Assembly: GCF_036226365.1 (NCBI RefSeq) | Contig: NZ_CP108462.1 | Span: forward strand, 5,471,501-5,535,500 | Source: Streptomyces sp. NBC_01262 | GTDB taxonomy: Bacteria > Actinomycetota > Actinomycetes > Streptomycetales > Streptomycetaceae | Reading direction: 5' to 3' | DNA: 64,000 nt | Shown: positions 1 to 64,000 of the stretch, one piece after another | Layout: each line of letters begins with the position of its first letter | Position numbering within the stretch: the stretch's first letter is position 1 | Position numbers and translations under genes: made by a program | Notes under the pieces: model-generated | The model's input: only the letters and a program-made list of their open reading frames with translations | What the model was told of the DNA's origin: nothing | The model's database searches: none

Positions 1-1
1 C

Positions 2-3000
2 TTCCTCGACGACTTCTTCGCGCTTCCCCACTCCCGGCGTGTGATCATCCCCGGCACGGCGCTGCTGCCGAAGCGTGGCAGCACTGATCTGAGCCCCCAC
101 GCTGCGCTGCTAGCGGCAGCAGCGCAGCAGGAGCTGTCGCGCGAGCAAGCCCGCGGCCTTGCCGAGGCCACGGGCCTCGGCGGGGCGATCCCGCACACCC
201 TCTCGCCCGGCGGAGTGCCGCGGGCGCTGCCAACGTCGGCGCTGGCGCAGCAGCTGTTCCCCAGCAGTCCCACGCCGGAGCAGCGAGAGGCCGCGCTGCA
301 CGGCGCACTACGCGTGCTGGGCACGGCCGAAGATCCGGACCTGCCGAAGCTGCGCGCGCATCTCTTCTTCCGCAACATCGGTGGTATCTGGGCCTGCGCG
401 GATCCGCAGTGTCCGGACATCCCAGTGCAGACGGACCCGGAGCGCCGGGTCGGCCGCCTGTTCGCAGAGCCTTCGTCCCGCTGCAGCTGCGGGGCACGGG
501 TGCTTGAGCTGCTGTACTGCCAGACCTGCGGCGACCTGATGCTGGGCGGTTACGCCAGCCCTAACGACATCAGGAACAGGCGGTTCACCGGCGCTCTGCA
601 CACAGACTTCCCCGAACTCGACCTGCTGCCGGACGAAGTGAGCGGCGTGCCGACTGCGGCGAACTACGTGGTCTACTGGCCGAGGCCGAAGGGGCTGGGG
701 TTGGACGATTCGGGCTGGTCGGCCTCGCTGTCCAACGGGGGCCAGAGTGTGGGATTCGAGTTTCGCCGTAGCGAGTACCACCCCGCCACCGGACGCCTTG
801 TCAACAAAGATGTGGGGTACACGGGTTGGTCCTTCCACATTTCGATGCCGGAGGACAAGGAGACCGGACAGGCGGTTCTCGACCCTGCGCGGCTCCGTCC
901 GTTCCCCACGCGCTGCCCAGCGTGCGGTGACGATTGGGAAATCAGGCGGGACCGGGACGGCCGGCACATCCCACTGGAATCACCGGCCAGGCTGCGCAGC
1001 GCTCCGGTCCGCCGTATGCGGACCGGTTTCGACAAGATCAACCAGGTACTCGCGACAGAGGTCCTTGGTCACCTGCCTGCTGGGCAGCGCAAGGCGATCG
1101 CCTTCTCCGACAGCCGCGACGATGCCTCCGAGCTGGCCAGCGGCCTCGCTCTGAGGCACTACCAGGACCTGCTGCGCCTGCTGAGTGCCAGGGCGGTCAA
1201 GGAGCAGGGCAACCCCTTCGCAGACTTGCAACTGGTCAAGGCCTTCTACGCGGGCGACGGGGTTGAAAAGGAAGCGGCACGTGCTGCCATGATCCGGCTG
1301 CGGGACCGGCACCCCTCTGACTTCGGCAAACTGAAGGCCATTCTGGCTGACGATCTCGACGCCGAGCCCGACCTGCTCCCGGACCTTGAGCGCCGGTTCT
1401 CCAGCCTGCCGTCGCTCGACTCGTTGTCCGGGGACCTGGAAGGTCTGCTGGTCCAGTACGGCACGAACCCCGGTGGGCCCGCCGCCTCTCTGCAGCAGAC
1501 CTCCGTCGGCCAGAGCTGGACAGCGCTGTACAACTGGAAGCGGGACCGAGAGTCCACCGCTGAGACGCAGGCCCATCAGGAGCTCCTGGAGAAGTTGCGC
1601 GAGCGGCTGCGGACCGAGTTCCTGTTCGGCCTCTTCTCAAGCGCGGGCCGGGACTTCGAGTCCCTGGGCCTCGGCTGGCTCTGCCTGCAGGATGACCGGG
1701 CCCCCATCGAGATGTCGACCAGCAGCCACGAGGCGGTTGCTCGCGCGAGCCTGCGGATTCTGGGCCAGATGCGCCGCTTCCACCGGGTGCGGTCCGGACT
1801 GCAGAACCCTCCGGCACCGCTGAAGCGGTTCTGGAAGCAGGTGGCCGAACGCGAGGGAACAGATCTTGAGACCGTAAAGGACCGAGTGCTCGGCGCCTGG
1901 AGGGACGCCGTCGTTGAGTACGTGGTCAATCCGGAGAAAGTGGCGCTGCGTGCTGGTGAGGGCAAAGTGTGGACCTGCCGCAGTTGCCGACGTCCGCACC
2001 TGCACCCCGGCGCTGGACTGTGCACCAAGTGCTGTACCGAACTACCCCCCCAGCCCGAGGAGTTCACCGGAGCGCTGGACGACTACTACGCGTGGAAAGC
2101 GGCGCATGGGACGGGCGACTTCCCCCTGCGCACGGCCGAGCTCACTGGGCAGACGGACCGGCTCGAGGCCCAACGCCGTCAGAGCGTCTTCCAGGACGTG
2201 TTCCTCGGCGAGGATGACATCCCCGAAGCCGACGGGCTCGAACTTCTGTCAGTGACAACGACCATGGAAGCCGGCGTGGACGTCGGCCCCCTCAACACCG
2301 TGCTCATGGCCAACATGCCCCCCACCCGCTTCAACTACCAGCAGCGCGTGGGCCGCGCCGGCCGACGTACCAGTCCGGTGGCCATCGCGCTCACGGTCTG
2401 CCGCGGGCGCAGCCACGACGAGCACTACTTTGCACGCCCCGAGGCCATCACCAACGATCCGACCCCGCCGCCTTACCTGGCTCTGGGCATGCCGTCAGTC
2501 TTCCGGCGTGTGCTTCTGGGCGAGGTGCTGCGCCAGGCCTTCGAGGCACTGTCACAGGCGGAGGGCCTGGCCGCGACGCCGCTGACCAACAACGTGCATG
2601 GCCAGTTCGGCCTCTCCGCAGACTGGCCAAAGCACCAGGATGTGGTCAGGCGCTGGACCTTGGACTACCCGGGCCGGATCCGGGCTGCTGCCGCTGCGTT
2701 GCAGGCCTTCACCCCCGAGCCGGTGGCTTCGATCGACCCCATCGCATGCATCGCAGGGCTTCTTGATGAGATCGACGAAGCAGCCGCCAACACGGTAGGC
2801 CATGCTGAGCTAAGCCAGCGGCTGGCAGAGGCCGGGCTGCTGCCGATGTTCGGCTTCCCGACGCGCGCGCGTCTGCTCTTCCGCAGCGTGCCCGAAAACC
2901 CCTTCCCGTGGCCGCCGTCTGACTCGATCAACCGCGACTTGGCCGTTGCGCTCAGCAAGTTCGCACCTGGCAGTGAGACGCCGCAGGACGGGCGGCTGAT

Positions 3001-4312
3001 CCGCTCGGTCGGCGTGGTCGCCCTCTCGCCTGGGGCCCGGAGGGTTCATGCCGCGGAGGAGCCGTTCGGGCCCGAGCAGTTGGTTGCCATGTGCCGGATC
3101 TGTGCGCACGTCGACCCGGAACCTGAGGCCACGGGCAAGGTCGGGAACTGCCCGGCGTGCGCGGCAGAGGGCAAGAACTACCGCATCGTCCCGTTCCGCG
3201 AGCCGGCCGGCTTCCGGGCTGCGTCTAATCCCCGCGATTACGACGGCACACGTGACTGGGGGAGCGGAGCGACCAGCACACGCACAGCTGCCGACCTGGA
3301 AGGCACCGCACCCCGCGTCGCGCGGGCTGCCGACGACTGGCTCGTCGTCCACAGCGGCAGCGGCGACCGGTACATGGTCAACAGCAACGGCGGCAAGCTC
3401 TTCCGGTTCCGCAAGGAGACCGGGCGATGGAAGGGCTACTGGCATTTGGAGAACCAGTCGGCGGACGCGGATCTGGAGACTGCTCTCGGCGCGACCCAGC
3501 ACACCGACATGCTCTTCGTCGGCGCGAAGGCCGCCTTCGACGAGCGTCGAGGCCTGCGCTTTGACATTTCCAGGTCCCAGCAGCCGGGCGGCTTCGCCGA
3601 CGCCTACCACGGACGTCGTGCTGCCTGGTACTCGATGGCGGCCCTGCTGCGACGTGCCGCCTCACCTTACCTCGACGTGCAGCCGGAGGAACTGCTCAGC
3701 GGTATCCACGGCTCCGACGCGCCGGTCGCCGCGCCCGTAATGGCGTACCTGGCCGACAGTCTCGACAATGGTGCTGGCTTCAGCACGCACCTTGGATCCG
3801 CCGAACACATCGACGGGTTCCTCGGTGCTGTGGACACCTACCTGCGCCAGCTCGGCTCCGGCAATCGGCACGCAGCGAACTGCAGCAGTTCTTGCTACTC
3901 CTGCCTGCGCGACTACTCCAACATGCGTATGCACCCGCTATTCGACTGGCGTCTCGCACGCGACCTCGTGGACGCGCTGCGCGGACGTGAGCTGGGGATC
4001 AACCTAGAAGCGCACGCGGATCTGCTGCGCGGCTGGGCGAAGGAGGACCCTGTGGTCCGCCCTGTCGAGACGGACAGCGGCCTGGTCTGTCTCTACACGT
4101 CCGATTTCAGTGGCGAGCCGGTCGCCGTCGCAGTCAAGCACCCCCTCGAGGCTGCTGCGGACGACTGCCAGGCAGAGCGGCTACGGCAGCTGCGCGAAGA
4201 TGTCCTGGCCGCCGGACTGGCCGAAAAGCTGGCGTTCGTCGACGCCTACTGCCTGGACCGGACGCCGGCGGCGGTCATCGACGAGATCCGCAGATTCGCG
4301 GAGGACTTCTGA
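2..4312 (+). CDS. Large DEAD/DEAH-type helicase with C-terminal DUF1998 zinc domain (5'-truncated by window edge)
   Basis: The frame is open from the first base, so the true start and probably the DEAD/Walker half lie upstream; 1436 residues are visible. The helicase C-terminal half is clear: FSDSRDDASEL near visible residue 367, TTTMEAGVDVG (motif V) near 750 and QQRVGRAGRR (motif VI) near 779. Cysteine pairs suggest several zinc ribbons (near 131, 161-177, 305, 658 and 1031-1053). CSSSCYSCLRDYS near 1295 is the cysteine cluster typical of DUF1998 helicases such as DruE of Druantia; in DISARM the DUF1998 domain is on the separate DrmB protein. The family couples ATP-driven translocation to DNA in phage defence. 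The stop codon overlaps the next ATG by one base, the first of three coupled junctions. Helicase assignment is sure; membership of a named system is not. Confidence 0.88.
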   Translation, partial: FLDDFFALPHSRRVIIPGTALLPKRGSTDLSPHAALLAAAAQQELSREQARGLAEATGLGGAIPHTLSPGGVPRALPTSALAQQLFPSSPTPEQREAALHGALRVLGTAEDPDLPKLRAHLFFRNIGGIWACADPQCPDIPVQTDPERRVGRLFAEPSSRCSCGARVLELLYCQTCGDLMLGGYASPNDIRNRRFTGALHTDFPELDLLPDEVSGVPTAANYVVYWPRPKGLGLDDSGWSASLSNGGQSVGFEFRRSEYHPATGRLVNKDVGYTGWSFHISMPEDKETGQAVLDPARLRPFPTRCPACGDDWEIRRDRDGRHIPLESPARLRSAPVRRMRTGFDKINQVLATEVLGHLPAGQRKAIAFSDSRDDASELASGLALRHYQDLLRLLSARAVKEQGNPFADLQLVKAFYAGDGVEKEAARAAMIRLRDRHPSDFGKLKAILADDLDAEPDLLPDLERRFSSLPSLDSLSGDLEGLLVQYGTNPGGPAASLQQTSVGQSWTALYNWKRDRESTAETQAHQELLEKLRERLRTEFLFGLFSSAGRDFESLGLGWLCLQDDRAPIEMSTSSHEAVARASLRILGQMRRFHRVRSGLQNPPAPLKRFWKQVAEREGTDLETVKDRVLGAWRDAVVEYVVNPEKVALRAGEGKVWTCRSCRRPHLHPGAGLCTKCCTELPPQPEEFTGALDDYYAWKAAHGTGDFPLRTAELTGQTDRLEAQRRQSVFQDVFLGEDDIPEADGLELLSVTTTMEAGVDVGPLNTVLMANMPPTRFNYQQRVGRAGRRTSPVAIALTVCRGRSHDEHYFARPEAITNDPTPPPYLALGMPSVFRRVLLGEVLRQAFEALSQAEGLAATPLTNNVHGQFGLSADWPKHQDVVRRWTLDYPGRIRAAAAALQAFTPEPVASIDPIACIAGLLDEIDEAAANTVGHAELSQRLAEAGLLPMFGFPTRARLLFRSVPENPFPWPPSDSINRDLAVALSKFAPGSETPQDGRLIRSVGVVALSPGARRVHAAEEPFGPEQLVAMCRICAHVDPEPEATGKVGNCPACAAEGKNYRIVPFREPAGFRAASNPRDYDGTRDWGSGATSTRTAADLEGTAPRVARAADDWLVVHSGSGDRYMVNSNGGKLFRFRKETGRWKGYWHLENQSADADLETALGATQHTDMLFVGAKAAFDERRGLRFDISRSQQPGGFADAYHGRRAAWYSMAALLRRAASPYLDVQPEELLSGIHGSDAPVAAPVMAYLADSLDNGAGFSTHLGSAEHIDGFLGAVDTYLRQLGSGNRHAANCSSSCYSCLRDYSNMRMHPLFDWRLARDLVDALRGRELGINLEAHADLLRGWAKEDPVVRPVETDSGLVCLYTSDFSGEPVAVAVKHPLEAAADDCQAERLRQLREDVLAAGLAEKLAFVDAYCLDRTPAAVIDEIRRFAEDF

Positions 4313-6069
4313 TGAGCACCGAGACGCGCTTTAGCGGCACTGGCCAGGACGCGGCAGACAACCTGGAGGCGCTGCGGCAGCGCGAACTCGCGCGCCGCGT
4401 TGCTCTGCAGGCCGCACGCGCGCGCGGGGAGCGCCCTGCCGTTGTCCGCTCCGCCCCCACCCAGACAGCGGAAGGGACCGTGAAGCCTCTCCTCAGCGCG
4501 GAGGAGCCGGTCGTGAACGCGAACGCACTTGCCGAGGCACCCCGGATACCCGAGGGCTTCGCCGATCAGGAGGCCTGGGTTCGAGCCTCGGCCTTCGCCG
4601 GACGTGCGCTGCCGGGCCTTGCCCCAGGGGCCCAGAGCGTAAGAGAGCTGTCCGCCCGCCTGCTGGCCTCAGCGGCGGTTGATGCCGCCGCCCAGATGGA
4701 GCCGGTCGACGGGGTTGCTCTTCTAGCCGACGCTAGCGACCACGGCCTGCCAGTCCTGAACCCTACAGCCGTGGCGCGCGCCCGGGCCTTGCTCGAACGC
4801 GCTCCCCTTCCGTTGGCAGGGGAGCCCCACACCGCCTGGCAGGTCTACCAGGACGAACAACGCGTGGTGGAGTACAAGATCCCCGCCGACCGCCAGAAGG
4901 CACTCCTGTCCGTGCTGCCGCTTCCGCAGCTGGACGACTTGATTGACGAAGAGTGGATCACTGCGGCTCCTGAGCCGGACGGCTCGCCGAGGACCGCCTA
5001 CCTCCGCGCCCGCCTTGCCCCTGAGGCGCTCAATGACGAAGAGTTGAGCCTGCTCGGCTGGCGTCTGGAGCGGGAACGCCGAGAGGCGGGACCTGGTACC
5101 GAACTCGGACCTGACTGGTCGGACACGTGGCGCCTGCTGTGGAGACTGCAGCAGGGGGACACGCGGGCCGTTGACGACGACTGGCCGACGCTGCCCCGCA
5201 CCGCGCGGGAGCTGCTGAACGAGCTTCGAGCCGTGCGCCAGACTGGCCGTGTTCCCCATGGCCTTGCCGCTGACCAGGCCTTGTGGCCCTTGCTTGAGCG
5301 CCTGGCCCCCGAAGCCCATAGCGACTTTAAGAAGTTCCAAGGCTGGCTCGCGATCCGACGGCTGCTCCGCGCGCTTCGCCACGCGCACCGGGCGGAGATC
5401 CATGGGGACCACGAGCTCGCTGACGCGCAGCGCCGGGCGGCCTGGGACCTCGCGGGGCGCCTGGCATACGCCTCTCAGCTTGTCCGCTGGGAGGCACAGA
5501 ACATCCGCGCCTACTTGCTCGCTCCCACGGATCCGGCGGAAGCGGGCACCTACCTGGCCCTCGACGCGGAGTCTCATCAGGCGCGGCAGAACGAGCTCGG
5601 CGACGCAACCGTTGCCAGGCTTGTACGCAACCGATCCTTCCTGGCGAGGCGTCGGGCGTCTGACCGTGACCGGCCGGTAAACCCCTACCTGGTCCTTGGG
5701 GTTGAGGACGGCTCACCAGAGTGGAAGCAGTCGTGGCGCGCTGTTCGCCGCGAACTCGATGAAGCGGGCCGTGTCCGCGTCAACCAGGCCAAAGACGCCA
5801 TCGAGGCCGCCCAGCGGGAAGGCAGGGACACCGACCGCCTTGTCGTTCCCCTGGCACCGGATTGTTGGGCTGCCCCCACCTCGGTCAGTCACCGACTCGA
5901 CCTGCCACCCGAGCCGATGGAGCGTGCAACCGAGCCCCCATCCGAGTCTGACCGGGAGTGGGCACGGACGGCAGCGGCACGCGAAATAATCACCATGGCG
6001 ACTAGCCGCCCACCCCAGGCTGCCAAGCACCTCGCAGCCTCCCGTGATCCAGAGAGCAGTGCACCGTGA
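4312..6069 (+). CDS. Uncharacterised 585-aa protein with a J-domain-like segment, second gene of the helicase-Hsp70 operon
   Basis: I recognise no full-length family. The protein is alanine-, arginine- and glutamate-rich and mostly helical, with no signal peptide or membrane segment. Residues 457-500 begin NPYLVLGVEDGSPEWK and continue through a basic helix to VNQAKDAIEAA, which looks like helix I, helix II and helix III of a DnaJ J-domain. The HPD tripeptide expected between helices II and III is absent. The Hsp70-family gene two genes downstream makes a J-like partner plausible, but this is inference from a short match. The start ATG overlaps the helicase stop (TGATG), and its own stop overlaps the next GTG, so stoichiometric translation is likely. 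It could equally be a structural subunit of the helicase complex. Confidence 0.7.
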   Translation: MSTETRFSGTGQDAADNLEALRQRELARRVALQAARARGERPAVVRSAPTQTAEGTVKPLLSAEEPVVNANALAEAPRIPEGFADQEAWVRASAFAGRALPGLAPGAQSVRELSARLLASAAVDAAAQMEPVDGVALLADASDHGLPVLNPTAVARARALLERAPLPLAGEPHTAWQVYQDEQRVVEYKIPADRQKALLSVLPLPQLDDLIDEEWITAAPEPDGSPRTAYLRARLAPEALNDEELSLLGWRLERERREAGPGTELGPDWSDTWRLLWRLQQGDTRAVDDDWPTLPRTARELLNELRAVRQTGRVPHGLAADQALWPLLERLAPEAHSDFKKFQGWLAIRRLLRALRHAHRAEIHGDHELADAQRRAAWDLAGRLAYASQLVRWEAQNIRAYLLAPTDPAEAGTYLALDAESHQARQNELGDATVARLVRNRSFLARRRASDRDRPVNPYLVLGVEDGSPEWKQSWRAVRRELDEAGRVRVNQAKDAIEAAQREGRDTDRLVVPLAPDCWAAPTSVSHRLDLPPEPMERATEPPSESDREWARTAAAREIITMATSRPPQAAKHLAASRDPESSAP

Positions 6070-7295
6070 CCAACCACTCCGACCTCCCCGAAGGCGGCGG
6101 TGAGCAGAGAGGGCACGCACCCTCTGGCCGCAACGGCAAGGGCGGCCCCGTACCGAAGCGGCACAAGTCCGATCCCCAGATGCGGTCCAGCGGGGCCCAG
6201 CGGTCCCACTGGACCGCGGACAGCGGGATACCTCAGATCGCTCCGGATACCCTGGACGCTGCGGCGCTCCTGGGATCCGTGACAGACACACTGCGCCCTG
6301 TGCTGGAGGAACGTCTCGTTGAGATGGCGGATAGTCTGGCAACTGCAATCGCGGACCCCCAAGGCTCCGATGCTGTCGACGCGCTGCGAGCGGAGCTGCT
6401 GCGCCGAGTCCTCCCGCAGTTCACTGAAGCGGTGCGCGGAGCCGTCATCGAAGGCATCCGTACCCGGCAGATGCACCTAGCGCAGCTGGCGGTCATCGAC
6501 CGGACCGCACACCAAGCCGCCAAACTGACATCCCTGCGCGCCCGGATCGACAACGAGATCACCCGGGCCGGCCTAGTCCGCGTGACCGAACCAGAAGACC
6601 TGTCGCTCTTCGACCTCGTCGACCCAGACAGCCTGCGCCAAGGCGTCGCCGAACCGCCCATCTACTCTGTCCTCGCCCCTGCCTACACCGACCGCGAGTC
6701 GGGCAAACTGGTGGAACGCGGCTGGCTGAGTGTCTCCTACGAGCGTCCCGCCCCTGCGAAGCCCGCCTTGACCCCGGGCCAGAGACGACGCCAGCACGGG
6801 AGCCGACCCGAGAAGCGCAACCAGGCGGCCGAGAAGCGGGCTGCGGATTCGCCTTCCGCACAGCTTCCCAAGGCCAGACGCCGCAAGGGAACGGCACCAG
6901 ATCGGGGGCCCGAGTCAGCGCCGCCCCCGCTAGCTGTCACAGCACACCTGCAGGACGGTTCCGGATCGAACACGGCTGCCACCAAGCGCTCTCGCCGGAC
7001 CGACCCTCCGGTGCGGGATGGCAAGGCTCGGCATGGCGCTGAGCCAGTGCGGGGAACACAGTCGGCGCGCGAGTCTGATTCCGCGCGGAGCCGAGAGCCC
7101 GTGCAACGATCTGAGGCTCCCCTCGCTGCAGAAGCCGACGGCCGGAGGCCAGCTGCTGCATCGGGGACGACTGCACCGGACCCGCAGCCCACACAAGTAG
7201 ACCAGTCACGGCAACCTGCCGCCGTGTCAAAGATCGACCTCCGTAAATCGCTGCGCGCAGCAGTCAGCAGGAAACGACAGGGGGGCTCCCGATGA
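6066..7295 (+). CDS. Uncharacterised 409-aa protein with helical core, possible GrpE-like segment and disordered basic tail
   Basis: The GTG start overlaps the upstream TGA by four bases. Residues 1-50 are polar and probably disordered. Residues about 60-160 form long amphipathic helices, and about 161-228 form a compact region starting RIDNEITRAGLVRV and ending GWLSVSYER. That layout (helical stalk, then a small beta-type domain following a GLVRV/FDLVDP pattern) is reminiscent of GrpE nucleotide exchange factors, which would fit the Hsp70 gene immediately downstream. The match is weak and visual only. Residues 235-409 are rich in R, K, P, S and A and look disordered, possibly nucleic-acid binding. 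It lies inside a coupled operon with no gaps, so it should be a subunit of the same system. No catalytic motif is visible. Confidence 0.65.
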   Translation: MTNHSDLPEGGGEQRGHAPSGRNGKGGPVPKRHKSDPQMRSSGAQRSHWTADSGIPQIAPDTLDAAALLGSVTDTLRPVLEERLVEMADSLATAIADPQGSDAVDALRAELLRRVLPQFTEAVRGAVIEGIRTRQMHLAQLAVIDRTAHQAAKLTSLRARIDNEITRAGLVRVTEPEDLSLFDLVDPDSLRQGVAEPPIYSVLAPAYTDRESGKLVERGWLSVSYERPAPAKPALTPGQRRRQHGSRPEKRNQAAEKRAADSPSAQLPKARRRKGTAPDRGPESAPPPLAVTAHLQDGSGSNTAATKRSRRTDPPVRDGKARHGAEPVRGTQSARESDSARSREPVQRSEAPLAAEADGRRPAAASGTTAPDPQPTQVDQSRQPAAVSKIDLRKSLRAAVSRKRQGGSR

Positions 7296-9058
7296 GCTTC
7301 GGCATCGACTTCGGCACGAGCAATTCGGTCGTCGCCCGATGGAGCGGGCATGCCATCGAAGTCGTCCCAATCGACGGGGACAACCTTCCCGCACTGTGGC
7401 GGCAACCTGAGTTCGAGCAGCTCTTCCCCTCCGCCGTATCGGTGCGCGACCTCCAGCGGACGCTGTGCTTTGGGTGGGCTGCCAAGACGGCCACGAGCGA
7501 ACCGCTCGACGCAGTCAAACGCATGCTGGGCACCAGATCCGGTGCGGACAGACCGGGTGAGTCCGACGAACTGGAGGCGCTACCCCGGCTTGAGGAGCAC
7601 CACGTGTGGATCGGCGGAGAAGCCTTTCACAGCACAGTCGCGGCTGCTTCCCTGTTCAGCCGGATGCGCGAGGGCGCCGCCGCTCAACTGCTCGACTTGT
7701 CCGAGGCAGTCGTCACGGTGCCCGCGAACGCGACCGGCGGCGCCCGCTATCGGACCCGTGCTGCCGCCGCACTGAGCGGGATCAAGGTCAGGGCTTTGCT
7801 CAACGAGCCCACGGCCGCAGCGATCTCATATGCGCACGATGTACCCATACCTGGCCGGTTCCTCGTGTTCGACTGGGGCGGGGGGACCATCGACGTCACT
7901 GTCCTTGAGTACGCTGACGGACTCTTCGAAGAGCAGACCTCACGCGGTATCACGGCGCTAGGCGGTCTTGAGTTCGACGGTGAACTCGCCAAGCTGATCC
8001 TTCGCAAGATGGGCAAGGCACCGGAAGCCTTGACCAAGTCGGAGCGACGGCGCTGGCGCCGGTATGTCGAGCTCACCAAGATTGCCCTGTCACACGTGCC
8101 TCAGGACGGCCAGATCCTGTTCGAGCCACCCATCGACCAGTTGTCCGGGAGGACGGCTCAACCAGTTCCGGTCACGGTCGAGGAGTACTCGAAGGTGGTG
8201 TCCCCGCTCATCGACCACGCCATGCAACCGGTCGAACAGGCGTTGAGGGACCTGAACATCAGCCCCGAGGACATCGACTCCGTGTTGCTGATCGGCGGCA
8301 CTTCGCAGATCCCGCAGGTTCGCCAGGCGCTCGGTGCCGTCATGGGCCACGACCGCATCGTTGATCCCGGGCTGTGCCGACCCATGACGGCCGTGGCCCG
8401 CGGCGCAGCCATCTACGCGGCGTCGCTGGACGGCACACGTGGGGACAGCGGCGATTTCTCCCTGGTCACCAGCTACGACCTGGGAACCGCGGTGAGTGCG
8501 GGGCGGCAGCGCGGCTTCCGGCCGATTATCCGCCGCAATGCGACGCTTCCAGCCGAGGGCACCTCCACCTTCTACCCCGACAAGCCGGGGGCCTCGGCGG
8601 TACGCGTCGCCGTCATTGAAGGCGAGTACGGGCACGCTGCGGACAGCGACCGGGCTTTCCCGCTCGCCACCATCGAGGTGCCATTGCCTTCGGCTGAACA
8701 CGACTCCAAGCGCAATCGGATTGAGGTCCGGTTCCGCTATAACGAGAGCGGCATCCTGCGTTTCACCGCCACCCACGCCGACACCGGGCAATTGCTTGCC
8801 GAACGGGAGATCGACTCCTTCGGGCCTGACGGCACGCCGCTGCAAGATGGCCTCAGCGAACAGCTCACGCGCCTTCTGGCGCACACAGTGCGTCCCTTCA
8901 CCGAACCCGCGCAGGGCGGTCTCGCGCAGCCGGCGGCTGGCGGGGCCCCGGACGCTGCTAAGCCGTCCGTCGACCCGTTCTCGGCCCGGATCGTTCAGAC
9001 CGATCCGGCGGTCACGGTGAACGGGGTCGCGCAGCACCTCATGACGGGTGGGGCGTAG
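7292..9058 (+). CDS. Hsp70-family (DnaK-like) ATPase, divergent, last gene of helicase operon
   Basis: The 588-residue protein carries the three actin-fold ATPase signatures: GIDFGTSNSVV at residues 4-14 (phosphate 1), VFDWGGGTIDV near 191-201 (phosphate 2) and LIGGTSQIPQV near 331-341 (adenosine). After the nucleotide-binding domain there is a short substrate-binding-like beta region to about residue 530. The full helical lid and the C-terminal EEVD-like tail are missing, and the protein ends in a low-complexity P/A/G linker. It is therefore not the housekeeping DnaK. The ATG overlaps the previous TGA (ATGA). Hsp70s use ATP-driven clamping with J-protein and GrpE partners, and the two preceding genes are candidates for those roles. 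In a defence island it may sense or remodel phage proteins or load the helicase, which is inference. Confidence 0.88.
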   Translation: MSFGIDFGTSNSVVARWSGHAIEVVPIDGDNLPALWRQPEFEQLFPSAVSVRDLQRTLCFGWAAKTATSEPLDAVKRMLGTRSGADRPGESDELEALPRLEEHHVWIGGEAFHSTVAAASLFSRMREGAAAQLLDLSEAVVTVPANATGGARYRTRAAAALSGIKVRALLNEPTAAAISYAHDVPIPGRFLVFDWGGGTIDVTVLEYADGLFEEQTSRGITALGGLEFDGELAKLILRKMGKAPEALTKSERRRWRRYVELTKIALSHVPQDGQILFEPPIDQLSGRTAQPVPVTVEEYSKVVSPLIDHAMQPVEQALRDLNISPEDIDSVLLIGGTSQIPQVRQALGAVMGHDRIVDPGLCRPMTAVARGAAIYAASLDGTRGDSGDFSLVTSYDLGTAVSAGRQRGFRPIIRRNATLPAEGTSTFYPDKPGASAVRVAVIEGEYGHAADSDRAFPLATIEVPLPSAEHDSKRNRIEVRFRYNESGILRFTATHADTGQLLAEREIDSFGPDGTPLQDGLSEQLTRLLAHTVRPFTEPAQGGLAQPAAGGAPDAAKPSVDPFSARIVQTDPAVTVNGVAQHLMTGGA

Positions 9059-9083
9059 CACCGGAGCTGGTTGCCGCTCCCTC

Positions 9084-11255
9084 TCAGCCCGTTTCCTCCG
9101 CGCCGCCGAGGCCAGTAATGAACGGGCTGGGAGCGCCGCTCCAGCTCACAGACAGTCCCTCGCGTGCGCGAGTGCAGGCCACGAACAGCAGGCAGCGCTC
9201 GGCGAGCAGATCGGCCGCATGCTGCGCAGGGTCAGCGTCAGCGGGCGTTACTGCGGGCAGGAAAGGCAAAGCGGCCTGTGAGGCACCCAGGACCGCCACG
9301 CAGCGAAACTCCAGGCCCTTCATCGCATACATCGTGGCGATCCGCACGCCGGGAACGTCGGCGCCAGGCGTGTCCTTGAGGAGCACCGACTCGATTCCCG
9401 ACGCTCGGAGACGGGCCTGTGCCTTGGCGCCAAGCTGGTGGAAGCGTGTGCACACCGCAATCTCTGCCGCGGGGACGTCCGCTGCGAGCCACTGCCGCAC
9501 GCGCTCGACGAGCGCTGTCAGCTCGGCCTCTTCAGACCGGTAGCCCCGGATGCTTGGACTAGCTCCGTGCAGCAGAGAGACGTAACCAGCCAAGCCGCTG
9601 TCCGCGCAGTCCCCCGACAGATCCTCGACAGTCTGGCCAGACAGCACCTGTCCCGACCAGCGCAGGATTTCCTCCGTGTTCCGGTAGTTGACACGCAGCC
9701 GGAAACTGCGCCCTACCACGGCGATGCCGAGCGCGGCGAATGACACCCGGGAATCGTAGATCCGCTGGTGAGGGTCGCCCGTGAGGAAGATGTCGTCCGG
9801 CCCTTCAGGCACGGCGGCCCGCAGAAGGCGCCACTGTGCCGGGTGAAGGTCCTGAGCCTCATCCACAACAATGTGCTGGTAACCGCCCGCCAAGTGGCTC
9901 TGCTCCCGCAGGACGCGGGCGGCCTCGGCGCACAAGCGGAGGTGGGTGCTGCGCCCCTCCGCTTCGAGCTGGCGGGTGAACTCCGACACCGCCTGCCACA
10001 GGAGCGGGCGCTTACCTGGGGGCAACGTGGTGCCTCTCCCGCGTCGGTTGGCGGCGATGTACTCCTCTTCGGTGCGCACGTCCTGAGCGAGGACGACGTG
10101 GCGGTACTCCTGCATGAGAAACTCTCCGGTCCACGGAAAGTCCAGTTTCTTGGCGATCGCACGCCAGCGCTTGCGTTCCTCTGCATCGTCGACTGCCACC
10201 GGCACTCGCCCGAGGTGCTCTCGAAGCACTTTGAAAGTGAGGGAATTGACAGTGCCAACTTCTACCTGGGCGAGCACCGCCGGATCGTCCAGCAGCAGGC
10301 CGAGATTCTCTTGCAGGATGTCGGCCAGGGCGTTGGTGTAGGTGGTGAGCAAGATGGATGGAGACTTGCCTGCCGCCACCTGCCCGAGAAGGTGCTTGAC
10401 TCGGTGCAGGGCGACGACAGTCTTGCCCGTGCCGGGGCCACCGGAGACCTGGACAGGACCGCTGTAGGAGTCGCGGTAGGCGATCCGGCGCTGGCTCGGG
10501 TGAAGGAAGACCCGCCAAGCTGCGAACGGCTGCGAGAGCATGTGCTCCAGCTCGTCAGGCCGGGAGACCACGACGATGCGGCTCTTCGTGTTGGCAATGG
10601 CCGTGGAGACGTCGCGCGGGTCCAGCGGGCCGGGGTCGACGGGCCGGCGCTGAGAGACGATGACAGTCCAGACTTCCTCCGGCGTGGCGCCCTCGGCCAG
10701 GTACTGCAAGACCTCGCACTGGTCCTCGGGGAAGACCGGGATGAACGCCTCCAACTGCGCCTTGTCTGTGAGGGAGCGCACTGCCGGCAGCAAGGCCTTA
10801 TCGATGCCCAAGTTGCGCAGGACGGTGTCGGAATGCTGGTCGAACAGCCGACGCGGTGCGTTCTCCGCCACCTGCTCCAGCAGTGGGGTGATCTGCTCGA
10901 TCGCGTGGACATTCCGCACCTCCAGGCCCCGGGTGGCCGAGTTCACGCTAAACACGCGCTTCGCCGCCCACTCGTAGGCCTTGTCGTGCTGTACGACATT
11001 CACTAGCAGGAAGGTGCTTCCCCCGTCGTCGGGCGCAAGCACGACGCCGCGCCAGTAGTCGGTGATGCGGATCGTCCGCATCCGGGGGTCCCTGGCTTTC
11101 TTCACCGCCTCAAGGTGCAAACCCTTGTCCGCATGCAGCTCAGCGGCGCTGAGCTTCTGAAACTTCGCCATCGCCTTCCGCACACCGGTGCGCACGTGCT
11201 TCTCCAACTGCTCGTACTCCTCCCAGAAGGAGGCAGAGAAGGCGAGTTGCGGCAC
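9084..11255 (-). CDS. RelE/ParE-like domain fused to UvrD/Rep-type superfamily 1 helicase
   Basis: I chose the GTG at 11255 because GGAGGA lies six bases upstream; an upstream TTG in the same frame is possible. The product is 723 aa. Residues 1 to about 115 contain RMRTIRITDYWRGVVL and HDKAYEWA, a pattern seen in RelE/ParE-fold proteins. SF1A helicase motifs follow: Walker A GGPGTGKTVVALHR, VDEAQDLHPAQW (motif II), TGDPHQRIYDSR (motif III), VNYRNTEEIL (IV), TMYAMKGLEF (V) and FVACTRAREGL (VI). The family unwinds DNA 3'-5'. The gene ends 25 bp from the Hsp70 gene, tail to tail, so it is transcribed separately but sits in the same island. Whether the RelE-like domain is an active RNase, a nuclease-like module or only a binding domain cannot be judged here. 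Confidence 0.9.
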   Translation of the reverse strand: MPQLAFSASFWEEYEQLEKHVRTGVRKAMAKFQKLSAAELHADKGLHLEAVKKARDPRMRTIRITDYWRGVVLAPDDGGSTFLLVNVVQHDKAYEWAAKRVFSVNSATRGLEVRNVHAIEQITPLLEQVAENAPRRLFDQHSDTVLRNLGIDKALLPAVRSLTDKAQLEAFIPVFPEDQCEVLQYLAEGATPEEVWTVIVSQRRPVDPGPLDPRDVSTAIANTKSRIVVVSRPDELEHMLSQPFAAWRVFLHPSQRRIAYRDSYSGPVQVSGGPGTGKTVVALHRVKHLLGQVAAGKSPSILLTTYTNALADILQENLGLLLDDPAVLAQVEVGTVNSLTFKVLREHLGRVPVAVDDAEERKRWRAIAKKLDFPWTGEFLMQEYRHVVLAQDVRTEEEYIAANRRGRGTTLPPGKRPLLWQAVSEFTRQLEAEGRSTHLRLCAEAARVLREQSHLAGGYQHIVVDEAQDLHPAQWRLLRAAVPEGPDDIFLTGDPHQRIYDSRVSFAALGIAVVGRSFRLRVNYRNTEEILRWSGQVLSGQTVEDLSGDCADSGLAGYVSLLHGASPSIRGYRSEEAELTALVERVRQWLAADVPAAEIAVCTRFHQLGAKAQARLRASGIESVLLKDTPGADVPGVRIATMYAMKGLEFRCVAVLGASQAALPFLPAVTPADADPAQHAADLLAERCLLFVACTRAREGLSVSWSGAPSPFITGLGGAEETG

Positions 11256-11377
11256 TGGCTGTCCTCCCACAGGACGAAGTCTGAGAAGCAACCACCTTAT
11301 CGACTATCAAATGTGTCGGCGCTGACGCGTGCGCGGCGATCGTCAGTTTCTGGCCGCCGCCCAGGTCGTAGGAGGCG

Positions 11378-11753
11378 GTGTTGTCCTTCTACGGCACGTG
11401 GTGTGCAACGGAGTTGCTCGGTGATCCCGTGCGGGAGAAATTGCAGACCGTGGACCGCGCGAGGCCGGGGCCGGTCATCTACGTCACCGCCGTTGCCCCG
11501 CCCTTCCTCCTCATCCACGGCACCAATGACCTCCTCGTTCCCTACGAAACAGAGCACCCTCCTGGTGAAGGCTCTGCTGGCGGCGGGCACCAAGGTCTGT
11601 ATGGTGCCAATCGAGGGTGCCGACCATGGCTTCTTCGGGGCTCCCGAGGTCCTGCGGCTGCTCCCGGAGTCCGTCGCCTTCCTCATCAGGCGCTTTCGGG
11701 GTGGACGGCGGTGGCTGACGGGACCCCGGCTGTCGCCTTGGTGTCCGGGATGA
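11378..11753 (+). pseudogene. Alpha/beta-hydrolase (esterase) C-terminal relic, frameshifted
   Basis: One frame encodes APPFLLIHGTNDLLVPYE, which is the acid-loop region of esterase/lipase-type alpha/beta hydrolases. The homology then jumps to another frame at about 11548-11555 and continues STLLVKALLAAGTKV and GADHGFFG, the latter bearing the catalytic histidine region. The nucleophile elbow and the N-terminal two thirds are absent and a stop lies upstream in frame. It is a truncated, frameshifted remnant with no likely product. Nothing else gene-like is visible in 11292-12066. Confidence 0.65.
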
Positions 11754-12066
11754 GCTGGGAAATTCGCTGCGCTTGTGAGATTTCAACAACGCGTGTAGCG
11801 CTTATCTGATCTGGACCCTGCCGGAAGGCCAGAGCTGGATCCCGGTCGAGAGGTTCCCACCGATGAGCCAGTCCTGATGGGCTGCTGTGGTCGGAGAGGT
11901 GCCGATGCAGGACGCGCTGAGGAGGGATGGGGAGCGCAAGGGGAGCGCGGACGCCTTTGGACCTGCCGACACGAGGTGGCACGAACCGGCCCTGCTCGTG
12001 TCCTCTCATCAGGCAAAATGAGAACTGGCAACACCCCAGGGCATGACGCAGCACGACTGCTCGCGT

Positions 12067-12129
12067 ACTCGTAATGCGTAGGTCTCGGGTTCGAATCCCG
12101 AAGGCGGCTCCATTTTTTCCAGATCGCAT
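12067..12129 (+). repeat. tRNA-Thr(CGT)-like 3' fragment, probable attachment site, copy 1
   Basis: The sequence runs from the anticodon loop (CTCGTAA, anticodon CGT) through the T-arm (GGTTCGAATCC) to the acceptor end AGGCGGC-T-CCA, which ends at 12112. No matching GCCGCCT 5' half is found upstream, so it is not a functional tRNA. Positions 12069-12129 recur base for base at 29281-29341. A 3' tRNA end duplicated as a direct repeat is the usual scar of integration by a tyrosine-recombinase element. Confidence 0.8.
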
Positions 12130-12273
12130 GGCTTCTGACCTGCGGTTTTAGCGTGCGCGCCTCAAATATTGGTCTAGTCTACTGGTTAACGAGGGTTATT
12201 TGAGGCCCTTCTGGGGCCAATCTGGAGCCCGCGAAATCCCCGCAAAGCATCCGATCGGATTGCAAATCCACTC

Positions 12274-12404
12274 GATTGACGTTTTTCGCGGGCGTGGCCA
12301 CGTGCCCTGACACCTGAGGTTCCTTCGACGGACACCCTCGATGTGGTGTTCAAGCGGCGAGTGCGGGGCTCATATTCGGCGGGACTTCGGTAGCCCAGGC
12401 TGCT
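12274..12404 (+). repeat. Repeat R copy 1: about 130 bp, probable IS3-type transposase 3' end relic on the minus strand
   Basis: This segment recurs, diverged, at 29368-29516 and 50184-50287, each time downstream of a tRNA-like fragment. Read on the minus strand it encodes SLGYRSPAEYEPRTRRLN, resembling the GYRSPAEYE C-terminal signature of IS3-family OrfB. The repeat behaves as a constant flank of the attachment sites. From 12405 to 13229 I see no further gene, only GC-rich overlapping open frames without family matches. Confidence 0.55.
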
Positions 12405-13229
12405 GGGTACGAGGCCGGGCGAGATAACTGCCCGCGCCGTAGCCGCCAGGCTCCGCGCCGACACCGTTCCCGGCATCCGGGCCATGCCCGGCTCCAGCCC
12501 GCTGTCCGCCCGCAAGATCGGCTGAACCGTCCCGCGCCCGTGCCGGAGTGGACTTCCTCGGGACCGGATCCCGTCAGGTACCGGTGGCGACTGCTGCCGT
12601 GGAAGGCCGGCGGATCCGCAGGAGGGGGTTTCGCGTGGGGTGGCGAGAGGGCGCTGAGGAGCAGGACGCCGCGCGGCGTGCGGGTGTTCAACGAGCCTTG
12701 AGCGGGTCAGGTCTCCGAAGTCCCGCCAAGCCTGCGCGGGCGCCTCTGCGCCGGGCTTGTGCCCGTCAATGGGCGTGGGGCAGTCGAACTGGCGGCGCTG
12801 CACCCGGAGTGGTGCAGGCAGCGGCCGGACCGTTGCGGGAGGTGGCGCGGGCGGGGCTTCCGGTGGCTGGCCTGGTGGTGGGGGAGGGTGCCACACCTGG
12901 TGGCCCGAATCGGCCCGCGCACCGCCCCGGGCCCCAGCCGTTGGCCCCCGCTCGGCCACCGTGGCCTTTCGCGTCTCTCCCGGTGATCACCCCCGGCTGG
13001 CGCTTCGTTTCGCTTGTTGCGATTATTTCGAGTGTTGCGGATGATAGACATCGTGAGACACCGCTAGACACAACCAACGACCACGACTCAGAGCATCTAC
13101 CCGCACGCGCGCCGCCACCTGCCAGGAGCAGCCCCCACTGCTGCTCCACCCCAGGAGCCAGCCCTCCGCCTACTTCCATCATCGGCGGCGGATGCACCCT
13201 TGCCCGCACACCACCTAGGGGCGACCACC
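12405..13229. other. Intergenic stretch, no gene recognised
   Basis: About 825 bp between repeat R and the HTH/PIN pair. Several long frames are open on both strands, but none has a convincing ribosome binding site or recognisable family. The last 200 bp, with two GTTGCG direct copies near 13015-13040, probably carry the promoter of the toxin-antitoxin-like pair. This is a weak call. Confidence 0.4.
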
Positions 13230-13691
13230 ATGACGAAGACGGACATCCGTCCGGTCCGGCTGCCGGACGACAAGCAGGAAACAGCCACCCACGCCCTCAC
13301 CCGCGTCCGCGCCTACCTGGCAGAACACAAGGACGCCACGCAGATCACAGTGACTGTTCAGGACGGAGGAGACCGTGAACCCCTGGCGCTGCCCCGCGAG
13401 GCCGTAGAGCTCCTCGCCTCCCTCCTCGCCCACCTGGGCGCGGGCAGAGCGGTGTCGATCGTGCCATCCGACGCCGAGCTGACCACGCAACAGGCTGCCG
13501 ACCTGCTCAACGTGTCCCGCCCGTTCCTCGTCGGCCTTCTGGAGGCTGGGGAGATCGAGTACCGGACCGTGGGCACGCACCGCAGAATCCTCGCGTCGTC
13601 GCTGCTGGCCTACCAGCGTGAAGACGACCACCGTCGCCGGCTGGTGGCCGATGAGCTCACCCGGCTCGGCCAGGAGATGGGAACGATCTAG
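13230..13691 (+). CDS. Excisionase/MerR-type helix-turn-helix protein, probable antitoxin of the PIN gene
   Basis: I use the ATG at 13230, preceded by AGGGGCGA, not the upstream in-frame ATG. The product is 153 aa. Residues 90-136 read TTQQAADLLNVSRPFLVGLL followed by a wing ending THRRILASSLLAY, which is the HTH_17/excisionase-type DNA-binding domain. The N-terminal half is acidic and of unknown fold. The next gene, three bases downstream, encodes a PIN-domain protein. HTH_17 plus PIN pairs of this kind are common in actinobacteria and are taken to be toxin-antitoxin modules, with this protein neutralising the toxin and repressing the operon. The role is inferred from the pairing. Confidence 0.8.
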   Translation: MTKTDIRPVRLPDDKQETATHALTRVRAYLAEHKDATQITVTVQDGGDREPLALPREAVELLASLLAHLGAGRAVSIVPSDAELTTQQAADLLNVSRPFLVGLLEAGEIEYRTVGTHRRILASSLLAYQREDDHRRRLVADELTRLGQEMGTI

Positions 13692-13694
13692 GCC

Positions 13695-14255
13695 ATGGCT
13701 TTCATCGCCGTCTACGACGCCAACGTCCTCTACCCGAGCACCCTGCGCGACGTGCTGATCCGTGTCGCGCAGGCTGGCCTGGTGCAGGCGAAGTGGACGG
13801 ACCAGATCCTCGATGAGACCTTCCGCAACCTGAAGGAGAACCGCCCCGACCTGGACCCGCAGAAGCTGGACCAGACCCGGGAGAAGATGTCCGGGGCAAT
13901 CCGGGACGTGCTGGTCAAGGGGTACGAGCCGCTGATCGACATTATCGATCTGCCGGATCCCAACGACCGGCACGTCCTGGCGGCCGCCATCCGTGCCAAA
14001 GCGCAGGTCATTGTCACGTTCAACCTGAAGGACTTCCCCGCCGACAAGCTCGCGCCGTGGGATGTGCAGGTTTTACACCCCGATGCCTTCGTTGAGGCGC
14101 AGGTGGACCTGTCCCCACGCCTGGTGTATGCCGAGCTTCAGCGGATAGCGGACTCGTGGCGGTACCCGCCGAACGCCGTCGTCGGCGATGTGATCGCTTC
14201 ACTGGAGCGGGATGGGTTGGTGGCGGCAGCAGCGGCGCTGAGAGCCCTGACCTGA
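13695..14255 (+). CDS. PIN-domain protein, probable ribonuclease toxin
   Basis: The 186-aa product starts MAFIAVYDANVLYPSTLRD, with the first PIN aspartate in YDANVLYPS. Further acidic residues expected for the PIN metal site appear around DQILDETFRN and in LPDPNDRHVLAAAI, followed by AQVIVTFNLKDFP, a strand-and-acid pattern seen in the PIN_3 group. PIN proteins are Mg2+-dependent RNases, often toxins of type II pairs. The gene follows the HTH protein after three bases and must be co-transcribed with it. The C-terminal 50 residues form helices beyond the PIN core. It could instead be a regulator-associated nuclease without toxicity. Confidence 0.82.
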   Translation: MAFIAVYDANVLYPSTLRDVLIRVAQAGLVQAKWTDQILDETFRNLKENRPDLDPQKLDQTREKMSGAIRDVLVKGYEPLIDIIDLPDPNDRHVLAAAIRAKAQVIVTFNLKDFPADKLAPWDVQVLHPDAFVEAQVDLSPRLVYAELQRIADSWRYPPNAVVGDVIASLERDGLVAAAAALRALT

Positions 14256-14437
14256 AATCTTCCCGGCGTGCCCCAGTCGATACGGCTGGGGCTTTGCCGT
14301 GCACGGACGTCGGCGGGCCCGGACCCGGTTCGAGGCCGAAGTGGGGGCATGGCCCAGTTCACCGCGCGCACCTGAAAGCGAGGAGCCGTCACTCACAACC
14401 GGGTCTCGCGGGCATCAGCCCACGCCGTAGCGGCTCC

Positions 14438-14800
14438 ACGCGCCGGGATCCCAAGACCACCCCGGCCCCCGATCTCGTGCAGCGCGACGTCACCGCTCCC
14501 GCGCCGAACCGGCTGTGGGTCACCTACCTGACCGTGATCGCCACCGGTGAGGGGCCGTTGTGGCTCTCCGCGATCCGGGACGGCTTCTCCCGGCGCGTGG
14601 TGACCTGGGAGACCTCCGCCCGCGCGGGCGCCGACGTGGTCCTGCCCTCGCTGGAGTACGCCCTGGCCAGCCGGGAGGTCTAGCCCGGCCGGCTTGTGCA
14701 CCAGGCGGACCGCGGACGTCAGTACGCGTCCGTGAAACTCACAACACGTCTGGTACGGGCGGGAATTGAGGCGTCCATGGGGTCGGTCGGGGACAGTTAG
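14438..14800 (+). pseudogene. IS3-family transposase OrfB fragment with internal stop
   Basis: The frame encodes QRDVTAPAPNRLWVTYLT, then IRDGFSRRVVTWE, a UAG stop at 14681-14683, and in the same frame LVHQADRGRQYASVKL and GIEASMGSVGDS. These correspond to the integrase-core (DDE) region of IS3-family OrfB. Both ends are missing and the stop is internal, so this is a dead remnant. It lies between the PIN gene and the DUF4011 helicase gene and marks an old insertion. Confidence 0.75.
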
Positions 14801-14971
14801 CGGCGACGCCCGGAGACTGATGCGCCCTGGAGATTTCTGGCCATGGCAACGGATTCGCATCAAGAGTTGCGAATGTGGCTGTGTCGGGTGGACTGGGCTG
14901 ATAACTACTGCGCCAGGGGGCTTTCGAGGTGTATCGCTTCCTGTACGTTCCGTGATCAGGAGGTCATGCGT

Positions 14972-17900
14972 ATGTCCAACCGGCAAGCGACCGGCGCCGT
15001 GCACTCTGGCAGCAGCGACCCCGGTCTCGACCGGTTGAAGACCGTCCTGAGCAGCTGGCGTAGCTCTCTTCTTGACTTGGGTGGACGCAACCGGCTGCTG
15101 AACTTCCGCCACACCAGGACCGCGACGCTGGAATTCACGTCGCCGGATGCTTCGGCCGTGCTGTCGGGTCTGACCCGAGGATGGCCCTTCGCTCCTGTTG
15201 CGGAGAAGCGCGAGTCGGATACCTCGGTGGTGGATGAGCGTGATTCCGTCACCTTGCGCAAGCCGGGCGCTCCGGGGCTGGTGACGCAGAAGACCACGCA
15301 GGCGGCGTTGGACACGGCCCTCTACCAACTGCGTCAGAAGTCGGGCCAGATGTACAACGACTACGGCCTGTGGGTGCTGTGGCTGGGCGTTGGCATGCTC
15401 GACTGGTGCGAGGCGGGGGCTCACGAAAGCAGCTCTGCCCCGCTGCTGCTTGTTCCGGTGGAGCTGCGCCGGGACAGTCATGGACAGCCCCGTCTGCACC
15501 TCGCTGAGGATCAGGATCGGATCCACAACCCGGCGCTCGCGGTGAAGCTGGACCGGCTGGGCGTCGACTGGAGTTCGGTCGCAGGCACCGACGTGACGGA
15601 TCTCCGCGCGGTGCTTGCCGCTGCCCGGGACATCGCGCTCACGCAGGACGGCTGGTCGGTGGGGGAGCGAGTGGTGCTCGGCCTCTTCGCCTCCTACAAG
15701 GAGGCCATGTACCAGGACCTCCAGCAGAACGAGGAGCAGATCCTGGGCCACCCGTTGGTGCGGGCTGTCGGCCTGGGCCCCGAGTCCGGGCTGCCCGACG
15801 ACCTTATCCGGTTCGACCTTCCGGAACTGGACAGCATCGACGAGATCCAGTTGCCCGAGCGGACCCCGCTCGTCCTTGATGCCGACTCCTCGCAGCGGCA
15901 GTGCATCGCGTCCGCCCTCGACGGCCGTTCGTTCGTGATGAGCGGTCCGCCCGGCACGGGCAAGAGTCAGACCATCACCAATATGATCGCCGCTCTGATG
16001 CACGCGGGCCGGTCGGTGCTCTTCGTCAGCGAGAAGGCCGCGGCGCTCGACGTGGTGCGCAACCGGCTGCGCGGCGTGGGCCTCGGTGACTTCGTGATGG
16101 CCCTGCACAGCGGCGACACCAGCAAGAAGGCCGTGGCAACGGAGCTCGCGCGGGTGCTGACGAGCGAGGTGCGGATCACCGGAGCGGCCCAGCACGAACT
16201 GGACCGGGCGCGGCGACTGCGCGAAGAACTGTCTGGCTACGCCGCGGCGATGAACCAGACACGGGAACCGCTCCAACGCACCCTCCACGACGTCCTGGGC
16301 CGACTGGTCCTCCTGGACCAGGCCGGCACCCCACAGCTGACGTTGAGTGCCAGGAGCACCAAGACCGTCCGCAAGCTCAGCGCCGGGGCGCTCCAGGCAC
16401 TCACGGAAGCCGCCGGGACCATCAGCCGTGCCTGGCGCCCAGCCGCAGAAGGCGAGATGTTCGTGTGGCGCGGTTTGGTGGGCGACTCCGCGCACACGGT
16501 TCTGTCCGAGGCCGCCGACGCCCTGGCAGACCTGTCGGCCGCCACCGACCGCCGTCCCTTCGCGGCCACAATCCCCGAACCGCGCACGGTGCGTGACGTC
16601 AACCAGATCGTACGAACCGTGAGCGCGGAGCTGCCCGACCGTGACGCACCGGCGTCGAGCGCCGTCCTCCCGGAAGACCCCTCCGGGATCCTCGCCCAGC
16701 TCGCAGATCTCTTCGGCATGCCCAAACCACAGACGTCCGAGGCGGCCTTCGACCTCTTCGAGCTGACCGAACTGACCGAAGCCACGGAGCGCCCGCTGCG
16801 TCAGTGGCTCGATGACGCGACCCTGCACCGGACGCACCAGGCTGCGGTCGAGCTGCGCAACGCGCTCGCAGCCGAGGACTCAGCCCGAGCGGAGGCGGAG
16901 GACGTCTTCAGCGAGCGGGTCCTGACGGAAGCTGAACTGCCCGCCCTGGTACGGCGCTTTGCTGAGCAACACCGGGGGGTGATGGCGCGCTTCTCATCCC
17001 AGTTCAAGGCCGACCGCGCGGCTGTCCTCGCCCTCACCCGGGACGGCATCTGGAAGAAGGCCCTGCCCGGACGGCTGGAACACGCTCTGGCCTGGCAGAT
17101 CGCCGCCGCTGAGGTTGTCCGACTTGCCAGCCTCCATGGTGAGCAACTCGGACGCTACACGCCCCATACGCAGGAGGATCTGCCGGCCCTCGACCGGGCA
17201 CTGGCCACCGCTGATCGTGTGGCGGAGCTGACCCGTGACGCCATCGGCCGGGAATTGCTGGTCGCACGCCTGGCCGACGGTGCCGACCCCGACTCGCTCC
17301 CGGGGCTGCTGTCCACCGGCGCACAAGCTGCGCTGGGCGACTGGTGCCACGTTGCGACACAACGAGCCGCCCGCTGGGGGCAGTCCGCGACCGCTCTGCT
17401 CGGTCTCTTCGACTCGGCCCGGCAGGCCCGGCTGTCCCCGACGCTGAGCGGCACCCTCGACCAGGCCCAGCAGGTTGTCGGCGCTTTCCAGGCCGACCCC
17501 CGGGGCCCGGAGGAGTGGCAGGCGTATCAGGACGGGCTCGCCGTGCTGGCCCGCCACGCCGCGGACGACCTCGTCCAGCGGGCAGCAGAACGGGGCATTC
17601 TGCCGCAGCAACTGCCAGCCGTAGTCGAGCAGGCGACGCTCAGAACCTGGGCTGACGACATCCTCGCCACTGACACCAGGCTGCGCACCACTCGTTCCGC
17701 CGACCTGGACGCACGGGTGACCGACTTCCAGGAAGCCGATCGCCGTCTGGTGGCCGCCGCAAGCGGAGCCGTGATCGAGGCATGCAACAAGCGCAGGCCG
17801 CGCCGGTTCAGCGGAGGTGCCGCAGCTGTGATCACCCGGCAAGCAGAGCTCAAGAGGCGGCACATGCCGGTACGTGAACTGCTTGGCAGGACTCGGGAAG

Positions 17901-19936
17901 TCGTGCAGTTGATCAAGCCGTGCTTCATGATGAGCCCGCTGACGGTCAGCCAGTTTCTCCCTGCCGACTACTACTTCGACGTCGTCATCTTCGACGAGGC
18001 GTCGCAGGTACGGCCCGCCGACGCGGTCAACTGCGTCTACCGGGGAAGCTCACTCGTCGTCGCTGGTGACGAGAAGCAGCTGCCACCCACCTCATTCTTC
18101 GACTCCTCGGTCGAGGACGACTCCGACCAGTACGACGAAGAAGTCCCCGACACCTTCGAATCGCTGCTGCACGCCTGCAAGGCCGGCGCGATGCGGGAAC
18201 TCTCCCTGCGCTGGCACTACCGCAGCCGCCACGAAGACCTGATCACCTTCAGCAACCGGTCCTTCTACGGCAACTCCATGGTGACCTTTCCCGGCGCCCT
18301 GGACCGCGGCAACGACGTCGGCGTGGCCTTTATCAAGGCGGACGGCGTCTACGACCGCGGTGGGCGCCGAGACAACCGCATCGAGGCGGAACTGGTCGCC
18401 GAGCGCGTCATCCACCACTTCGACACCCGCCCCGGCCGCACCCTCGGCGTCGTCGCCCTCTCCCAAGCCCAGGCATCGGCCATCGACCAAGCAGTCCAGC
18501 AGGCCCGACTGCGCCGCCCGGACCTGAACCACTGCTTCACCGAGGACCGACTCGACGGCTTCTTCGTCAAGAACCTCGAATCAGTACAGGGAGATGAGCG
18601 CGACGTCATGATCATGTCGATCGGCTACGGCCCCGACGAGCACGCTAAGTTCGGAACGAACTTCGGCCCCATCAACAAGGACGGCGGCTGGCGCCGACTC
18701 AACGTCGCCGTCACGCGTGCCCGCTTCCGTATGGAGGTCGTCGCCTCGTTCCGGGGCAGCGGACTCCCCGACAGCCCGAACGAGAGCGTGCAGCACCTCA
18801 AGCGGTACCTTGAGTACGCGGAGAACGGCCCCGCCGTCCTCGCCCAGGACGTGATACAGAGCGACGCCGAACCTGACAGCCCCTTCGAGGACTCCGTACT
18901 CCAGGTGCTGAGCGGCTGGGGCTATCGCGTCCAGCCGCAGGTCGGCGTGGCCGGCTACCGCATCGACCTCGGCGTGCGCCATCCGGAATTCTCCGGCTCC
19001 TACGCCCTCGGCATCGAGTGCGACGGCGCGATGTACCACTCCTCCAAGGCCGCCCGCGACCGTGACCGCCTGCGCGAACAGGTACTCGCCGGCCTCGGCT
19101 GGCGGCTCTACCGCATCTGGGGCACCGACTGGTACCGCGGCCGCGCCGCCGCCGAGCTGCGACTGCGGGAAGCGGTTGAGCTGGCGGTCGCCCGGGGCAC
19201 GCTCTCAGCCTCGGCGGAAGCAGCATCCGCTGCGCCGCCGCCCACCACCGGTCAGGCGGAGGACGTATCGGCCGCGCGGGGAGGCGACGCGGTGGGCGGT
19301 ACGACGAGCCGGGGCACGGTGCCCCCGCCCGCCCCCGCTGTCTCGGTGGACCACGAGCGAGTTCCTGTCGACACCGAGCCGGACCGTCCGTGGAGCGCCC
19401 TGTACGAGACGTGCGACATGTCCGTCAGTTCGCCGTACGAACTGCACACCCCGGAGGCCCGTCCCGCGCTGTGCAAGCTCCTGACCAGGATCGTCGGGAT
19501 CGAGGGCCCCATCCACGAAGAACTGCTGGTCCAACGCGCCCGTGAGGCCTGGGGCCTGGCGCGGGCGGGCAACCGCATCCGCGACAACGTCCGCGAGGTG
19601 GTGCGCGGCCTCGCAAGCGCGGGCACGGTCACCGTCCGCGGCGACTTCCTCGACGTGGCTGCCCGGGACGAACTGAAAGCCCGCACCCCGGACGGCGGCG
19701 ACGTACCGCGCAAGGCCGCGCACATCGCCCCGGCGGAGCGGCAGGTGGCGTTGCACGAGCTCACGGTGGAGTGCCCTGGGATGTCGCGGGACGAGCTGAT
19801 CCGCCACGCTTGCGAGTTTTTCGGTTGGCGGCGGATGGGCCGGGACATCCGCGCATTCTTGGAGTCCGACATCAACGAGCTGTGTGAGCAGGGGAGACTC
19901 AGCGAGACGGACGGCCGGATCACCGCGCTGAGGTGA
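14972..19936 (+). CDS. DUF4011-helicase-nuclease-DUF3320 protein, Hhe-type phage defence candidate
   Basis: AGGAGG at 14958-14963 sits eight bases before the ATG at 14972, so I prefer it to ATGs at 14966 and 14843; the product is 1654 aa. The N-terminal region (about 20-300) matches DUF4011 in arrangement (SSLLDLGGRNRLLNFR). SF1B helicase motifs follow: SGPPGTGKSQTITNM near 325, FDEASQVRPAD, VAGDEKQLPPTSF, WHYRSRHEDL, VQGDERDVMIMS and NVAVTRAR. A PD-(D/E)XK nuclease of the MTES_1575/Vsr type follows (FEDSVLQVL, YRIDLGV, GIECDGAMYHSS). DUF3320 is at the C-terminus. As I recall, this architecture was reported as the single-gene Hhe defence system. It stands alone, with its own ribosome binding site and a hairpin downstream. 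Confidence 0.9.
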   Translation: MSNRQATGAVHSGSSDPGLDRLKTVLSSWRSSLLDLGGRNRLLNFRHTRTATLEFTSPDASAVLSGLTRGWPFAPVAEKRESDTSVVDERDSVTLRKPGAPGLVTQKTTQAALDTALYQLRQKSGQMYNDYGLWVLWLGVGMLDWCEAGAHESSSAPLLLVPVELRRDSHGQPRLHLAEDQDRIHNPALAVKLDRLGVDWSSVAGTDVTDLRAVLAAARDIALTQDGWSVGERVVLGLFASYKEAMYQDLQQNEEQILGHPLVRAVGLGPESGLPDDLIRFDLPELDSIDEIQLPERTPLVLDADSSQRQCIASALDGRSFVMSGPPGTGKSQTITNMIAALMHAGRSVLFVSEKAAALDVVRNRLRGVGLGDFVMALHSGDTSKKAVATELARVLTSEVRITGAAQHELDRARRLREELSGYAAAMNQTREPLQRTLHDVLGRLVLLDQAGTPQLTLSARSTKTVRKLSAGALQALTEAAGTISRAWRPAAEGEMFVWRGLVGDSAHTVLSEAADALADLSAATDRRPFAATIPEPRTVRDVNQIVRTVSAELPDRDAPASSAVLPEDPSGILAQLADLFGMPKPQTSEAAFDLFELTELTEATERPLRQWLDDATLHRTHQAAVELRNALAAEDSARAEAEDVFSERVLTEAELPALVRRFAEQHRGVMARFSSQFKADRAAVLALTRDGIWKKALPGRLEHALAWQIAAAEVVRLASLHGEQLGRYTPHTQEDLPALDRALATADRVAELTRDAIGRELLVARLADGADPDSLPGLLSTGAQAALGDWCHVATQRAARWGQSATALLGLFDSARQARLSPTLSGTLDQAQQVVGAFQADPRGPEEWQAYQDGLAVLARHAADDLVQRAAERGILPQQLPAVVEQATLRTWADDILATDTRLRTTRSADLDARVTDFQEADRRLVAAASGAVIEACNKRRPRRFSGGAAAVITRQAELKRRHMPVRELLGRTREVVQLIKPCFMMSPLTVSQFLPADYYFDVVIFDEASQVRPADAVNCVYRGSSLVVAGDEKQLPPTSFFDSSVEDDSDQYDEEVPDTFESLLHACKAGAMRELSLRWHYRSRHEDLITFSNRSFYGNSMVTFPGALDRGNDVGVAFIKADGVYDRGGRRDNRIEAELVAERVIHHFDTRPGRTLGVVALSQAQASAIDQAVQQARLRRPDLNHCFTEDRLDGFFVKNLESVQGDERDVMIMSIGYGPDEHAKFGTNFGPINKDGGWRRLNVAVTRARFRMEVVASFRGSGLPDSPNESVQHLKRYLEYAENGPAVLAQDVIQSDAEPDSPFEDSVLQVLSGWGYRVQPQVGVAGYRIDLGVRHPEFSGSYALGIECDGAMYHSSKAARDRDRLREQVLAGLGWRLYRIWGTDWYRGRAAAELRLREAVELAVARGTLSASAEAASAAPPPTTGQAEDVSAARGGDAVGGTTSRGTVPPPAPAVSVDHERVPVDTEPDRPWSALYETCDMSVSSPYELHTPEARPALCKLLTRIVGIEGPIHEELLVQRAREAWGLARAGNRIRDNVREVVRGLASAGTVTVRGDFLDVAARDELKARTPDGGDVPRKAAHIAPAERQVALHELTVECPGMSRDELIRHACEFFGWRRMGRDIRAFLESDINELCEQGRLSETDGRITALR

Positions 19937-20072
19937 GACGAGGCGAAGTGCGGACAACCGAGAGTCGTTCCGCGTACCGAGCCGTATCGCGTCCGTTCTG
20001 GGCGTAGCGGCCCGGGGCTGTGGTGGGTGCGGGGAGCACCGAGATTCCTTCGATTAGTGCTGGTCGGGGCTT

Positions 20073-20103
20073 GGACCATGCCCGCGCCACGCGGGCATGG
20101 TCC
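20073..20103 (+). terminator. Perfect 14-bp hairpin downstream of the DUF4011 gene
   Basis: GGACCATGCCCGCG at 20073-20086 and its exact reverse complement at 20090-20103 are separated by three bases. No U-tract follows, as is usual in streptomycetes. It lies 136 bp after the DUF4011-helicase stop and could terminate that transcript. It resembles a single type I-E CRISPR repeat only in its palindromic character. Confidence 0.5.
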
Positions 20104-20150
20104 CCACAGGACCGCGACGACGATCAGCAGCCGCGGGTACGGGCCCCTCG

Positions 20151-20503
20151 GCATCGAGTACGCACAAATCGGCGCGTCCTGTGGCAAGCTGCTGCACAGC
20201 GGTCCGGCAGGCCCGCACAGACGGTCAAAGAGGTCCTACCCCAGGGCGGGGTAGGGCCTCGTTGCATCGCTTGGTCGATGCGCTGGAGACACTTTCCCGC
20301 CCGGCGCTGACCTGGCGACCCGTCCGGCTCGGGCTGCGAGGGCCCGCCGGCGGGGCCTTTCTGGGGCCAACGTGGGACCGGAAGCAGAAGGAAACCCCGT
20401 GAACAATCATGAAGACCCGGTACGGCACATGCCTGCTGAACTGCAAGAACGGGGAAAACAGGAACAGCCGGGTAAGCCTAGGGAAACGATCTTGCGAGCT
20501 CGT
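20151..20503 (+). repeat. Repeat Q copy 1: about 350 bp element-arm repeat
   Basis: This segment aligns along its length with 28944-29285, including the shared stretches TGGTCGAT, CTGGAGACA, CTGACCTGG-type boxes, TCTGGGGCCAACGTGGG and ACGATCTTGCGAGCTCGT. A shorter version occurs at 43697-43751. Copies 2 and 3 lead directly into the tRNA-like fragment, while here the tRNA fragment is missing and a trxB fragment begins. It looks like the conserved left arm of an attachment site from which the core has been deleted. Confidence 0.65.
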
Positions 20504-20745
20504 CCTCGACGATCTCGGCGCCGAATTCTTCTGTCGGAGCCTGCATGTTCGTCATCCGATCCGGGCCGTCGATGCCCTCTGGGAAACCGGGGAAGTTCTC
20601 GATCTCGGCGGTCGTGGTGAGCGCGCCGTCGACGAAGATCGCGCCGCGGAAGACGAGCAGTTTGAGCTCGGCGCGGGCGGTGTAGGGAGTGGCGGTGCGC
20701 CCGAGGGGCCGGAGTCGATAACGATGACCTCGTGTGTGCCGGTAT
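20496..20745 (-). pseudogene. Thioredoxin reductase N-terminal fragment, frameshifted
   Basis: On the minus strand HEVIVIDSGPSGA (the FAD-binding GxGxxG region) is followed, in a different frame, by YTARAELKLLVFRGAIF and ENFPGFPEGIDGPDRM, which are hallmarks of bacterial TrxB. The homology stops exactly where repeat Q begins, near 20496. Only about 80 residues of the usual 320 remain and there is a frameshift, so it cannot make an enzyme. It was probably captured when an element excised or recombined imprecisely. Confidence 0.72.
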
Positions 20746-21534
20746 CGGTCACGAAGGTCACACCTCCTGCTTCGCGGTTGTCGTCGGTGTGCGGGCAGAG
20801 TTCGCCGACTTGGGCGCCGTGCACGCGGCGATCCGATCCGGTACGCCTCTTCGCTCGATCCAGGCAGCCCGTTGAAAGGCGGCGGATGTCCCTTTTTCCC
20901 CGCCGACCACTCTGACGGCCCGACGGGCGTGGTGGCGCGGATGCATGCGGAAAGCTGGGACGGTGTGCGGCGTCGTGAGCATCCTCCGTCGGCTTGCGTG
21001 GGTATCGACCACGACGACCGCGCGGCCACCCTCCGCTTCCGCACGCCCACTGCCCTGGGGTGAATCGCATGCCCGACCGAATCGGTGCCCTGGCCGCCTT
21101 CCCGCTCGGCGCGGCCGTCGGTCACCGGTTCCGGCCCCGGACTTCGGCCCCAGGAGCTCTGCGCGGATGGCGGTTTGGTGAGCTGCGCGTGACATGTGTT
21201 CACCAGCTCGGATCCAGAGCGTGTGATGTGCGCCACATCACACGCCTTCCGTGGAGGCTGCGGAAGCTTGGCCGTGAGGGGTGGCCAAGGGGAGCCGGAG
21301 TCCACCCGGGGTGAGCCCAAATCCCGTACGGCGGATCGTATGTGACGATAAATCAGATCGCCGGGAAGTGGCTTGATCTGTGCGGTGCGGCGGTGGGCTG
21401 TTCGTTCAAGAGGCGCTCATCTTGTGAAGGTTTCATGGTTGTAACAGGTGAATTCTGTGTTTCCGGTGTGCCGAGAGGGATCGTTTTGGCCCTAGATTTC
21501 GCCGTGTAGACCGTGAACATCGAACATTTCGCCC
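20746..21534. other. Intergenic stretch upstream of the polysaccharide genes, no gene recognised
   Basis: About 790 bp with no recognisable family in any frame. The last 200 bp are noticeably richer in A and T than the surroundings and presumably hold the promoter and leader of the glycosyltransferase operon. I see no Shine-Dalgarno sequence close to its ATG at 21535. Confidence 0.4.
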
Positions 21535-22866
21535 ATGGGTTTGGGCAACGCTCTGTCTGGGGGGTCTGGGTTCGTGTCGGGTTTCTTCGACGATTTCTGG
21601 TCATGGATAGTCACGGTGACCGCCGAGACGTCATGGCGCGAGGTGATGCCGCTGGGTATCGCCGGCATCTTCGTCTGGACGCTGTGGCTCTATCGGGCGG
21701 TGCTGTCCCGATTTGCCAAGCCCGTGGTGAACAACTACCGGACCACGGTGTCGGTGGTGGTTCCGGCGTACCGCGAGGACGCGGACATCCTGGTGGACTG
21801 CCTGGACACCTGGTTGGCGCAGAATCCCACGGAGGTCATCATCGTGCCGGACGTGGAGGACGAGGAGGTCCTGCACAGGCTGGCGCAGGTACAGGATCCC
21901 CGGGTTCGGGTGCTGGCGTTCGAGCACCGCGGCAAGCGGTCGGCGCTGGGTGTGGGTATCCGCGCCGCGACGAGCGAACTCGTGGTGCTGGTGGACTCGG
22001 ACACCCGCTGGGAGCCGGGCCTGCTGGCCGCCGTCCAGATGCCGTTCGTCGACCCCACGGTCGGCGGCGTCGGCACCCAGCAGAACGTCTACCAGCGTCG
22101 GACCAGCGTCTGGCGGCGCGTCGCCGACTGGCTGGTCAACCTTCGCTACTACGACTACGTCCCGGCGATGGGCCGCGCGGGTGCCGTGGCCTGTCTGTCC
22201 GGTCGTACGGCCGCCTATCGGCGGGCCGCGATCGAGCCCGTACTGGAGAACCTGGAGAACGAGTTCTTCCTGGGCCGGCGCTGCGTCGCCGGCGACGACG
22301 GACGGCTGACCTGGCTGGTGCTGGCATCCGGTTACAAGACCGTGCACCAGTCCTCCGCGCGGGCGATGTCGATGTTCCCTTCCTCGTTCCGCGCCTTCGT
22401 CAAGCAGCGGGTGCGCTGGAGCCGGAACTCCTACCGTTGCTATCTGACCGCTCTGTACAAGGGCTGGCTCTGGCGGGTCCCCCTGGTCACCAAGATCACC
22501 GTTCTGCAGATCCTGCTGACGCCGGTGACGATGGGCATGGCGCTCGGCTATCTGGTCTTCAGCCGCCTGGAACTGACCGGCCGCGGCGTGGTCCTCGTGT
22601 TGATCTGGCTGCTCCTGGGACGCGGCATCCGTGGATACTCCCATCTGCGCAGACATCCGCAGGAGGTGTGGTTGCTGCCGTTGCTGGCCCTCGTTGTCAT
22701 CATGATCTCGTTGCCGATCAAGCTGTTCGCCTTCGTCACCATGAACAAGCAGGGCTGGCTGACCCGCACCAGCAGCAGCATCGGCGGCGAGGGACAGAAC
22801 TCGGCGTCCCTCGGCGGCGTGACGCGGACCGCCACGGCCTCGTGGCCGGAGGTGCACCAGTCATGA
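21535..22866 (+). CDS. Processive membrane glycosyltransferase family 2 (hyaluronan/cellulose synthase-like)
   Basis: The 443-aa protein has an N-terminal membrane segment (about 35-55) and a cytoplasmic GT2 domain with VVPAYREDADIL. The UDP-binding DSD is near 154, the catalytic GDD near 252 and KQRVRW (the QxxRW processivity motif) near 290, followed by three to four C-terminal membrane helices. That order is typical of synthases that polymerise and extrude a beta-linked polysaccharide from UDP-sugars. The next gene overlaps by four bases, and a UDP-glucose dehydrogenase closes the cluster, so the polymer probably contains a uronic acid. No strong ribosome binding site precedes the ATG, leaving the exact start uncertain. 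Confidence 0.88.
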   Translation: MGLGNALSGGSGFVSGFFDDFWSWIVTVTAETSWREVMPLGIAGIFVWTLWLYRAVLSRFAKPVVNNYRTTVSVVVPAYREDADILVDCLDTWLAQNPTEVIIVPDVEDEEVLHRLAQVQDPRVRVLAFEHRGKRSALGVGIRAATSELVVLVDSDTRWEPGLLAAVQMPFVDPTVGGVGTQQNVYQRRTSVWRRVADWLVNLRYYDYVPAMGRAGAVACLSGRTAAYRRAAIEPVLENLENEFFLGRRCVAGDDGRLTWLVLASGYKTVHQSSARAMSMFPSSFRAFVKQRVRWSRNSYRCYLTALYKGWLWRVPLVTKITVLQILLTPVTMGMALGYLVFSRLELTGRGVVLVLIWLLLGRGIRGYSHLRRHPQEVWLLPLLALVVIMISLPIKLFAFVTMNKQGWLTRTSSSIGGEGQNSASLGGVTRTATASWPEVHQS

Positions 22867-24809
22867 CGCGTCATCACCTTTCGTCCGTCGGCTCCGTACT
22901 GCGGATGCTTCGGGGCGGCGCGGTAGCGCTGTCCCTCGCCGCCGGTCTGCTCCTCGCCTCGGCGGCCGGTGCCCCGGCCGCCGACGGAGACGACAAGCAG
23001 CAGGTCAACGCCGCGGACGCGGAGAACGAGACCGCGCTCGTAGCGGCGGAGGATCACCGCCTGGACCAGGTCCGCGCGGTGGCCGCCGTCGCCCCCCTGA
23101 AGGGCGGTCAGTGGAAGGCGCCGTACCGACTGGACACCGGCAGCGGCTACACCCTGGTCCTGACCGAACGCAGCAACCCCTACACCGTCTCCGACCTGCT
23201 GGAGCTGGCCCCGCAGACGTTCGTCCGCGAGGAGGACGGTTCCTACCTGCTGACCGAGAACCTCTATCTCAACGCCGGGGCCAAGCTGAAGCTTTCCAAC
23301 CCCGGTGGGCTGACCCTGCGGATGGCCAGCAGCAACAAGGGTTTCGTGAGCATTGTGTCCTTCGGCGGCCGGCTCACCCTGGAGGGCACCCCGCAGGCAC
23401 CCATGCGGATCACCGGCTGGGACGACAGGAAGAACAAGCCGGACACGGACGTACGGGACGGCCGGGCCTACATCCGCGCCATCGGCGGCCAGTTCTCCAT
23501 GACGTACGCCAAGATCAGCGACCTCGGGTTCTGGAGCGGTCGCACCGGCGGCCTGAGCCTCACCGGGACGGACCGCCCCGACACCGGCAACATCAAGGAC
23601 TCGACGGTGGGTTCGGACACGGACACGGGCAGCGGTGGCGTGGTGGCACAGCCCTCCGGATCGCTGGCCACGCCGGACACCCGGTTCTCGGTGCCCAGCC
23701 TCTCGTACGTCTCGGCGGAGATCGGGCACTCCACCCTCACCGGCAACGCGTACGGACTGTTCATCTCCGGGGCCAACGGCGTCAGCATCAGCGACAGCAC
23801 GGTGCAGAAGAGCCTGGAACACGGCGTGGTCCTGCACCGGTTCGTCACCAACGCGGTGGTCGAGCGGACCGTGTCCAAGGACAACGGCGGCGACGGGTTC
23901 GTCCTGGCCCGTGCCACCGAGCAGGTCCGGATCAGTGCCTCCACGGCCACGGGCAACGGCGGCAACGGCTTCACGCTCAGCGGCCGGCCGCTCGCCAGCG
24001 GCCCCTCGGCCTCGGGTGAGTCCATCAGCAGTTACGGCTCCAACTCCGTGTCCGACAGCACAGCCAAGGACAACGGCCACTACGGCATCGAGATCTTCGG
24101 CGGCCAGGACGTCGGCGTGCAGAACAACCGTGTCGAGGGCGGCGACATGGGCATCGTGGCCCGAAAGGACGCCACCAAGGTGGCCATCACCGGAAACCAC
24201 CTCAGCGGCCAGTCGAGACAGGGCATCTCGGTGCGCGACGGTGTGACCGCCGCGACGATCACCGGCAACATCGTCGAAAGCACCGACACCGGCATCTACG
24301 TACGGGACTCGGTCGGCGAGATACGTGGCAACACCGTCCAGGACGGCACCAATCACGGGATCAGTCTCGTCGGGGCGGTCGACAAGTCCCTCATCTCGTA
24401 CAACGTCATCTCGGGTGTGGGCCCGAGCGCCGTGGACACCACCCGCGCCCACGGCGGCATCACCGTCAAGCAGAACCAGACGTTCGCCTGGCACGACACC
24501 AGTTCCTTCTGGATCAAGTTCCGGCACTACGCCAGTCCCATGACGATGCTCTGGGCGGGCATGCTGCTGCTCATCCTGTTCTCGGCGGTGCTGGGCCGGC
24601 GACAGACCCGCCGTGGGCGCCGTCGTGCCGGACGAAGAATCCTGGGCACCCACCCCTACGACGACAAGAGGCCGCTGGCAGGTGCCGTCAGAGAGTTCCC
24701 CGTCCGTCAGGCATCTCAGCTCGGCTGGTTCACGAAGGACGACGAGGAGACCACCACTCTGCGCGCCCTGACTCCCCAGTCCGCCCCGGCCGCCGGCCCG
24801 CCCCGCTGA
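22863..24809 (+). CDS. Secreted right-handed parallel beta-helix protein with C-terminal membrane anchor
   Basis: ATG at 22863 overlaps the synthase stop (ATGA). The 648-aa product has a signal peptide (to about residue 40, ending near APAADG). From about 270 to 550 it has many PbH1-type repeats with regularly spaced N, D and G residues (for example TLTGNAYGLFISGANGVSIS). A hydrophobic segment at about 560-580 is followed by arginines, predicting an anchor with a cytosolic tail of about 65 residues. In alginate systems a beta-helix protein (AlgG) epimerises the nascent polymer; others are lyases. I see no definitive catalytic motif. It probably modifies, trims or guides the polymer made by the upstream synthase at the outer membrane face. 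Confidence 0.82.
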   Translation: MTRHHLSSVGSVLRMLRGGAVALSLAAGLLLASAAGAPAADGDDKQQVNAADAENETALVAAEDHRLDQVRAVAAVAPLKGGQWKAPYRLDTGSGYTLVLTERSNPYTVSDLLELAPQTFVREEDGSYLLTENLYLNAGAKLKLSNPGGLTLRMASSNKGFVSIVSFGGRLTLEGTPQAPMRITGWDDRKNKPDTDVRDGRAYIRAIGGQFSMTYAKISDLGFWSGRTGGLSLTGTDRPDTGNIKDSTVGSDTDTGSGGVVAQPSGSLATPDTRFSVPSLSYVSAEIGHSTLTGNAYGLFISGANGVSISDSTVQKSLEHGVVLHRFVTNAVVERTVSKDNGGDGFVLARATEQVRISASTATGNGGNGFTLSGRPLASGPSASGESISSYGSNSVSDSTAKDNGHYGIEIFGGQDVGVQNNRVEGGDMGIVARKDATKVAITGNHLSGQSRQGISVRDGVTAATITGNIVESTDTGIYVRDSVGEIRGNTVQDGTNHGISLVGAVDKSLISYNVISGVGPSAVDTTRAHGGITVKQNQTFAWHDTSSFWIKFRHYASPMTMLWAGMLLLILFSAVLGRRQTRRGRRRAGRRILGTHPYDDKRPLAGAVREFPVRQASQLGWFTKDDEETTTLRALTPQSAPAAGPPR

Positions 24810-24867
24810 CTTCGGGCCCTCACACCCCTTGCCGACTCCCCGACCGGACGGACCGGAGTTACCGCCC

Positions 24868-26076
24868 ATGTCTTCCACGCAGATCGTGCCGCCGCCCCCG
24901 CCGCCCCCGCCGCCCACCCCTGGGGGCGGTCGCTTCCGGCAGCCGGCCGTCTGGTTGGCCGCAGGCGCGTTCCTGCTCGCCCTGACCGCGCTCATCGTGG
25001 CGGTGGGAGACGGCGGCGGGGCGGAACCGAAGGTGACGGCCGGGGCCACCACCGCCGGGCCCAGGGCCTCGGTGTCCGAACTGCTCCCGACCGAAGCCGC
25101 CCCGTCGGCCCTGCCGAACCGGTCGGCCACCGGCAGGGCTCCGGCCTCACAGGCCACCAGCGGCTCGGTACCCGCCTCCGCGGTCACCTGCCCGGCCGCC
25201 TCCTTCAAGGTGAGCGACGCCGCCACGCTTGAACAGGCCCTCGCCCAGGCACAACCCGGCGACAGCATCTCCCTGGCCAACGGTACCTACGTGGGCAACT
25301 TCACCGCCGAGATCTCCGGTACCGCCGCGAAGCCGATCTTCCTGTGCGGTGGTTCCGGAGCGGTCATCGACGGCGGCGGCACCGACGACGGCTACGCCTT
25401 TCACCTGAACCACGTCAGCTACTGGCGGTTGGTCGGCTTCACCGTCCGGGACGCACAGAAGGGCGTGATGGCGGACCGTGTGGTGGGCACCGTCATCCAG
25501 GGTCTCACCGTCGAACAGATCGGTGACGAGGCCATCCACCTGCGGGACTTCAGCTCGGACAACGTGGTCCGGGACAACACCGTCCGCACCACCGGGCTGC
25601 GCCGCGAAAAGTACGGCGAAGGCGTCTACGTCGGCACCGCCGAGTCCAATTGGTGCACCGTGACCGACTGCAAGACGGACACCAGCGACCGCAATGTGGT
25701 GCTCGGCAACCACATCAGCGGCACCACCGCCGAGTCCATCGACATCAAGGAGGGCACCAGTGATGGCAAGGTCATCGACAACACCTTCGACGGATCGAAA
25801 CTGAGCGGCTCCCACAACAACGACTCCTGGGTCGATGTGAAGGGCAACGGCTGGCTGCTCCAGGGCAACACGGGGAGCCACTCCCTTGGAGACGGCTTCC
25901 AGACCCACCAGATCGTCAGCGGCTGGGGCACCGGCAACACCTTCCAGGGCAACATCGCGAATGTGGACGGGCCCGGCTACGGCTTCCACCTCACGTCCGA
26001 CGGCAACAAAGTCACCTGCGACAACAAGGCGAACGACGCGGCCGAGGGCCTCGCCAACGTCGCCTGCACCTCCTGA
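24868..26076 (+). CDS. Membrane-anchored parallel beta-helix protein (lyase- or epimerase-like)
   Basis: I prefer the ATG at 24868, nine bases after GGAG, to an in-frame ATG at 24829. The 402-aa product starts with a polyproline stretch, then one membrane helix (about 28-48) with the bulk outside, so it is a type II anchored protein. From about 105 onward ATLEQALAQAQPGDSISLAN and FLCGGSGAVIDGGG match the opening of PL6/chondroitinase-B-like parallel beta-helices. Repeats such as NVVRDNTVRTTG and TAESIDIKEGT follow. Four cysteines in the second half (for example TVTDCKTD) may form disulfides. It lies 58 bp after the first beta-helix gene, in the same operon. Substrate and catalytic status are unknown. 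Confidence 0.78.
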   Translation: MSSTQIVPPPPPPPPPTPGGGRFRQPAVWLAAGAFLLALTALIVAVGDGGGAEPKVTAGATTAGPRASVSELLPTEAAPSALPNRSATGRAPASQATSGSVPASAVTCPAASFKVSDAATLEQALAQAQPGDSISLANGTYVGNFTAEISGTAAKPIFLCGGSGAVIDGGGTDDGYAFHLNHVSYWRLVGFTVRDAQKGVMADRVVGTVIQGLTVEQIGDEAIHLRDFSSDNVVRDNTVRTTGLRREKYGEGVYVGTAESNWCTVTDCKTDTSDRNVVLGNHISGTTAESIDIKEGTSDGKVIDNTFDGSKLSGSHNNDSWVDVKGNGWLLQGNTGSHSLGDGFQTHQIVSGWGTGNTFQGNIANVDGPGYGFHLTSDGNKVTCDNKANDAAEGLANVACTS

Positions 26077-26084
26077 CCACACCC

Positions 26085-26131
26085 GCTTTCCCGCTTTCCC
26101 GCTTCCCCCTTTCCCGCTTCCCGCTTCCCGC
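26085..26131 (+). repeat. Polypyrimidine tandem repeat
   Basis: About six imperfect copies of a CCCGCTTT/CCCGCTTC unit form an almost pure pyrimidine run on the + strand between the second beta-helix gene and the UDP-glucose dehydrogenase gene. Slippage or triplex formation is possible. No known regulatory element is recognised. Confidence 0.7.
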
Positions 26132-26192
26132 AGGCCGCTACCGGCTCGTGCGGCGGGCGGACACGCCCGGACACACACCTCTGGAGATCACC

Positions 26193-27554
26193 GTGACCTC
26201 TTCGGACGACGCACACAGAGACGGCACACACAGACTTGCTCCCCGCCTCACCGTCATAGGCACCGGCTACCTCGGCGCCACCCACGCCATCTGCATGGCC
26301 GTCCTGGGCTTCGACGTCCTCGGTGTGGACGTCGATCCGGACAAGATCGAGCGGCTCAACTCGGGCGAGGTGCCCTTCTTCGAGCCCGGTCTCCCGGAAC
26401 TGCTCGCGAAGGCCCTCGACTCCGGCCGGCTGCGGTTCACCACCAGCTTCGCCGAGGCCGGGGAATTCGGCGACATCCACTTCGTCTGCGTGGGCACGCC
26501 CCAGCAGCAGGGCTCGTACGCGGCGGACCTGCGCTACGTCGACAGCGCGGTGGGAGAACTCGCCCAGCACCTGCGCAGACGCACACTGGTGGTCGGCAAG
26601 TCCACCGTCCCGGTGGGCACCGCCGCCCGGCTGACGGACATCGTCCAGCGGACGGCACCGGCCGGGGCGGACGTCGAACTCGCCTGGAACCCGGAGTTCC
26701 TGCGCGAGGGCTACGCCGTGGACGACACCCTGCGGCCCGACCGGCTGGTCTTCGGCACCGCATCGGAGTGGGCCGAGCAGCAGCTGCGCGCAGCTTTCGC
26801 CCCGGTGATCGCCCAGGGCACCCCGGTGGTCGTCACCGACCTGCCCACCGCCGAACTGGTCAAGGTCGCCGCCAACTCCTTCCTCGCCACCAAGATCTCC
26901 TACATCAACGCCATGGCGGAGGTCTGCGAGGCGACCGGCGCCGACGTCACGGGTCTCGCACAGGCGCTGGCTTACGACGACCGGATCGGGGGCCGGTTCC
27001 TCAAGCCCGGCCTCGGCTTCGGCGGCGGTTGCCTGCCCAAGGACATCAGGGCCTTCAGCCACCGCGCCGAGGAACTGGGTGTCGGCCAGGCCGTTTCCTT
27101 CCTGCGCGAGGTCGACGCCATCAACCAGCGGCGCCGGGCACGCACGGTGGACCTGGTCCGCGAACTGGCCGGGGGAGAGCTGGCCGGTGCCCGGGTGACC
27201 GCGTTGGGGGCGGCGTTCAAGCCCAACTCCGACGACATTCGTGACGCTCCGGCGCTGGATGTGGCCAGAACCCTGCATCAGTCCGGTGCCCAGGTGACCG
27301 TCGTCGATCCGGCGGCCACCGAGAACGCCCGGCGCGCCTATCCGGACCTGACCTATGGCACGGACGTGCTTGGCGCGGCCGCCGGGGCGGATGTCGTGGT
27401 GCTGCTCACCGAGTGGTCCGAGTTCCGGGAGATCGACCCGCACGCCCTGGGCGCGGTCGTGTCCCGGCGCCGGATCGTCGACGGGCGGCACGCCCTCGAC
27501 CCCGCACAGTGGCGCGGCGCAGGCTGGGAGTATCGCGCGCTGGGCCGACCCTGA
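26193..27554 (+). CDS. ugd: UDP-glucose 6-dehydrogenase (UDP-glucose/GDP-mannose dehydrogenase family)
   Basis: The GTG at 26193 is six bases after GGAG; the product is 453 aa, normal for the family. The N-terminal Rossmann motif is VIGTGYLGATHA, with VGTPQQQ and KSTVPVGT following. The substrate loop is NPEFLREGYAVDD, the helix lysine lies in ELVKVAANSFLATKIS, and the catalytic cysteine is in GFGGGCLPKDI. The enzyme oxidises UDP-glucose twice with NAD+ to UDP-glucuronate in the cytosol. Closing a GT2 and beta-helix operon, it probably supplies UDP-glucuronate to the synthase. A GDP-mannose dehydrogenase activity is less likely but not excluded by these motifs alone. Confidence 0.9.
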   Translation: MTSSDDAHRDGTHRLAPRLTVIGTGYLGATHAICMAVLGFDVLGVDVDPDKIERLNSGEVPFFEPGLPELLAKALDSGRLRFTTSFAEAGEFGDIHFVCVGTPQQQGSYAADLRYVDSAVGELAQHLRRRTLVVGKSTVPVGTAARLTDIVQRTAPAGADVELAWNPEFLREGYAVDDTLRPDRLVFGTASEWAEQQLRAAFAPVIAQGTPVVVTDLPTAELVKVAANSFLATKISYINAMAEVCEATGADVTGLAQALAYDDRIGGRFLKPGLGFGGGCLPKDIRAFSHRAEELGVGQAVSFLREVDAINQRRRARTVDLVRELAGGELAGARVTALGAAFKPNSDDIRDAPALDVARTLHQSGAQVTVVDPAATENARRAYPDLTYGTDVLGAAAGADVVVLLTEWSEFREIDPHALGAVVSRRRIVDGRHALDPAQWRGAGWEYRALGRP

Positions 27555-27780
27555 TCGCCCGCCCGGTAGGCGTTGTGCGCCCGCCAAGCCCAGCGCGGCC
27601 CGAGACCTACTCGGTGCGGGGCGGCATGGAGGCTGCCTACGACGATGTACCCAAGCCGCTCGGCTTCGGGCGGTTCGCTGCGCTCCAGCGCGCACGTGGG
27701 CCCATGTTCGGTTCCGCGGCCCGGCTGGGACGCTCCGACAGCGGCAGCCCGGCCGTCACCGAGACGGAGCTTTATGGGTC

Positions 27781-27955
27781 CTAGGCGTATTGACCCGTGA
27801 CAGTGGGGACGCGGCTGGCGGGTGGCTGGCCCTTCAACGCGGTGTGTCCGCGGTGGTGACTGTAGGCGCGGAGCCAGCCGGGGAACGCGGCGCGCTCCTG
27901 CTCGGTGCGGTACGGCTGGGCATAGACCCACTCGTCGAGAGGCGGCTGAGAACTC
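27781..27955 (-). pseudogene. IS481-type transposase C-terminal fragment
   Basis: On the minus strand the frame reads PLDEWVYAQPYRTEQERAAF and then SHHRGHTALKGQPPASRVP before a UAG. This is the end of IS481-like integrase-core transposases. The catalytic part is absent. No other gene is seen between 27555 and 28120. Confidence 0.75.
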
Positions 27956-28120
27956 ACTCAGCCGTCAGGTCGCCGCACGCGGTGTTCCCGGTCGGTCGCG
28001 CCATGTGCTGGGGGTCCAGAGGCGGCGCTTCTCATCATGGCGGTGTCACATCCGGGAGGACGGCGCTCTGCAGGCGACGGAGCCCGGATTATGTGTCGTT
28101 GCCAGCTCGCACAGGAGGGC

Positions 28121-28136
28121 GTACAATTTTCTGTAC
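28121..28136 (+). promoter_or_regulatory. Probable YefM-YoeB operator (GTACA-N6-TGTAC)
   Basis: An inverted repeat, GTACA at 28121-28125 and TGTAC at 28132-28136, ends four bases before the AGGAGG of yefM. Characterised YefM operators contain palindromes with the hexamer TGTACA, and both half-sites here match five of its six bases. Autorepression by YefM, strengthened by YoeB, is the expected mode. Confidence 0.65.
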
Positions 28137-28152
28137 CTGAAGGAGGCTGGCT

Positions 28153-28410
28153 GTGAAGACCATGTCGTACTCGGAGTCGCGGGCGAAGTACGCGGAGGTG
28201 CTCAACGCGGTAACCGACGACCGCGAAGAGATAGTGATTACGCGTGCCGGGCATGAGCCGGTCGTCATTGTCTCCCTTGAGGACTACGAGTCTTTGAAGG
28301 AGACGGCGTATCTGCTGCGCAGTCCTGCGAACGCACGCCGCCTCCTGGCTTCCATCGAGGAGTTGGAGAGCGGCGGCGGGACGGTGCAGGAGCTGGCGGA
28401 ACCGGAGTGA
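28153..28410 (+). CDS. yefM: YefM antitoxin (Phd/YefM family)
   Basis: The GTG at 28153 follows AGGAGG with six bases of spacing. The 85-aa product starts MKTMSYSESRAKYAEVLNAV and continues EEIVITRAGHEPVVIVSLED, the Phd/YefM DNA-binding fold, with the acidic toxin-wrapping tail (SIEELESGGGTVQEL) at the end. It binds YoeB and represses the operon. The stop overlaps the GTG of yoeB by four bases. It lies just inside the tRNA-fragment boundary of its block, a usual place for an addiction module. Confidence 0.93.
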   Translation: MKTMSYSESRAKYAEVLNAVTDDREEIVITRAGHEPVVIVSLEDYESLKETAYLLRSPANARRLLASIEELESGGGTVQELAEPE

Positions 28411-28667
28411 AGATCACCTTTGCCTCCCGAGCCTGGGAGGACTACCTCTGGTGGCAGGTCCAGGACCGCAAGATCCTCAAGCGGATCAACACGCTTATCG
28501 CGGATGTGGCACGCAACGGCAATGAGGGGATCGGCAAACCCGAACCGCTCAAGCACGGGTTTCAGGGCTACTGGTCACGCCGGATCAATGACGAGCACCG
28601 TCTGATCTACAAGGTCAAGGACGACTCGATCCTGATTGCGCAGTGCCGCTACCACTACGAGAGCTGA
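28407..28667 (+). CDS. yoeB: YoeB toxin, ribosome-dependent mRNA endoribonuclease
   Basis: The 86-aa product has the standard YoeB length and layout: ITFASRAWEDYLWWQVQDRK at the start, GKPEPLKHGFQGYWSRRI in the middle, and DEHRLIYKV and CRYHYES at the end. The residues used for catalysis in E. coli YoeB have counterparts: Glu in KPEPLK, Arg in EHRLIY, and the His-Tyr pair in RYHYES. It cuts mRNA in the ribosomal A site. The GTG start overlaps the yefM stop by four bases. Confidence 0.93.
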   Translation: MKITFASRAWEDYLWWQVQDRKILKRINTLIADVARNGNEGIGKPEPLKHGFQGYWSRRINDEHRLIYKVKDDSILIAQCRYHYES

Positions 28668-28852
28668 CGGCCGCGGTGTGGAGCCGTGCCGGTGCGGACG
28701 CCTGGGCGTGAGTTCGCGCCGGTCGCCGAGGAGCTGTGGTCACGGATTGTGGGAAGCGGACAAGTGTTCTCTCGCTTCTTGCAGGGCCCAGCACAGGACC
28801 ACGGCAGGCGGGCAGCCCTGCCTTTCCGCCCTCTTTGACGGTCTCGGCGGTC

Positions 28853-28946
28853 GACGCGGGCGAGCCCCGGATCCGCGATCTGCTCAAGCAGGCTCCGACG
28901 ATGTCGGCCACGGTGATCGCCGAGCGGATCGGTTGGGACCGCGGCA
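28853..28946 (+). pseudogene. IS21 IstA-type transposase fragment
   Basis: The frame encodes DAGEPRIRDLLKQAPTMS followed by ATVIAERIGWDRG, matching the N-terminal HTH and linker region of IS21-family IstA transposases. Homology ends abruptly at the start of repeat Q copy 2. About 30 residues remain. Confidence 0.6.
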
Positions 28947-29280
28947 TCGAAGTACGCACACAAGGTCGGCGTGCCTGCACAGCGGCCCGGCAGGCCCGCA
29001 TAGGCGGCCGAAGAGGTCGTGCCCCCGGCGGGGTAGGGCCTCTTTGCGTCGCTTGGTCGATTCGCTGGAGACACATTCCCGCCCGGCGCCGACCTGGCCG
29101 CCCGTCCGGCCCGGGTCCCGTGGGTCCGCCGGAGGGGCCTTCCTGGGGCCAACGTGGGGCCGGAAGGAGAGGGAAACCCCGTGAATGATCATGAAGCCCC
29201 GGGGCGGCGCATGCCTGTTGACCTGCTAGAACGGGGAAAACGGGGACAGTCAGGTAAGCCCAGGGTAACGATCTTGCGAG
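28944..29280 (+). repeat. Repeat Q copy 2, left arm of the tRNA-fragment site
   Basis: Diverged copy of 20151-20503, running directly into the tRNA-like fragment at 29281. Open frames across it have no recognisable family. It probably contributes recombinase arm-binding sequence. Confidence 0.65.
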
Positions 29281-29341
29281 CTCGTAATGCGTAGGTCTCG
29301 GGTTCGAATCCCGAAGGCGGCTCCATTTTTTCCAGATCGCA
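29281..29341 (+). repeat. tRNA-Thr(CGT)-like 3' fragment, probable attachment site, copy 2
   Basis: Identical over 61 bp to 12069-12129, covering the anticodon loop, T-arm, acceptor and CCA plus the following T-run TTTTTTCC. The 5' half of a tRNA is not present upstream. It separates the polysaccharide/defence block from the catabolic operon. Confidence 0.8.
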
Positions 29342-29367
29342 CGGCCTCTCGGATCACGAAGCCGCCC

Positions 29368-29516
29368 GATTGACGTTTTTCGAGGGCGGGGCCACGCGCC
29401 CTGACACCTGGGACTCCTTCGGCGGACACCCTCGATGTGGTGTTCAAGCGGCAAGTGCAGGCCTCGTATCCGGCGGGACTTCGGTAGTCCAGGCCGCTGT
29501 CCCTGCAGGTGCTGTA
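29368..29516 (+). repeat. Repeat R copy 2 (IS3-type transposase 3' end relic)
   Basis: Diverged copy of 12274-12404; on the minus strand it reads GLDYRSPAGYEACTCRLN, an eroded form of the GYRSPAEYE signature. Between 29517 and 29900 I recognise no gene. That interval ends in the promoter region of the ABC transporter operon. Confidence 0.55.
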
Positions 29517-29857
29517 ACGGGCCTTTATGGACTTGATGCCGATTCCGTACAACCGTTCGCGCGGGTCCCGGCCCGAGCAGTCCAAGCGTGACTGAATCCC
29601 CCGAGGCTGCCGCCGTGATCGGCGCTGCGGCGAACGGGATCCGACCGCTGCGGGCCACGCCGTGGCCCCGATCGGCGGCCTCGGCGGGAACCAGGGGATC
29701 GGCGCGGCTTCGGCGGCCTGGGAACGCGCCCGACCGGTGTCCGCGGTGGACCCGGACCTGTGGCCCCGAGCGGCGGTCGCGGGCTTACTCATTGGTAAGT
29801 GACGAGAGTACGCACGGCTTTCCGGCGGTGCCACGCACTGCCGGGACGTCCCAGGCG

Positions 29858-29939
29858 TGCAAACGATATCTGTCGGCTCGCACCTTCTTCGACACGAGGT
29901 ATTGACCTCGTAGAAATGTCTGTGCAAAGGTTTGCGCAC
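29858..29939 (+). promoter_or_regulatory. Promoter region with a LacI-type operator upstream of the catabolic operon
   Basis: A TGTGCAAA-GG-TTTGCGCA palindrome at 29921-29938 has one mismatched pair out of eight. Upstream, TGCAAACG at 29858-29865 is a second, half-conserved copy. TTGACC at 29902-29907 is a fair -35 box, and the operator would overlap the -10 region. The LacI regulator encoded at 33160 in the same operon is the obvious candidate repressor. Confidence 0.6.
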
Positions 29940-29968
29940 TCGGACCGGATCCACAAAGGAGTGTCTCC

Positions 29969-31093
29969 ATGAGCCGTTCGCCCAGACCCACAAGAGTCGT
30001 CCGCCTGGCCGCCCTCGCGGCGACCCCGCTGTTGCTCGCCGCCTGTGGCTCCGGCACCGGGAGCAGTAGCTCCTCCGGTGGCGGCCAGACCGTCTACATG
30101 CTGCTGCCCAACAGCACGACCGTCCGCTTCACCGCCCAGGACGGCCCCGACTTCCAGGCGGCGATGAAGAAGGACATGCCCGGCGTCAAGGTCGTCATCC
30201 AGAACGCCGAGAACGACCCGCAGAAGCAGGTCCAGCAGGTCGAGACGGCCATCAATGGTGGCGCGTCCGCGATCGTGCTGGTCGCCGCCGACCCCTATAT
30301 CGCGGGCGGCGCGCTCCAGAAGGCGTCCACCGCCAAGGTTCCCGTGCTGCTCTACGACCACGACGCGCGCGGCGGCAACGCGGCGGCGCAGGTGGTCTTC
30401 GACTCGCTGTCGGTCGGTCAGAACCAGGGCAAGGACGCCGCCGCCCTGCTCTCCGGCGGCACAACCGCCAAGCCCAAGGTCATCGCCCGTATCTACGGAA
30501 ACCAGGGCGACTACGGCACCACCCAGTACAAGAAGGGCCAGGACCAGTACCTCAAGCCGCTGATCGATGCCGGCAAGGTCAAGGTCGCCTGTGAGACCTA
30601 CACGCCCAACTGGGACCCGGCCAAGGCACAGTCCGAGATGGAACAGTGCCTGACCAAGACCGGCAACAAGCTGGACGCCGTGGTGGTGATGAACGACGGC
30701 ACGGCCGGCGGTTCCGTCGCCGCGCTCAGCGCCCAGAGCCTGGCCGGCAAGGTGCCGGTGATCGGCGGCCAGGACGCCGACCTGCAGGCGGTCCAGTACA
30801 TCCTGCTCGGCTACCAGTACGGCACCGTATACAAGCCGTTCAAGCTGCAGGCCTCCAAGGCCGCCGAACTGACGACGCAACTGCTCAAGAACGGCAAGAT
30901 CAACAAGAGCGACATCGACGGCTATGTGGACAACGGCTTCATGAAGCCCGGCGTCCCGGCGGTCTTCCTCCCCGTCCAGAACCTGCACGCCGACACGGTC
31001 GGAACGCTTGTCAAGGACGGCGTCTGGACCTGGAAGCAGATCTGCACCGGCCCCGCCGCCGCGACCGCGACCTGCAAGAAGGAAATGGCATGA
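29969..31093 (+). CDS. Sugar ABC transporter substrate-binding lipoprotein (ribose/xylose type)
   Basis: The 374-aa product has a basic N-terminus, a hydrophobic stretch and the lipobox LLAAC, so it should be lipid-anchored at the outer membrane face. The mature part follows the periplasmic-binding-protein type 1 (Peripla_BP_4) layout: TVYMLLPNSTTVRF, INGGASAIVLVAADPY, ARIYGNQGDYGT and VVMNDGTAGGSVAAL. XylF- and RbsB-like proteins of this class bind pentoses, hexoses or cyclitols. The GGAG-like box precedes an ATG 30 bp downstream of the LacI-type operator. Downstream genes suggest inositol or a related polyol as ligand, which is inferred from context. Confidence 0.9.
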   Translation: MSRSPRPTRVVRLAALAATPLLLAACGSGTGSSSSSGGGQTVYMLLPNSTTVRFTAQDGPDFQAAMKKDMPGVKVVIQNAENDPQKQVQQVETAINGGASAIVLVAADPYIAGGALQKASTAKVPVLLYDHDARGGNAAAQVVFDSLSVGQNQGKDAAALLSGGTTAKPKVIARIYGNQGDYGTTQYKKGQDQYLKPLIDAGKVKVACETYTPNWDPAKAQSEMEQCLTKTGNKLDAVVVMNDGTAGGSVAALSAQSLAGKVPVIGGQDADLQAVQYILLGYQYGTVYKPFKLQASKAAELTTQLLKNGKINKSDIDGYVDNGFMKPGVPAVFLPVQNLHADTVGTLVKDGVWTWKQICTGPAAATATCKKEMA

Positions 31094-31872
31094 GCGCCGG
31101 AACGGCCGCAGTGACCACAGCGACCCCGCTCCTCGAACTGCGCCAGGTGGTCAAGCTCTTCGGCGGCGTACACGCCCTGGAGGGTATCGACCTCAGCGTC
31201 GGGCGCGGCGAGATCGTGGCCGTGGTCGGCGACAACGGCGCGGGCAAGTCGACCCTGATGAAGATAATCTCCGGGCTGCAGCCCGCCGACGGAGGCGAGA
31301 TCCTCGTCGACGGCAAGCCGGTCGAGCTGCGCCGCCCGGTGGACTCCACGGCGCTCGGCATCGAGACCGTCTACCAGGACCTCGCCCTCTGCGACAATCT
31401 CGACACCGTCCAGAATCTCTTCCTCGGACGGGAGCAGACGCGCCCGCTGCTGCGCGGCGGGCGGCTGCGCCGCGCCGACATGGAGCACCGGGCCCAGGAG
31501 ACCATCCGCCGCCTGGGTGCGAAGATTCCCTCGCTGCGCACGCCCGTCGGCCGTCTCTCGGGCGGTCAGCGGCAGTCCATCGCCGTCTGCCGCTCCACGC
31601 TCTCCGATCCCCGGCTCGTCCTGATGGACGAACCGACCGCCGCGCTGGGCGTCGAGCAGAGCGCCGGTGTGCTCGACCTGATCCGCCGGCTGCGCGCCGA
31701 GCACGGCTGCGCGATCGTCCTCATCTCGCACGCGCTGCGTGACGTCCTGAGCATCGCCGACCGCATCGTCGTGCTGCGCCTGGGCAACTTGGTCGCCGAG
31801 TTCGACAACACCGAACGGACCACCAGCTCGGACCAGCTCGTCGCCGCCATCACAGGAATCTCGGCACCATGA
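31090..31872 (+). CDS. Sugar ABC transporter ATP-binding protein (single-domain, FrcA type)
   Basis: ATG overlaps the preceding stop. The 260-aa protein has one ABC cassette, with Walker A GDNGAGKSTLMKI, Q-loop region ETVYQDLALC, signature LSGGQRQSIA, Walker B RLVLMDEPTAALG and the switch histidine in VLISHALRD. Most ribose-type importers have a double cassette of about 500 aa; a single cassette matches the FrcA/XylG-short group. It probably works as a homodimer with the permease encoded next, overlapping by four bases. Confidence 0.92.
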   Translation: MSAGTAAVTTATPLLELRQVVKLFGGVHALEGIDLSVGRGEIVAVVGDNGAGKSTLMKIISGLQPADGGEILVDGKPVELRRPVDSTALGIETVYQDLALCDNLDTVQNLFLGREQTRPLLRGGRLRRADMEHRAQETIRRLGAKIPSLRTPVGRLSGGQRQSIAVCRSTLSDPRLVLMDEPTAALGVEQSAGVLDLIRRLRAEHGCAIVLISHALRDVLSIADRIVVLRLGNLVAEFDNTERTTSSDQLVAAITGISAP

Positions 31873-33119
31873 ACACACCGAACCCCTCACCCGCAGCTGT
31901 CGCCCCCGCTCCCTCCCCGCCGCCCGTCGCGCAGGTCGAGCGCCGCAAAGCCGGCCGCCGCACCGTGCTCGACGCCATCGCCGGACAGTACCGGTTCGTG
32001 CCCGTCGTCCTCATGCTGGGCGTGATCTGGGCCTTCTTCGCCTCGCAGAACAGCGCCTTTCTGGGCAGCCGTAACCTCACCAGCCTGCTGGTGCAGATCG
32101 TCGTCACGGCGGTGATCGCGCTGGGCATCGTCTTCGTCCTGCTGCTCGCCGAGATCGACCTCTCGGTCGCCGCCAACAGCGGCGCCTCGGCGACGCTCAC
32201 CGCGATCCTGGTGGTCAACCACCACTGGTCCGCCTGGCTGGGCCTGCTGGCCGGGATCGCGGCCGGGGCGGCGGTCGGCCTGGTCCAGGGAGCGATCGTC
32301 ACCCAGTTCGGGGTGCCGTCCTTCGTGGTCACCCTGGGCGCCCAACTCGCCCTGCTGGGCGCGATCCTGGTACTGCTGCCCGGCGGCACCGGGCAGGTCA
32401 GCCTCTTCGGCACCGGCATCGCCACGCTCTCCAGCACCTTCCTGTCACCCGCCCTCGGATGGGCGTTCGCCGCCATCGGTGTCGCCGCGTTCGTCCTGCT
32501 GCGCTGGCTGGCAGCGGGCGAGTCCCGGCGCCGCGGCATGGACGTGAGCCTGGTGCGCACGGTCGTCGTCCCAGGCGCCGTGGTCGGCGCCGTGGGCCTC
32601 GCAGCCGTGGCGGTGCTCAACAGCTACCTCGGCGTGCCCCTCCCCGTGGTGATCCTCTTCACGCTGCTCGCCGTCTTCAGCTACCTCACCTCACAGACCC
32701 GCTTCGGCCTGCACCTCTACGCCGTCGGTGCCAATCCGGACGCCGCCCGCCGGGCGGGCATCCCGGTGGCCCGGGTCAAGATGATCGCCTTCAGCCTGGC
32801 GGGTGGGCTGGCCGCGCTCGGCGGCATCCTCGCCGCCTCACGCCTGCTCGGTGTGTCGGCCTCCTCCGGCACCGGCACGGTGCTGCTGGAGTCCATCGCC
32901 GCGGCCGTGATCGGCGGGACGAGCCTGTTCGGCGGGCGCGGCAGTGTCTGGGACGCCCTGCTCGGCGCCCTGGTGATCGGCTCCATCTCCAACGGCCTGG
33001 ACCTGATCGGTGCGCAGACCGTGGTCAAGTACGTCGCCGAGGGCTCCATCCTCGTCCTCGCGGCGACCGTGGACTCGGTCCTCACCCGTGGCAGTCTCTT
33101 TGCCCGAGCGACCAAGTAG
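31869..33119 (+). CDS. Sugar ABC transporter permease (RbsC/XylH family)
   Basis: The 416-aa product has a proline-rich cytosolic N-terminus and about ten membrane helices. The BPD_transp_2 landmarks are GIVFVLLLAEIDLSVAAN near 90-110 and the cytoplasmic loop VGANPDAARRAGIPVARVK, which contacts the ATPase. FGGRGSVWDALLGALVIG lies near the end. It forms the membrane channel of the importer with the two upstream gene products and overlaps the ATPase gene by four bases. Substrate cannot be read from the sequence. Confidence 0.92.
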   Translation: MNTPNPSPAAVAPAPSPPPVAQVERRKAGRRTVLDAIAGQYRFVPVVLMLGVIWAFFASQNSAFLGSRNLTSLLVQIVVTAVIALGIVFVLLLAEIDLSVAANSGASATLTAILVVNHHWSAWLGLLAGIAAGAAVGLVQGAIVTQFGVPSFVVTLGAQLALLGAILVLLPGGTGQVSLFGTGIATLSSTFLSPALGWAFAAIGVAAFVLLRWLAAGESRRRGMDVSLVRTVVVPGAVVGAVGLAAVAVLNSYLGVPLPVVILFTLLAVFSYLTSQTRFGLHLYAVGANPDAARRAGIPVARVKMIAFSLAGGLAALGGILAASRLLGVSASSGTGTVLLESIAAAVIGGTSLFGGRGSVWDALLGALVIGSISNGLDLIGAQTVVKYVAEGSILVLAATVDSVLTRGSLFARATK

Positions 33120-33159
33120 GACCCCGCTCGCCCAGAGACCGCCGCCGCAAGGAGCCCCG

Positions 33160-34271
33160 ATGCCTTCCACCCAGGACCAGACCCCCGGTCCGGTCGATCC
33201 GTCCCGCCGACGCCGTCCCACCCTGAGCGACGTCGCCGCGATGGCCGGTGTGTCCGTATCCACGGTCAGCCGGGCGCTGGACGGCAACCCCCGCATCCCG
33301 GCGGACACGCAGCGCAAGGTCGTCGAGGCGGCCACCGCGCTGGGCTTCCGGCGGAACATCTCCGCACGGTCCCTGCGCACCCAGTCGTCCATGCTCATCG
33401 GCGTCGTCGTCCCCGACATCGCCATCGCCTTCTACGCCACGGTGCTCAAGGCGGCGCAGAACGTGCTCGAAGCGGCCGGCTACCAGGTCGTCGTGATGAA
33501 CACCGAGCGTGACGCCCAGCACGAGAGCGCCGCCCTGCGCACCCTGCAGGCCCGCCAGGTCGACGGCCTGCTGATCGCCACCACCGGCGGCTACGTCCCG
33601 GACTGGGGACCGGTCGTCTTCTTCGACCACATCATCCGCAACACCGGCCTGGGCTATGTCAGCCCGGACAACGACGGAGGCATGAGCACCCTCGTGGAAC
33701 ACCTGGCGGTGGTCCACGGCCACACCCGGATCGCCTTCCTGGGCGCGCCGACCGGCCCGACCGACCGGATCCAGCGCATGGAGAACGCACCCGCCACCGA
33801 GCGGCTGGAAGCCTTCCGCAACGTCATGGGCAGGCTGCGGCTGCCGGTGCCCCCGGAGTACCTGGCCTACGGCGACTACGAGTGGACCGAGGCCAGCGCG
33901 CAGCGGGCGGTGGCCGAACTCATGCGGCTGGACCAGCCACCCACCGCCATCGTCGCGGCAGGCGACACCCTCGCCCTCGGCGCACTCCGGCAACTGCGCG
34001 CCGCCCGGCACAAAGTCGGCACGGAGATCGCCCTGGTCTCCTTCGACGACCCGGTCTCCAGCGACCTGCTCGACCCGCCGATGACCGCCCTCGGCCGGCA
34101 CGACCGCGAACTCGGCGAGATCGGCGCCCGGATGCTGCTGGACGCGATCGACGCGGGCAAGTCCGGCACCGCACCGAAGACCGGGACCACCGAGATAAGG
34201 GTGCCACTCGACCTGATCGTCCGGCGCAGCTGCGGCTGCGCACCGGAACCGCCTGAATCGGAGCCTTCACC

Positions 34272-34275
<4 letters not shown>
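33160..34275 (+). CDS. LacI-family transcriptional regulator
   Basis: AAGGAG five bases upstream supports the ATG at 33160, giving 371 aa. Residues 17-65 hold the LacI HTH and hinge ([20 protein letters not shown]), followed by a Peripla_BP-type effector domain ([36 protein letters not shown]). It is encoded inside the operon it is likely to control. The palindrome at 29921-29938 has the central layout expected for such a repressor. Effector is probably the transported sugar or polyol or an early intermediate. A local-repressor role is inferred; a global one would not be expected from this position. Confidence 0.93.
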
Positions 34276-35276
<1,001 letters not shown>

Positions 35277-35317
35277 GCCCCCTTCCCGCACATAGCCCTC
35301 AAAGATAGGTAGTTGTC

Positions 35318-36751
35318 ATGGTGGACATGCTGATCGGTGGTGCCTGGACGCCCGCGGCCTCGGGCGCGGCCGAGGAGGTGACCTCCCCGTTCGACGGCGC
35401 GGCCGTCGGCGCGGTGCCGGTGGCCGGACTCAAGGACGTGGAGGCGGCGCTGTCGGCGGCCGAGGCGGGTGCGGCCGTGTGGCGTGCGACGCCCGCCCAC
35501 GAGCGGATGCGGATACTCTTCCGCGCAGCCGAACTGGCCGACCAGCGCGCCGCGGAGACAGCGCGGCTGATCAGCGCCGAGACCGGCAAGACGATCACCG
35601 AGGCGACCGGAGAGGCGGGCCGCTCCGGTGACATCATCCGGCTGGCCGCGTTCGAGGGCGCCCACCTCTACGGCGACACGCTGCCGCTGGACGCCAACCG
35701 GGGGACCGGGCACGACAAGATCGGGTTCACGGTCCACCAGCCGTGCGGGGTGGTCGTCGCCATCACCCCGTTCAACTACCCCGCGCTCCTGGTGCTGCAC
35801 AAGCTCGCACCCGCGCTGGCCGCCGGAAACGCCGTCGTGCTCAAGCCCGCCCGTACGACCCCGCTGACCGCGCTCGCGCTGGCCGCGTGCTTCGTCGACG
35901 CGGGGCTGCCCGACGGCGTGCTGTCCGTACTGACCGGGCCGGGCGGCGTACTCGGCGACGCGCTGGTCTCGGATCCCCGGGTGCGCAAGGTCTCCTTCAC
36001 CGGCTCGACCAGGACCGGCGAGCACATCACCCGCATGGCGGGCGTGAAGAAACTGTCGCTGGAGCTGGGGGCCTCCTGCCCGGTCGTGGTGCTGCCGGAC
36101 GCCGATCTGGAGGCCGCCGCCTCCGCGATCGCCCTCGGCGGCTACATCAACGCCGGCCAGGTCTGCATCTCCGTGCAACGCGTCATCACCCACCCGGCGA
36201 TCACTGCCGACTTCCTGGACGCGCTGGTGCCCAAGGTCCAGGCCATCCGCACCGGCGATCCCTCGTCGGCGGAGACCGGCATCGGCACGCTGATCACCCA
36301 GCAGGAGGCGGAACGCGTCCACGCGTCCATCGCCGACGCGGTCTCGGGCGGCGCCCGGCTGCTGACCGGCGGTGAGCGGGACGGCGCGGTCATCACGCCC
36401 GCGGTGGTCGCGGACGTGGCACCCGGCTCGCCGTTCAGCCAGGACGAACTGTTCGGCCCCGCCGTCGCCGTCAGCACCGCCGAGGACTGGCGCTCCGCGA
36501 TTGACCAGGCCAACGGCACCGCGTACGGGCTGGGCGCGGGCATCTTCACCGGCGACGTCAGCGGCGCCGTGCGGGCCATCCGGGAGATCGACGCGGGCAC
36601 CGTGCACATCAACTGGACGCCCCTGTGGCGTGCCGACCTGATGCCCTACGGCGGACTCAAGGGCAGCGGCATCGGCAAGGAGGGCGTGCGCGCCGCCGTC
36701 GAGGAGATGACCGAGGTCAAGACCGTCATCCTGCACGGCCGCCCCTGGTAG
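35318..36751 (+). CDS. NAD(P)-dependent aldehyde dehydrogenase
   Basis: The 477-aa product is a complete ALDH: Rossmann-type PFNYPALLVLHKLAPALAAG and the cofactor lysine in VVLKPARTTPL, FTGSTRTG, the catalytic glutamate in LELGASCPVVV, the catalytic cysteine in NAGQVCISVQRV and the C-terminal QDELFGPAVAV. It looks like the lactaldehyde/glycolaldehyde/succinate-semialdehyde type and not the CoA-dependent IolA, whose residues around the cysteine differ. It probably oxidises the aldehyde released by the aldolase encoded two genes downstream. The gap of 41 bp after the isomerase holds a modest ribosome binding site. Confidence 0.9.
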   Translation: MVDMLIGGAWTPAASGAAEEVTSPFDGAAVGAVPVAGLKDVEAALSAAEAGAAVWRATPAHERMRILFRAAELADQRAAETARLISAETGKTITEATGEAGRSGDIIRLAAFEGAHLYGDTLPLDANRGTGHDKIGFTVHQPCGVVVAITPFNYPALLVLHKLAPALAAGNAVVLKPARTTPLTALALAACFVDAGLPDGVLSVLTGPGGVLGDALVSDPRVRKVSFTGSTRTGEHITRMAGVKKLSLELGASCPVVVLPDADLEAAASAIALGGYINAGQVCISVQRVITHPAITADFLDALVPKVQAIRTGDPSSAETGIGTLITQQEAERVHASIADAVSGGARLLTGGERDGAVITPAVVADVAPGSPFSQDELFGPAVAVSTAEDWRSAIDQANGTAYGLGAGIFTGDVSGAVRAIREIDAGTVHINWTPLWRADLMPYGGLKGSGIGKEGVRAAVEEMTEVKTVILHGRPW

Positions 36752-36802
36752 CCCCCGCACCCGCTCTTCACGCCTGTCGTACCCAAGGAAGGAAAACCGC
36801 TC

Positions 36803-38770
36803 GTGAGCGCGTCTCACCCCGAACCCACCACACGGCTGACCGTGGCCCAGGCCACCGTCGCCTACCTCTCCCACCAGTACAGCGACGCCGACGGCGAGCG
36901 GCGGCGGCTCATCCCGGCCACCCTCGGCATCTTCGGCCACGGCAACGTCGCCGGACTCGGCCAGGCGCTGGACCAGCTCTCGGACCGGATGCCGTTCGTC
37001 CAGGGCCGCAACGAGCAGGCGCTCGTCCACATCGCCACCGGGTACGCCAAGCACGCCCGCCGCCACGCCACCCTCGCCGTCACCGCCTCGGTCGGGCCCG
37101 GCGCGCTCAACATGGTCACCGGTGCGGGCCTGGCCACCGTCAACCGGCTGCCGGTGCTGCTGCTCCCCGGCGACACCTACGCGACCCGCCGTCAGGGCCC
37201 GGTGCTGCAGCAGCTCCAGCACCCCATCGAGGCGGACGTCTCCGTCAACGACGCGTTCCGGCCGGTATCCCGCTTCTTCGACCGGATCACCCGGCCCGAG
37301 CAGCTGCTCACCGCCCTCCCGGCGGCGATGCGGGTGCTCGCCGACCCCGTCCAGGCCGGCGCCGTCGTGCTCTCGCTGCCGCAGGACGTGCAGTCGCACG
37401 CCTACGACTTCCCGACCGCGTTCTTCAGCGACACCGTCTGGCGGATCCGCCGCCCGGCCGCCGACCCGGACGAGGTGACGCAGGTCGCGGAGCTGCTCGC
37501 ACAGGCCGAGCGGCCGCTGATCATCGCGGGCGGGGGCGTCATCTACTCCGGCGCCACGCCCGAGCTGGAGCGGCTGGCCGAACTGGCGGGCATCCCGGTC
37601 ACCGAGACCTTCGGCGGCAAGGGCGCCGTCCAGCGGCGCGCCTGGTGGCAGCTGGGCGGCATCGGTCTCGAAGGCACCCCCGCCGTCAACGAACTGGCGC
37701 GCGAGGCGGACTTCGTCCTCACCGTGGGCTCCCGGCTCACCGATTTCGCCACCGCCTCGCACTCGCTCTTCCAGCATCCCGACGTGCGCTTCGCCAGCAT
37801 CAACCTGGACATCCAGGACGCGGGGCGGCTGGGTGCGACCGGCATCGTGGCCGACGCCAAGCGCGCACTGGCCGCGCTCGCCGACGAGCTCGAAGCCCGG
37901 CGGATCGCCGCCCCCGCCGCCTGGCGGCAGCGCGTCGAAGCGGCGAACGCCGAGTGGACCCCGGTACGCGCCCAGGTCATCGACCCGCGCGTCCCGTTCG
38001 ACAAGACCGCGGTGCCCGACGGCTCCGACGTCGTCACCGACACGGACGCGGTGCTGACCCAGGGCCAGCTCATCGGCCTGCTGCAGGAGCACGCCCAGCC
38101 CGGGGACACCGTCATCGCCGCCGCCGGAGGACCGCCCGGAGACCTGCAGAAGGTCTGGGACGCCACCGAGGGCCGCAACTGCCACCTGGAGTTCGGCTTC
38201 TCCTGCATGGGCTACGAACTGCCCGCCGCGATCGGCGTCAGACTGGCCGAACCCCGGCCGGAGGCCCGCGTCACCACCTTCATCGGCGACGGCACCTTCC
38301 TGATGGCGCCCACCGAACTGGTCACCGCCGCGCAGGAACGCGCAGCCGTCACCATCGTCATCGCCGAGAACCACGGCTACCAGGTCATCCACCGCCTCCA
38401 GATGGGCCGCAGCGGCGCCGAGTTCGGCAACGAGTTCCGCTACCGGGACGTCCCGCTGGACCTCACCGACGGCAAACCCGCCAGGCTGGAGAGCGACTAC
38501 CTCGACGTCGACCTGGTCGGCATCGCCGCCGGGCTGGGCGCGCGCGCCCTCCGGGCCACCACGGCCGACGAGGTCGCCGAGGCGCTCGCCTCGACCCGGG
38601 GACACCAGGGCCCGGTGGTCATCGTCGTCCCGGTGATCCCGCACGCCGACCTGCCCGGCGCGGGCGTCTGGTGGGACGTGGCACCCGCCGAGGTCGCCGA
38701 CCAGCCGGCCGTGGCCGCGCTGCGTGCCGAGTACGAGACCGGCCTCGCCGGACAGAGGTGGTTCGGATGA
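36803..38770 (+). CDS. iolD: IolD: 3D-(3,5/4)-trihydroxycyclohexane-1,2-dione hydrolase, thiamine-diphosphate dependent
   Basis: The GTG at 36803 follows AAGGAAGG; 655 aa is the normal IolD length. N-terminal Pyr domain: GIFGHGNVAGLGQAL and the catalytic glutamate in GRNEQALVHIA. Middle domain: IIAGGGVIYSGA. C-terminal PP domain: FGFSCMGYELPAAIG, then the TDP/Mg motif FIGDGTFLMAPTEL ending at NHGYQ. IolD opens the ring of diketo-inositol to 5-deoxyglucuronate. Other TDP enzymes (acetolactate synthase, glyoxylate carboligase) lack the GIFGHGNV opening. It is the strongest pathway marker in the operon. Confidence 0.88.
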   Translation: MSASHPEPTTRLTVAQATVAYLSHQYSDADGERRRLIPATLGIFGHGNVAGLGQALDQLSDRMPFVQGRNEQALVHIATGYAKHARRHATLAVTASVGPGALNMVTGAGLATVNRLPVLLLPGDTYATRRQGPVLQQLQHPIEADVSVNDAFRPVSRFFDRITRPEQLLTALPAAMRVLADPVQAGAVVLSLPQDVQSHAYDFPTAFFSDTVWRIRRPAADPDEVTQVAELLAQAERPLIIAGGGVIYSGATPELERLAELAGIPVTETFGGKGAVQRRAWWQLGGIGLEGTPAVNELAREADFVLTVGSRLTDFATASHSLFQHPDVRFASINLDIQDAGRLGATGIVADAKRALAALADELEARRIAAPAAWRQRVEAANAEWTPVRAQVIDPRVPFDKTAVPDGSDVVTDTDAVLTQGQLIGLLQEHAQPGDTVIAAAGGPPGDLQKVWDATEGRNCHLEFGFSCMGYELPAAIGVRLAEPRPEARVTTFIGDGTFLMAPTELVTAAQERAAVTIVIAENHGYQVIHRLQMGRSGAEFGNEFRYRDVPLDLTDGKPARLESDYLDVDLVGIAAGLGARALRATTADEVAEALASTRGHQGPVVIVVPVIPHADLPGAGVWWDVAPAEVADQPAVAALRAEYETGLAGQRWFG

Positions 38771-39591
38771 GTTCCTCGCCACTGACCCCTTCGCCACTGA
38801 CCCCCTCGCCACTGATCCCTTCGCCGCTGGACCACGGGCGCCTGCGCCGGCGGCTGGCCGCCGGGGAGACGACGGTGGGCACCTTCATCGGCACTGCTTC
38901 GGCCGTCGCGGGCGAGGTCTGCGCGGCCGCCGGCGTCGACTGGGTGCTGCTCGACCTGGAACACGGCGCGGGCGGCGAGGAGCAGTTGCGCGCCCTCGTC
39001 CCGGCCGCCGCCGCATACGGGGTGCCGACCGTCGTCCGCGTGGAGTCCGCCGCGCGCATCCGCGTCGGGCGGGTGCTCGACCTGGGCGCGGCCGGTGTGA
39101 TGCTGCCGCGCCTGGACAGCGCGGACGAGGTCGCCGCCGCGCTGCGGCACCTGCGCTACCCGCCGCTCGGCGACCGGGGCGTGGCCACGTACAACCGGGC
39201 CTGCCGCTTCGGGATGGATCCCGACGCGCTGGACCGCAGCGACGATGAGCTCCTCGGCGTGGTGCAGATCGAGTCGGTGGCCGCACTGGGCGAGGTCGAG
39301 AAGATCGCCGCACTGGACGGCGCCGACGTGCTCTTCGTCGGCCCGCGTGATCTCAGCCACGACCTCGGCGTCCCCGGACAGTTCACCGCCCCCAGCTACG
39401 TCGCGGCACTCGACAGGGTCCGCGCCGCCGCTGCCGCGCACGGCAAGGCTTGCGGCCTGCTGGTCAACGACGGCGCCGCGGCGGCGGCCCGGATCGCCGA
39501 GGGCTGGACCTTCGTCGGTATCGGCTCCGACACGACGCTGCTCGCCGCCGCCGTCACCACCCACCTCGCCCAGGCACGCACCGCGTCCTGA
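38767..39591 (+). CDS. HpcH/HpaI-family class II aldolase
   Basis: ATG overlaps the iolD stop (ATGA); 274 aa. The family pattern is clear: GTFIGTASAVAGEV, VDWVLLDLEHG (with the catalytic His-type position in EHG), VVRVESAARIRVGRVLDLGA, GVMLPRLDSADE, the metal-binding Glu in VVQIESVAAL and FVGPRDLSHDLG. These Mg/Mn aldolases cleave 4-hydroxy-2-oxoacids to pyruvate and an aldehyde. Canonical inositol pathways use the unrelated IolJ, so its place here suggests a different lower branch. Oddity: the first 20 residues are four SPLTP-like repeats encoded by 15-bp tandem repeats, so translation might begin later. Confidence 0.88.
   Translation: MSSSPLTPSPLTPSPLIPSPLDHGRLRRRLAAGETTVGTFIGTASAVAGEVCAAAGVDWVLLDLEHGAGGEEQLRALVPAAAAYGVPTVVRVESAARIRVGRVLDLGAAGVMLPRLDSADEVAAALRHLRYPPLGDRGVATYNRACRFGMDPDALDRSDDELLGVVQIESVAALGEVEKIAALDGADVLFVGPRDLSHDLGVPGQFTAPSYVAALDRVRAAAAAHGKACGLLVNDGAAAAARIAEGWTFVGIGSDTTLLAAAVTTHLAQARTAS
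38772..38832 (+). repeat. Four tandem 15-bp repeats at the start of the aldolase gene
   Basis: Four near-identical units of the type TCGCCACTGACCCCT encode SPLTP, SPLTP, SPLIP and SPLDH. The unit length keeps the frame, so gain or loss of copies would change only the N-terminal extension. Confidence 0.8.
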
Positions 39592-39611
39592 CCACCTCTG
39601 GAGCATCAATC

Positions 39612-40871
39612 ATGGACAACGGTCACCACTCCGACGGCTCCGACGGCGCGGCAACGCTGGGCGTGGGCCTGATCAGCGTCGGCTGGATGGGCAAGCTGCA
39701 CACCCGCGCCTACCAGGCCATCCCCGTCGTCTACCCCGAACTCGGCGTACGACCCCGGCTGGTGCGCGCCGCCGACACCGCGCCCGACCGCGCCGCCTAC
39801 GCCCGCGAGGTGCTCGGCTACGCCCGCGCCTCCGCCGACTACCGTGACGTCCTCGCCGACCCCGAGGTCGACGTGGTCTCCATCTGCGGGCCCAACCATG
39901 TGCACCGCGAGATCGCGGTCGCCGCCGCCAAGGCGGGCAAGCCGTTCTGGATCGAGAAGCCGGTCGGACGGGACGTCACCGAGACCGCCGACGTCGCCGC
40001 CGCCGCGCGGGAAGCCGGCGTCGAGACCTCCGTCGGCTACAACTACCGTGGCGCCCCCGCCGTCGAGCGCATCCGCGAACTGATCGCGGACGGCACGCTC
40101 GGCCGGATCACCAACATCCGCTCCGTTTTCTACTGCGGCTACGCGGCCGAGCCCAAGGGCGCCCTGTCCTGGCGCTTCCGCCGCGAGTTCGCCGGCAGCG
40201 GCGCACTCGGCGACCTGCTCAGCCACGTCGTCGACCTCGTCCAGTACGTCGTCGGGCCGATCGGCGAGGTCAGCTCGCTGCTCTCCACCGTGCACACCGA
40301 GCGCCCGATCCTGCCCATGGGCTCCGGTACGCACTTCGCCGTCATCGAGGACGGCGAGATGGCGCCGGTGGAGAACGACGACCACGCCGCCGCCCTGGTC
40401 CGCTTCGCCCCCGGCCCGTACACCACAGGCGCCGTCGGCACCATCGAGGCGTCCCGCGTCATCGTCGGCCCGCAGTGCGGACTCGCCATCGAGGTCTACG
40501 GCACCGAGGGCTCCGCGTCCTGGAACTTCGAGCAGCTGAACGAGTTCCGGCTCTGCCTCGGGCGCGGCGGACCCAACGTCGGATACACCACGGTCCTCGC
40601 CAACGCCTCGATGGGCGACTACTCCCGGTTCCAGCCGGGACCGGCCAACAGCATGGGCTTCGACGACCTCAAGGTGATAGAGGCCAAGAAGTTCCTCACC
40701 GCGCTGACCGGCGGCGCACGGCTGGGCGCCACCATCCACGACGCCCACCAGGACGCCCAGGTCCTCGCCGCCGTCGCCGCCTCGTCCGAGGACGGACTCT
40801 GGCATCCCGTGAGCACCGTCCCGGACGCCACTTACGGACGGCAGCCGCACGCCGAGGCGACGCATGCCTAG
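39612..40871 (+). CDS. Gfo/Idh/MocA-family oxidoreductase (first of two)
   Basis: The 419-aa protein has the Rossmann opening LGVGLISVGWMGKLHTRAY, PEVDVVSICGPNHVHREIA and the signature WIEKPVGRD. The alpha/beta domain follows with VGYNYRGAPAVERI and GSGALGDLLSHVVDLVQY (catalytic Asp/His region), where inositol dehydrogenases have GGGxxxDxGxHxxD. It is longer than IolG and closer in size to scyllo-inositol or inosose dehydrogenases. NAD(P)-dependent oxidation of a cyclitol or sugar is expected. The gene follows the aldolase after 20 bp and overlaps the next by eight bases. Confidence 0.87.
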   Translation: MDNGHHSDGSDGAATLGVGLISVGWMGKLHTRAYQAIPVVYPELGVRPRLVRAADTAPDRAAYAREVLGYARASADYRDVLADPEVDVVSICGPNHVHREIAVAAAKAGKPFWIEKPVGRDVTETADVAAAAREAGVETSVGYNYRGAPAVERIRELIADGTLGRITNIRSVFYCGYAAEPKGALSWRFRREFAGSGALGDLLSHVVDLVQYVVGPIGEVSSLLSTVHTERPILPMGSGTHFAVIEDGEMAPVENDDHAAALVRFAPGPYTTGAVGTIEASRVIVGPQCGLAIEVYGTEGSASWNFEQLNEFRLCLGRGGPNVGYTTVLANASMGDYSRFQPGPANSMGFDDLKVIEAKKFLTALTGGARLGATIHDAHQDAQVLAAVAASSEDGLWHPVSTVPDATYGRQPHAEATHA

Positions 40872-41856
40872 TACGACGGTGTCCGAGCCCACCGTCGTCG
40901 CCCTCGGCGTCGTCGATCCCGCCCTGGTGGCGGAACCGCTGCGGGGGAGGGCCGCCTTCGTGGCCCACCCCGGGCCGGAGGACCTGGCCGCGGCCGTCGG
41001 CGCGATCGTCCGCGCCGACGCCGTGGTCGACCGGGACGTGCTGGACCGGATGCCCAACCTCCGCGTACTTGCCCGCACCGGGGTCGGCGTGGACCTGGTG
41101 GACATGGCCGAGGCGAGTGTGCGCGGCATCGCGGTCGTCGTCACCCCGGACAGCGGCTCCCAGGCGGTCGCGGAGGGCGTACTGGGGATGGCGCTGCACC
41201 TGGTCAAGCGATTCGGACCGCTCACCGAGCTGGTCCGGGACGGGCAGTGGGCGCGGCGCGCGGAGGTCACCGTCGGCGACCTGTGCGGGGCGACCATCGG
41301 CATCGTCGGCTACGGCCGCATCGGGCGGCGGGTCGCCGCACTCGCGGAGGCGTTCGGGATGCGGGTGCTCGCGCACGACCCGTTCGCCGCGCCCCCGGAC
41401 GCGGTCAACTGCCCCGATCTGGACGAGCTGGCCGCGCGCAGCGACGTCATCACCCTGCATGTGCCGCTCACCGACGCCACCCGCCACCTGGTGGACCGCC
41501 GGTTCCTGGCGTCCGTCAAGCCCGGGGCGGTGCTGGTGAACTGCGGTCGCGGGGGACTGGTGGACCTGGACGCCGTGCGGGACGCGCTCGTCGAGGCCCG
41601 GCTCTCCGGCGTCGGCCTGGATGTCTACGACCCCGAGCCTCCCGTCCACCACCCGCTCTTCGACCACCCTGACGTACTGCTCACCCCGCACCTGATGGGA
41701 CTGAGCACCCGTGCCACGGCCGCGACCTTCGCCGACGCGGCCCGGGGCGTCGCCGATGTACTGGCCGGACGGCGTCCGGCCGCGCTTGCCAACCCCGACT
41801 GGCTCGCCAACCCCGAATGGGCGGCCCTCGTCCGTTCCGAGGAGAGATCACGATGA
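40864..41856 (+). CDS. D-isomer-specific 2-hydroxyacid dehydrogenase (SerA-like)
   Basis: The 330-aa protein shows the family set: RTGVGVDLVDMAEAS, the NAD-binding GIVGYGRIGRRVAALAEAFG, LHVPLTDATRHLVD, NCGRGGLVDLDAV (catalytic Arg and neighbour), YDPEPP (Glu) and TPHLMGLS (catalytic His). It lacks the ACT domain of true phosphoglycerate dehydrogenase. It probably reduces or oxidises a 2-keto/2-hydroxy acid formed by ring opening or by the aldolase. It overlaps both neighbouring genes, so it is part of the operon and not a serine pathway gene. Confidence 0.88.
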   Translation: MPSTTVSEPTVVALGVVDPALVAEPLRGRAAFVAHPGPEDLAAAVGAIVRADAVVDRDVLDRMPNLRVLARTGVGVDLVDMAEASVRGIAVVVTPDSGSQAVAEGVLGMALHLVKRFGPLTELVRDGQWARRAEVTVGDLCGATIGIVGYGRIGRRVAALAEAFGMRVLAHDPFAAPPDAVNCPDLDELAARSDVITLHVPLTDATRHLVDRRFLASVKPGAVLVNCGRGGLVDLDAVRDALVEARLSGVGLDVYDPEPPVHHPLFDHPDVLLTPHLMGLSTRATAATFADAARGVADVLAGRRPAALANPDWLANPEWAALVRSEERSR

Positions 41857-42629
41857 CACTGCTGGACGACAAGGTCGTACTGGTCAGCGGAGGCAGTCAG
41901 GGCCTCGGCGCCGCCGTCGCCCGGGCCGCGGCCCGCGAGGGCGCGTCGGTGGCCGTCACCGGCCGCCGTGCCGAGCCCGGCGAGGCGCTGGTCGCGGAGC
42001 TCACCGCCACGGGGGCCCAGGCCGCCTTCGTACGGACCGATGTCGCCGACGTCGCGCAGGCCCAGGCATCGGTGGCCGCCACGGTGAGCCGGTTCGGGCG
42101 GGTGGACTGCCTGGTCAACTGCGCGGGCCTGACCACACGCGGTTCGCTCCTGGACACCTCGCCGGAGCTGTTCGACGCGCACATGGCCATCAACCTGCGC
42201 GCACCGTTCTTCCTGATGCAGGGCGCCGTCGCCGACATGCTCTCCCGGCAGGCCGCCGGGACGATCGTCAACATCTCCTCCACCTCGGCGCACTGCGGCC
42301 AGTCCTACCTCGCCCCGTATGTCGCCGCCAAGGCGGGGCTGACCGGACTCACCCGCAACGCGGCGCACGCCCACCGCTTCGACCGCATCCGCATCAACGG
42401 GCTGAACATCGGCTGGACGGACACCGAGGGCGAGGACGCCACCCAGCGCGCCTTCCACGGCGGCGGGGACGACTGGCGCGAACAGGCCGCGAAGAGCCTG
42501 CCCATGGGCCGCCTCGGGCGAGTCGGCGAGATCGCCGACTTCGTCGTCTTCCTGCTCTCCGAGCGCAGCGGCGTGGTCACCGGGTCGGTCATCGACTGGG
42601 ACCAGAACGTCATCGGCGCCATCAACTGA
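41853..42629 (+). CDS. Short-chain dehydrogenase/reductase (SDR)
   Basis: The 258-aa protein has the classical SDR layout: cofactor motif VSGGSQGLGAAVARAA, NCAGLTTRGS (NNAG equivalent), the catalytic serine in NISSTSAHCG, the YxxxK motif in YVAAKAGLTG and the C-terminal SVIDWDQNV, where GxxxxxDGG is typical. ATG overlaps the preceding stop. Members act on sugars, polyols or keto acids. Together with the two Gfo/Idh/MocA enzymes the operon encodes at least four oxidoreductases, suggesting it handles several stereoisomers. Confidence 0.9.
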   Translation: MTLLDDKVVLVSGGSQGLGAAVARAAAREGASVAVTGRRAEPGEALVAELTATGAQAAFVRTDVADVAQAQASVAATVSRFGRVDCLVNCAGLTTRGSLLDTSPELFDAHMAINLRAPFFLMQGAVADMLSRQAAGTIVNISSTSAHCGQSYLAPYVAAKAGLTGLTRNAAHAHRFDRIRINGLNIGWTDTEGEDATQRAFHGGGDDWREQAAKSLPMGRLGRVGEIADFVVFLLSERSGVVTGSVIDWDQNVIGAIN

Positions 42630-42645
42630 AAGGCTTGCACGCACC

Positions 42646-43647
42646 ATGAAAATCGGACTCATCGGCCTGGGCCGTATCGGCGCGTTCCACGCCCAGACGC
42701 TCAGCGGCCTGCCGTCCGTGGACACCCTCGTGGTCACGGACGCCGTTCCCGGTCGCGCCGCCGACATCGCCGGGAAGCTCGACGCCCATGCCGTCGACTC
42801 CACCACCGACCTGCTGGCCGCCGGCCTGGACGGCATCGTCATCGCCGCTGCCACCGACGCCCACCCAGCCCTGCTGGAGGCCGCCGTCGAGGCCGGACTG
42901 CCGGTCTTCTGCGAGAAGCCGGTCGCCGCGAACGCCGCCGAGGCCGCCCGGACGGCCCGTCGGCTCGCGGACCGGGGCGTCCCGATCCAGATCGGCTACC
43001 CGCGCCGCTTCGACGCCGGGTTCGTCGCCGCCCGCGAGGCCCTGCACAGCGGCGCTCTCGGCTGGCTGACCACGATCCGCTCCACCACCCTCGACCCGGC
43101 CCCGCCGCCGCGCGAGTACGCGGCCGTTTCCGGCGGCATCTTCCGCGACTGCAGCGTCCACGACTTCGACGCCGTGCGCTGGGTGACCGGCCGCGAGGTG
43201 GTCGAGGTCTACGCCACCGGCGGCAACCGCGGCGCGGAGTGGATCCGCGACCTCGGCGACGTCGACTCGGCCGCCACCATCCTCACCATGGACGACGGCA
43301 CCCTCGGCGTTGTCTCCAACACCCGCTACAACGCTCGCGGTCACGACGTCCGCCTGGAACTCCACGGCTCCCTCGACAGCATCGCCGCCGGCCTGGAGGA
43401 CAAGCTCCCGCTCCGCTCCGCCGAGCCCGGCACCACCTTCCCGTCCGGGGTCCCGCACACCTTCTTCATGGACCGCTTCGCCGACGCCTTCCGCGCCGAA
43501 CTCGCCGCCTTCACCGAGGTCGTCCGCGGCGACCGACCCTCCCCCTGCACCATCACCGACGCCGTGGAAACCGGCTGGGTCGCCGAAGCCGCCACCACCT
43601 CGCTCCGCGAACACCGCCCGGTCCGCATCGACGAGGTACGCCAGTGA
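42646..43647 (+). CDS. iolG: Gfo/Idh/MocA oxidoreductase, probable inositol 2-dehydrogenase
   Basis: The 333-aa product is the length of IolG. The Rossmann motif IGLIGLGRIGAFHAQTL is followed by VIAAATDAHPALLEAAV, FCEKPVAAN and QIGYPRRFDAGF. GGIFRDCSVHDFDAVRW carries the D-x3-H-x-x-D catalytic pattern of inositol dehydrogenases, and NTRYNARGHD comes further on. IolG oxidises myo-inositol to 2-keto-inositol with NAD+, the first step before dehydration and IolD. It is the last gene of the operon and ends about 50 bp before the repeat Q relic and the tRNA-like fragment that close the block. Confidence 0.82.
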   Translation: MKIGLIGLGRIGAFHAQTLSGLPSVDTLVVTDAVPGRAADIAGKLDAHAVDSTTDLLAAGLDGIVIAAATDAHPALLEAAVEAGLPVFCEKPVAANAAEAARTARRLADRGVPIQIGYPRRFDAGFVAAREALHSGALGWLTTIRSTTLDPAPPPREYAAVSGGIFRDCSVHDFDAVRWVTGREVVEVYATGGNRGAEWIRDLGDVDSAATILTMDDGTLGVVSNTRYNARGHDVRLELHGSLDSIAAGLEDKLPLRSAEPGTTFPSGVPHTFFMDRFADAFRAELAAFTEVVRGDRPSPCTITDAVETGWVAEAATTSLREHRPVRIDEVRQ

Positions 43648-43696
43648 CCACCCCGGTGCCCGTACTCTCCGCGCCCGCGGAGATGGGCCCCCTCCC

Positions 43697-43751
43697 CCGG
43701 CGCTGACCTGGCGGCCCGTCCGGCTGGGGCCCGAGCCCGCCGGCGGGGCCC
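43697..43751 (+). repeat. Repeat Q copy 3 (short)
   Basis: About 55 bp match the central part of repeat Q (GACCTGGCGGCCCGTCCGGC and CCGCCGGCGGGGCC) and abut the third tRNA-like fragment. The rest of the arm has been lost. Confidence 0.6.
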
Positions 43752-43792
43752 AATGCGTAGGTCTCGGGTTCGAATCCCGAAGGCGGCCCCAT
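43752..43792 (+). repeat. tRNA-Thr-like 3' fragment, probable attachment site, copy 3
   Basis: 41 bp matching 12073-12113 with one mismatch (GGCGGCCCCAT instead of GGCGGCTCCAT). The anticodon loop is cut off at its last two bases, so only the 3' anticodon strand, T-arm and acceptor remain. It marks the right end of the catabolic block. Confidence 0.75.
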
Positions 43793-43807
43793 AGTGAACC
43801 TCAGGTC

Positions 43808-45011
43808 AGACCTCTGACGCGTAAATAGAGCCTGGTCAGGGTGGGTGTGGGCAGGGTTGGGTGCCCGGTGGCTGCGGCGGGCCGCCGGGTGTTCGGGGTT
43901 GTCGGTCAGCATGTGCCAGATCGCGGTGGTGATCGAGTGCTCGACGGCGACCAGTGCCCTGAGCGGGCCGCGGCGGGCGGTCAGCCGCTTGTAGCGGGCC
44001 TGCAGGTAGGTGTCCTTGGTTCTGACCGCGCCGAATGCCGCGAGGCCGAGTGCGCCTTTGAGGTAGGGGTTGCCGGGCCGGACTTTGGTGTTCTTGGTGC
44101 GGCCGGCGGACTCGTGGTGGCCGGGGCAGACACCCGCCCAGGAGGCGAGGTGTTTGGCGGAGGCGAACCGGGTCATGTCCCCGCCGGTCTCCGCGATGAT
44201 CACTTCGGCGGTGGGCTGGTTGATTCCGGGGATGGTGTCGAGGAGGTCGAGGGCGCCACGAAAGGGTGCCATCGCCTCTTCGATCCGTCCGGTGAGCTGG
44301 TCGATCATTGTGGTGAGCTGGTCGTAGTGGTCCAGATGCAGGCGGGTCAGGAACGCGTGGTGCTCGCGGAACCGTCCGGTCAGGGCCTCGGTGAGTTCGG
44401 GGATCTTGTTGCGGAGCTTGCGTTTGGCCAGGTCCGCGAGGATCTGCGGGTCGTCTTCGCCGCGGATGAGGGCTTCGAGCATGGCCCGTCCGGAGACGCC
44501 CATGATGTCGGAGGCGACCGCGGAGAGTTTGATGCCGGTGTCCTCCAGTAGTTTCTCCAGCCGCTGGACCGCGCGGCCGCGTTCGCGGGTGGCGGTGGTG
44601 CGGGCCCGGGTCAGGTCGCGCAGTTCACGGATCGGTTCGGGCAGGCACGAAGGAGGGCCGGACCAGGCCGTGGGCGCCGAGCTGGGCGAGCCGGGCGGCG
44701 TCCGAGACGTCGGTCTTGCGGCCGGGCAGGTTCTTGACCTGACGGGCGTTGACGAGGATCACGTTCAGGTCCTCGGCCAGTACGTAGTAGAAGGGCTTCC
44801 AGTAGTCCGAGGTCGCTTCGATCACGACCAGCGTCACCCGTTCGGCGAGCAGGCGATCGCGCAGGGCGAGGACGGCATTGGTTGTCGATCCCCAGGTTGT
44901 GGTCTCGGTCGTGAAGGACCCTCGCCGCTTGGTACTCGGGGTGTGGACGCATGCCTTGGCGTCCTTCTTGCTGATGTCCAGGCCGGCGCAGCGTTCGTGC
45001 AGTACGTCCAC
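43808..45011 (-). pseudogene. IS110-family transposase, frameshifted
   Basis: The N-terminal frame (44625-45011) begins MDVLHERCAGLDISKKDA and contains VVIEATSDYWKPFYYVL and NARQVKNLPGRKTDVSDA, the DEDD RuvC-like domain. A one-base insertion near 44640, after VRPSFVP, throws it into a stop. The other frame continues PEPIRELRDLTRARTTATR, then PGINQPTAEVIIAETG and GHHESAGRTKNTKVRPGNP, the Tnp_20 domain with the catalytic serine. The C-terminal end reads through into the tRNA-like fragment without the usual stop. The copy is therefore inactive unless the frameshift is a sequencing error. Confidence 0.85.
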
Positions 45012-46341
45012 GGTCTTGCTCCCTCCCTTGCCGGACAGCCGGGTGCGCCGTTCCGGGAGGGCCAGGGTGAATCAGGAATTCTGACGCACGTGCTTCGCAG
45101 CAACACTCCACGGTTCCCGTGGGCGGCCCCCAGCACCACGCTGACCTGCGAGCTCACCGGCATCACAGAGTCTTCGGTTTCGGCCGGAACGAACCCCACC
45201 ACGATCCCGAACCGGGATCAGCCCACGTCAGGGCAGACAGAAGCACCTCCGGCGCACGCCCGGAGATTTACCACGCCCCCGGCGCGCACCAAAGGTGCGC
45301 TGGATCGCTGACCTGGTCTTTTGCTTGCCGGTAGGGGATGGATCACGCTGTGCAAAGGGTCCCGGTGGACAACCGGTGGACAGACGTGCGTGACACCCCA
45401 TCAGAGGCTTTGGCTGCCGCTGACTGGCGGGTGAAATCCACCGGTCTCCGATGGGACGATCGGCGTCGTCGGGACTGTCCGGTCCTGACAGATCTCACGT
45501 CCGGTTTGGATCTTGGCGACGATTACGGCCATGAGCACCCGCAACCGCCGACGGGGCGGGGCAGGGGCATCGAAGTGGCGGCCGATGGGCGGCTTTGTCT
45601 GAGGTTGCGGTCGGTCGCCCGGGCCGCCTATTGGGCACGGCGAAGCCGCCGACCAGGGCGCGTTGAGCAGGCCAGGACACACGTGGATCGCGGCTTGCAG
45701 GACTCGTCCCGCCGACCAATTCCCAGACCGCCGCGGACACACCGAAGAAGCTCTGGTCATGCCTCGGCGACGAGATCCCACGCACCGCTGTAGAGCCTCG
45801 GACACAGATAACCCCCGAAGCGCCCCGCTCGGCCCGTCGCGGGCGACCCTCGGTGTCTGTCCCGGTTTCGTCAATGGTCGCTGCTTCGAGACATTCTTCT
45901 TCAACGGCAACTGCTTCGCCGGCGTTTCGGACCGGAGCGGAGATGCGTGGTACCTGGACATCATCCGCCAAGACGGGGGAGATGGTGACACTCGGATCCC
46001 CGACCCAGCGGGAGGACGGCGACCCCGCCCACTGCCCTACCGGACCATCCATGATTCGCCACTTCGCCCGGAGCGCCTCCCATGCAGTCGCCGGCACCGC
46101 GGCCCCGCCCTCCGGGCCCGGGGCCGGGCCCACCGCTGTCGTCCGGTGAGGTGCAGGCAGGCGTCCGAGGCAGGAGCCCCAAAACATGGCCGGTCGTGCT
46201 CGGGGCGCTGATCTGTGGATTTGCGCCACGGCGAGGGTGGAGGGACGGTCTCGGCTGGTACTGCTTCCGTCTGCGGCAGTCCTGATGGAGGTGTCTTTGC
46301 CTGGCCGGTTCCGTGAGCTGGTCCTGTCAGGTGGCGGGGGC
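45012..46341. other. Gene-poor 1.3 kb, may include the IS110 left end with its bridge RNA
   Basis: No frame has a recognisable family or good ribosome binding site. In IS110-group elements the non-coding end upstream of the transposase (here 45012 to about 45200) encodes the bridge RNA that pairs with donor and target. I could not fold it, so I do not claim it as an RNA gene. The phrase GGTGGACAACCGGTGGACAG near 45365 resembles 49481-49500, hinting at shared relic sequence. Confidence 0.45.
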
Positions 46342-48021
46342 TCATCGGACGTCGACGTAGTCGGTGACCCGAGCGCTTTTGAGGTAGTGGTTTCCGGTCT
46401 GGCGGTTGAAGGCGACGGCCCAGGTGCCGTCCTGTTTGGCGGTCACCATGCCGATGATGTGGCCGTGTCTGTCGGTGCCCAGGTCGGCGACGAAGTGGTA
46501 AGTAGTGGAGCCGCGGGGCCGGAAGTAGAGGGCCGGGCCGCTGTCGTTGAGCGGCTTCCAGGTGGTGCCGCTCTTGTACTGGAGGGTGCCGGTGAAATTG
46601 ATCGGCTGATTCTTGCGGACCGGGTCGGGGGAGGCGTGGAAGCCGGTGATGCGGGTGGCGTAGCGGTAGAGGTGGACGGGTTTGGTGGTGCTGGTCGCCA
46701 GGTCGGGGTTGCCGTTGAAGCGGGCGCGCCAGTAGGCGTTGTTGTTCGGTGTGGTGAAGGTGCGGGCGAACGTCTCCGGGAACTGAGGCTTGTTGTGCCG
46801 GATTGTGATGGGGAGGGTGGCGGCGTTCTTCCAGCCGGTCTTGCCGTCCTTGGAGTACTGCAGGGTGACGGTGGGCTTGGTGGGCCAGTTTGCGGGTGCG
46901 TCCTCGTAGTAGACGGAGCCATAGGCCTTGAGGGACGCGTTGTCGTTGAGGAACGCGCTCATTTCGATGTGGGTGGTGTAGGCGACGTGGAGGCTGAAGG
47001 GTTCGGTGGCGACCTGCTGGAAGGGCATGTAGTCGGTGCCGGCCACGAGTTCGGCGGTCGGCGCGGGATTTTCGGAGGAGACGTGCAGTGTGTAGGCGCC
47101 CTGGCTGTCGGTGGTGGTCTGGCCGGCTAGGAAGTTGGGAAGACCGTCCGAGCCGAGGCCGAAGAGGGTGATCGTGGTGTGGGGCAGCGGTTGCCAGCCG
47201 GAGGTGGTCTGGATCTCCGCGCGGCCGATGACGGTGCCGGTGGCCCCTTGTTTCAGGTCCAGGGCGTGGGCGCTCGCCGAGAAGCGGACCGGTGCCTGGG
47301 TGGTGTGCAGGTGCTGCTGGGGCGTCATCACGTCGATCGCCTCCGGGTAGGCGCTGGAGGCCAGAGGTGATGCGGACAGTTCGATGGACGTCTGGTCGGG
47401 GATGAAAGCGGTGTTGAAGCGGCCGTCGGCCGCGGTGGTCGCGGTCACCCGGCCGCGCCCGGTCTCGATGTCGACGGGCATGTCGGCGGCGGGAGCGGGG
47501 GCGTCGGGGTAGCGGGGATCGTCGGCGAGAACGGTGCCGCCGACGGAGACCTCTTGGTGGAGGTAGTCCGGCATGCTGGGGGTGGCGGCCAGGTCGGGGA
47601 TCGTGACGATGGTCCGGTACTGAAGGGTGTACGGCGAGAGAGCGCCGTTCACGGTGGCACCGGAGGCGTCCTGCAGGTCGACGGTCACCCGGTAGTCGCC
47701 GAGATCCGCCAGGTGGACCGGCGCCCGCCAGGTGCCGGACGTCGCGTCCTGCCCGGAGTACTGGGTAAAGTCCTCGGTCGATCCGGCTTCCGGCGCCCCA
47801 TCTGGTGCGTTCAGCGGATAGAAGTGGGCCGTGATGCGGGTCAGGGGGCTGTCGGAGTGCGCGGTCACGAAGAGCATCCCCGGCTGGCTGTACCAGCCGT
47901 CCGCGCCGGACAGGACGGGGCCGCCAGTGGCGTTGTCCGCCTGGGCCGGGGAGAGGCCGACGAACAGGGAAACGGATAGTGCGGTTGCCGTGGCTGCCGC
48001 CAAGAAGGTGCTGCGTCTCAT
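46342..48021 (-). CDS. Secreted protein of unknown function, 559 aa, beta-rich
   Basis: The ATG at 48021 is preceded by a G-rich box and starts MRRSTFLAAATATALSVSLF, a signal peptide with probable cleavage after AQA (residues 29-31); an upstream in-frame start is unlikely. The mature protein is rich in T, S, Y and V with few charged clusters and no cysteine pairs. Repeated patterns such as TVTLQYSKDGKTGWKNAATL, YWRARFNGNPDLA and FTGTLQYKSGTTWKPL resemble stacked Ig-like or Kelch-unlike beta-sandwich modules found in streptomycete exported proteins. No catalytic motif is visible. It is monocistronic and could be a cell-surface or antagonistic protein. Confidence 0.82.
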   Translation of the reverse strand: MRRSTFLAAATATALSVSLFVGLSPAQADNATGGPVLSGADGWYSQPGMLFVTAHSDSPLTRITAHFYPLNAPDGAPEAGSTEDFTQYSGQDATSGTWRAPVHLADLGDYRVTVDLQDASGATVNGALSPYTLQYRTIVTIPDLAATPSMPDYLHQEVSVGGTVLADDPRYPDAPAPAADMPVDIETGRGRVTATTAADGRFNTAFIPDQTSIELSASPLASSAYPEAIDVMTPQQHLHTTQAPVRFSASAHALDLKQGATGTVIGRAEIQTTSGWQPLPHTTITLFGLGSDGLPNFLAGQTTTDSQGAYTLHVSSENPAPTAELVAGTDYMPFQQVATEPFSLHVAYTTHIEMSAFLNDNASLKAYGSVYYEDAPANWPTKPTVTLQYSKDGKTGWKNAATLPITIRHNKPQFPETFARTFTTPNNNAYWRARFNGNPDLATSTTKPVHLYRYATRITGFHASPDPVRKNQPINFTGTLQYKSGTTWKPLNDSGPALYFRPRGSTTYHFVADLGTDRHGHIIGMVTAKQDGTWAVAFNRQTGNHYLKSARVTDYVDVR

Positions 48022-48567
48022 GATGGTCCCCCCAGGGAACAGGCCAACTGTGAGCGGGAGTGCGAAGACCGAGCAGACGGATTGTGCCAGGTCGAGAACC
48101 TGCGGGGTTCGCCGGTCGTTCGTGGGTGCGCCGGTCAGGTGATCGAGAACTTTGGCGGCGTGGCGTTCGGAAAGTGCGGCGCGGGATCTGTGCCGGACGC
48201 TGATGTTCTGACTCCGAACAACGTGCGATCCCCTCATGCCGGAGCGGGAGATCGTCGGATAACGCGGCGGAAGCCGCGGTCGCTGATGAAACAGGACCGT
48301 GCCACCCCAGCCTCGCCGGACCTCGTTCTGCGGGACTCCACCGCGCCGATGACGGTACTGGCCCTCGTCGGCGACATCACCGGTGAGGGCCAGTTCGACG
48401 AGGCTCACCCCGGCGGCCCAGCCCAGGACCCGCAGGGATCCGCACAGAGCCAGGCTGTAGAGGGTGACAAGGGCGCTGAAGCAGGCCGGCTGCGATACCC
48501 CCAGCGACCGTTCGCGTTCGATGAGGGACGCCGGACAACTCCTCGGAAGTGGGGCAGGCCGGCAAGC
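48022..48567. other. Intergenic, no gene recognised
   Basis: 546 bp between the secreted protein start and the VapC stop. Frames are open on both strands but show no family. The part next to 48022 should hold the secreted protein promoter. I see no clear terminator hairpin for vapBC. Confidence 0.4.
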
Positions 48568-48987
48568 TCATCGGTCGGCACTGCCGGGCGGGACGATCCA
48601 TTCGGTGGGTTGGCCCGTGAGCGAGGCGATCATGTCGAAGTCTCCGTCGTAGTGGAGAACCGTTCGCCGGTTCAGTTCCGCTGTGGCGGCGATCAGCAGG
48701 TCGGGGAGGGACAGAGCGCGGTGGAAGCCTGCGTTGAGGGCATGGCGCTGGATCTCGAGAGCGCGGGTGAAGGTGTCGTCGTCGGTACGGAGGTAGTCGA
48801 AGGCGTGGAGCCAGGTGCTGATCCGTGTTGCTTCTGAGGTGTTCCGTGCGGAGTGGACCATCTCGAACTCGGTGGGCTGGCACACGGCGAGGAGGTAGCG
48901 CTCGTGGAGTGGCTTGAGCACCTCCTTGACGCTCGGCTTTGTCCAGCGGGCGAGGGCGGACTTGTCGATCAGGTAGCGGTCCTGCAT
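48568..48987 (-). CDS. vapC: VapC-type PIN-domain toxin
   Basis: The 139-aa product begins MQDRYLIDKSALARWTKP (first PIN Asp in LIDKSAL), has the Glu in PTEFEMVHSARN, then LSLPDLLIAATAELNRRTVL (Asp in LPDLLIA) and YDGDFDMIA (last acidic cluster), matching the four-acid VapC site. VapC toxins cut initiator tRNA or rRNA. The start overlaps the antitoxin stop by one base (TGATG on the minus strand). Confidence 0.92.
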   Translation of the reverse strand: MQDRYLIDKSALARWTKPSVKEVLKPLHERYLLAVCQPTEFEMVHSARNTSEATRISTWLHAFDYLRTDDDTFTRALEIQRHALNAGFHRALSLPDLLIAATAELNRRTVLHYDGDFDMIASLTGQPTEWIVPPGSADR

Positions 48988-49241
48988 CAGGCAGCCCGGC
49001 CTCCGTCGCGGTCGCCGTTGTGCTTGAGGGAGCCGTCTGCGTTGCGGGGGCCCGTGTTCTCGACGATCTCACTGAAGTCGAGTTCGCCGGCGTCCATGGC
49101 GTCGAAGCCCTCCTGCCGCAGGTGTCTCTTGACAGCGTCTTCCATGGCGAGGCGGACGGCTTTGGCCTTCGTTTTGGTCCCGAAGATGCGCATGGCCTCG
49201 GTGACCATGTCTTCATCGAGGTCGATGACGGTTCTGGCCAT
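48987..49241 (-). CDS. vapB: VapB-type antitoxin
   Basis: 84 aa starting MARTVIDLDEDMVTEAMRIF and followed by GTKTKAKAVRLAMEDAVKRH, the ribbon-helix-helix DNA-binding domain of DUF2191/VapB antitoxins. The C-terminal tail is acidic (GELDFSEIVEN) and would wrap VapC. A long inverted repeat lies 35 bp upstream of the start and is the likely autoregulatory operator. Confidence 0.92.
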   Translation of the reverse strand: MARTVIDLDEDMVTEAMRIFGTKTKAKAVRLAMEDAVKRHLRQEGFDAMDAGELDFSEIVENTGPRNADGSLKHNGDRDGGRAA

Positions 49242-49275
49242 GTGAATGATCCCTTCGGAGATGCTCCTGCCACTG

Positions 49276-49312
49276 AAACGATACCATTCGTCGACTATGG
49301 AAGATATCGTTT
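49276..49312 (-). promoter_or_regulatory. Probable VapB operator, nested inverted repeat
   Basis: AAACGATA at 49276-49283 is perfectly inverted as TATCGTTT at 49305-49312, and CCAT/ATGG pairs lie just inside at 49284-49287 and 49297-49300, around a central GTCGAC. The region is AT-rich for this genome and sits where the vapBC promoter must be. Confidence 0.6.
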
Positions 49313-49590
49313 TGATCGGAGGTCTCGTCGTGGATGGAGGCTGCGGCGTTCGTGGTGAAGTGCCGCGCGGTTGCTCCCTGTGGGAAATGGACAGTCGTCC
49401 TCATGCCAGGCTCCGCCACTGTCGGGGATTTTCGTCAGAAGCGATGTGGCGGCGAGAGGCAGCCGGTCAAGCAGCCCCGTCGGTGGACAGCCGGTGGACA
49501 GATGCCTTTGGACGGCGCGTCACGGGGTAACACTGGTCAACCGGTCGCACATGCTCTGATTAGGGAAAACGTCACCGGACGGCATGGCAA

Positions 49591-49634
49591 GGCATACGCA
49601 ACACGAATGCTCATGGTCTTGTAATGCGTAGGTC
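49591..49634 (+). repeat. Decayed tRNA-Thr-like attachment site, copy 4
   Basis: GTAATGCGTAGGTC at 49621-49634 equals part of the other tRNA-like fragments, but the T-arm and acceptor are lost after CGCGGTTTGC. The preceding 30 bp (GGCATACGCAACACGAATGC) align with 12041-12060 (gGCATGACGCAGCACGACTGC), so the left arm of copy 1 is also recognisable here. Confidence 0.5.
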
Positions 49635-50183
49635 CGCGGTTTGCTTTCTGCGACGAGATCCCTTCTTCTGAGCCTCTGAGCTGGTCTTTCTCCTCGTAGT
49701 GGTTTGCGAGGGGCACCTTGCGTGCGCCAAGGGGAACGCACGGGGAACATGACGTCGGGCAGCGTCCTCTCCGGGGGCGTTCGATGGGGCGTCGGCGTCC
49801 TCGTCCTGGAACAGGCTCTGTTCGAGCACAAGACGCAGGTAGGCGGCTCCGGGTGGGCCGGGGTGCTTGGGGTCGGGGGCCCAGCCGTCGGCGAGCGGGC
49901 TTGCGGCTGAGCCGAGGAGTTCGATGGGCGGCGTCGTCTCAGCCAGGCCGTACCCGGCACATGGCGAACGCGGGGAACTGGCCGGTCCATGAAGACGTAT
50001 GTGCCGGCGCCCTCCGTCTGCACGGAAGGTGATACGAATCAGGTCCTTGGCTCGCCGCCCGGTTTGAAGGCGTCGGGGAAGTCGCCTGTCGGCAGCCGCT
50101 TGTCGGCTGCCAGCCCCGCGTCGCAAGGTTCGTGCGGCGGGTCGCCTCCGGCGCCCACACGGGCAGCAACGGGATGCCGCACG
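49635..50183. other. Relic region between decayed attachment site and repeat R, no gene recognised
   Basis: About 550 bp. A minus-strand frame (49611-50126) is open and has a plausible stretch (AAYLRLVLEQSLFQDEDADA), but it starts inside low-complexity arginine-rich sequence and ends in the tRNA relic. I know no family for it. No lasso-peptide precursor motif is seen in any frame here. Confidence 0.4.
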
Positions 50184-50287
50184 GCTCCTTCGCCGGACAC
50201 CCTCGATGTGGTGTTCAAGCGGCGAGTGCGGACCTCGTATTCGGCGGGACTTCGGTGGCCCAAGCTGCTGTCCCCGCCGGTGCTGTA
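50184..50287 (+). repeat. Repeat R copy 3 (IS3-type transposase 3' end relic)
   Basis: About 100 bp sharing CGGACACCCTCGATGTGG and GGTGTTCAAGCGGC with copies 1 and 2; the minus strand reads SLGHRSPAEYEVRTRRLN. Homology stops around 50287, only 30 bp before the lasso cyclase gene. Confidence 0.55.
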
Positions 50288-50317
50288 CTGACGAGCGACG
50301 GTTTCTGACTCGACGTC

Positions 50318-52173
50318 ATGACTGAACTGCACGAGAGTGCGGCGACGGGCCCCGGCGACGCGCACTTCACGGTCTTCACCGACCGGGAGGACGCGGTCGC
50401 CGTGGCCCGCTCCTTCGCCCGCCCCGGAATGCGGATCCTGCAGCACGCTTCGGGCCGGCCCTGGCTGGTGGGGCAGTGGCACGACCAGGAGATCGTCACC
50501 GCGCGCGCCGGCCACGCGGCCCTCGCCGTCATCGGCTGCTGTCCGATCGACGCCGTGGAGCTCGAGCGCCAAGCCGGGCGGCTACGTGATCTCGCCGAAC
50601 TCGACGCACTGGCCCGTTCCCTTCCAGGGAGTTTCCATCTCGTCGCCGCGCTCGACGGGCGGCTCAGGGTGCAGGGCACCGCCTCCGGGCTCCGGCTGGT
50701 ATTCCATGCCCCCGTGACGGAACGCAGGTGGCTGCCACCCGCGCCGACGTGCTCGCCGCCGCGCTGGGCACCGACCCGGACGAGGAGCAACTGGCCATCC
50801 GGCTGCTGTGGCCGGTTCCCCATCCACTCGCCGAGGCACCCATGTGGCGAGGGATCACCGCTGTGTCCCCCCAGGACGCGCTGATCATCTCGCCGGACGG
50901 CCGGACCGTACGCCGCTCGCGCTGGTGGACTCCGCCGGAACCGGTACGCACGCTCGCCGATGGCGCCCCGCTCGTCCGCGAAGCCCTGGCCGCGGCGGTC
51001 GACGCCCGTACCCGGCAGGGTGGCGTGGTCAGCTGCGACCTGTCAGGCGGCCTGGATTCCACCTCCATCTGTTTCCTGGCGGACCGCTCACCGGCCCGGG
51101 TGGTGGCCAGCACCTGGCCGGGTCGCGACCCCGCCGACACCGATCTGTACTGGGCTGAACAGGCCGCCCGCTCGTTGCCGGAAATCGACCATGTGGTCTG
51201 GGACGCCGATACCTCGCCGCTCGTCTACACCGGCCTGCTCGACATCGACGACCTGCTGGACGAGCCGACCATCGGCGTCATGGACCGATCGAGGGTTCTG
51301 CACCATCTGCCCGGCCTGGCGGAGCGGGGCAGCCGGTTGCACCTGACCGGCATCGGTGGCGACCACGTGGCCTGGTGCTCGGAGGCGTACTACCACCGAC
51401 TGCTCCGCACCCGCCCGCTGTTCGCGCTGCGCCAGCTGCGCGGCTTCAGGGCCCTGTGGCAGTGGCCACTTGGCGGCACGGCTCGCGCGCTGGCCGACTC
51501 GCGGTCGTACGGGAAGTGGCTGGCCGACTCCAGCGGCCGCCTGCGAGACCCTCTACCCGCCACCGTCAGCACCGGCCTCGGCTGGGGCATGCCCCCTCGC
51601 CTGTTCGACTGGATCACCCCCGACGCCGAACGGATGGCCCAACGGGCGCTGCGCGAGGCCGCCATGACCGCCGTACCGCTGCACCCGGACCGCGGCCTGC
51701 ACACCGACCTCGAACAGATCCTTTCCTGCACTCGCATCATCCGCCAGTGGGACCGGATGGCCGCCCGGGCCGGAGTACCGATGGCATCGCCGTTCCTCGA
51801 CGACCGCGTCATCGAGGCATGCCTCGCAGTCCGCCCGAGCGAGCGCGTCACGCCCTGGCAGTACAAACCCCTCCTGACCGCCGCCATGAGCGGGATCGTG
51901 CCCGATGCGTGCCTGCGGCGCACCAACAAGGCCGCCGCTTCCATGGACGCATCCGACGGACTGCGCGAACACCGTGCCGATCTGCTGGCGCTCTGGGAGG
52001 GCTCCCGGCTGGAACAGCTCGGCCTGGTCGACGGCGCAGCCCTGCGCCGGCTCGCCCAGCGGCCGGCCACACCCGAACTGCGCGACGCGATCCTCTACTC
52101 GACCATCGCCGCCGAAGTGTGGCTGCGCGGCCTCCACCGAACTACCGGGCCCAAGGCCCCCGCCTCCTCATGA
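50318..52173 (+). pseudogene. Lasso-peptide cyclase (asparagine-synthetase-like, protein C), single-base frameshift
   Basis: The first frame (50318 to about 50727) encodes the N-terminal glutaminase-like domain of lasso cyclases, HFTVFTDREDAVAVARSFA through GLRLVFHAPVTERR. At about 50727 one base is missing. The second frame continues VAATRADVLAAALGTDPDEE and carries the synthetase domain: the PP-loop SCDLSGGLDSTSICFLA, LTGIGGDHVAW and MASPFLDDRVIEACL. Joined, it would be about 617 aa, normal for the family, which adenylates an Asp/Glu side chain and closes the macrolactam ring. Initiation at an internal GTG (50728) would lack the N-terminal domain, so I call it broken, barring a sequencing error. 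Confidence 0.8.
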
Positions 52174-52202
52174 CCACCGTTCCCCAGCAGAAAGACACAC
52201 GC

Positions 52203-52457
52203 ATGGCATTGAAGTTCGGCGCCGATGTCTCCACTGCCGAGACGGACTACGGCACGGTCCTCCTGGACGAACGCGCCGGGGAATATTGGGAGTTGAATCC
52301 CACCGGCACCCTGGTGGTCAACACGCTGATGGCGGGCGGTGACGAAGCCGCCGCGGTCGTCGCGCTCGCCGACGAGTTCGACATCGACCTCGTCCAGGCG
52401 AAGCAGGACGTCGACGCCCTCGTACAGCAACTGCGGACCTCGGGGCTGGCCGAATGA
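52203..52457 (+). CDS. Lasso-peptide B1 protein, PqqD-like RiPP recognition element
   Basis: 84 aa with the winged-helix RRE pattern: TDYGTVLLDERAGEYWELNP, then TGTLVVNTLMAG and a helical end with DLVQAKQDVDALVQQL. In actinobacterial lasso loci the B protein is split, and B1 binds the leader peptide and presents the precursor to B2. The ATG follows an AAAG-rich leader 30 bp after the cyclase stop. The stop overlaps the B2 start by four bases. The gene is intact. Confidence 0.9.
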   Translation: MALKFGADVSTAETDYGTVLLDERAGEYWELNPTGTLVVNTLMAGGDEAAAVVALADEFDIDLVQAKQDVDALVQQLRTSGLAE

Positions 52458-52888
52458 CGACCCCCAGCGCCCTGGAGCGGCCCACCGGCGTGCCCTTCGC
52501 CCGGCGCATGGCCGCCCGTCTCGTCCTTTCCCCCGCCCTCGCGCTCTCGCTCCTGCCGCCCCGCCGGCTCCGCGCCGTGCTCCACTTCGCATGTCGCGGA
52601 GCCACGCCGGCCACCGCCGCCCAGGCAAAGAACGCACGGGACGCGATGTGCGCGGTGAGCCTGCGCTGCGCAGGCCCGAAAGACTGCCTGCCCCGTTCTC
52701 TGGGAGCCGCGCTGCTGTGCCGCCTGGGAGGGAGCTGGCCGACCTGGTGCACCGGGGTGCGCGTGGTGCCGCCGTTCACAGCGCACGCCTGGATCGAGGC
52801 GGACGGCCGCCCTGTGGACGAGGGTGTACCCGACGACTACTTCACCCGGCTCATCACGGTCGCCGTCGCGAGCCGATCAGGCCGATGA
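52454..52888 (+). CDS. Lasso-peptide B2 protease (transglutaminase-like cysteine protease)
   Basis: 144 aa matching the Transglut_core3 B2 family. The catalytic cysteine lies in GPKDCLPRSLGAALLCRLGG, the histidine in FTAHAWIEADGRPVDEG and the aspartate shortly after it. B2 removes the leader from the precursor when delivered by B1, before ring closure by C. Start overlaps B1 and the stop overlaps the transporter ATG at 52885. The reading frame is intact although its partner genes are not. Confidence 0.9.
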   Translation: MTTPSALERPTGVPFARRMAARLVLSPALALSLLPPRRLRAVLHFACRGATPATAAQAKNARDAMCAVSLRCAGPKDCLPRSLGAALLCRLGGSWPTWCTGVRVVPPFTAHAWIEADGRPVDEGVPDDYFTRLITVAVASRSGR

Positions 52889-54743
52889 CCGACACCGTCG
52901 TGGATCAGGCACAGTCGGCGGCCGAGGGCGACCGCTCCACCCGGGCCGCGGTCGCCACCATGTACCGGCTCACCACCGGCCACCGGGCGTCCCTCACCCT
53001 CGCCACCGTACTCACCCTCGTCGGCTCCGCGCTCGGGCTCGCCCAGCCGCTCGCTGCCAAGCAGGTCGTGGACGCGAGCGGGCGCGGACAGGTGTTGTGG
53101 CCACTGTTGCTGCTCCTCGCCGGGCTGTTCGTCACCGAAGCGGCGACCGGCGCAGCAGGCCGCTTCGTTCTGGAGCGCATGGGCGAAAGCATCGTACGAG
53201 GGCTGCGCCACAGCCTGGTCGGGCGGCTGCTCCGGCTGGAGATGCGGGAGTACGACCGGCACCGCAGCGGCGACCTGATCTCCCGGGTCACCACCGATAC
53301 CACCCTGCTCAGAGAAGTCGTCTCCCAAGCGCTGGTCGATCTGTTGACGGGTGCCCTCGTCGCGGCGGGGGCGATCGTCCTCATGGCGTGGATCGACCCG
53401 CTGCTGCTGCTCCTGGTCGCGGCGACCGTGGTTACCGCCGCCGTGATCGTCGCCTCGCTTCTCAAGGGCATCCGGGCTGCCTCCGAACGCATGCAGACCT
53501 CCGTCGGCGCGATCGCCGCCGACCTCGAACGCGCGCTCGGCGCCCTGCCGATGGTCCGGGTTCACCGAGCCGAGGACCGTGAAGCGGGCCGCATCGGAGA
53601 ATGTGTCGAATCGGCGTACAGCGCCGGCGTACGCACCGCGAAACTCGCCTCCGTGATGAGCCCGGCGGTCGAACTCGCGGTACAGGGCTCCTTCCTGATC
53701 GTCCTGGTCATCGGCGGCCTGCGGGTCAACGGCCACGCCAACTCCCTCGGCGACCTGGTCGCCTACTGCTGTACGCCTCCTACCTGGTCCTTCCGCTGTC
53801 CTCGGTCTTCCGGGCGGTCGGCCTGATCCAGCGTGGCATGGGGGCCTACCAGCGCATCGAGCAGGCGCTGTCCCTGCCGGCGGAGCCCTCCCAGGAGACG
53901 CCGACCGTCCGGGCACGTACGCGCGAACCGGCCCGGCAGACCGTCTCGTACGAGAAACCCGCCCTCGCCCTGCGGGACATCGGCTTCGGCTACGACCCGA
54001 GCCGGCCGGTGCTGCGCGGCATCTCTTTCACCGCCCCTCACCGGCGCCAGACAGCCCTGGTCGGCCTGTCGGGTGCCGGAAAGAGCACGATCTTCGCCCT
54101 CATCGCCAGATTCTACGAACCGGACTCCGGAACCCTGCTGTTCGACGGCCTGCCCGCCACCGAACTGAGCCGCGCCGCATGCCGCGGGCGCATCGCCGTC
54201 GTCGACCAGAACACCCACGTCGTCCACGGCACCCTGTGGGACAACATCACCTACGCAGCGCCCGACGCCACCGAGGCCGAAGTGCGACGCGCCGTCGAAC
54301 TCGCCCAGCTGGAAGGGGTCGTGCGGCGACTGCCGGGCGGCTTGTCGGGAATGCTCGGTGAGCGCGGCAGCAGGCTGTCCGCGGGAGAGCGCCAGCGCGT
54401 GGCCCTGGCCCGCGCCCTGCTCGCCCGCCCCTCGATCCTTCTGCTCGACGAGCCCACCTCCCACCTCGACACCATCAACGAAACCGCGCTCACCACCGTG
54501 ATGAAGGACGTCGCCCGGGAATGCGCCCTGCTGGTCATCGCACACCGGCTCTCCACGGTCCAGCACGCGGACCGGATCATCGTGCTGGACGAGGGCAGAG
54601 CCGTCGCCTGCGGACGTCACGAGGAACTACTCACCAGCAGCCCCACCTACCGCGAACTGGCCGCCGGCCAAATGCTTCGGCCGGCCGCCACCCCGCCCTC
54701 CCCCGTGACGACCGCACGCCCCCACCCTCACAGCCCACTGTGA
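52885..54743 (+). pseudogene. Lasso-peptide ABC exporter (protein D), single-base frameshift
   Basis: The first frame (52885-53768) encodes the transmembrane domain, from MTDTVVDQAQSAAEGDRSTR through LISRVTTDTTLLREVVSQAL to NSLGDLVAY. There one base is missing, and another frame continues LLYASYLVLPLSSVFRAVGL with the ATPase: Walker A GLSGAGKSTIFALI, LSAGERQRVALARALL, Walker B ILLLDEPTSHLD and the switch histidine in VIAHRLSTVQ. Joined, it would be about 619 aa, a standard half-transporter of the MsbA type used for peptide export and immunity. The frameshift leaves the ATPase half without a start codon. Confidence 0.82.
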
Positions 54744-57196
54744 AGCCGCTCAGCCGGTTGCGGCGCCGGGGGGAGGGTCTGTTCCGCCCAGATGGTTTTG
54801 CCCTCGGTGGTTTGGCGGGTGCCCCAGGCCGCTGTGAGTTGGGCGACCAGGAGCAGGCCGCGGCCGCCTTCGTCAAAGGTGCGGGCACGGCGCAGGTGGG
54901 GGGCAGTGCCACTGGCGTCGGAGACTTCGCAAATGAGGTTTCGGTCATGGATCAGACGCAGCTGTATGGGTGGGTCGCCGTATCGGATGGCGTTGGTGAC
55001 GAGTTCGCTGACGACCAGTTCGGTGACGAAGCCGGCGTCGTCCAGCCCCCAGGCCGCCAGTTGGGCGGCGGCCCCCTTTCGGGCCTGGGCGACGGCGACC
55101 GGGTCCGCCGGTATTTCCCAGGTGGCGACTTGGCCGGTGTCCAAGGCTTTGGTGCGGGCGATGAGCAGCGCGATGTCGTCGGAGGGGCGGCCGGGCAGCA
55201 GGGCGGCCAGAACGGCGTCGCACAGGTTGTCCAAGGGGGCGGACGGGTGAGCGAGGGCCTGGCAGAGCAGGGACAGGCCGGCGTCGATGTCCCGCTCGCG
55301 GGATTCGATCAGCCCGTCGGTGTAAAGGGCGAGGAGGCTGCCCTCGGGGAGTTCGACGTCGGTCGCTTCGAAGGGGAGTCCGCCCAGCCCGAGTGGGGGG
55401 CCGACGGGGAGGTCGAGCAGCTTCGCGGTGCCGTCGGGGGTGACCAGGACGGGTGCCGGGTGTCCGGCGAGGGCGATGGTGCAGTGGCCGGACAGCGGGT
55501 CGTACACGGCGTACAGGCAGGTCGCCCCGACATCTCCGGTGGTCTCCGCGCCGGGGCCCGGCCGCGGGGCGTCCTTCCCTTCGGCGGACAGGCGGGCGAC
55601 GAGGTCGTCGAGGTGGGTGAGCAGTTCGTCGGGGGGCAGGTCGATGTCGGCGAGGGTGAGGACGGCGGTGCGCAGCCGTCCCATGGTGGCGGAGGCGTGG
55701 ATGCCGTGGCCGACGACATCGCCGACGACCAGTGCGACTCTGGCGCCGGACAGTGGGATGACGTCGAACCAGTCTCCGCCCACCCCGGCTTGGGCGCCGG
55801 CGGGCAGGTAGCGGGAAGCGATCTCCACGGCGGCCTGCTCGGGCAGCGCCTGGGGCAGCAGGCTGCGCTGCAGGGTGACCGCGGTGGCGCGTTCGCGGGT
55901 GTAGCGCCGGGCGTTGTCGATACAGACAGCCGCTCTGGCGGCCAGCTCCTCGGCCAGCACCAGGTCGTCCTCGCGGAACACCTCGGGATGCCGGTGGCGG
56001 ACGAAGACGACAACGCCCAGGGTGGTGCCGCGGGCGGTCAGGGGCACGGTGATCGCCGAGTGCATGCCGAAGTCGCGGACCGTGGCGGCCCGGCCCCGAT
56101 CGCGGGCCGTCCACTCGGTGATCGTGGGGTCGGTCGCGTAGTGCAGTCGGGCATGTCCTGACCTGAGGCTCTCCACCGGCGGGGAGCCCTCCGGATAGTC
56201 GTCCACCTGGCCCGGAGCGACGACCGCCTCGGGGGTTCCCGGGTTCACGGACCGGTGGGCGACGCGCCGCAGGGGGACGGGGCCGCGTGGCTCGCCCGTT
56301 CCCGGGGGCGGCTCGTGCGCGCCGTCGAGGGAGGGGAGCAGGTCGACGCTGACGAAGTCGGCGAATTCCGGGACGGCCACGTCCGCCAGTTCCTGAGCTG
56401 TCCGCGTCACGTCGAGGGTGCTGCCGATCCGCGTACTGGCATCGGCGAGCAGTGCGAGCCGCTTACGGGCCCAGTACTGATCGGTTATGTCATGACCGGC
56501 AAAACCTACGCCGTGAATGCGGCCGTCTTCGTCCTTCAGCGGGGTGACGAAGCTCAACCAGGCGTGCTCGCGGCTCTCGCCCGGGGCTCTCCCGTAGACC
56601 TCCTTGACCTGCGGCTCACCGGTCTCCAGCGCCCGCAGCGCGACCCGCTCCATCGTGGCCATCGCCGGATCGTCCAGGTATTCCGTAGGCCGCAGCCCGC
56701 GGATGTCATCCTCGGTGAGGGCCAGGGCATGTTGCCAGGCCTCGTTGGCCCGGCGCATGCGCAGCCCGGTGTCGTACAACCCCATGTGGCAGCCCGCGAC
56801 CTGCTCGTGGTGCCAGCCCACGAGAGCCTCGTCGTCGGGCTCCGGCCGCAGCCCCGTCAGTGCGGAGACCAGAAACCATTCGAGCGGCCCGCCCTCCGGC
56901 GCCCTTCTGTGGGCCAGGACCTTGACCTCCAAGCGGTGGCCGTCGCGGTGCCGCAGGGCGACCTGCCCGTTCCACCTGGGCAGCTGCGCGAGGGACCGCA
57001 GCTCCGCCTCGTCGACCCCCTCGGCCGGCAGACCAGCTGCGGACCGTCCCACAATCTGCGTGGGCGAGTACCCCAGCAATGCCTCGGCTCCCGCATTCCA
57101 CCCGGTCACGATGCCGTGCTCATCGATGGTGACGCTCGCACTGAGCGCCTCGTCGAAGGCGTCCTTGGACGCCCCCGGCACCTTGTCGGTGGCCAT
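54728..57196 (-). CDS. PAS-GAF-PP2C (SpoIIE/RsbU-type) phosphatase with C-terminal anti-sigma-like ATPase domain
   Basis: I use the ATG at 57196, preceded by GGAGGG; 822 aa. Residues about 10-260 hold two PAS domains (ITGWNAGAEALLGYSPTQIVG-like start, GLRMRRANEAWQ). About 270-450 form a GAF domain (FGMHSAITVPLTARGTTLG). The SpoIIE phosphatase follows, with GGDWFDVIPL, VVGDVVGHGIHASATM, LAGHPAPVLV and YTDGLIESRERD. The end is an RsbW-like HATPase (VSELVTNAIRYGD, GGRGLLLVAQL). Such proteins set sigma-factor or antisigma-antagonist phosphorylation in response to small signals; they are numerous in Streptomyces. It converges on the lasso exporter with a 16-bp overlap of coding ends. Confidence 0.92.
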   Translation of the reverse strand: MATDKVPGASKDAFDEALSASVTIDEHGIVTGWNAGAEALLGYSPTQIVGRSAAGLPAEGVDEAELRSLAQLPRWNGQVALRHRDGHRLEVKVLAHRRAPEGGPLEWFLVSALTGLRPEPDDEALVGWHHEQVAGCHMGLYDTGLRMRRANEAWQHALALTEDDIRGLRPTEYLDDPAMATMERVALRALETGEPQVKEVYGRAPGESREHAWLSFVTPLKDEDGRIHGVGFAGHDITDQYWARKRLALLADASTRIGSTLDVTRTAQELADVAVPEFADFVSVDLLPSLDGAHEPPPGTGEPRGPVPLRRVAHRSVNPGTPEAVVAPGQVDDYPEGSPPVESLRSGHARLHYATDPTITEWTARDRGRAATVRDFGMHSAITVPLTARGTTLGVVVFVRHRHPEVFREDDLVLAEELAARAAVCIDNARRYTRERATAVTLQRSLLPQALPEQAAVEIASRYLPAGAQAGVGGDWFDVIPLSGARVALVVGDVVGHGIHASATMGRLRTAVLTLADIDLPPDELLTHLDDLVARLSAEGKDAPRPGPGAETTGDVGATCLYAVYDPLSGHCTIALAGHPAPVLVTPDGTAKLLDLPVGPPLGLGGLPFEATDVELPEGSLLALYTDGLIESRERDIDAGLSLLCQALAHPSAPLDNLCDAVLAALLPGRPSDDIALLIARTKALDTGQVATWEIPADPVAVAQARKGAAAQLAAWGLDDAGFVTELVVSELVTNAIRYGDPPIQLRLIHDRNLICEVSDASGTAPHLRRARTFDEGGRGLLLVAQLTAAWGTRQTTEGKTIWAEQTLPPAPQPAERLHSGL

Positions 57197-57421
57197 GCGT
57201 CCCTCCACGGTTGTTCACTCGCTCCGGCGGAGATATCCGCCGCTCCCCGGCGTGTGACGCCGGGACCGGCACACCCAGCCGAACGGCGCACCTGTCCGCA
57301 TTATCCCGCTTTGGTCGGCCGGGGGCAGCGGCTGACCCCAGGGGAGTGCCATGGGCGGCGATGGTTTCCGCGCGCGAGCTCCACGTCCGCCCTTCCGCAT
57401 CTCCAGGGTTGGCCCAGGAGG

Positions 57422-57446
57422 TATTGATATCTTGGGCATCTCAATA
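57422..57446 (+). promoter_or_regulatory. Inverted repeat, possible LysR-type operator
   Basis: TATTGA at 57422-57427 and TCAATA at 57441-57446 form a perfect dyad with 13 bases between. It lies 88 bp upstream of the LysR start in an AT-rich pocket of the 337-bp divergent region and could serve autoregulation of the cat operon. No match to a defined consensus is claimed. Confidence 0.4.
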
Positions 57447-57533
57447 GGTCGCAATAAGGTATTTGTGGTGTATGGGATGCGTTCCCTACGCTGGGGCATG
57501 TTCGAGGGCCCCGACTGAGAAAGGGGCAGCCCG

Positions 57534-58457
57534 ATGGAGCTCAGGCACCTTCGGTATTTCGCGGCCGTCGCCGAGACGCGTCATTTCGGAAAGGCCGCGG
57601 AGGACCTGCACATGGCTCAGCCCCCGCTGTCCCAGGCGATCCGTCGCCTGGAGAGCGAACTGGGTGTCGAACTGTTCACCCGCACCACCCGGCAGGTTGC
57701 CCTGACTGGCGCCGGAGAGGTGTTCCGCACCGACGTGGAGCGCATCCTCAAGGCCGTCGACGACGCGGTGGCCAGAGTCGGGCGCTTCGCCTCGGGGGCG
57801 GAGGGGGTGCTCAGGATCGGCCTGACGGGATCCGCCTCGTACCGACAACTGCCGGCGCTGGCAAGGCTGGTGAAACGGGAGATGCCGCAAGTGATGCTGG
57901 AGGTGCACACCGAGATGCTTACGCCCGCCCAGGAAGCGGGGCTGATCGAGCGACGTCTCGACGTCGGTGTCCTGCGCCCGCCGGTACGGCAGGAGGGGAT
58001 CACCCACCGCCCCATCGCCACCGAAGCACTGGTCGCGGCCGTCCCCGAGGAGCACTGGCTCGCCGAGGCGGACTTCGTACGCGTGGAGCAGCTGCGGCAC
58101 GAGAACTTCATCATGTACGGGGCCACGCTCGGCTCCGTCGTCAACGACGTGGTCGTACGCAGCTGTCTCGCCTCCGGCTTCTACCCGCACTGTGCCTACG
58201 AGGTCACCGAGACCTCAGCCGCCCTGGCGCTGGTCGCCGCCGGACTCGGCGTCGCCGTGCTCCCCGATTCGATCCGCTCCGCGCCCCGCGAGGGGGTGCG
58301 GTGCAAGGACATCGAGAATGCGCTGACCGTCCGCCTGGACCTGGCCTGGCGCCAGGACGACGACTCGCCGCTGCTGCGCGGTCTCCTGAGGCTGCTCGAT
58401 CAGAACGACATGTTTCTTGAAGGATCTGAAGGATCTGAAGGAGAAGGAGTGGCGTGA
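57534..58457 (+). CDS. LysR-family regulator of catechol catabolism (CatR/BenM-like)
   Basis: 307 aa. N-terminal winged HTH: RHLRYFAAVAETRHFGKAAE and PPLSQAIRRLESELGVELF. The effector-binding half has LLVARLxVxx-type periplasmic-fold segments such as GVLRIGLTGSASYRQLPAL and ALVAAGLGVAVLPDSI. It resembles CatR/BenM regulators responding to cis,cis-muconate. Unusually, it is transcribed in the same direction as catB and overlaps it by four bases, whereas LysR genes are normally divergent, so it controls its own expression along with the operon. Short GAAGGATCT tandem copies occur just before its stop. Confidence 0.88.
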   Translation: MELRHLRYFAAVAETRHFGKAAEDLHMAQPPLSQAIRRLESELGVELFTRTTRQVALTGAGEVFRTDVERILKAVDDAVARVGRFASGAEGVLRIGLTGSASYRQLPALARLVKREMPQVMLEVHTEMLTPAQEAGLIERRLDVGVLRPPVRQEGITHRPIATEALVAAVPEEHWLAEADFVRVEQLRHENFIMYGATLGSVVNDVVVRSCLASGFYPHCAYEVTETSAALALVAAGLGVAVLPDSIRSAPREGVRCKDIENALTVRLDLAWRQDDDSPLLRGLLRLLDQNDMFLEGSEGSEGEGVA

Positions 58458-59557
58458 AGATCGTCAGGGTGGAGGCAATCCCCTTTGCCATTCCGTACCG
58501 GAAGCCGCTGAAGTTCGCGAGCGGCGAGGTGCATTCCGCCGACCACGTCCTGGTGCGGGTGCACACCGACGAGGGCTTGACGGGGACTGCTGAGGCGCCG
58601 CCCCGTCCCTACACCTACGGCGAGACCCAGGAGTCGATCGTCGCGGTGATCGACAGGATCTTCGCGCCGCAGATCATGGGACTGACGGCTCTGGAGCGCG
58701 AAGCCGTCCACGAGAAGCTCGACCGGACCATCGGCAACCCGACCGCCAAGGCGGCCATCGACATGGCCCTGTGGGACATCCTCGGCCAGGCCGCCGGCAT
58801 GCCGGTGTCCGGGCTGCTCGGCGGCTGGACCGACCGCATGCGGGTGAGCCACATGGTCGGGTTCGCGCCCGCCGACATCATGGTCGCGGAAGCGATACGG
58901 ATCCGGGAGACGTACGGGATCACCACGTTCAAGGTGAAGGTCGGCAGGCAGCCCTACACCGACGATGTCGAAGCCTGCCGGGCGCTGCGCGAGGCACTGG
59001 GTGCGGACGTGGAGCTCTACATCGACGGCAACCGCGGCTGGAGCGCTTCCGAGTCGGCCCGCGCTTTGCGCGAGATGGACGGTCTCGGCCTGACCTTCGC
59101 CGAGGAACTCTGCCCCGCCGACGATGTACTGGGCAGGCGCTGGCTCGTTGCCCGCAGTCCCATCCCCTTCATCGCCGATGAGAGCGCCACCCGGCCCGCC
59201 GAGGTCACCCGCGAACTCCTCGGCGGCTCCGCCACCGCCATCAGCATCAAGACCGCCCGCACCGGCTTCACCGCCTCCCAGCGCGTCCTGCACGCATGCG
59301 AGGGGCTGGGCGTGGAGGTGGTGATGGGCAATCAGATCGACGGCCAGATCGGCACATTGTGCACGGTCACCTTCGGAGCCGCCCACCGCACCACCTCCCG
59401 GCACGCCGGCGAGCTGTCGAACTTCCTCGACATCACCGACGACCTTCTCGCCGAGCCGCTCACCATCGAGAACGGCACCCTGCGTATTCGCGAGGGCGCC
59501 GGACTCGGCACCGCCATCGACCCCGACAAGCTGGCCCGCTACCGCCAGGACCGCTGA
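58454..59557 (+). CDS. catB: Muconate cycloisomerase (enolase superfamily)
   Basis: GTG overlaps the LysR stop; 367 aa. MLE-subgroup motifs: the KxK pair in ITTFKVKVGRQPY, the metal ligands Asp in LYIDGNRGW, Glu in TFAEELCPADD and Asp in FIADESATRP, and the second lysine in AISIKTARTGFT. It converts cis,cis-muconate to muconolactone using Mn2+. Immediately followed by catA and catC, which leaves little doubt about the substrate class. A dipeptide epimerase or succinylbenzoate synthase of the same superfamily is excluded by context only. Confidence 0.92.
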   Translation: MKIVRVEAIPFAIPYRKPLKFASGEVHSADHVLVRVHTDEGLTGTAEAPPRPYTYGETQESIVAVIDRIFAPQIMGLTALEREAVHEKLDRTIGNPTAKAAIDMALWDILGQAAGMPVSGLLGGWTDRMRVSHMVGFAPADIMVAEAIRIRETYGITTFKVKVGRQPYTDDVEACRALREALGADVELYIDGNRGWSASESARALREMDGLGLTFAEELCPADDVLGRRWLVARSPIPFIADESATRPAEVTRELLGGSATAISIKTARTGFTASQRVLHACEGLGVEVVMGNQIDGQIGTLCTVTFGAAHRTTSRHAGELSNFLDITDDLLAEPLTIENGTLRIREGAGLGTAIDPDKLARYRQDR

Positions 59558-59575
59558 CAGACAAGGAACGGGACA

Positions 59576-60436
59576 ATGACCGACATCATCACCACCCAGG
59601 CCACTGCCACGGCCGCGGCCTCCGGCGCCGCCGCCACCGAGCGCTTCCGCACCCGGCAGTCCGAGGACGCGCCCGCCGCCGACACCAAGCGCGTGGACAC
59701 CCTCGCCACCGAGCTCATCACCGCCGTCCACGACATCGTCCGCCGCCACCAGGTCACCTACGCCGAGTACGACGTACTCAAGTCCTGGCTGATCCAGGTC
59801 GGCGAGGACGGCGAGTGGCCGCTCTTCCTCGACGTGTGGGTCGAGCACGTCATCGAGGAGGTCGCCAGCGAGAACCGCGCCGGCAGCAAGGGCACCATCG
59901 AGGGCCCCTACTACGTCCCCGGCGCCCCGCGCTTCCCCGCCGACGCGACCCTGCCCATGCGTGACGACGAGGAAGGTGCCCCGCTGCTCTTCCAGGGCCA
60001 GGTGACCTCCGTGGACGGCAGCCCCCTGGCCGGCGCCACCATCGAGATCTGGCACGCGGACAACGACGGCTACTACGCGCAGTTCGCCCCCGGTCTGCCC
60101 GAGTGGAACCTGCGCGGCCATGTCACCGCCGACGACCAGGGCAATTTCAAGATCCGCACCATCGAGCCGGCGCCGTACCAGATCCCCACCGACGGCTCCT
60201 GCGGCAACCTCATCGCCGCCGCCGGCTGGCACGCCTGGCGCCCGGCGCACCTCCACCTGAAGGTCTCCGCGCCGGGCCACCAGCTGATCACCACCCAGCT
60301 GTACTTCCAGGGCGGTCAGTACGTCGAGGACGACATCGCCTCCGCTGTGAAGCCCGAACTCATCCTCGCCCCGGCACCTGTCGCCGACGGCGACGGCAAC
60401 CAGGTCACGTACGACTTCGTCCTCGACAAGGCGTGA
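59576..60436 (+). CDS. catA: Catechol 1,2-dioxygenase
   Basis: 286 aa. Intradiol dioxygenase with the N-terminal helical linker domain (to about residue 100), then IEGPYYVPGAPRF (first Fe-ligand Tyr), IEIWHADNDGYYAQF (second Tyr), and AHLHLKVSAPGHQLITTQLY with the two Fe-ligand histidines following WRP. It cleaves catechol to cis,cis-muconate with O2 using non-haem Fe(III). It lies 18 bp after catB, in the same transcription unit. Confidence 0.94.
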   Translation: MTDIITTQATATAAASGAAATERFRTRQSEDAPAADTKRVDTLATELITAVHDIVRRHQVTYAEYDVLKSWLIQVGEDGEWPLFLDVWVEHVIEEVASENRAGSKGTIEGPYYVPGAPRFPADATLPMRDDEEGAPLLFQGQVTSVDGSPLAGATIEIWHADNDGYYAQFAPGLPEWNLRGHVTADDQGNFKIRTIEPAPYQIPTDGSCGNLIAAAGWHAWRPAHLHLKVSAPGHQLITTQLYFQGGQYVEDDIASAVKPELILAPAPVADGDGNQVTYDFVLDKA

Positions 60437-60442
60437 CGCACA

Positions 60443-60742
60443 GTGCTCTTCGCGGTACGGATGGACGTCGAGATCCCGCGCGATCTGGACCCCCAGGTGC
60501 GCGCGGATCTGGTGGCCCGGGAGAAGGCCTACTGCCAGGACCTGCAGAAAGCGGGCACCTGGGTCCACATCTGGAGATGCGTCGGACAGTACGCCAACTT
60601 CAGCGTCTTCGACGCCGATGACAACGAGGACCTCCACCGCATCCTGTGGAACCTCCCCCTCTTCCCTTACATGACGATCGACGTCACACCCCTGGCCCGG
60701 CATCCCTCCGATCTGGCCGCCGGCGACACACTGCGGCAGTAG
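60443..60742 (+). CDS. catC: Muconolactone isomerase
   Basis: 99 aa, close to the usual 92-97. MLFAVRMDVEIPRDLDPQVR at the start, REKAYCQDLQKAGTWVHIWR in the middle and LPLFPYMTIDVTPLARHPSD near the end are characteristic of MIase. It converts muconolactone to 3-oxoadipate enol-lactone. The GTG start is six bases after the catA stop. The pcaD/catD enol-lactonase needed next is not in the window. Confidence 0.94.
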   Translation: MLFAVRMDVEIPRDLDPQVRADLVAREKAYCQDLQKAGTWVHIWRCVGQYANFSVFDADDNEDLHRILWNLPLFPYMTIDVTPLARHPSDLAAGDTLRQ

Positions 60743-60862
60743 GGGAATCCTTTACGCTGGGAAGGACAATCCTCCGGTACGTGCCGTGATACCCGGGTTG
60801 TCCCGGAGTTCTCGGTCACCTAGCCTTTTCCGAAAGTTCCCTCCGCATTCGAGGAATCGCCC

Positions 60863-61315
60863 ATGGCATTCCGGCGCGACCGGGCAACGGAAACCCTGAC
60901 CCGGTATCTGCAGTTGTGCGATGTCCCTGTCCCTGTTCCTGCCCCCGACGGTGTGGGAGACGAACTCGGCAATCTGTTCACCGACGACGCGGTCTGGGAA
61001 GGAGCGGGCCCGAAGTACGGCGAGAAGTTCGGCCGCACCGAGGGACGGCTGGCGATCGTCGACATGGTTTCGGCATACCTGCCACCGAACAGCCACTTCC
61101 GCCAGAACGTTCACCTGTTGCTCCCCGGGACCATCGATCTCGGCGACTCGACGGCCCGGGGAAGCTGGCTGATGCAGCAGCTCTCACGCTATGAGTCGGG
61201 CGCCGCCGAGGTCATGGTGGCCCGGCTGGACGTGACCTTCCGCTTCGATGCGGGGCGCGCACTGATCCGCCGGTTCCGGACCGAGCAGCTCTTCAGCGCT
61301 CCACTGGCGGGGTGA
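60863..61315 (+). CDS. SnoaL/NTF2-like protein
   Basis: 150 aa with the cone-shaped NTF2 fold pattern: LTRYLQLCDVPVPVP, LGNLFTDDAVWEGAGPKYGE, RLAIVDMVSAYLPP, GSWLMQQLSRYE and a beta-rich end. SnoaL-like_4 proteins often act on small aromatics or serve as dioxygenase beta-like partners, and the position after the cat genes suggests a role around aromatic substrates. The 120-bp gap before it, with an AT-rich TTTACG-containing pocket, allows its own promoter. No catalytic residue can be assigned. Confidence 0.75.
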   Translation: MAFRRDRATETLTRYLQLCDVPVPVPAPDGVGDELGNLFTDDAVWEGAGPKYGEKFGRTEGRLAIVDMVSAYLPPNSHFRQNVHLLLPGTIDLGDSTARGSWLMQQLSRYESGAAEVMVARLDVTFRFDAGRALIRRFRTEQLFSAPLAG

Positions 61316-61343
61316 GTTCGGTGAGTTCGGTGAGTTCGGTGAG
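61312..61343 (+). repeat. 3.5 tandem copies of a 9-bp repeat (GTGAGTTCG)
   Basis: GTGAGTTCG repeats at 61312, 61321 and 61330, then a partial unit at 61339. The first unit contains the stop codon of the SnoaL-like gene. Each unit offers a GTG, so the upstream start of the next gene is ambiguous. Confidence 0.85.
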
Positions 61344-61377
61344 CAGGGCCCGGCACACGGAGGAGGAACGGAGAACG

Positions 61378-61665
61378 ATGACGGCGATGAAGGTGACGCC
61401 GGAGTCGGGCGGGTGCACCACCTTCCTGACCTGCTACGAGGACACCCACGGCTACGGATGGCACCACGTCGACCTCTTCGTCCACGACGCCGTGGGCAGG
61501 GAGATCAACTGGGTCCACTGGCAGGTCGACGAGGACGGACCGGAGGCCGCGGACCACGCCACCGCTCGGGTGGAACCGGCACTGCGCCGGACCGGCGAGT
61601 GGGAGCACGGGATCCGGGCGGACGGCAGCAGCTACTGGATCGCGCCGGCGGCGTGGGACGAGTGA
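61378..61665 (+). CDS. Small protein of unknown function, 95 aa
   Basis: I use the ATG at 61378, which has AGGAGG and GGAG boxes upstream, in place of a GTG start inside the 9-bp repeats. The protein is rich in W, H, D and E (FLTCYEDTHGYGWHHVDLFV, INWVHWQVDEDG, IRADGSSYWIAP). No signal peptide or membrane segment is visible, and I know no family. The histidines and acids could bind metal. It lies between the SnoaL-like gene and the response regulator in one apparent transcription unit. Confidence 0.65.
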   Translation: MTAMKVTPESGGCTTFLTCYEDTHGYGWHHVDLFVHDAVGREINWVHWQVDEDGPEAADHATARVEPALRRTGEWEHGIRADGSSYWIAPAAWDE

Positions 61666-61690
61666 GCCGGAGGTGATGGAGGTGACAGCG

Positions 61691-62350
61691 ATGCGGGCCC
61701 ACCACGCGCCCCCGGGACCGGCGGACGGACAGCCGCGGGGCAGCGTCGTCTACATCATCGACGACGATCAGGAACTGTGCAGGTCACTGGCCTGGCTGCT
61801 GGAGTCCGTGAAGATCAGGTCGCAGTGCTTCACCGATGTGCGGAGCTTCCTGGACTCGTACGACCGGGACCAGCCCGCGTGCATGGTGCTGGATGTGCGC
61901 ATGCCGGAGGTGAGCGGCTTCGAGCTGCAGGAGGTCCTGAACCGGGCCGGGTCGGTGATACCGGTCGTCTTCGTGTCCGCTCACGGCGACATCAGGATGT
62001 CGGTGCGGGCGTTGCAGAACGGGGCCGTGGACTTCCTGGAGAAGCCGTACGATCCCCAGCACATGCTCGATGTCGTCCAGAGGGCGCTGCGAACCGCGCA
62101 GGAACGATTCTCTTTGGCGGCCCGGCACCAGGTGCTCCAAGCACGCCTGAGTAGCCTCAGCCCGCGTGAACGGGAGATCCTCCGTATGGTGATCGACGGC
62201 GTACCCAGCAAGAACATCGCGACCCGGCTGGGGATCAGCACGAAGACCGTCGATGTGCACCGCACCCGCATCCGCGAGAAGGCTGGCGCCGAGAGCATGG
62301 CGACTCTCGTCCGGGACGTGCTCCAGGCCGGCCTCGGGCTGTCGCAGTGA
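61691..62350 (+). CDS. FixJ/NarL-type response regulator
   Basis: GGAGG eight bases before the ATG at 61691 favours this start over the GTG at 61673 or ATG at 61676; 219 aa. Receiver domain: the acidic pair in VYIIDDDQELCRS, the phosphoacceptor Asp in CMVLDVRMPEVSGFEL, the Ser in VFVSAHGD and the Lys in DFLEKPYDPQ. A LuxR-type HTH follows (LSPREREILRMVIDGVPSKN and KTVDVHRTRIREKAGAES). It is closest to the FixJ/TodT/StyR group and is coupled by a four-base overlap to the kinase gene next to it. Confidence 0.93.
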   Translation: MRAHHAPPGPADGQPRGSVVYIIDDDQELCRSLAWLLESVKIRSQCFTDVRSFLDSYDRDQPACMVLDVRMPEVSGFELQEVLNRAGSVIPVVFVSAHGDIRMSVRALQNGAVDFLEKPYDPQHMLDVVQRALRTAQERFSLAARHQVLQARLSSLSPREREILRMVIDGVPSKNIATRLGISTKTVDVHRTRIREKAGAESMATLVRDVLQAGLGLSQ

Positions 62351-63858
62351 TACCGGCAAACCGGGCGGACGACCTCGAACTCGGTGACTACCGGGAACTC
62401 GTCCAGGCCCTGAAGTACTGCGTGCTGCTGCACGACGCCACGACGTACGAGATCCTCTGGGCGAACCGGGCCGCCTGTGAACTACTGGAGTGGACGGTCG
62501 ACGAGCTGAAGCCGCTCAAGGCGCCGGACATGAGCAAGAACGCGCTGCAGTACAGCCGCGAACTCGGACACCGATGGCTGCGACGGGCGGTCGACCACGG
62601 AGTGAGCACCACCGAGTGGTGCTACCGCTCGAAGAGCGGCGAGGAGATTCTCACCGAGGCCATCGCGATCCGGGTGGAACTGCCGTCGCGGCCGGTCGTG
62701 ATGGTGCAGTTCCGCGACATCGCCGAGGAGAAGGCCACCCAGCGCGACCTGTTCCGGACCGAGGGCCGGCTTCAGGCGTTTCTGCGCAATCTCGCGGAGG
62801 GCATCGTCGTACTGGCCGACGACGGGGTGGTGGTCTTCGCCAGCGAGTCCGCCGCCAAGCTGCTGGAGGTGGACGTCGCCACGCTCACCGGATCGGACTT
62901 CGCCTGGTTCTGCGATCCGCGGTCCCGGGCGGTCCTGGGCGAGAGCATCGAGAAGACGTCCAAGGGCACGCTTCCCCGGGATTCGAGGTACCGGCTGGCC
63001 GCGCCCGGCGGCGACCCCAAATGGTACGCGGGGACCTGCCAGTACATCGAGATAGAGAGCGACCTGCGCGGGCACCTCCTGCTGTTCCACGACATCTCCG
63101 ACCGGGTGCGGGAGGAGGAGGAACACCGCAGGAACACCCAGTACCTCAACCACCTCGCCAGGTACAACGCGATGGGGGACATGGCGATGGCTATCGCCCA
63201 CGAGGTCAGCCAGCCCCTCGCCGCCGCCTACAACTTCGTCGAGGGCGCCCGGGGCAGGCTCGGCGAGTCCGGCCTCGCCGAGAACGAGCAGGTGGCCTGG
63301 GGGCTGGAGAACGCCAAACGCCAGATCGAGCGGTCGAGCCAGATCCTCAAGAGCCTGAGGCAGTACGTCGTACGGCTCGAACAGTCCGAGCAGCTGATCG
63401 ACCTCAACGAGATCGTCAGGGACTGCCTCTACTTCATCGACCTGCGCGCCCAGGAGCACTCCGTCGGCCTCACCCTCGACCTGACGGCCGAGCCGCTCCC
63501 CGTGCGCTGCGAGAAGGTCCTCATCGGGCAGGTCGTGATGAATCTCGCCTTCAACGCGATCGACGAAATGGCGCGATGGCCGGTGGAACAGCGCAAGGTC
63601 GAACTGGCCACCAGACACGTGGTCGGGTACGCGGAGCTGATCGTCCGCGACTACGGGCAGGGTCTCTCAGCGGTGCCGGGAGGAAAGGTCTTCGACGGGG
63701 TCTTCACGTCGAAGGAGAACGGGAACGGCATCGGCCTTGCGCTGAGCCACCGCATCGTCACGCGTCACCGAGGTCGCATCGAGGCCGTGGAGAACACGCC
63801 TCGTGGCGCGGTCTTCTCCTTCGGCCTCCCGTCGGCAGGCGATGGCGCGGAGGCCTAG
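62347..63858 (+). CDS. PAS-domain sensor histidine kinase (FixL/StyS-like, cytosolic)
   Basis: GTG overlaps the regulator stop; 503 aa with no membrane segment. Two PAS domains lie at about 15-125 (LLHDATTYEILWANRAACEL) and 140-260 (EGIVVLADDGVVVFASESA). The HisKA H-box is MAIAHEVSQPLAAAYNF, near 280. The HATPase domain has NLAFNAIDEMARWP (N-box), VRDYGQGLS (G1) and GNGIGLALSHRIV (G2). Such soluble PAS kinases sense redox, oxygen or small aromatics. Position after the cat genes suggests, but does not prove, that the pair responds to aromatic compounds. Confidence 0.92.
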   Translation: MIPANRADDLELGDYRELVQALKYCVLLHDATTYEILWANRAACELLEWTVDELKPLKAPDMSKNALQYSRELGHRWLRRAVDHGVSTTEWCYRSKSGEEILTEAIAIRVELPSRPVVMVQFRDIAEEKATQRDLFRTEGRLQAFLRNLAEGIVVLADDGVVVFASESAAKLLEVDVATLTGSDFAWFCDPRSRAVLGESIEKTSKGTLPRDSRYRLAAPGGDPKWYAGTCQYIEIESDLRGHLLLFHDISDRVREEEEHRRNTQYLNHLARYNAMGDMAMAIAHEVSQPLAAAYNFVEGARGRLGESGLAENEQVAWGLENAKRQIERSSQILKSLRQYVVRLEQSEQLIDLNEIVRDCLYFIDLRAQEHSVGLTLDLTAEPLPVRCEKVLIGQVVMNLAFNAIDEMARWPVEQRKVELATRHVVGYAELIVRDYGQGLSAVPGGKVFDGVFTSKENGNGIGLALSHRIVTRHRGRIEAVENTPRGAVFSFGLPSAGDGAEA

Positions 63859-64000
63859 GGCCTGTCTTGTGGATCTCCGTGGCGTCGCGTGCCCTGGCAC
63901 CAGCGCTCGCGGCGTTGTCGTCGGTCGACAACGTCCCCCAGCTAGACGCTGGGTGGGGGTGCCCCCTGCACGAAGTGCTTGGGGGAGTGCCCCCACCGCG
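63859..64000. other. Intergenic palindromic repeat of streptomycete type
   Basis: After the kinase stop, GGGCCTGTCTTGTGGATCTC resembles a terminal inverted-repeat motif of Streptomyces IS5-like elements. It is followed by CCCCCAGC/GCTGGG and GCCCCCT/TGGGGGA hairpins near 63942-63990, which could also act as a terminator. The element, if any, continues beyond the window. Confidence 0.4.

Follow-up and report, generated by a model that had tools for sequence, protein, structure and literature searches.

The first four genes of the window (the whole 64,000-nucleotide stretch of Streptomyces sp. NBC_01262 DNA that was analyzed) belong to a six-gene operon in which a Druantia type IV core is followed by a triad of genes encoding two putative co-chaperone-like proteins, here called X and Y, and an Hsp70 homolog. 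The gene set, the operon structure and a single origin of the combination are established at the level of sequence. The locus is tentatively read, with a confidence just short of even, as a Druantia type IV variant whose dedicated Hsp70 chaperone triad would act as a private, ATP-driven switch.

Operon structure and the Druantia type IV core

Features of the operon are collected in Table 1. The four genes described in the sequence-only reading as joined by overlaps of one to four bases were recovered as open reading frames in the same direction, with overlaps of 1, 4 and 4 bases (TGATG, GTGA and ATGA). The helicase frame is open at the window edge and the operon is cut by the window: druE starts at genome position 5470362, 1,139 bases before the window, and two further overlapping genes, druF and druL, lie upstream of it. 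Across all six genes the junctions are, in order, ATGA, GTGA, TGATG, GTGA and ATGA, and the six genes look like one translation-coupled operon. The overlaps are not attributed to chance, since the same ones (DruE/X -1 or -4, X/Y -4, Y/Hsp70 -4) are present in every one of the 16 named Streptomyces relatives. The source genome is a single contig of 9.74 Mb, and a tRNA-Thr gene is located ~0.9 kb before the first operon gene.

Table 1. Features of the six-gene operon; positions are those of the window except where genome positions are given.
Feature	Position	Strand or location	Basis
druF	genome 5467343-5469388, outside window	directly upstream	PADLOC DruF4, 340 bits
druL, ATG start	genome 5469385 to 5470365, outside window	directly upstream	PADLOC DruL4, 296 bits
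druE (type IV) 3' part, SF2 helicase of 1,816 aa	2..4312	+	PADLOC DruE4, 2,167 bits, residues 15-1813
X, 585 aa, all-helical	4312..6069	+	homologs all linked to Y and Hsp70
X J-like domain (probable), ~residues 457-505, NPYLVLGV...WKQSWRAVRREL	5680..5826	+	hhalign to actinobacterial DnaJ J-domains
Y, 409 aa, probably GrpE-like, long and probably disordered C-terminal tail	6066..7295	+	homolog position; model
Y GrpE-like core (probable), ~residues 101-225, long helix then beta wing	6366..6740	+	hhalign to GrpE
Lidless Hsp70 ATPase, 588 aa	7292..9058	+	PF00012, 207.9 bits; alignment to the genome's own DnaK
Hsp70 last 18 residues, DPAVTVNGVAQHLMTGGA, possible NYN first-strand remnant	9002..9055	+	alignment vs LVVDGSNLAW

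The matches of DruF, DruL and DruE span nearly the full PADLOC profiles, and by these matches the operon core is Druantia type IV (DruF-DruL-DruE), a known system defined in PMC8565338. The locus shares with that system the gene order and the full-length type IV model matches, and differs from it in having Hsp70, X and Y, all three of which are lacking from Druantia type IV as defined. DruL sits between DruF and DruE in place of DruM and DruG, neither of which was matched by PADLOC in any of the six operon proteins. A DUF1998 helicase of the Druantia class had been proposed from the sequence alone; the class was upheld, the helicase being placed in it by the full-length DruE4 match, whereas DUF1998 itself was not called by Pfam, which returned DEAD and Helicase_C. 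The operon had also been taken for an unnamed system, Druantia type IV having been missed because druF and druL lie outside the window; a named system accounts for the helicase core only, and the triad is unnamed in PADLOC and in the main texts searched.

DISARM was rejected as an identity for the operon, where a weak shared-helicase match to DrmA alone was found with no other DISARM gene, and the DISARM combination (DrmA + DrmB, DrmC + methyltransferase) does not occur. No nuclease domain was called in the Druantia type IV core genes at the locus. The proposal of a nuclease partner 3' of druE in every Druantia type IV core was dropped, as several canonical loci contradict it; the gene directly 3' of druE encodes a PIN-domain protein in locus L100 and an ATPase in L105, and several canonical loci have no co-directional gene directly after druE.

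The Hsp70 and its putative partners

By sequence the third triad protein is certainly an Hsp70 homolog, its PF00012 score (Table 1) standing against a cut-off of 20.6 bits. The nucleotide-binding domain and the beta substrate domain are retained up to approximately residue 500, after which ~88 residues remain with no convincing alignment to the DnaK lid, in agreement with the earlier description of an Hsp70 without its lid. On this alignment the protein is a lidless Hsp70-family ATPase and not a standard DnaK. Residues equivalent to D8, T11, K70, E171, D194, T199 and D201 are conserved. The position of DnaK Arg167, which in work on DnaK-DnaJ contacts the Asp of the HPD motif, is occupied by Ala in the locus Hsp70 and by one of Ala, Thr, Met and Ser in each of the 42 triad Hsp70s, the ATPase residues being intact. 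A canonical DnaK-GrpE-DnaJ set is also present in the genome, with the dnaK operon ~1 Mb from the locus; the triad has in common with this set the three-part composition and the Hsp70 catalytic residues, but is without the lid, HPD and Arg167. The C-terminal end of the Hsp70 is a possible remnant, at a suggestive level only, of the first strand of an NYN domain, which reads LVVDGSNLAW in NYN-bearing Hsp70s.

X and Y gave no significant Pfam, PADLOC or NCBIfam match, and their profiles had no solved relative by sequence in the PDB. The J-like segment of X was aligned by hhalign with DnaJ J-domains at 51% (26 rows, best column shuffle 17%) and, after distant homologs were added, at 87% (30 rows, best shuffle 8.6%), in both cases with no Pfam match; it is mainly helices I and II that carry the assignment, and HPD is absent from X in 30/30 homologs. 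The C-terminal part of X is probably J-like and HPD-less, and X is not filed as a J-domain protein. The AlphaFold model of X is all helical and poor (mean pLDDT 57.6), with residues ~315-500 weakly TPR/14-3-3-like. In VIA, X matched helical arrangements of the TPR and 14-3-3-like kind; the Z values, at most 8.0, are within the range of common helical packing, and no J-domain protein was among the listed VIA rows.

Homologs of Y always lie between X and Hsp70. The Y core was aligned by hhalign with actinobacterial GrpE at 71-75%, below the Pfam threshold (best shuffles 1.5% and 1.0%, in controls of 200 and 150 column shuffles; hhalign E-values are those of single comparisons), and the cross-comparisons X-GrpE and Y-DnaJ gave <1%. 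In the AlphaFold model of Y (mean pLDDT 54; ~63-93 in the core, mostly <40 in the tail) the core is built of a pair of long helices with a beta wing. Neither the X model nor the Y model had a significant Foldseek match; three GrpE chains were among the top 20 rows for Y, none significant, and Y residues 141-227 gave a VIA Z of 4.0-4.1 against GrpE. By profile and model, Y is probably GrpE-like. The co-chaperone character suggested earlier for the two middle proteins is kept as a resemblance, of X to J-domains (51-87%) and of Y to GrpE, and does not extend to a Pfam match or an HPD motif. With HPD lost from X and Arg167 from the Hsp70s while the catalytic residues are kept, X and Hsp70 look like a functional but closed pair, one that housekeeping DnaJ and the other housekeeping co-chaperones do not serve.

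Occurrence of the triad with and without Druantia

Of the 294 genomes analyzed from the order, 31 have an X homolog, and in all 31 it is followed by Y and Hsp70. Counting one incomplete locus, the overlapping six-gene set is found in 20 loci from two actinobacterial families, which clearly contradicts the possibility allowed for in the sequence-only reading that the genes rarely co-occur. A contig scan for X was run with an 11-row alignment, a divergent 26-row alignment being too variable, and yielded 16 named Streptomyces loci with the triad complete in 16/16 and all six genes in order in 15/16; a species may be both here and among the order-wide genomes, and the counts are not additive. Locus L063 has no druF or druL match and an incomplete druE.

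Full-length DruE4 loci in the sampled order are evenly divided (triad present in 11/22, absent in 11/22), and in a quick tree the triad-bearing DruE proteins are separated from the rest by a branch with an SH-aLRT value of 100. The six-gene loci cluster as one clade whether the tree is built on DruE or on Hsp70, and pairwise distances correlate at 0.996 for DruE-X and 0.993 for DruE-Hsp70, shared species history also contributing to these values. The trees fit a single gain of the triad within Druantia type IV, kept since. Locus L184, from another family of the class, has all six genes, and for every one of them the nearest counterpart in the loci compared is that of L054/L072, as would fit a set transferred or inherited together. 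No relatives of X were found in plasmid, phage or viral-contig collections. In a phylum-wide draw of 396 genomes X was found in the source's family only; restriction of the gene set to that family was rejected, since a class-wide search with Y found the set in further families.

The triad also exists apart from Druantia, which was beyond the view of the sequence-only reading. There are 20 such loci whose Hsp70 has an NYN RNase domain of the Zc3h12a type at its C-terminal end; in two of them the domain is degenerate. These Hsp70s carry ~130 or more extra C-terminal residues matching Pfam RNase_Zc3h12a (NYN), with scores of 34.2 bits in L037, 28.0 in L042, 24.4 in L049, 22.6 in L041 and 18.2 in L038 (cut-off 23). 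A purpose-built NYN profile detected the domain in 18/18 whole non-Druantia Hsp70s of the order, most of which had gone into building it, and was independently positive in L185 and L186, from another family. Around the non-Druantia triads lie other defense genes of different kinds: tandem type I-like methyltransferases with a DndB-like gene; DpdE together with a DruE-like helicase, a DrmMI-like methyltransferase and a pair of Leo-like GTPases; or UvrD/GajB-like helicases. Loci L188 and L189 have Y and Hsp70 with no NYN and no recognized Druantia genes, and L188 carries a free-standing J-like protein.

The NYN catalytic-type residues are degenerate in L038 and L040, and the domain is absent from 20/20 Druantia-linked Hsp70s. 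The Hsp70 tree groups these 20 in one clade (100/100), the sister of which is the degenerate pair L038/L040, followed by the intact L037; the order in the tree is intact NYN, decayed NYN, and NYN absent with Druantia present. The mutual exclusion of NYN and Druantia amounts to one evolutionary event and is suggestive, not statistical proof; it could be coincidence.

Described systems and candidate function of the triad

The idea of a private actinobacterial Hsp70-GrpE-J set is shared with the GAP1-N2 GTPase conflict systems (Kaur et al. 2020, PMC7159879). At the center of those systems stand a GAP1-N2 GTPase and a fusion of FNIII with DnaJ; the operon has neither, no Pfam match to a GTPase or FNIII being found in any of its six proteins; NYN and Druantia are not mentioned in the main text of that paper. 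CnuD of type III CoCoNuTs (PMC11090510) is, as at the locus, an Hsp70-like protein in a defense operon, and some CoCoNuTs neighbor Druantia III (PMC11090510). CnuD is part of McrB-like GTPase systems, and its Walker A-like motifs are degenerate; the locus, in contrast, has intact ATPase residues, no McrB-like GTPase, and J-like and GrpE-like partners. CoCoNuT was rejected as an identity, no Pfam or PADLOC match to the McrB-like GTPase CnuB with CnuC being found in the operon. ARMADA, BRIGADE and TALON, from a survey of YprA helicases (PMC12458937), have the same helicase family as the locus, and Hsp70, DnaK, GrpE, DnaJ, chaperone and NYN have zero mentions in the main text of that survey. Druantia together with Hsp70 or DnaK was found, among open-access main texts, only in the CoCoNuT paper and a preprint, and the titles, abstracts and examined passages of open-access papers naming both "NYN domain" and "Hsp70" gave no sign of a bacterial Hsp70-NYN fusion. 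No published description of Druantia with this triad was found in the open-access main texts searched.

In the proposed mechanism, X would be a helical adaptor that carries a J-like domain lacking HPD, Y a GrpE-like nucleotide exchange factor, and the Hsp70 a lidless, apparently ATPase-competent protein. X would bind either a protein that is misfolded or made by the phage, or a component of the Druantia complex, and the Hsp70 cycle, reset by Y, would keep a partner effector inactive or unassembled, to be released once infection changes the bound partner of X. In free-standing triads the proposed effector is the Hsp70-fused NYN RNase; where Druantia is present and the RNase is gone, the DruE helicase complex would be the target of the switch. 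The triad may have been ancestrally coupled to the RNase and later captured by Druantia. It is quite possible, if somewhat less than probable, that X-Y-Hsp70 is an undescribed portable immune module gating interchangeable effectors, either the Hsp70-fused NYN RNase or the Druantia IV complex. Precedents are the chaperone thresholding proposed in PMC7159879 and the requirement of bNACHT25 for DnaJ to detect phage coat protein (PMC12169576).

The fixed linkage and co-inheritance of the triad with DruE would also suit an assembly chaperone with no sensing role, folding or assembling the giant DruE (1,816 aa) or the DruE-DruF-DruL complex, as would the intact ATPase residues and the beta substrate domain of the Hsp70. 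Equally large DruE4 proteins, however, manage without the triad in 11 related loci, the same triad is found with an RNase and no DruE4, and a canonical DnaK-GrpE-DnaJ set is already in the genome; an assembly role is considered unlikely, while keeping some weight. That 20 loci, of several kinds, have the triad but not Druantia would be expected of a separate defense or stress module that is merely a passenger in the operon of Druantia, an account made improbable by the overlapping six-gene operon kept across two families as one clade with distance correlations of 0.99, and by the absence of the triad's own RNase domain exactly in the Druantia clade. The triad could instead be a decoy or guard that mimics host DnaK-DnaJ-GrpE and is tripped by phages hijacking or blocking chaperones, with release of the effector. 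The resemblance takes in the whole three-part machine, and bNACHT25 offers a parallel (PMC12169576). A close mimic, however, should have retained the J-Hsp70 contact (HPD, Arg167), and this contact has diverged in X and in Hsp70 alike; the probability assigned to a guard is small. On present evidence the gate model is preferred to the assembly, guard or decoy, and passenger models only tentatively.

The ATP-driven switch remains the preferred reading. Type III Druantia combines a likely sensor, DruH, with a helicase-nuclease effector (PMC13192584), so type IV may need a sensor too; no report of infection sensing by Druantia type IV was found in open-access main texts. The fixed chaperone triad is a concrete candidate sensor or gate for Druantia type IV. 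Confirmation of the Hsp70-NYN form would mean that a complete Hsp70 cycle serves as an immune switch, and the gradation from intact through decaying to absent RNase would record the capture of one immune module by another.

Flanks of the Druantia IV genes

The tRNA-Thr gene upstream of druF may possibly mark the edge of an island; none of 19 related loci yielded a tRNA gene. In two canonical Druantia IV loci, other genes directly follow druE (see table).

Features beside the triad and in compared Druantia IV loci
Feature	Location	Strand	Remarks
tRNA-Thr gene	L004 (stretch of the NBC_01262 genome) 10888-10964; genome 5466388-5466464		~0.9 kb 5' of druF
UvrD/Rep-family helicase gene	window 9084-11291	-	PF00580, 89 bits
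1,697-aa protein	window 14843-19936	+	PADLOC candidate PDC-S37, 1,224 bits; Hhe, 553 bits
PIN_8-domain protein gene	L100 6066-7658		immediately 3' of druE
PtuA/PDC-M01-like ATPase gene	L105 6225-7772		immediately 3' of druE

Neighbours and variants of the triad

Homologues of the UvrD/Rep-family helicase lie immediately 5' of X in L037 (48% identity) and close to the triad in L186 (49% identity), both loci without Druantia. The helicase carries an additional N-terminal stretch that may be RelE/ParE-like.

In L049-L052 the NYN-bearing triad is followed by two Leo-like GTPase genes. A DrmMI-like methyltransferase gene stands immediately 5' of X in L049 and L052, and DpdE and a DruE-like helicase are additionally present in L049. 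In L040, where the NYN of the triad is degenerate, genes for a phage-type integrase and for a CHAT-NACHT-TPR protein lie close by. A minimal form (L188:9720-12276) comprises a short Y, an Hsp70 without NYN and a separate 137-aa J-like protein, which matches the J-like end of X.

Setting within the window

GC skew reaches its maximum among 2-kb bins, +0.23, at window 46001-48000. The 1,697-aa protein matches PDC-S37 and Hhe, and the initial 20 kb of the window therefore look like a defence island.
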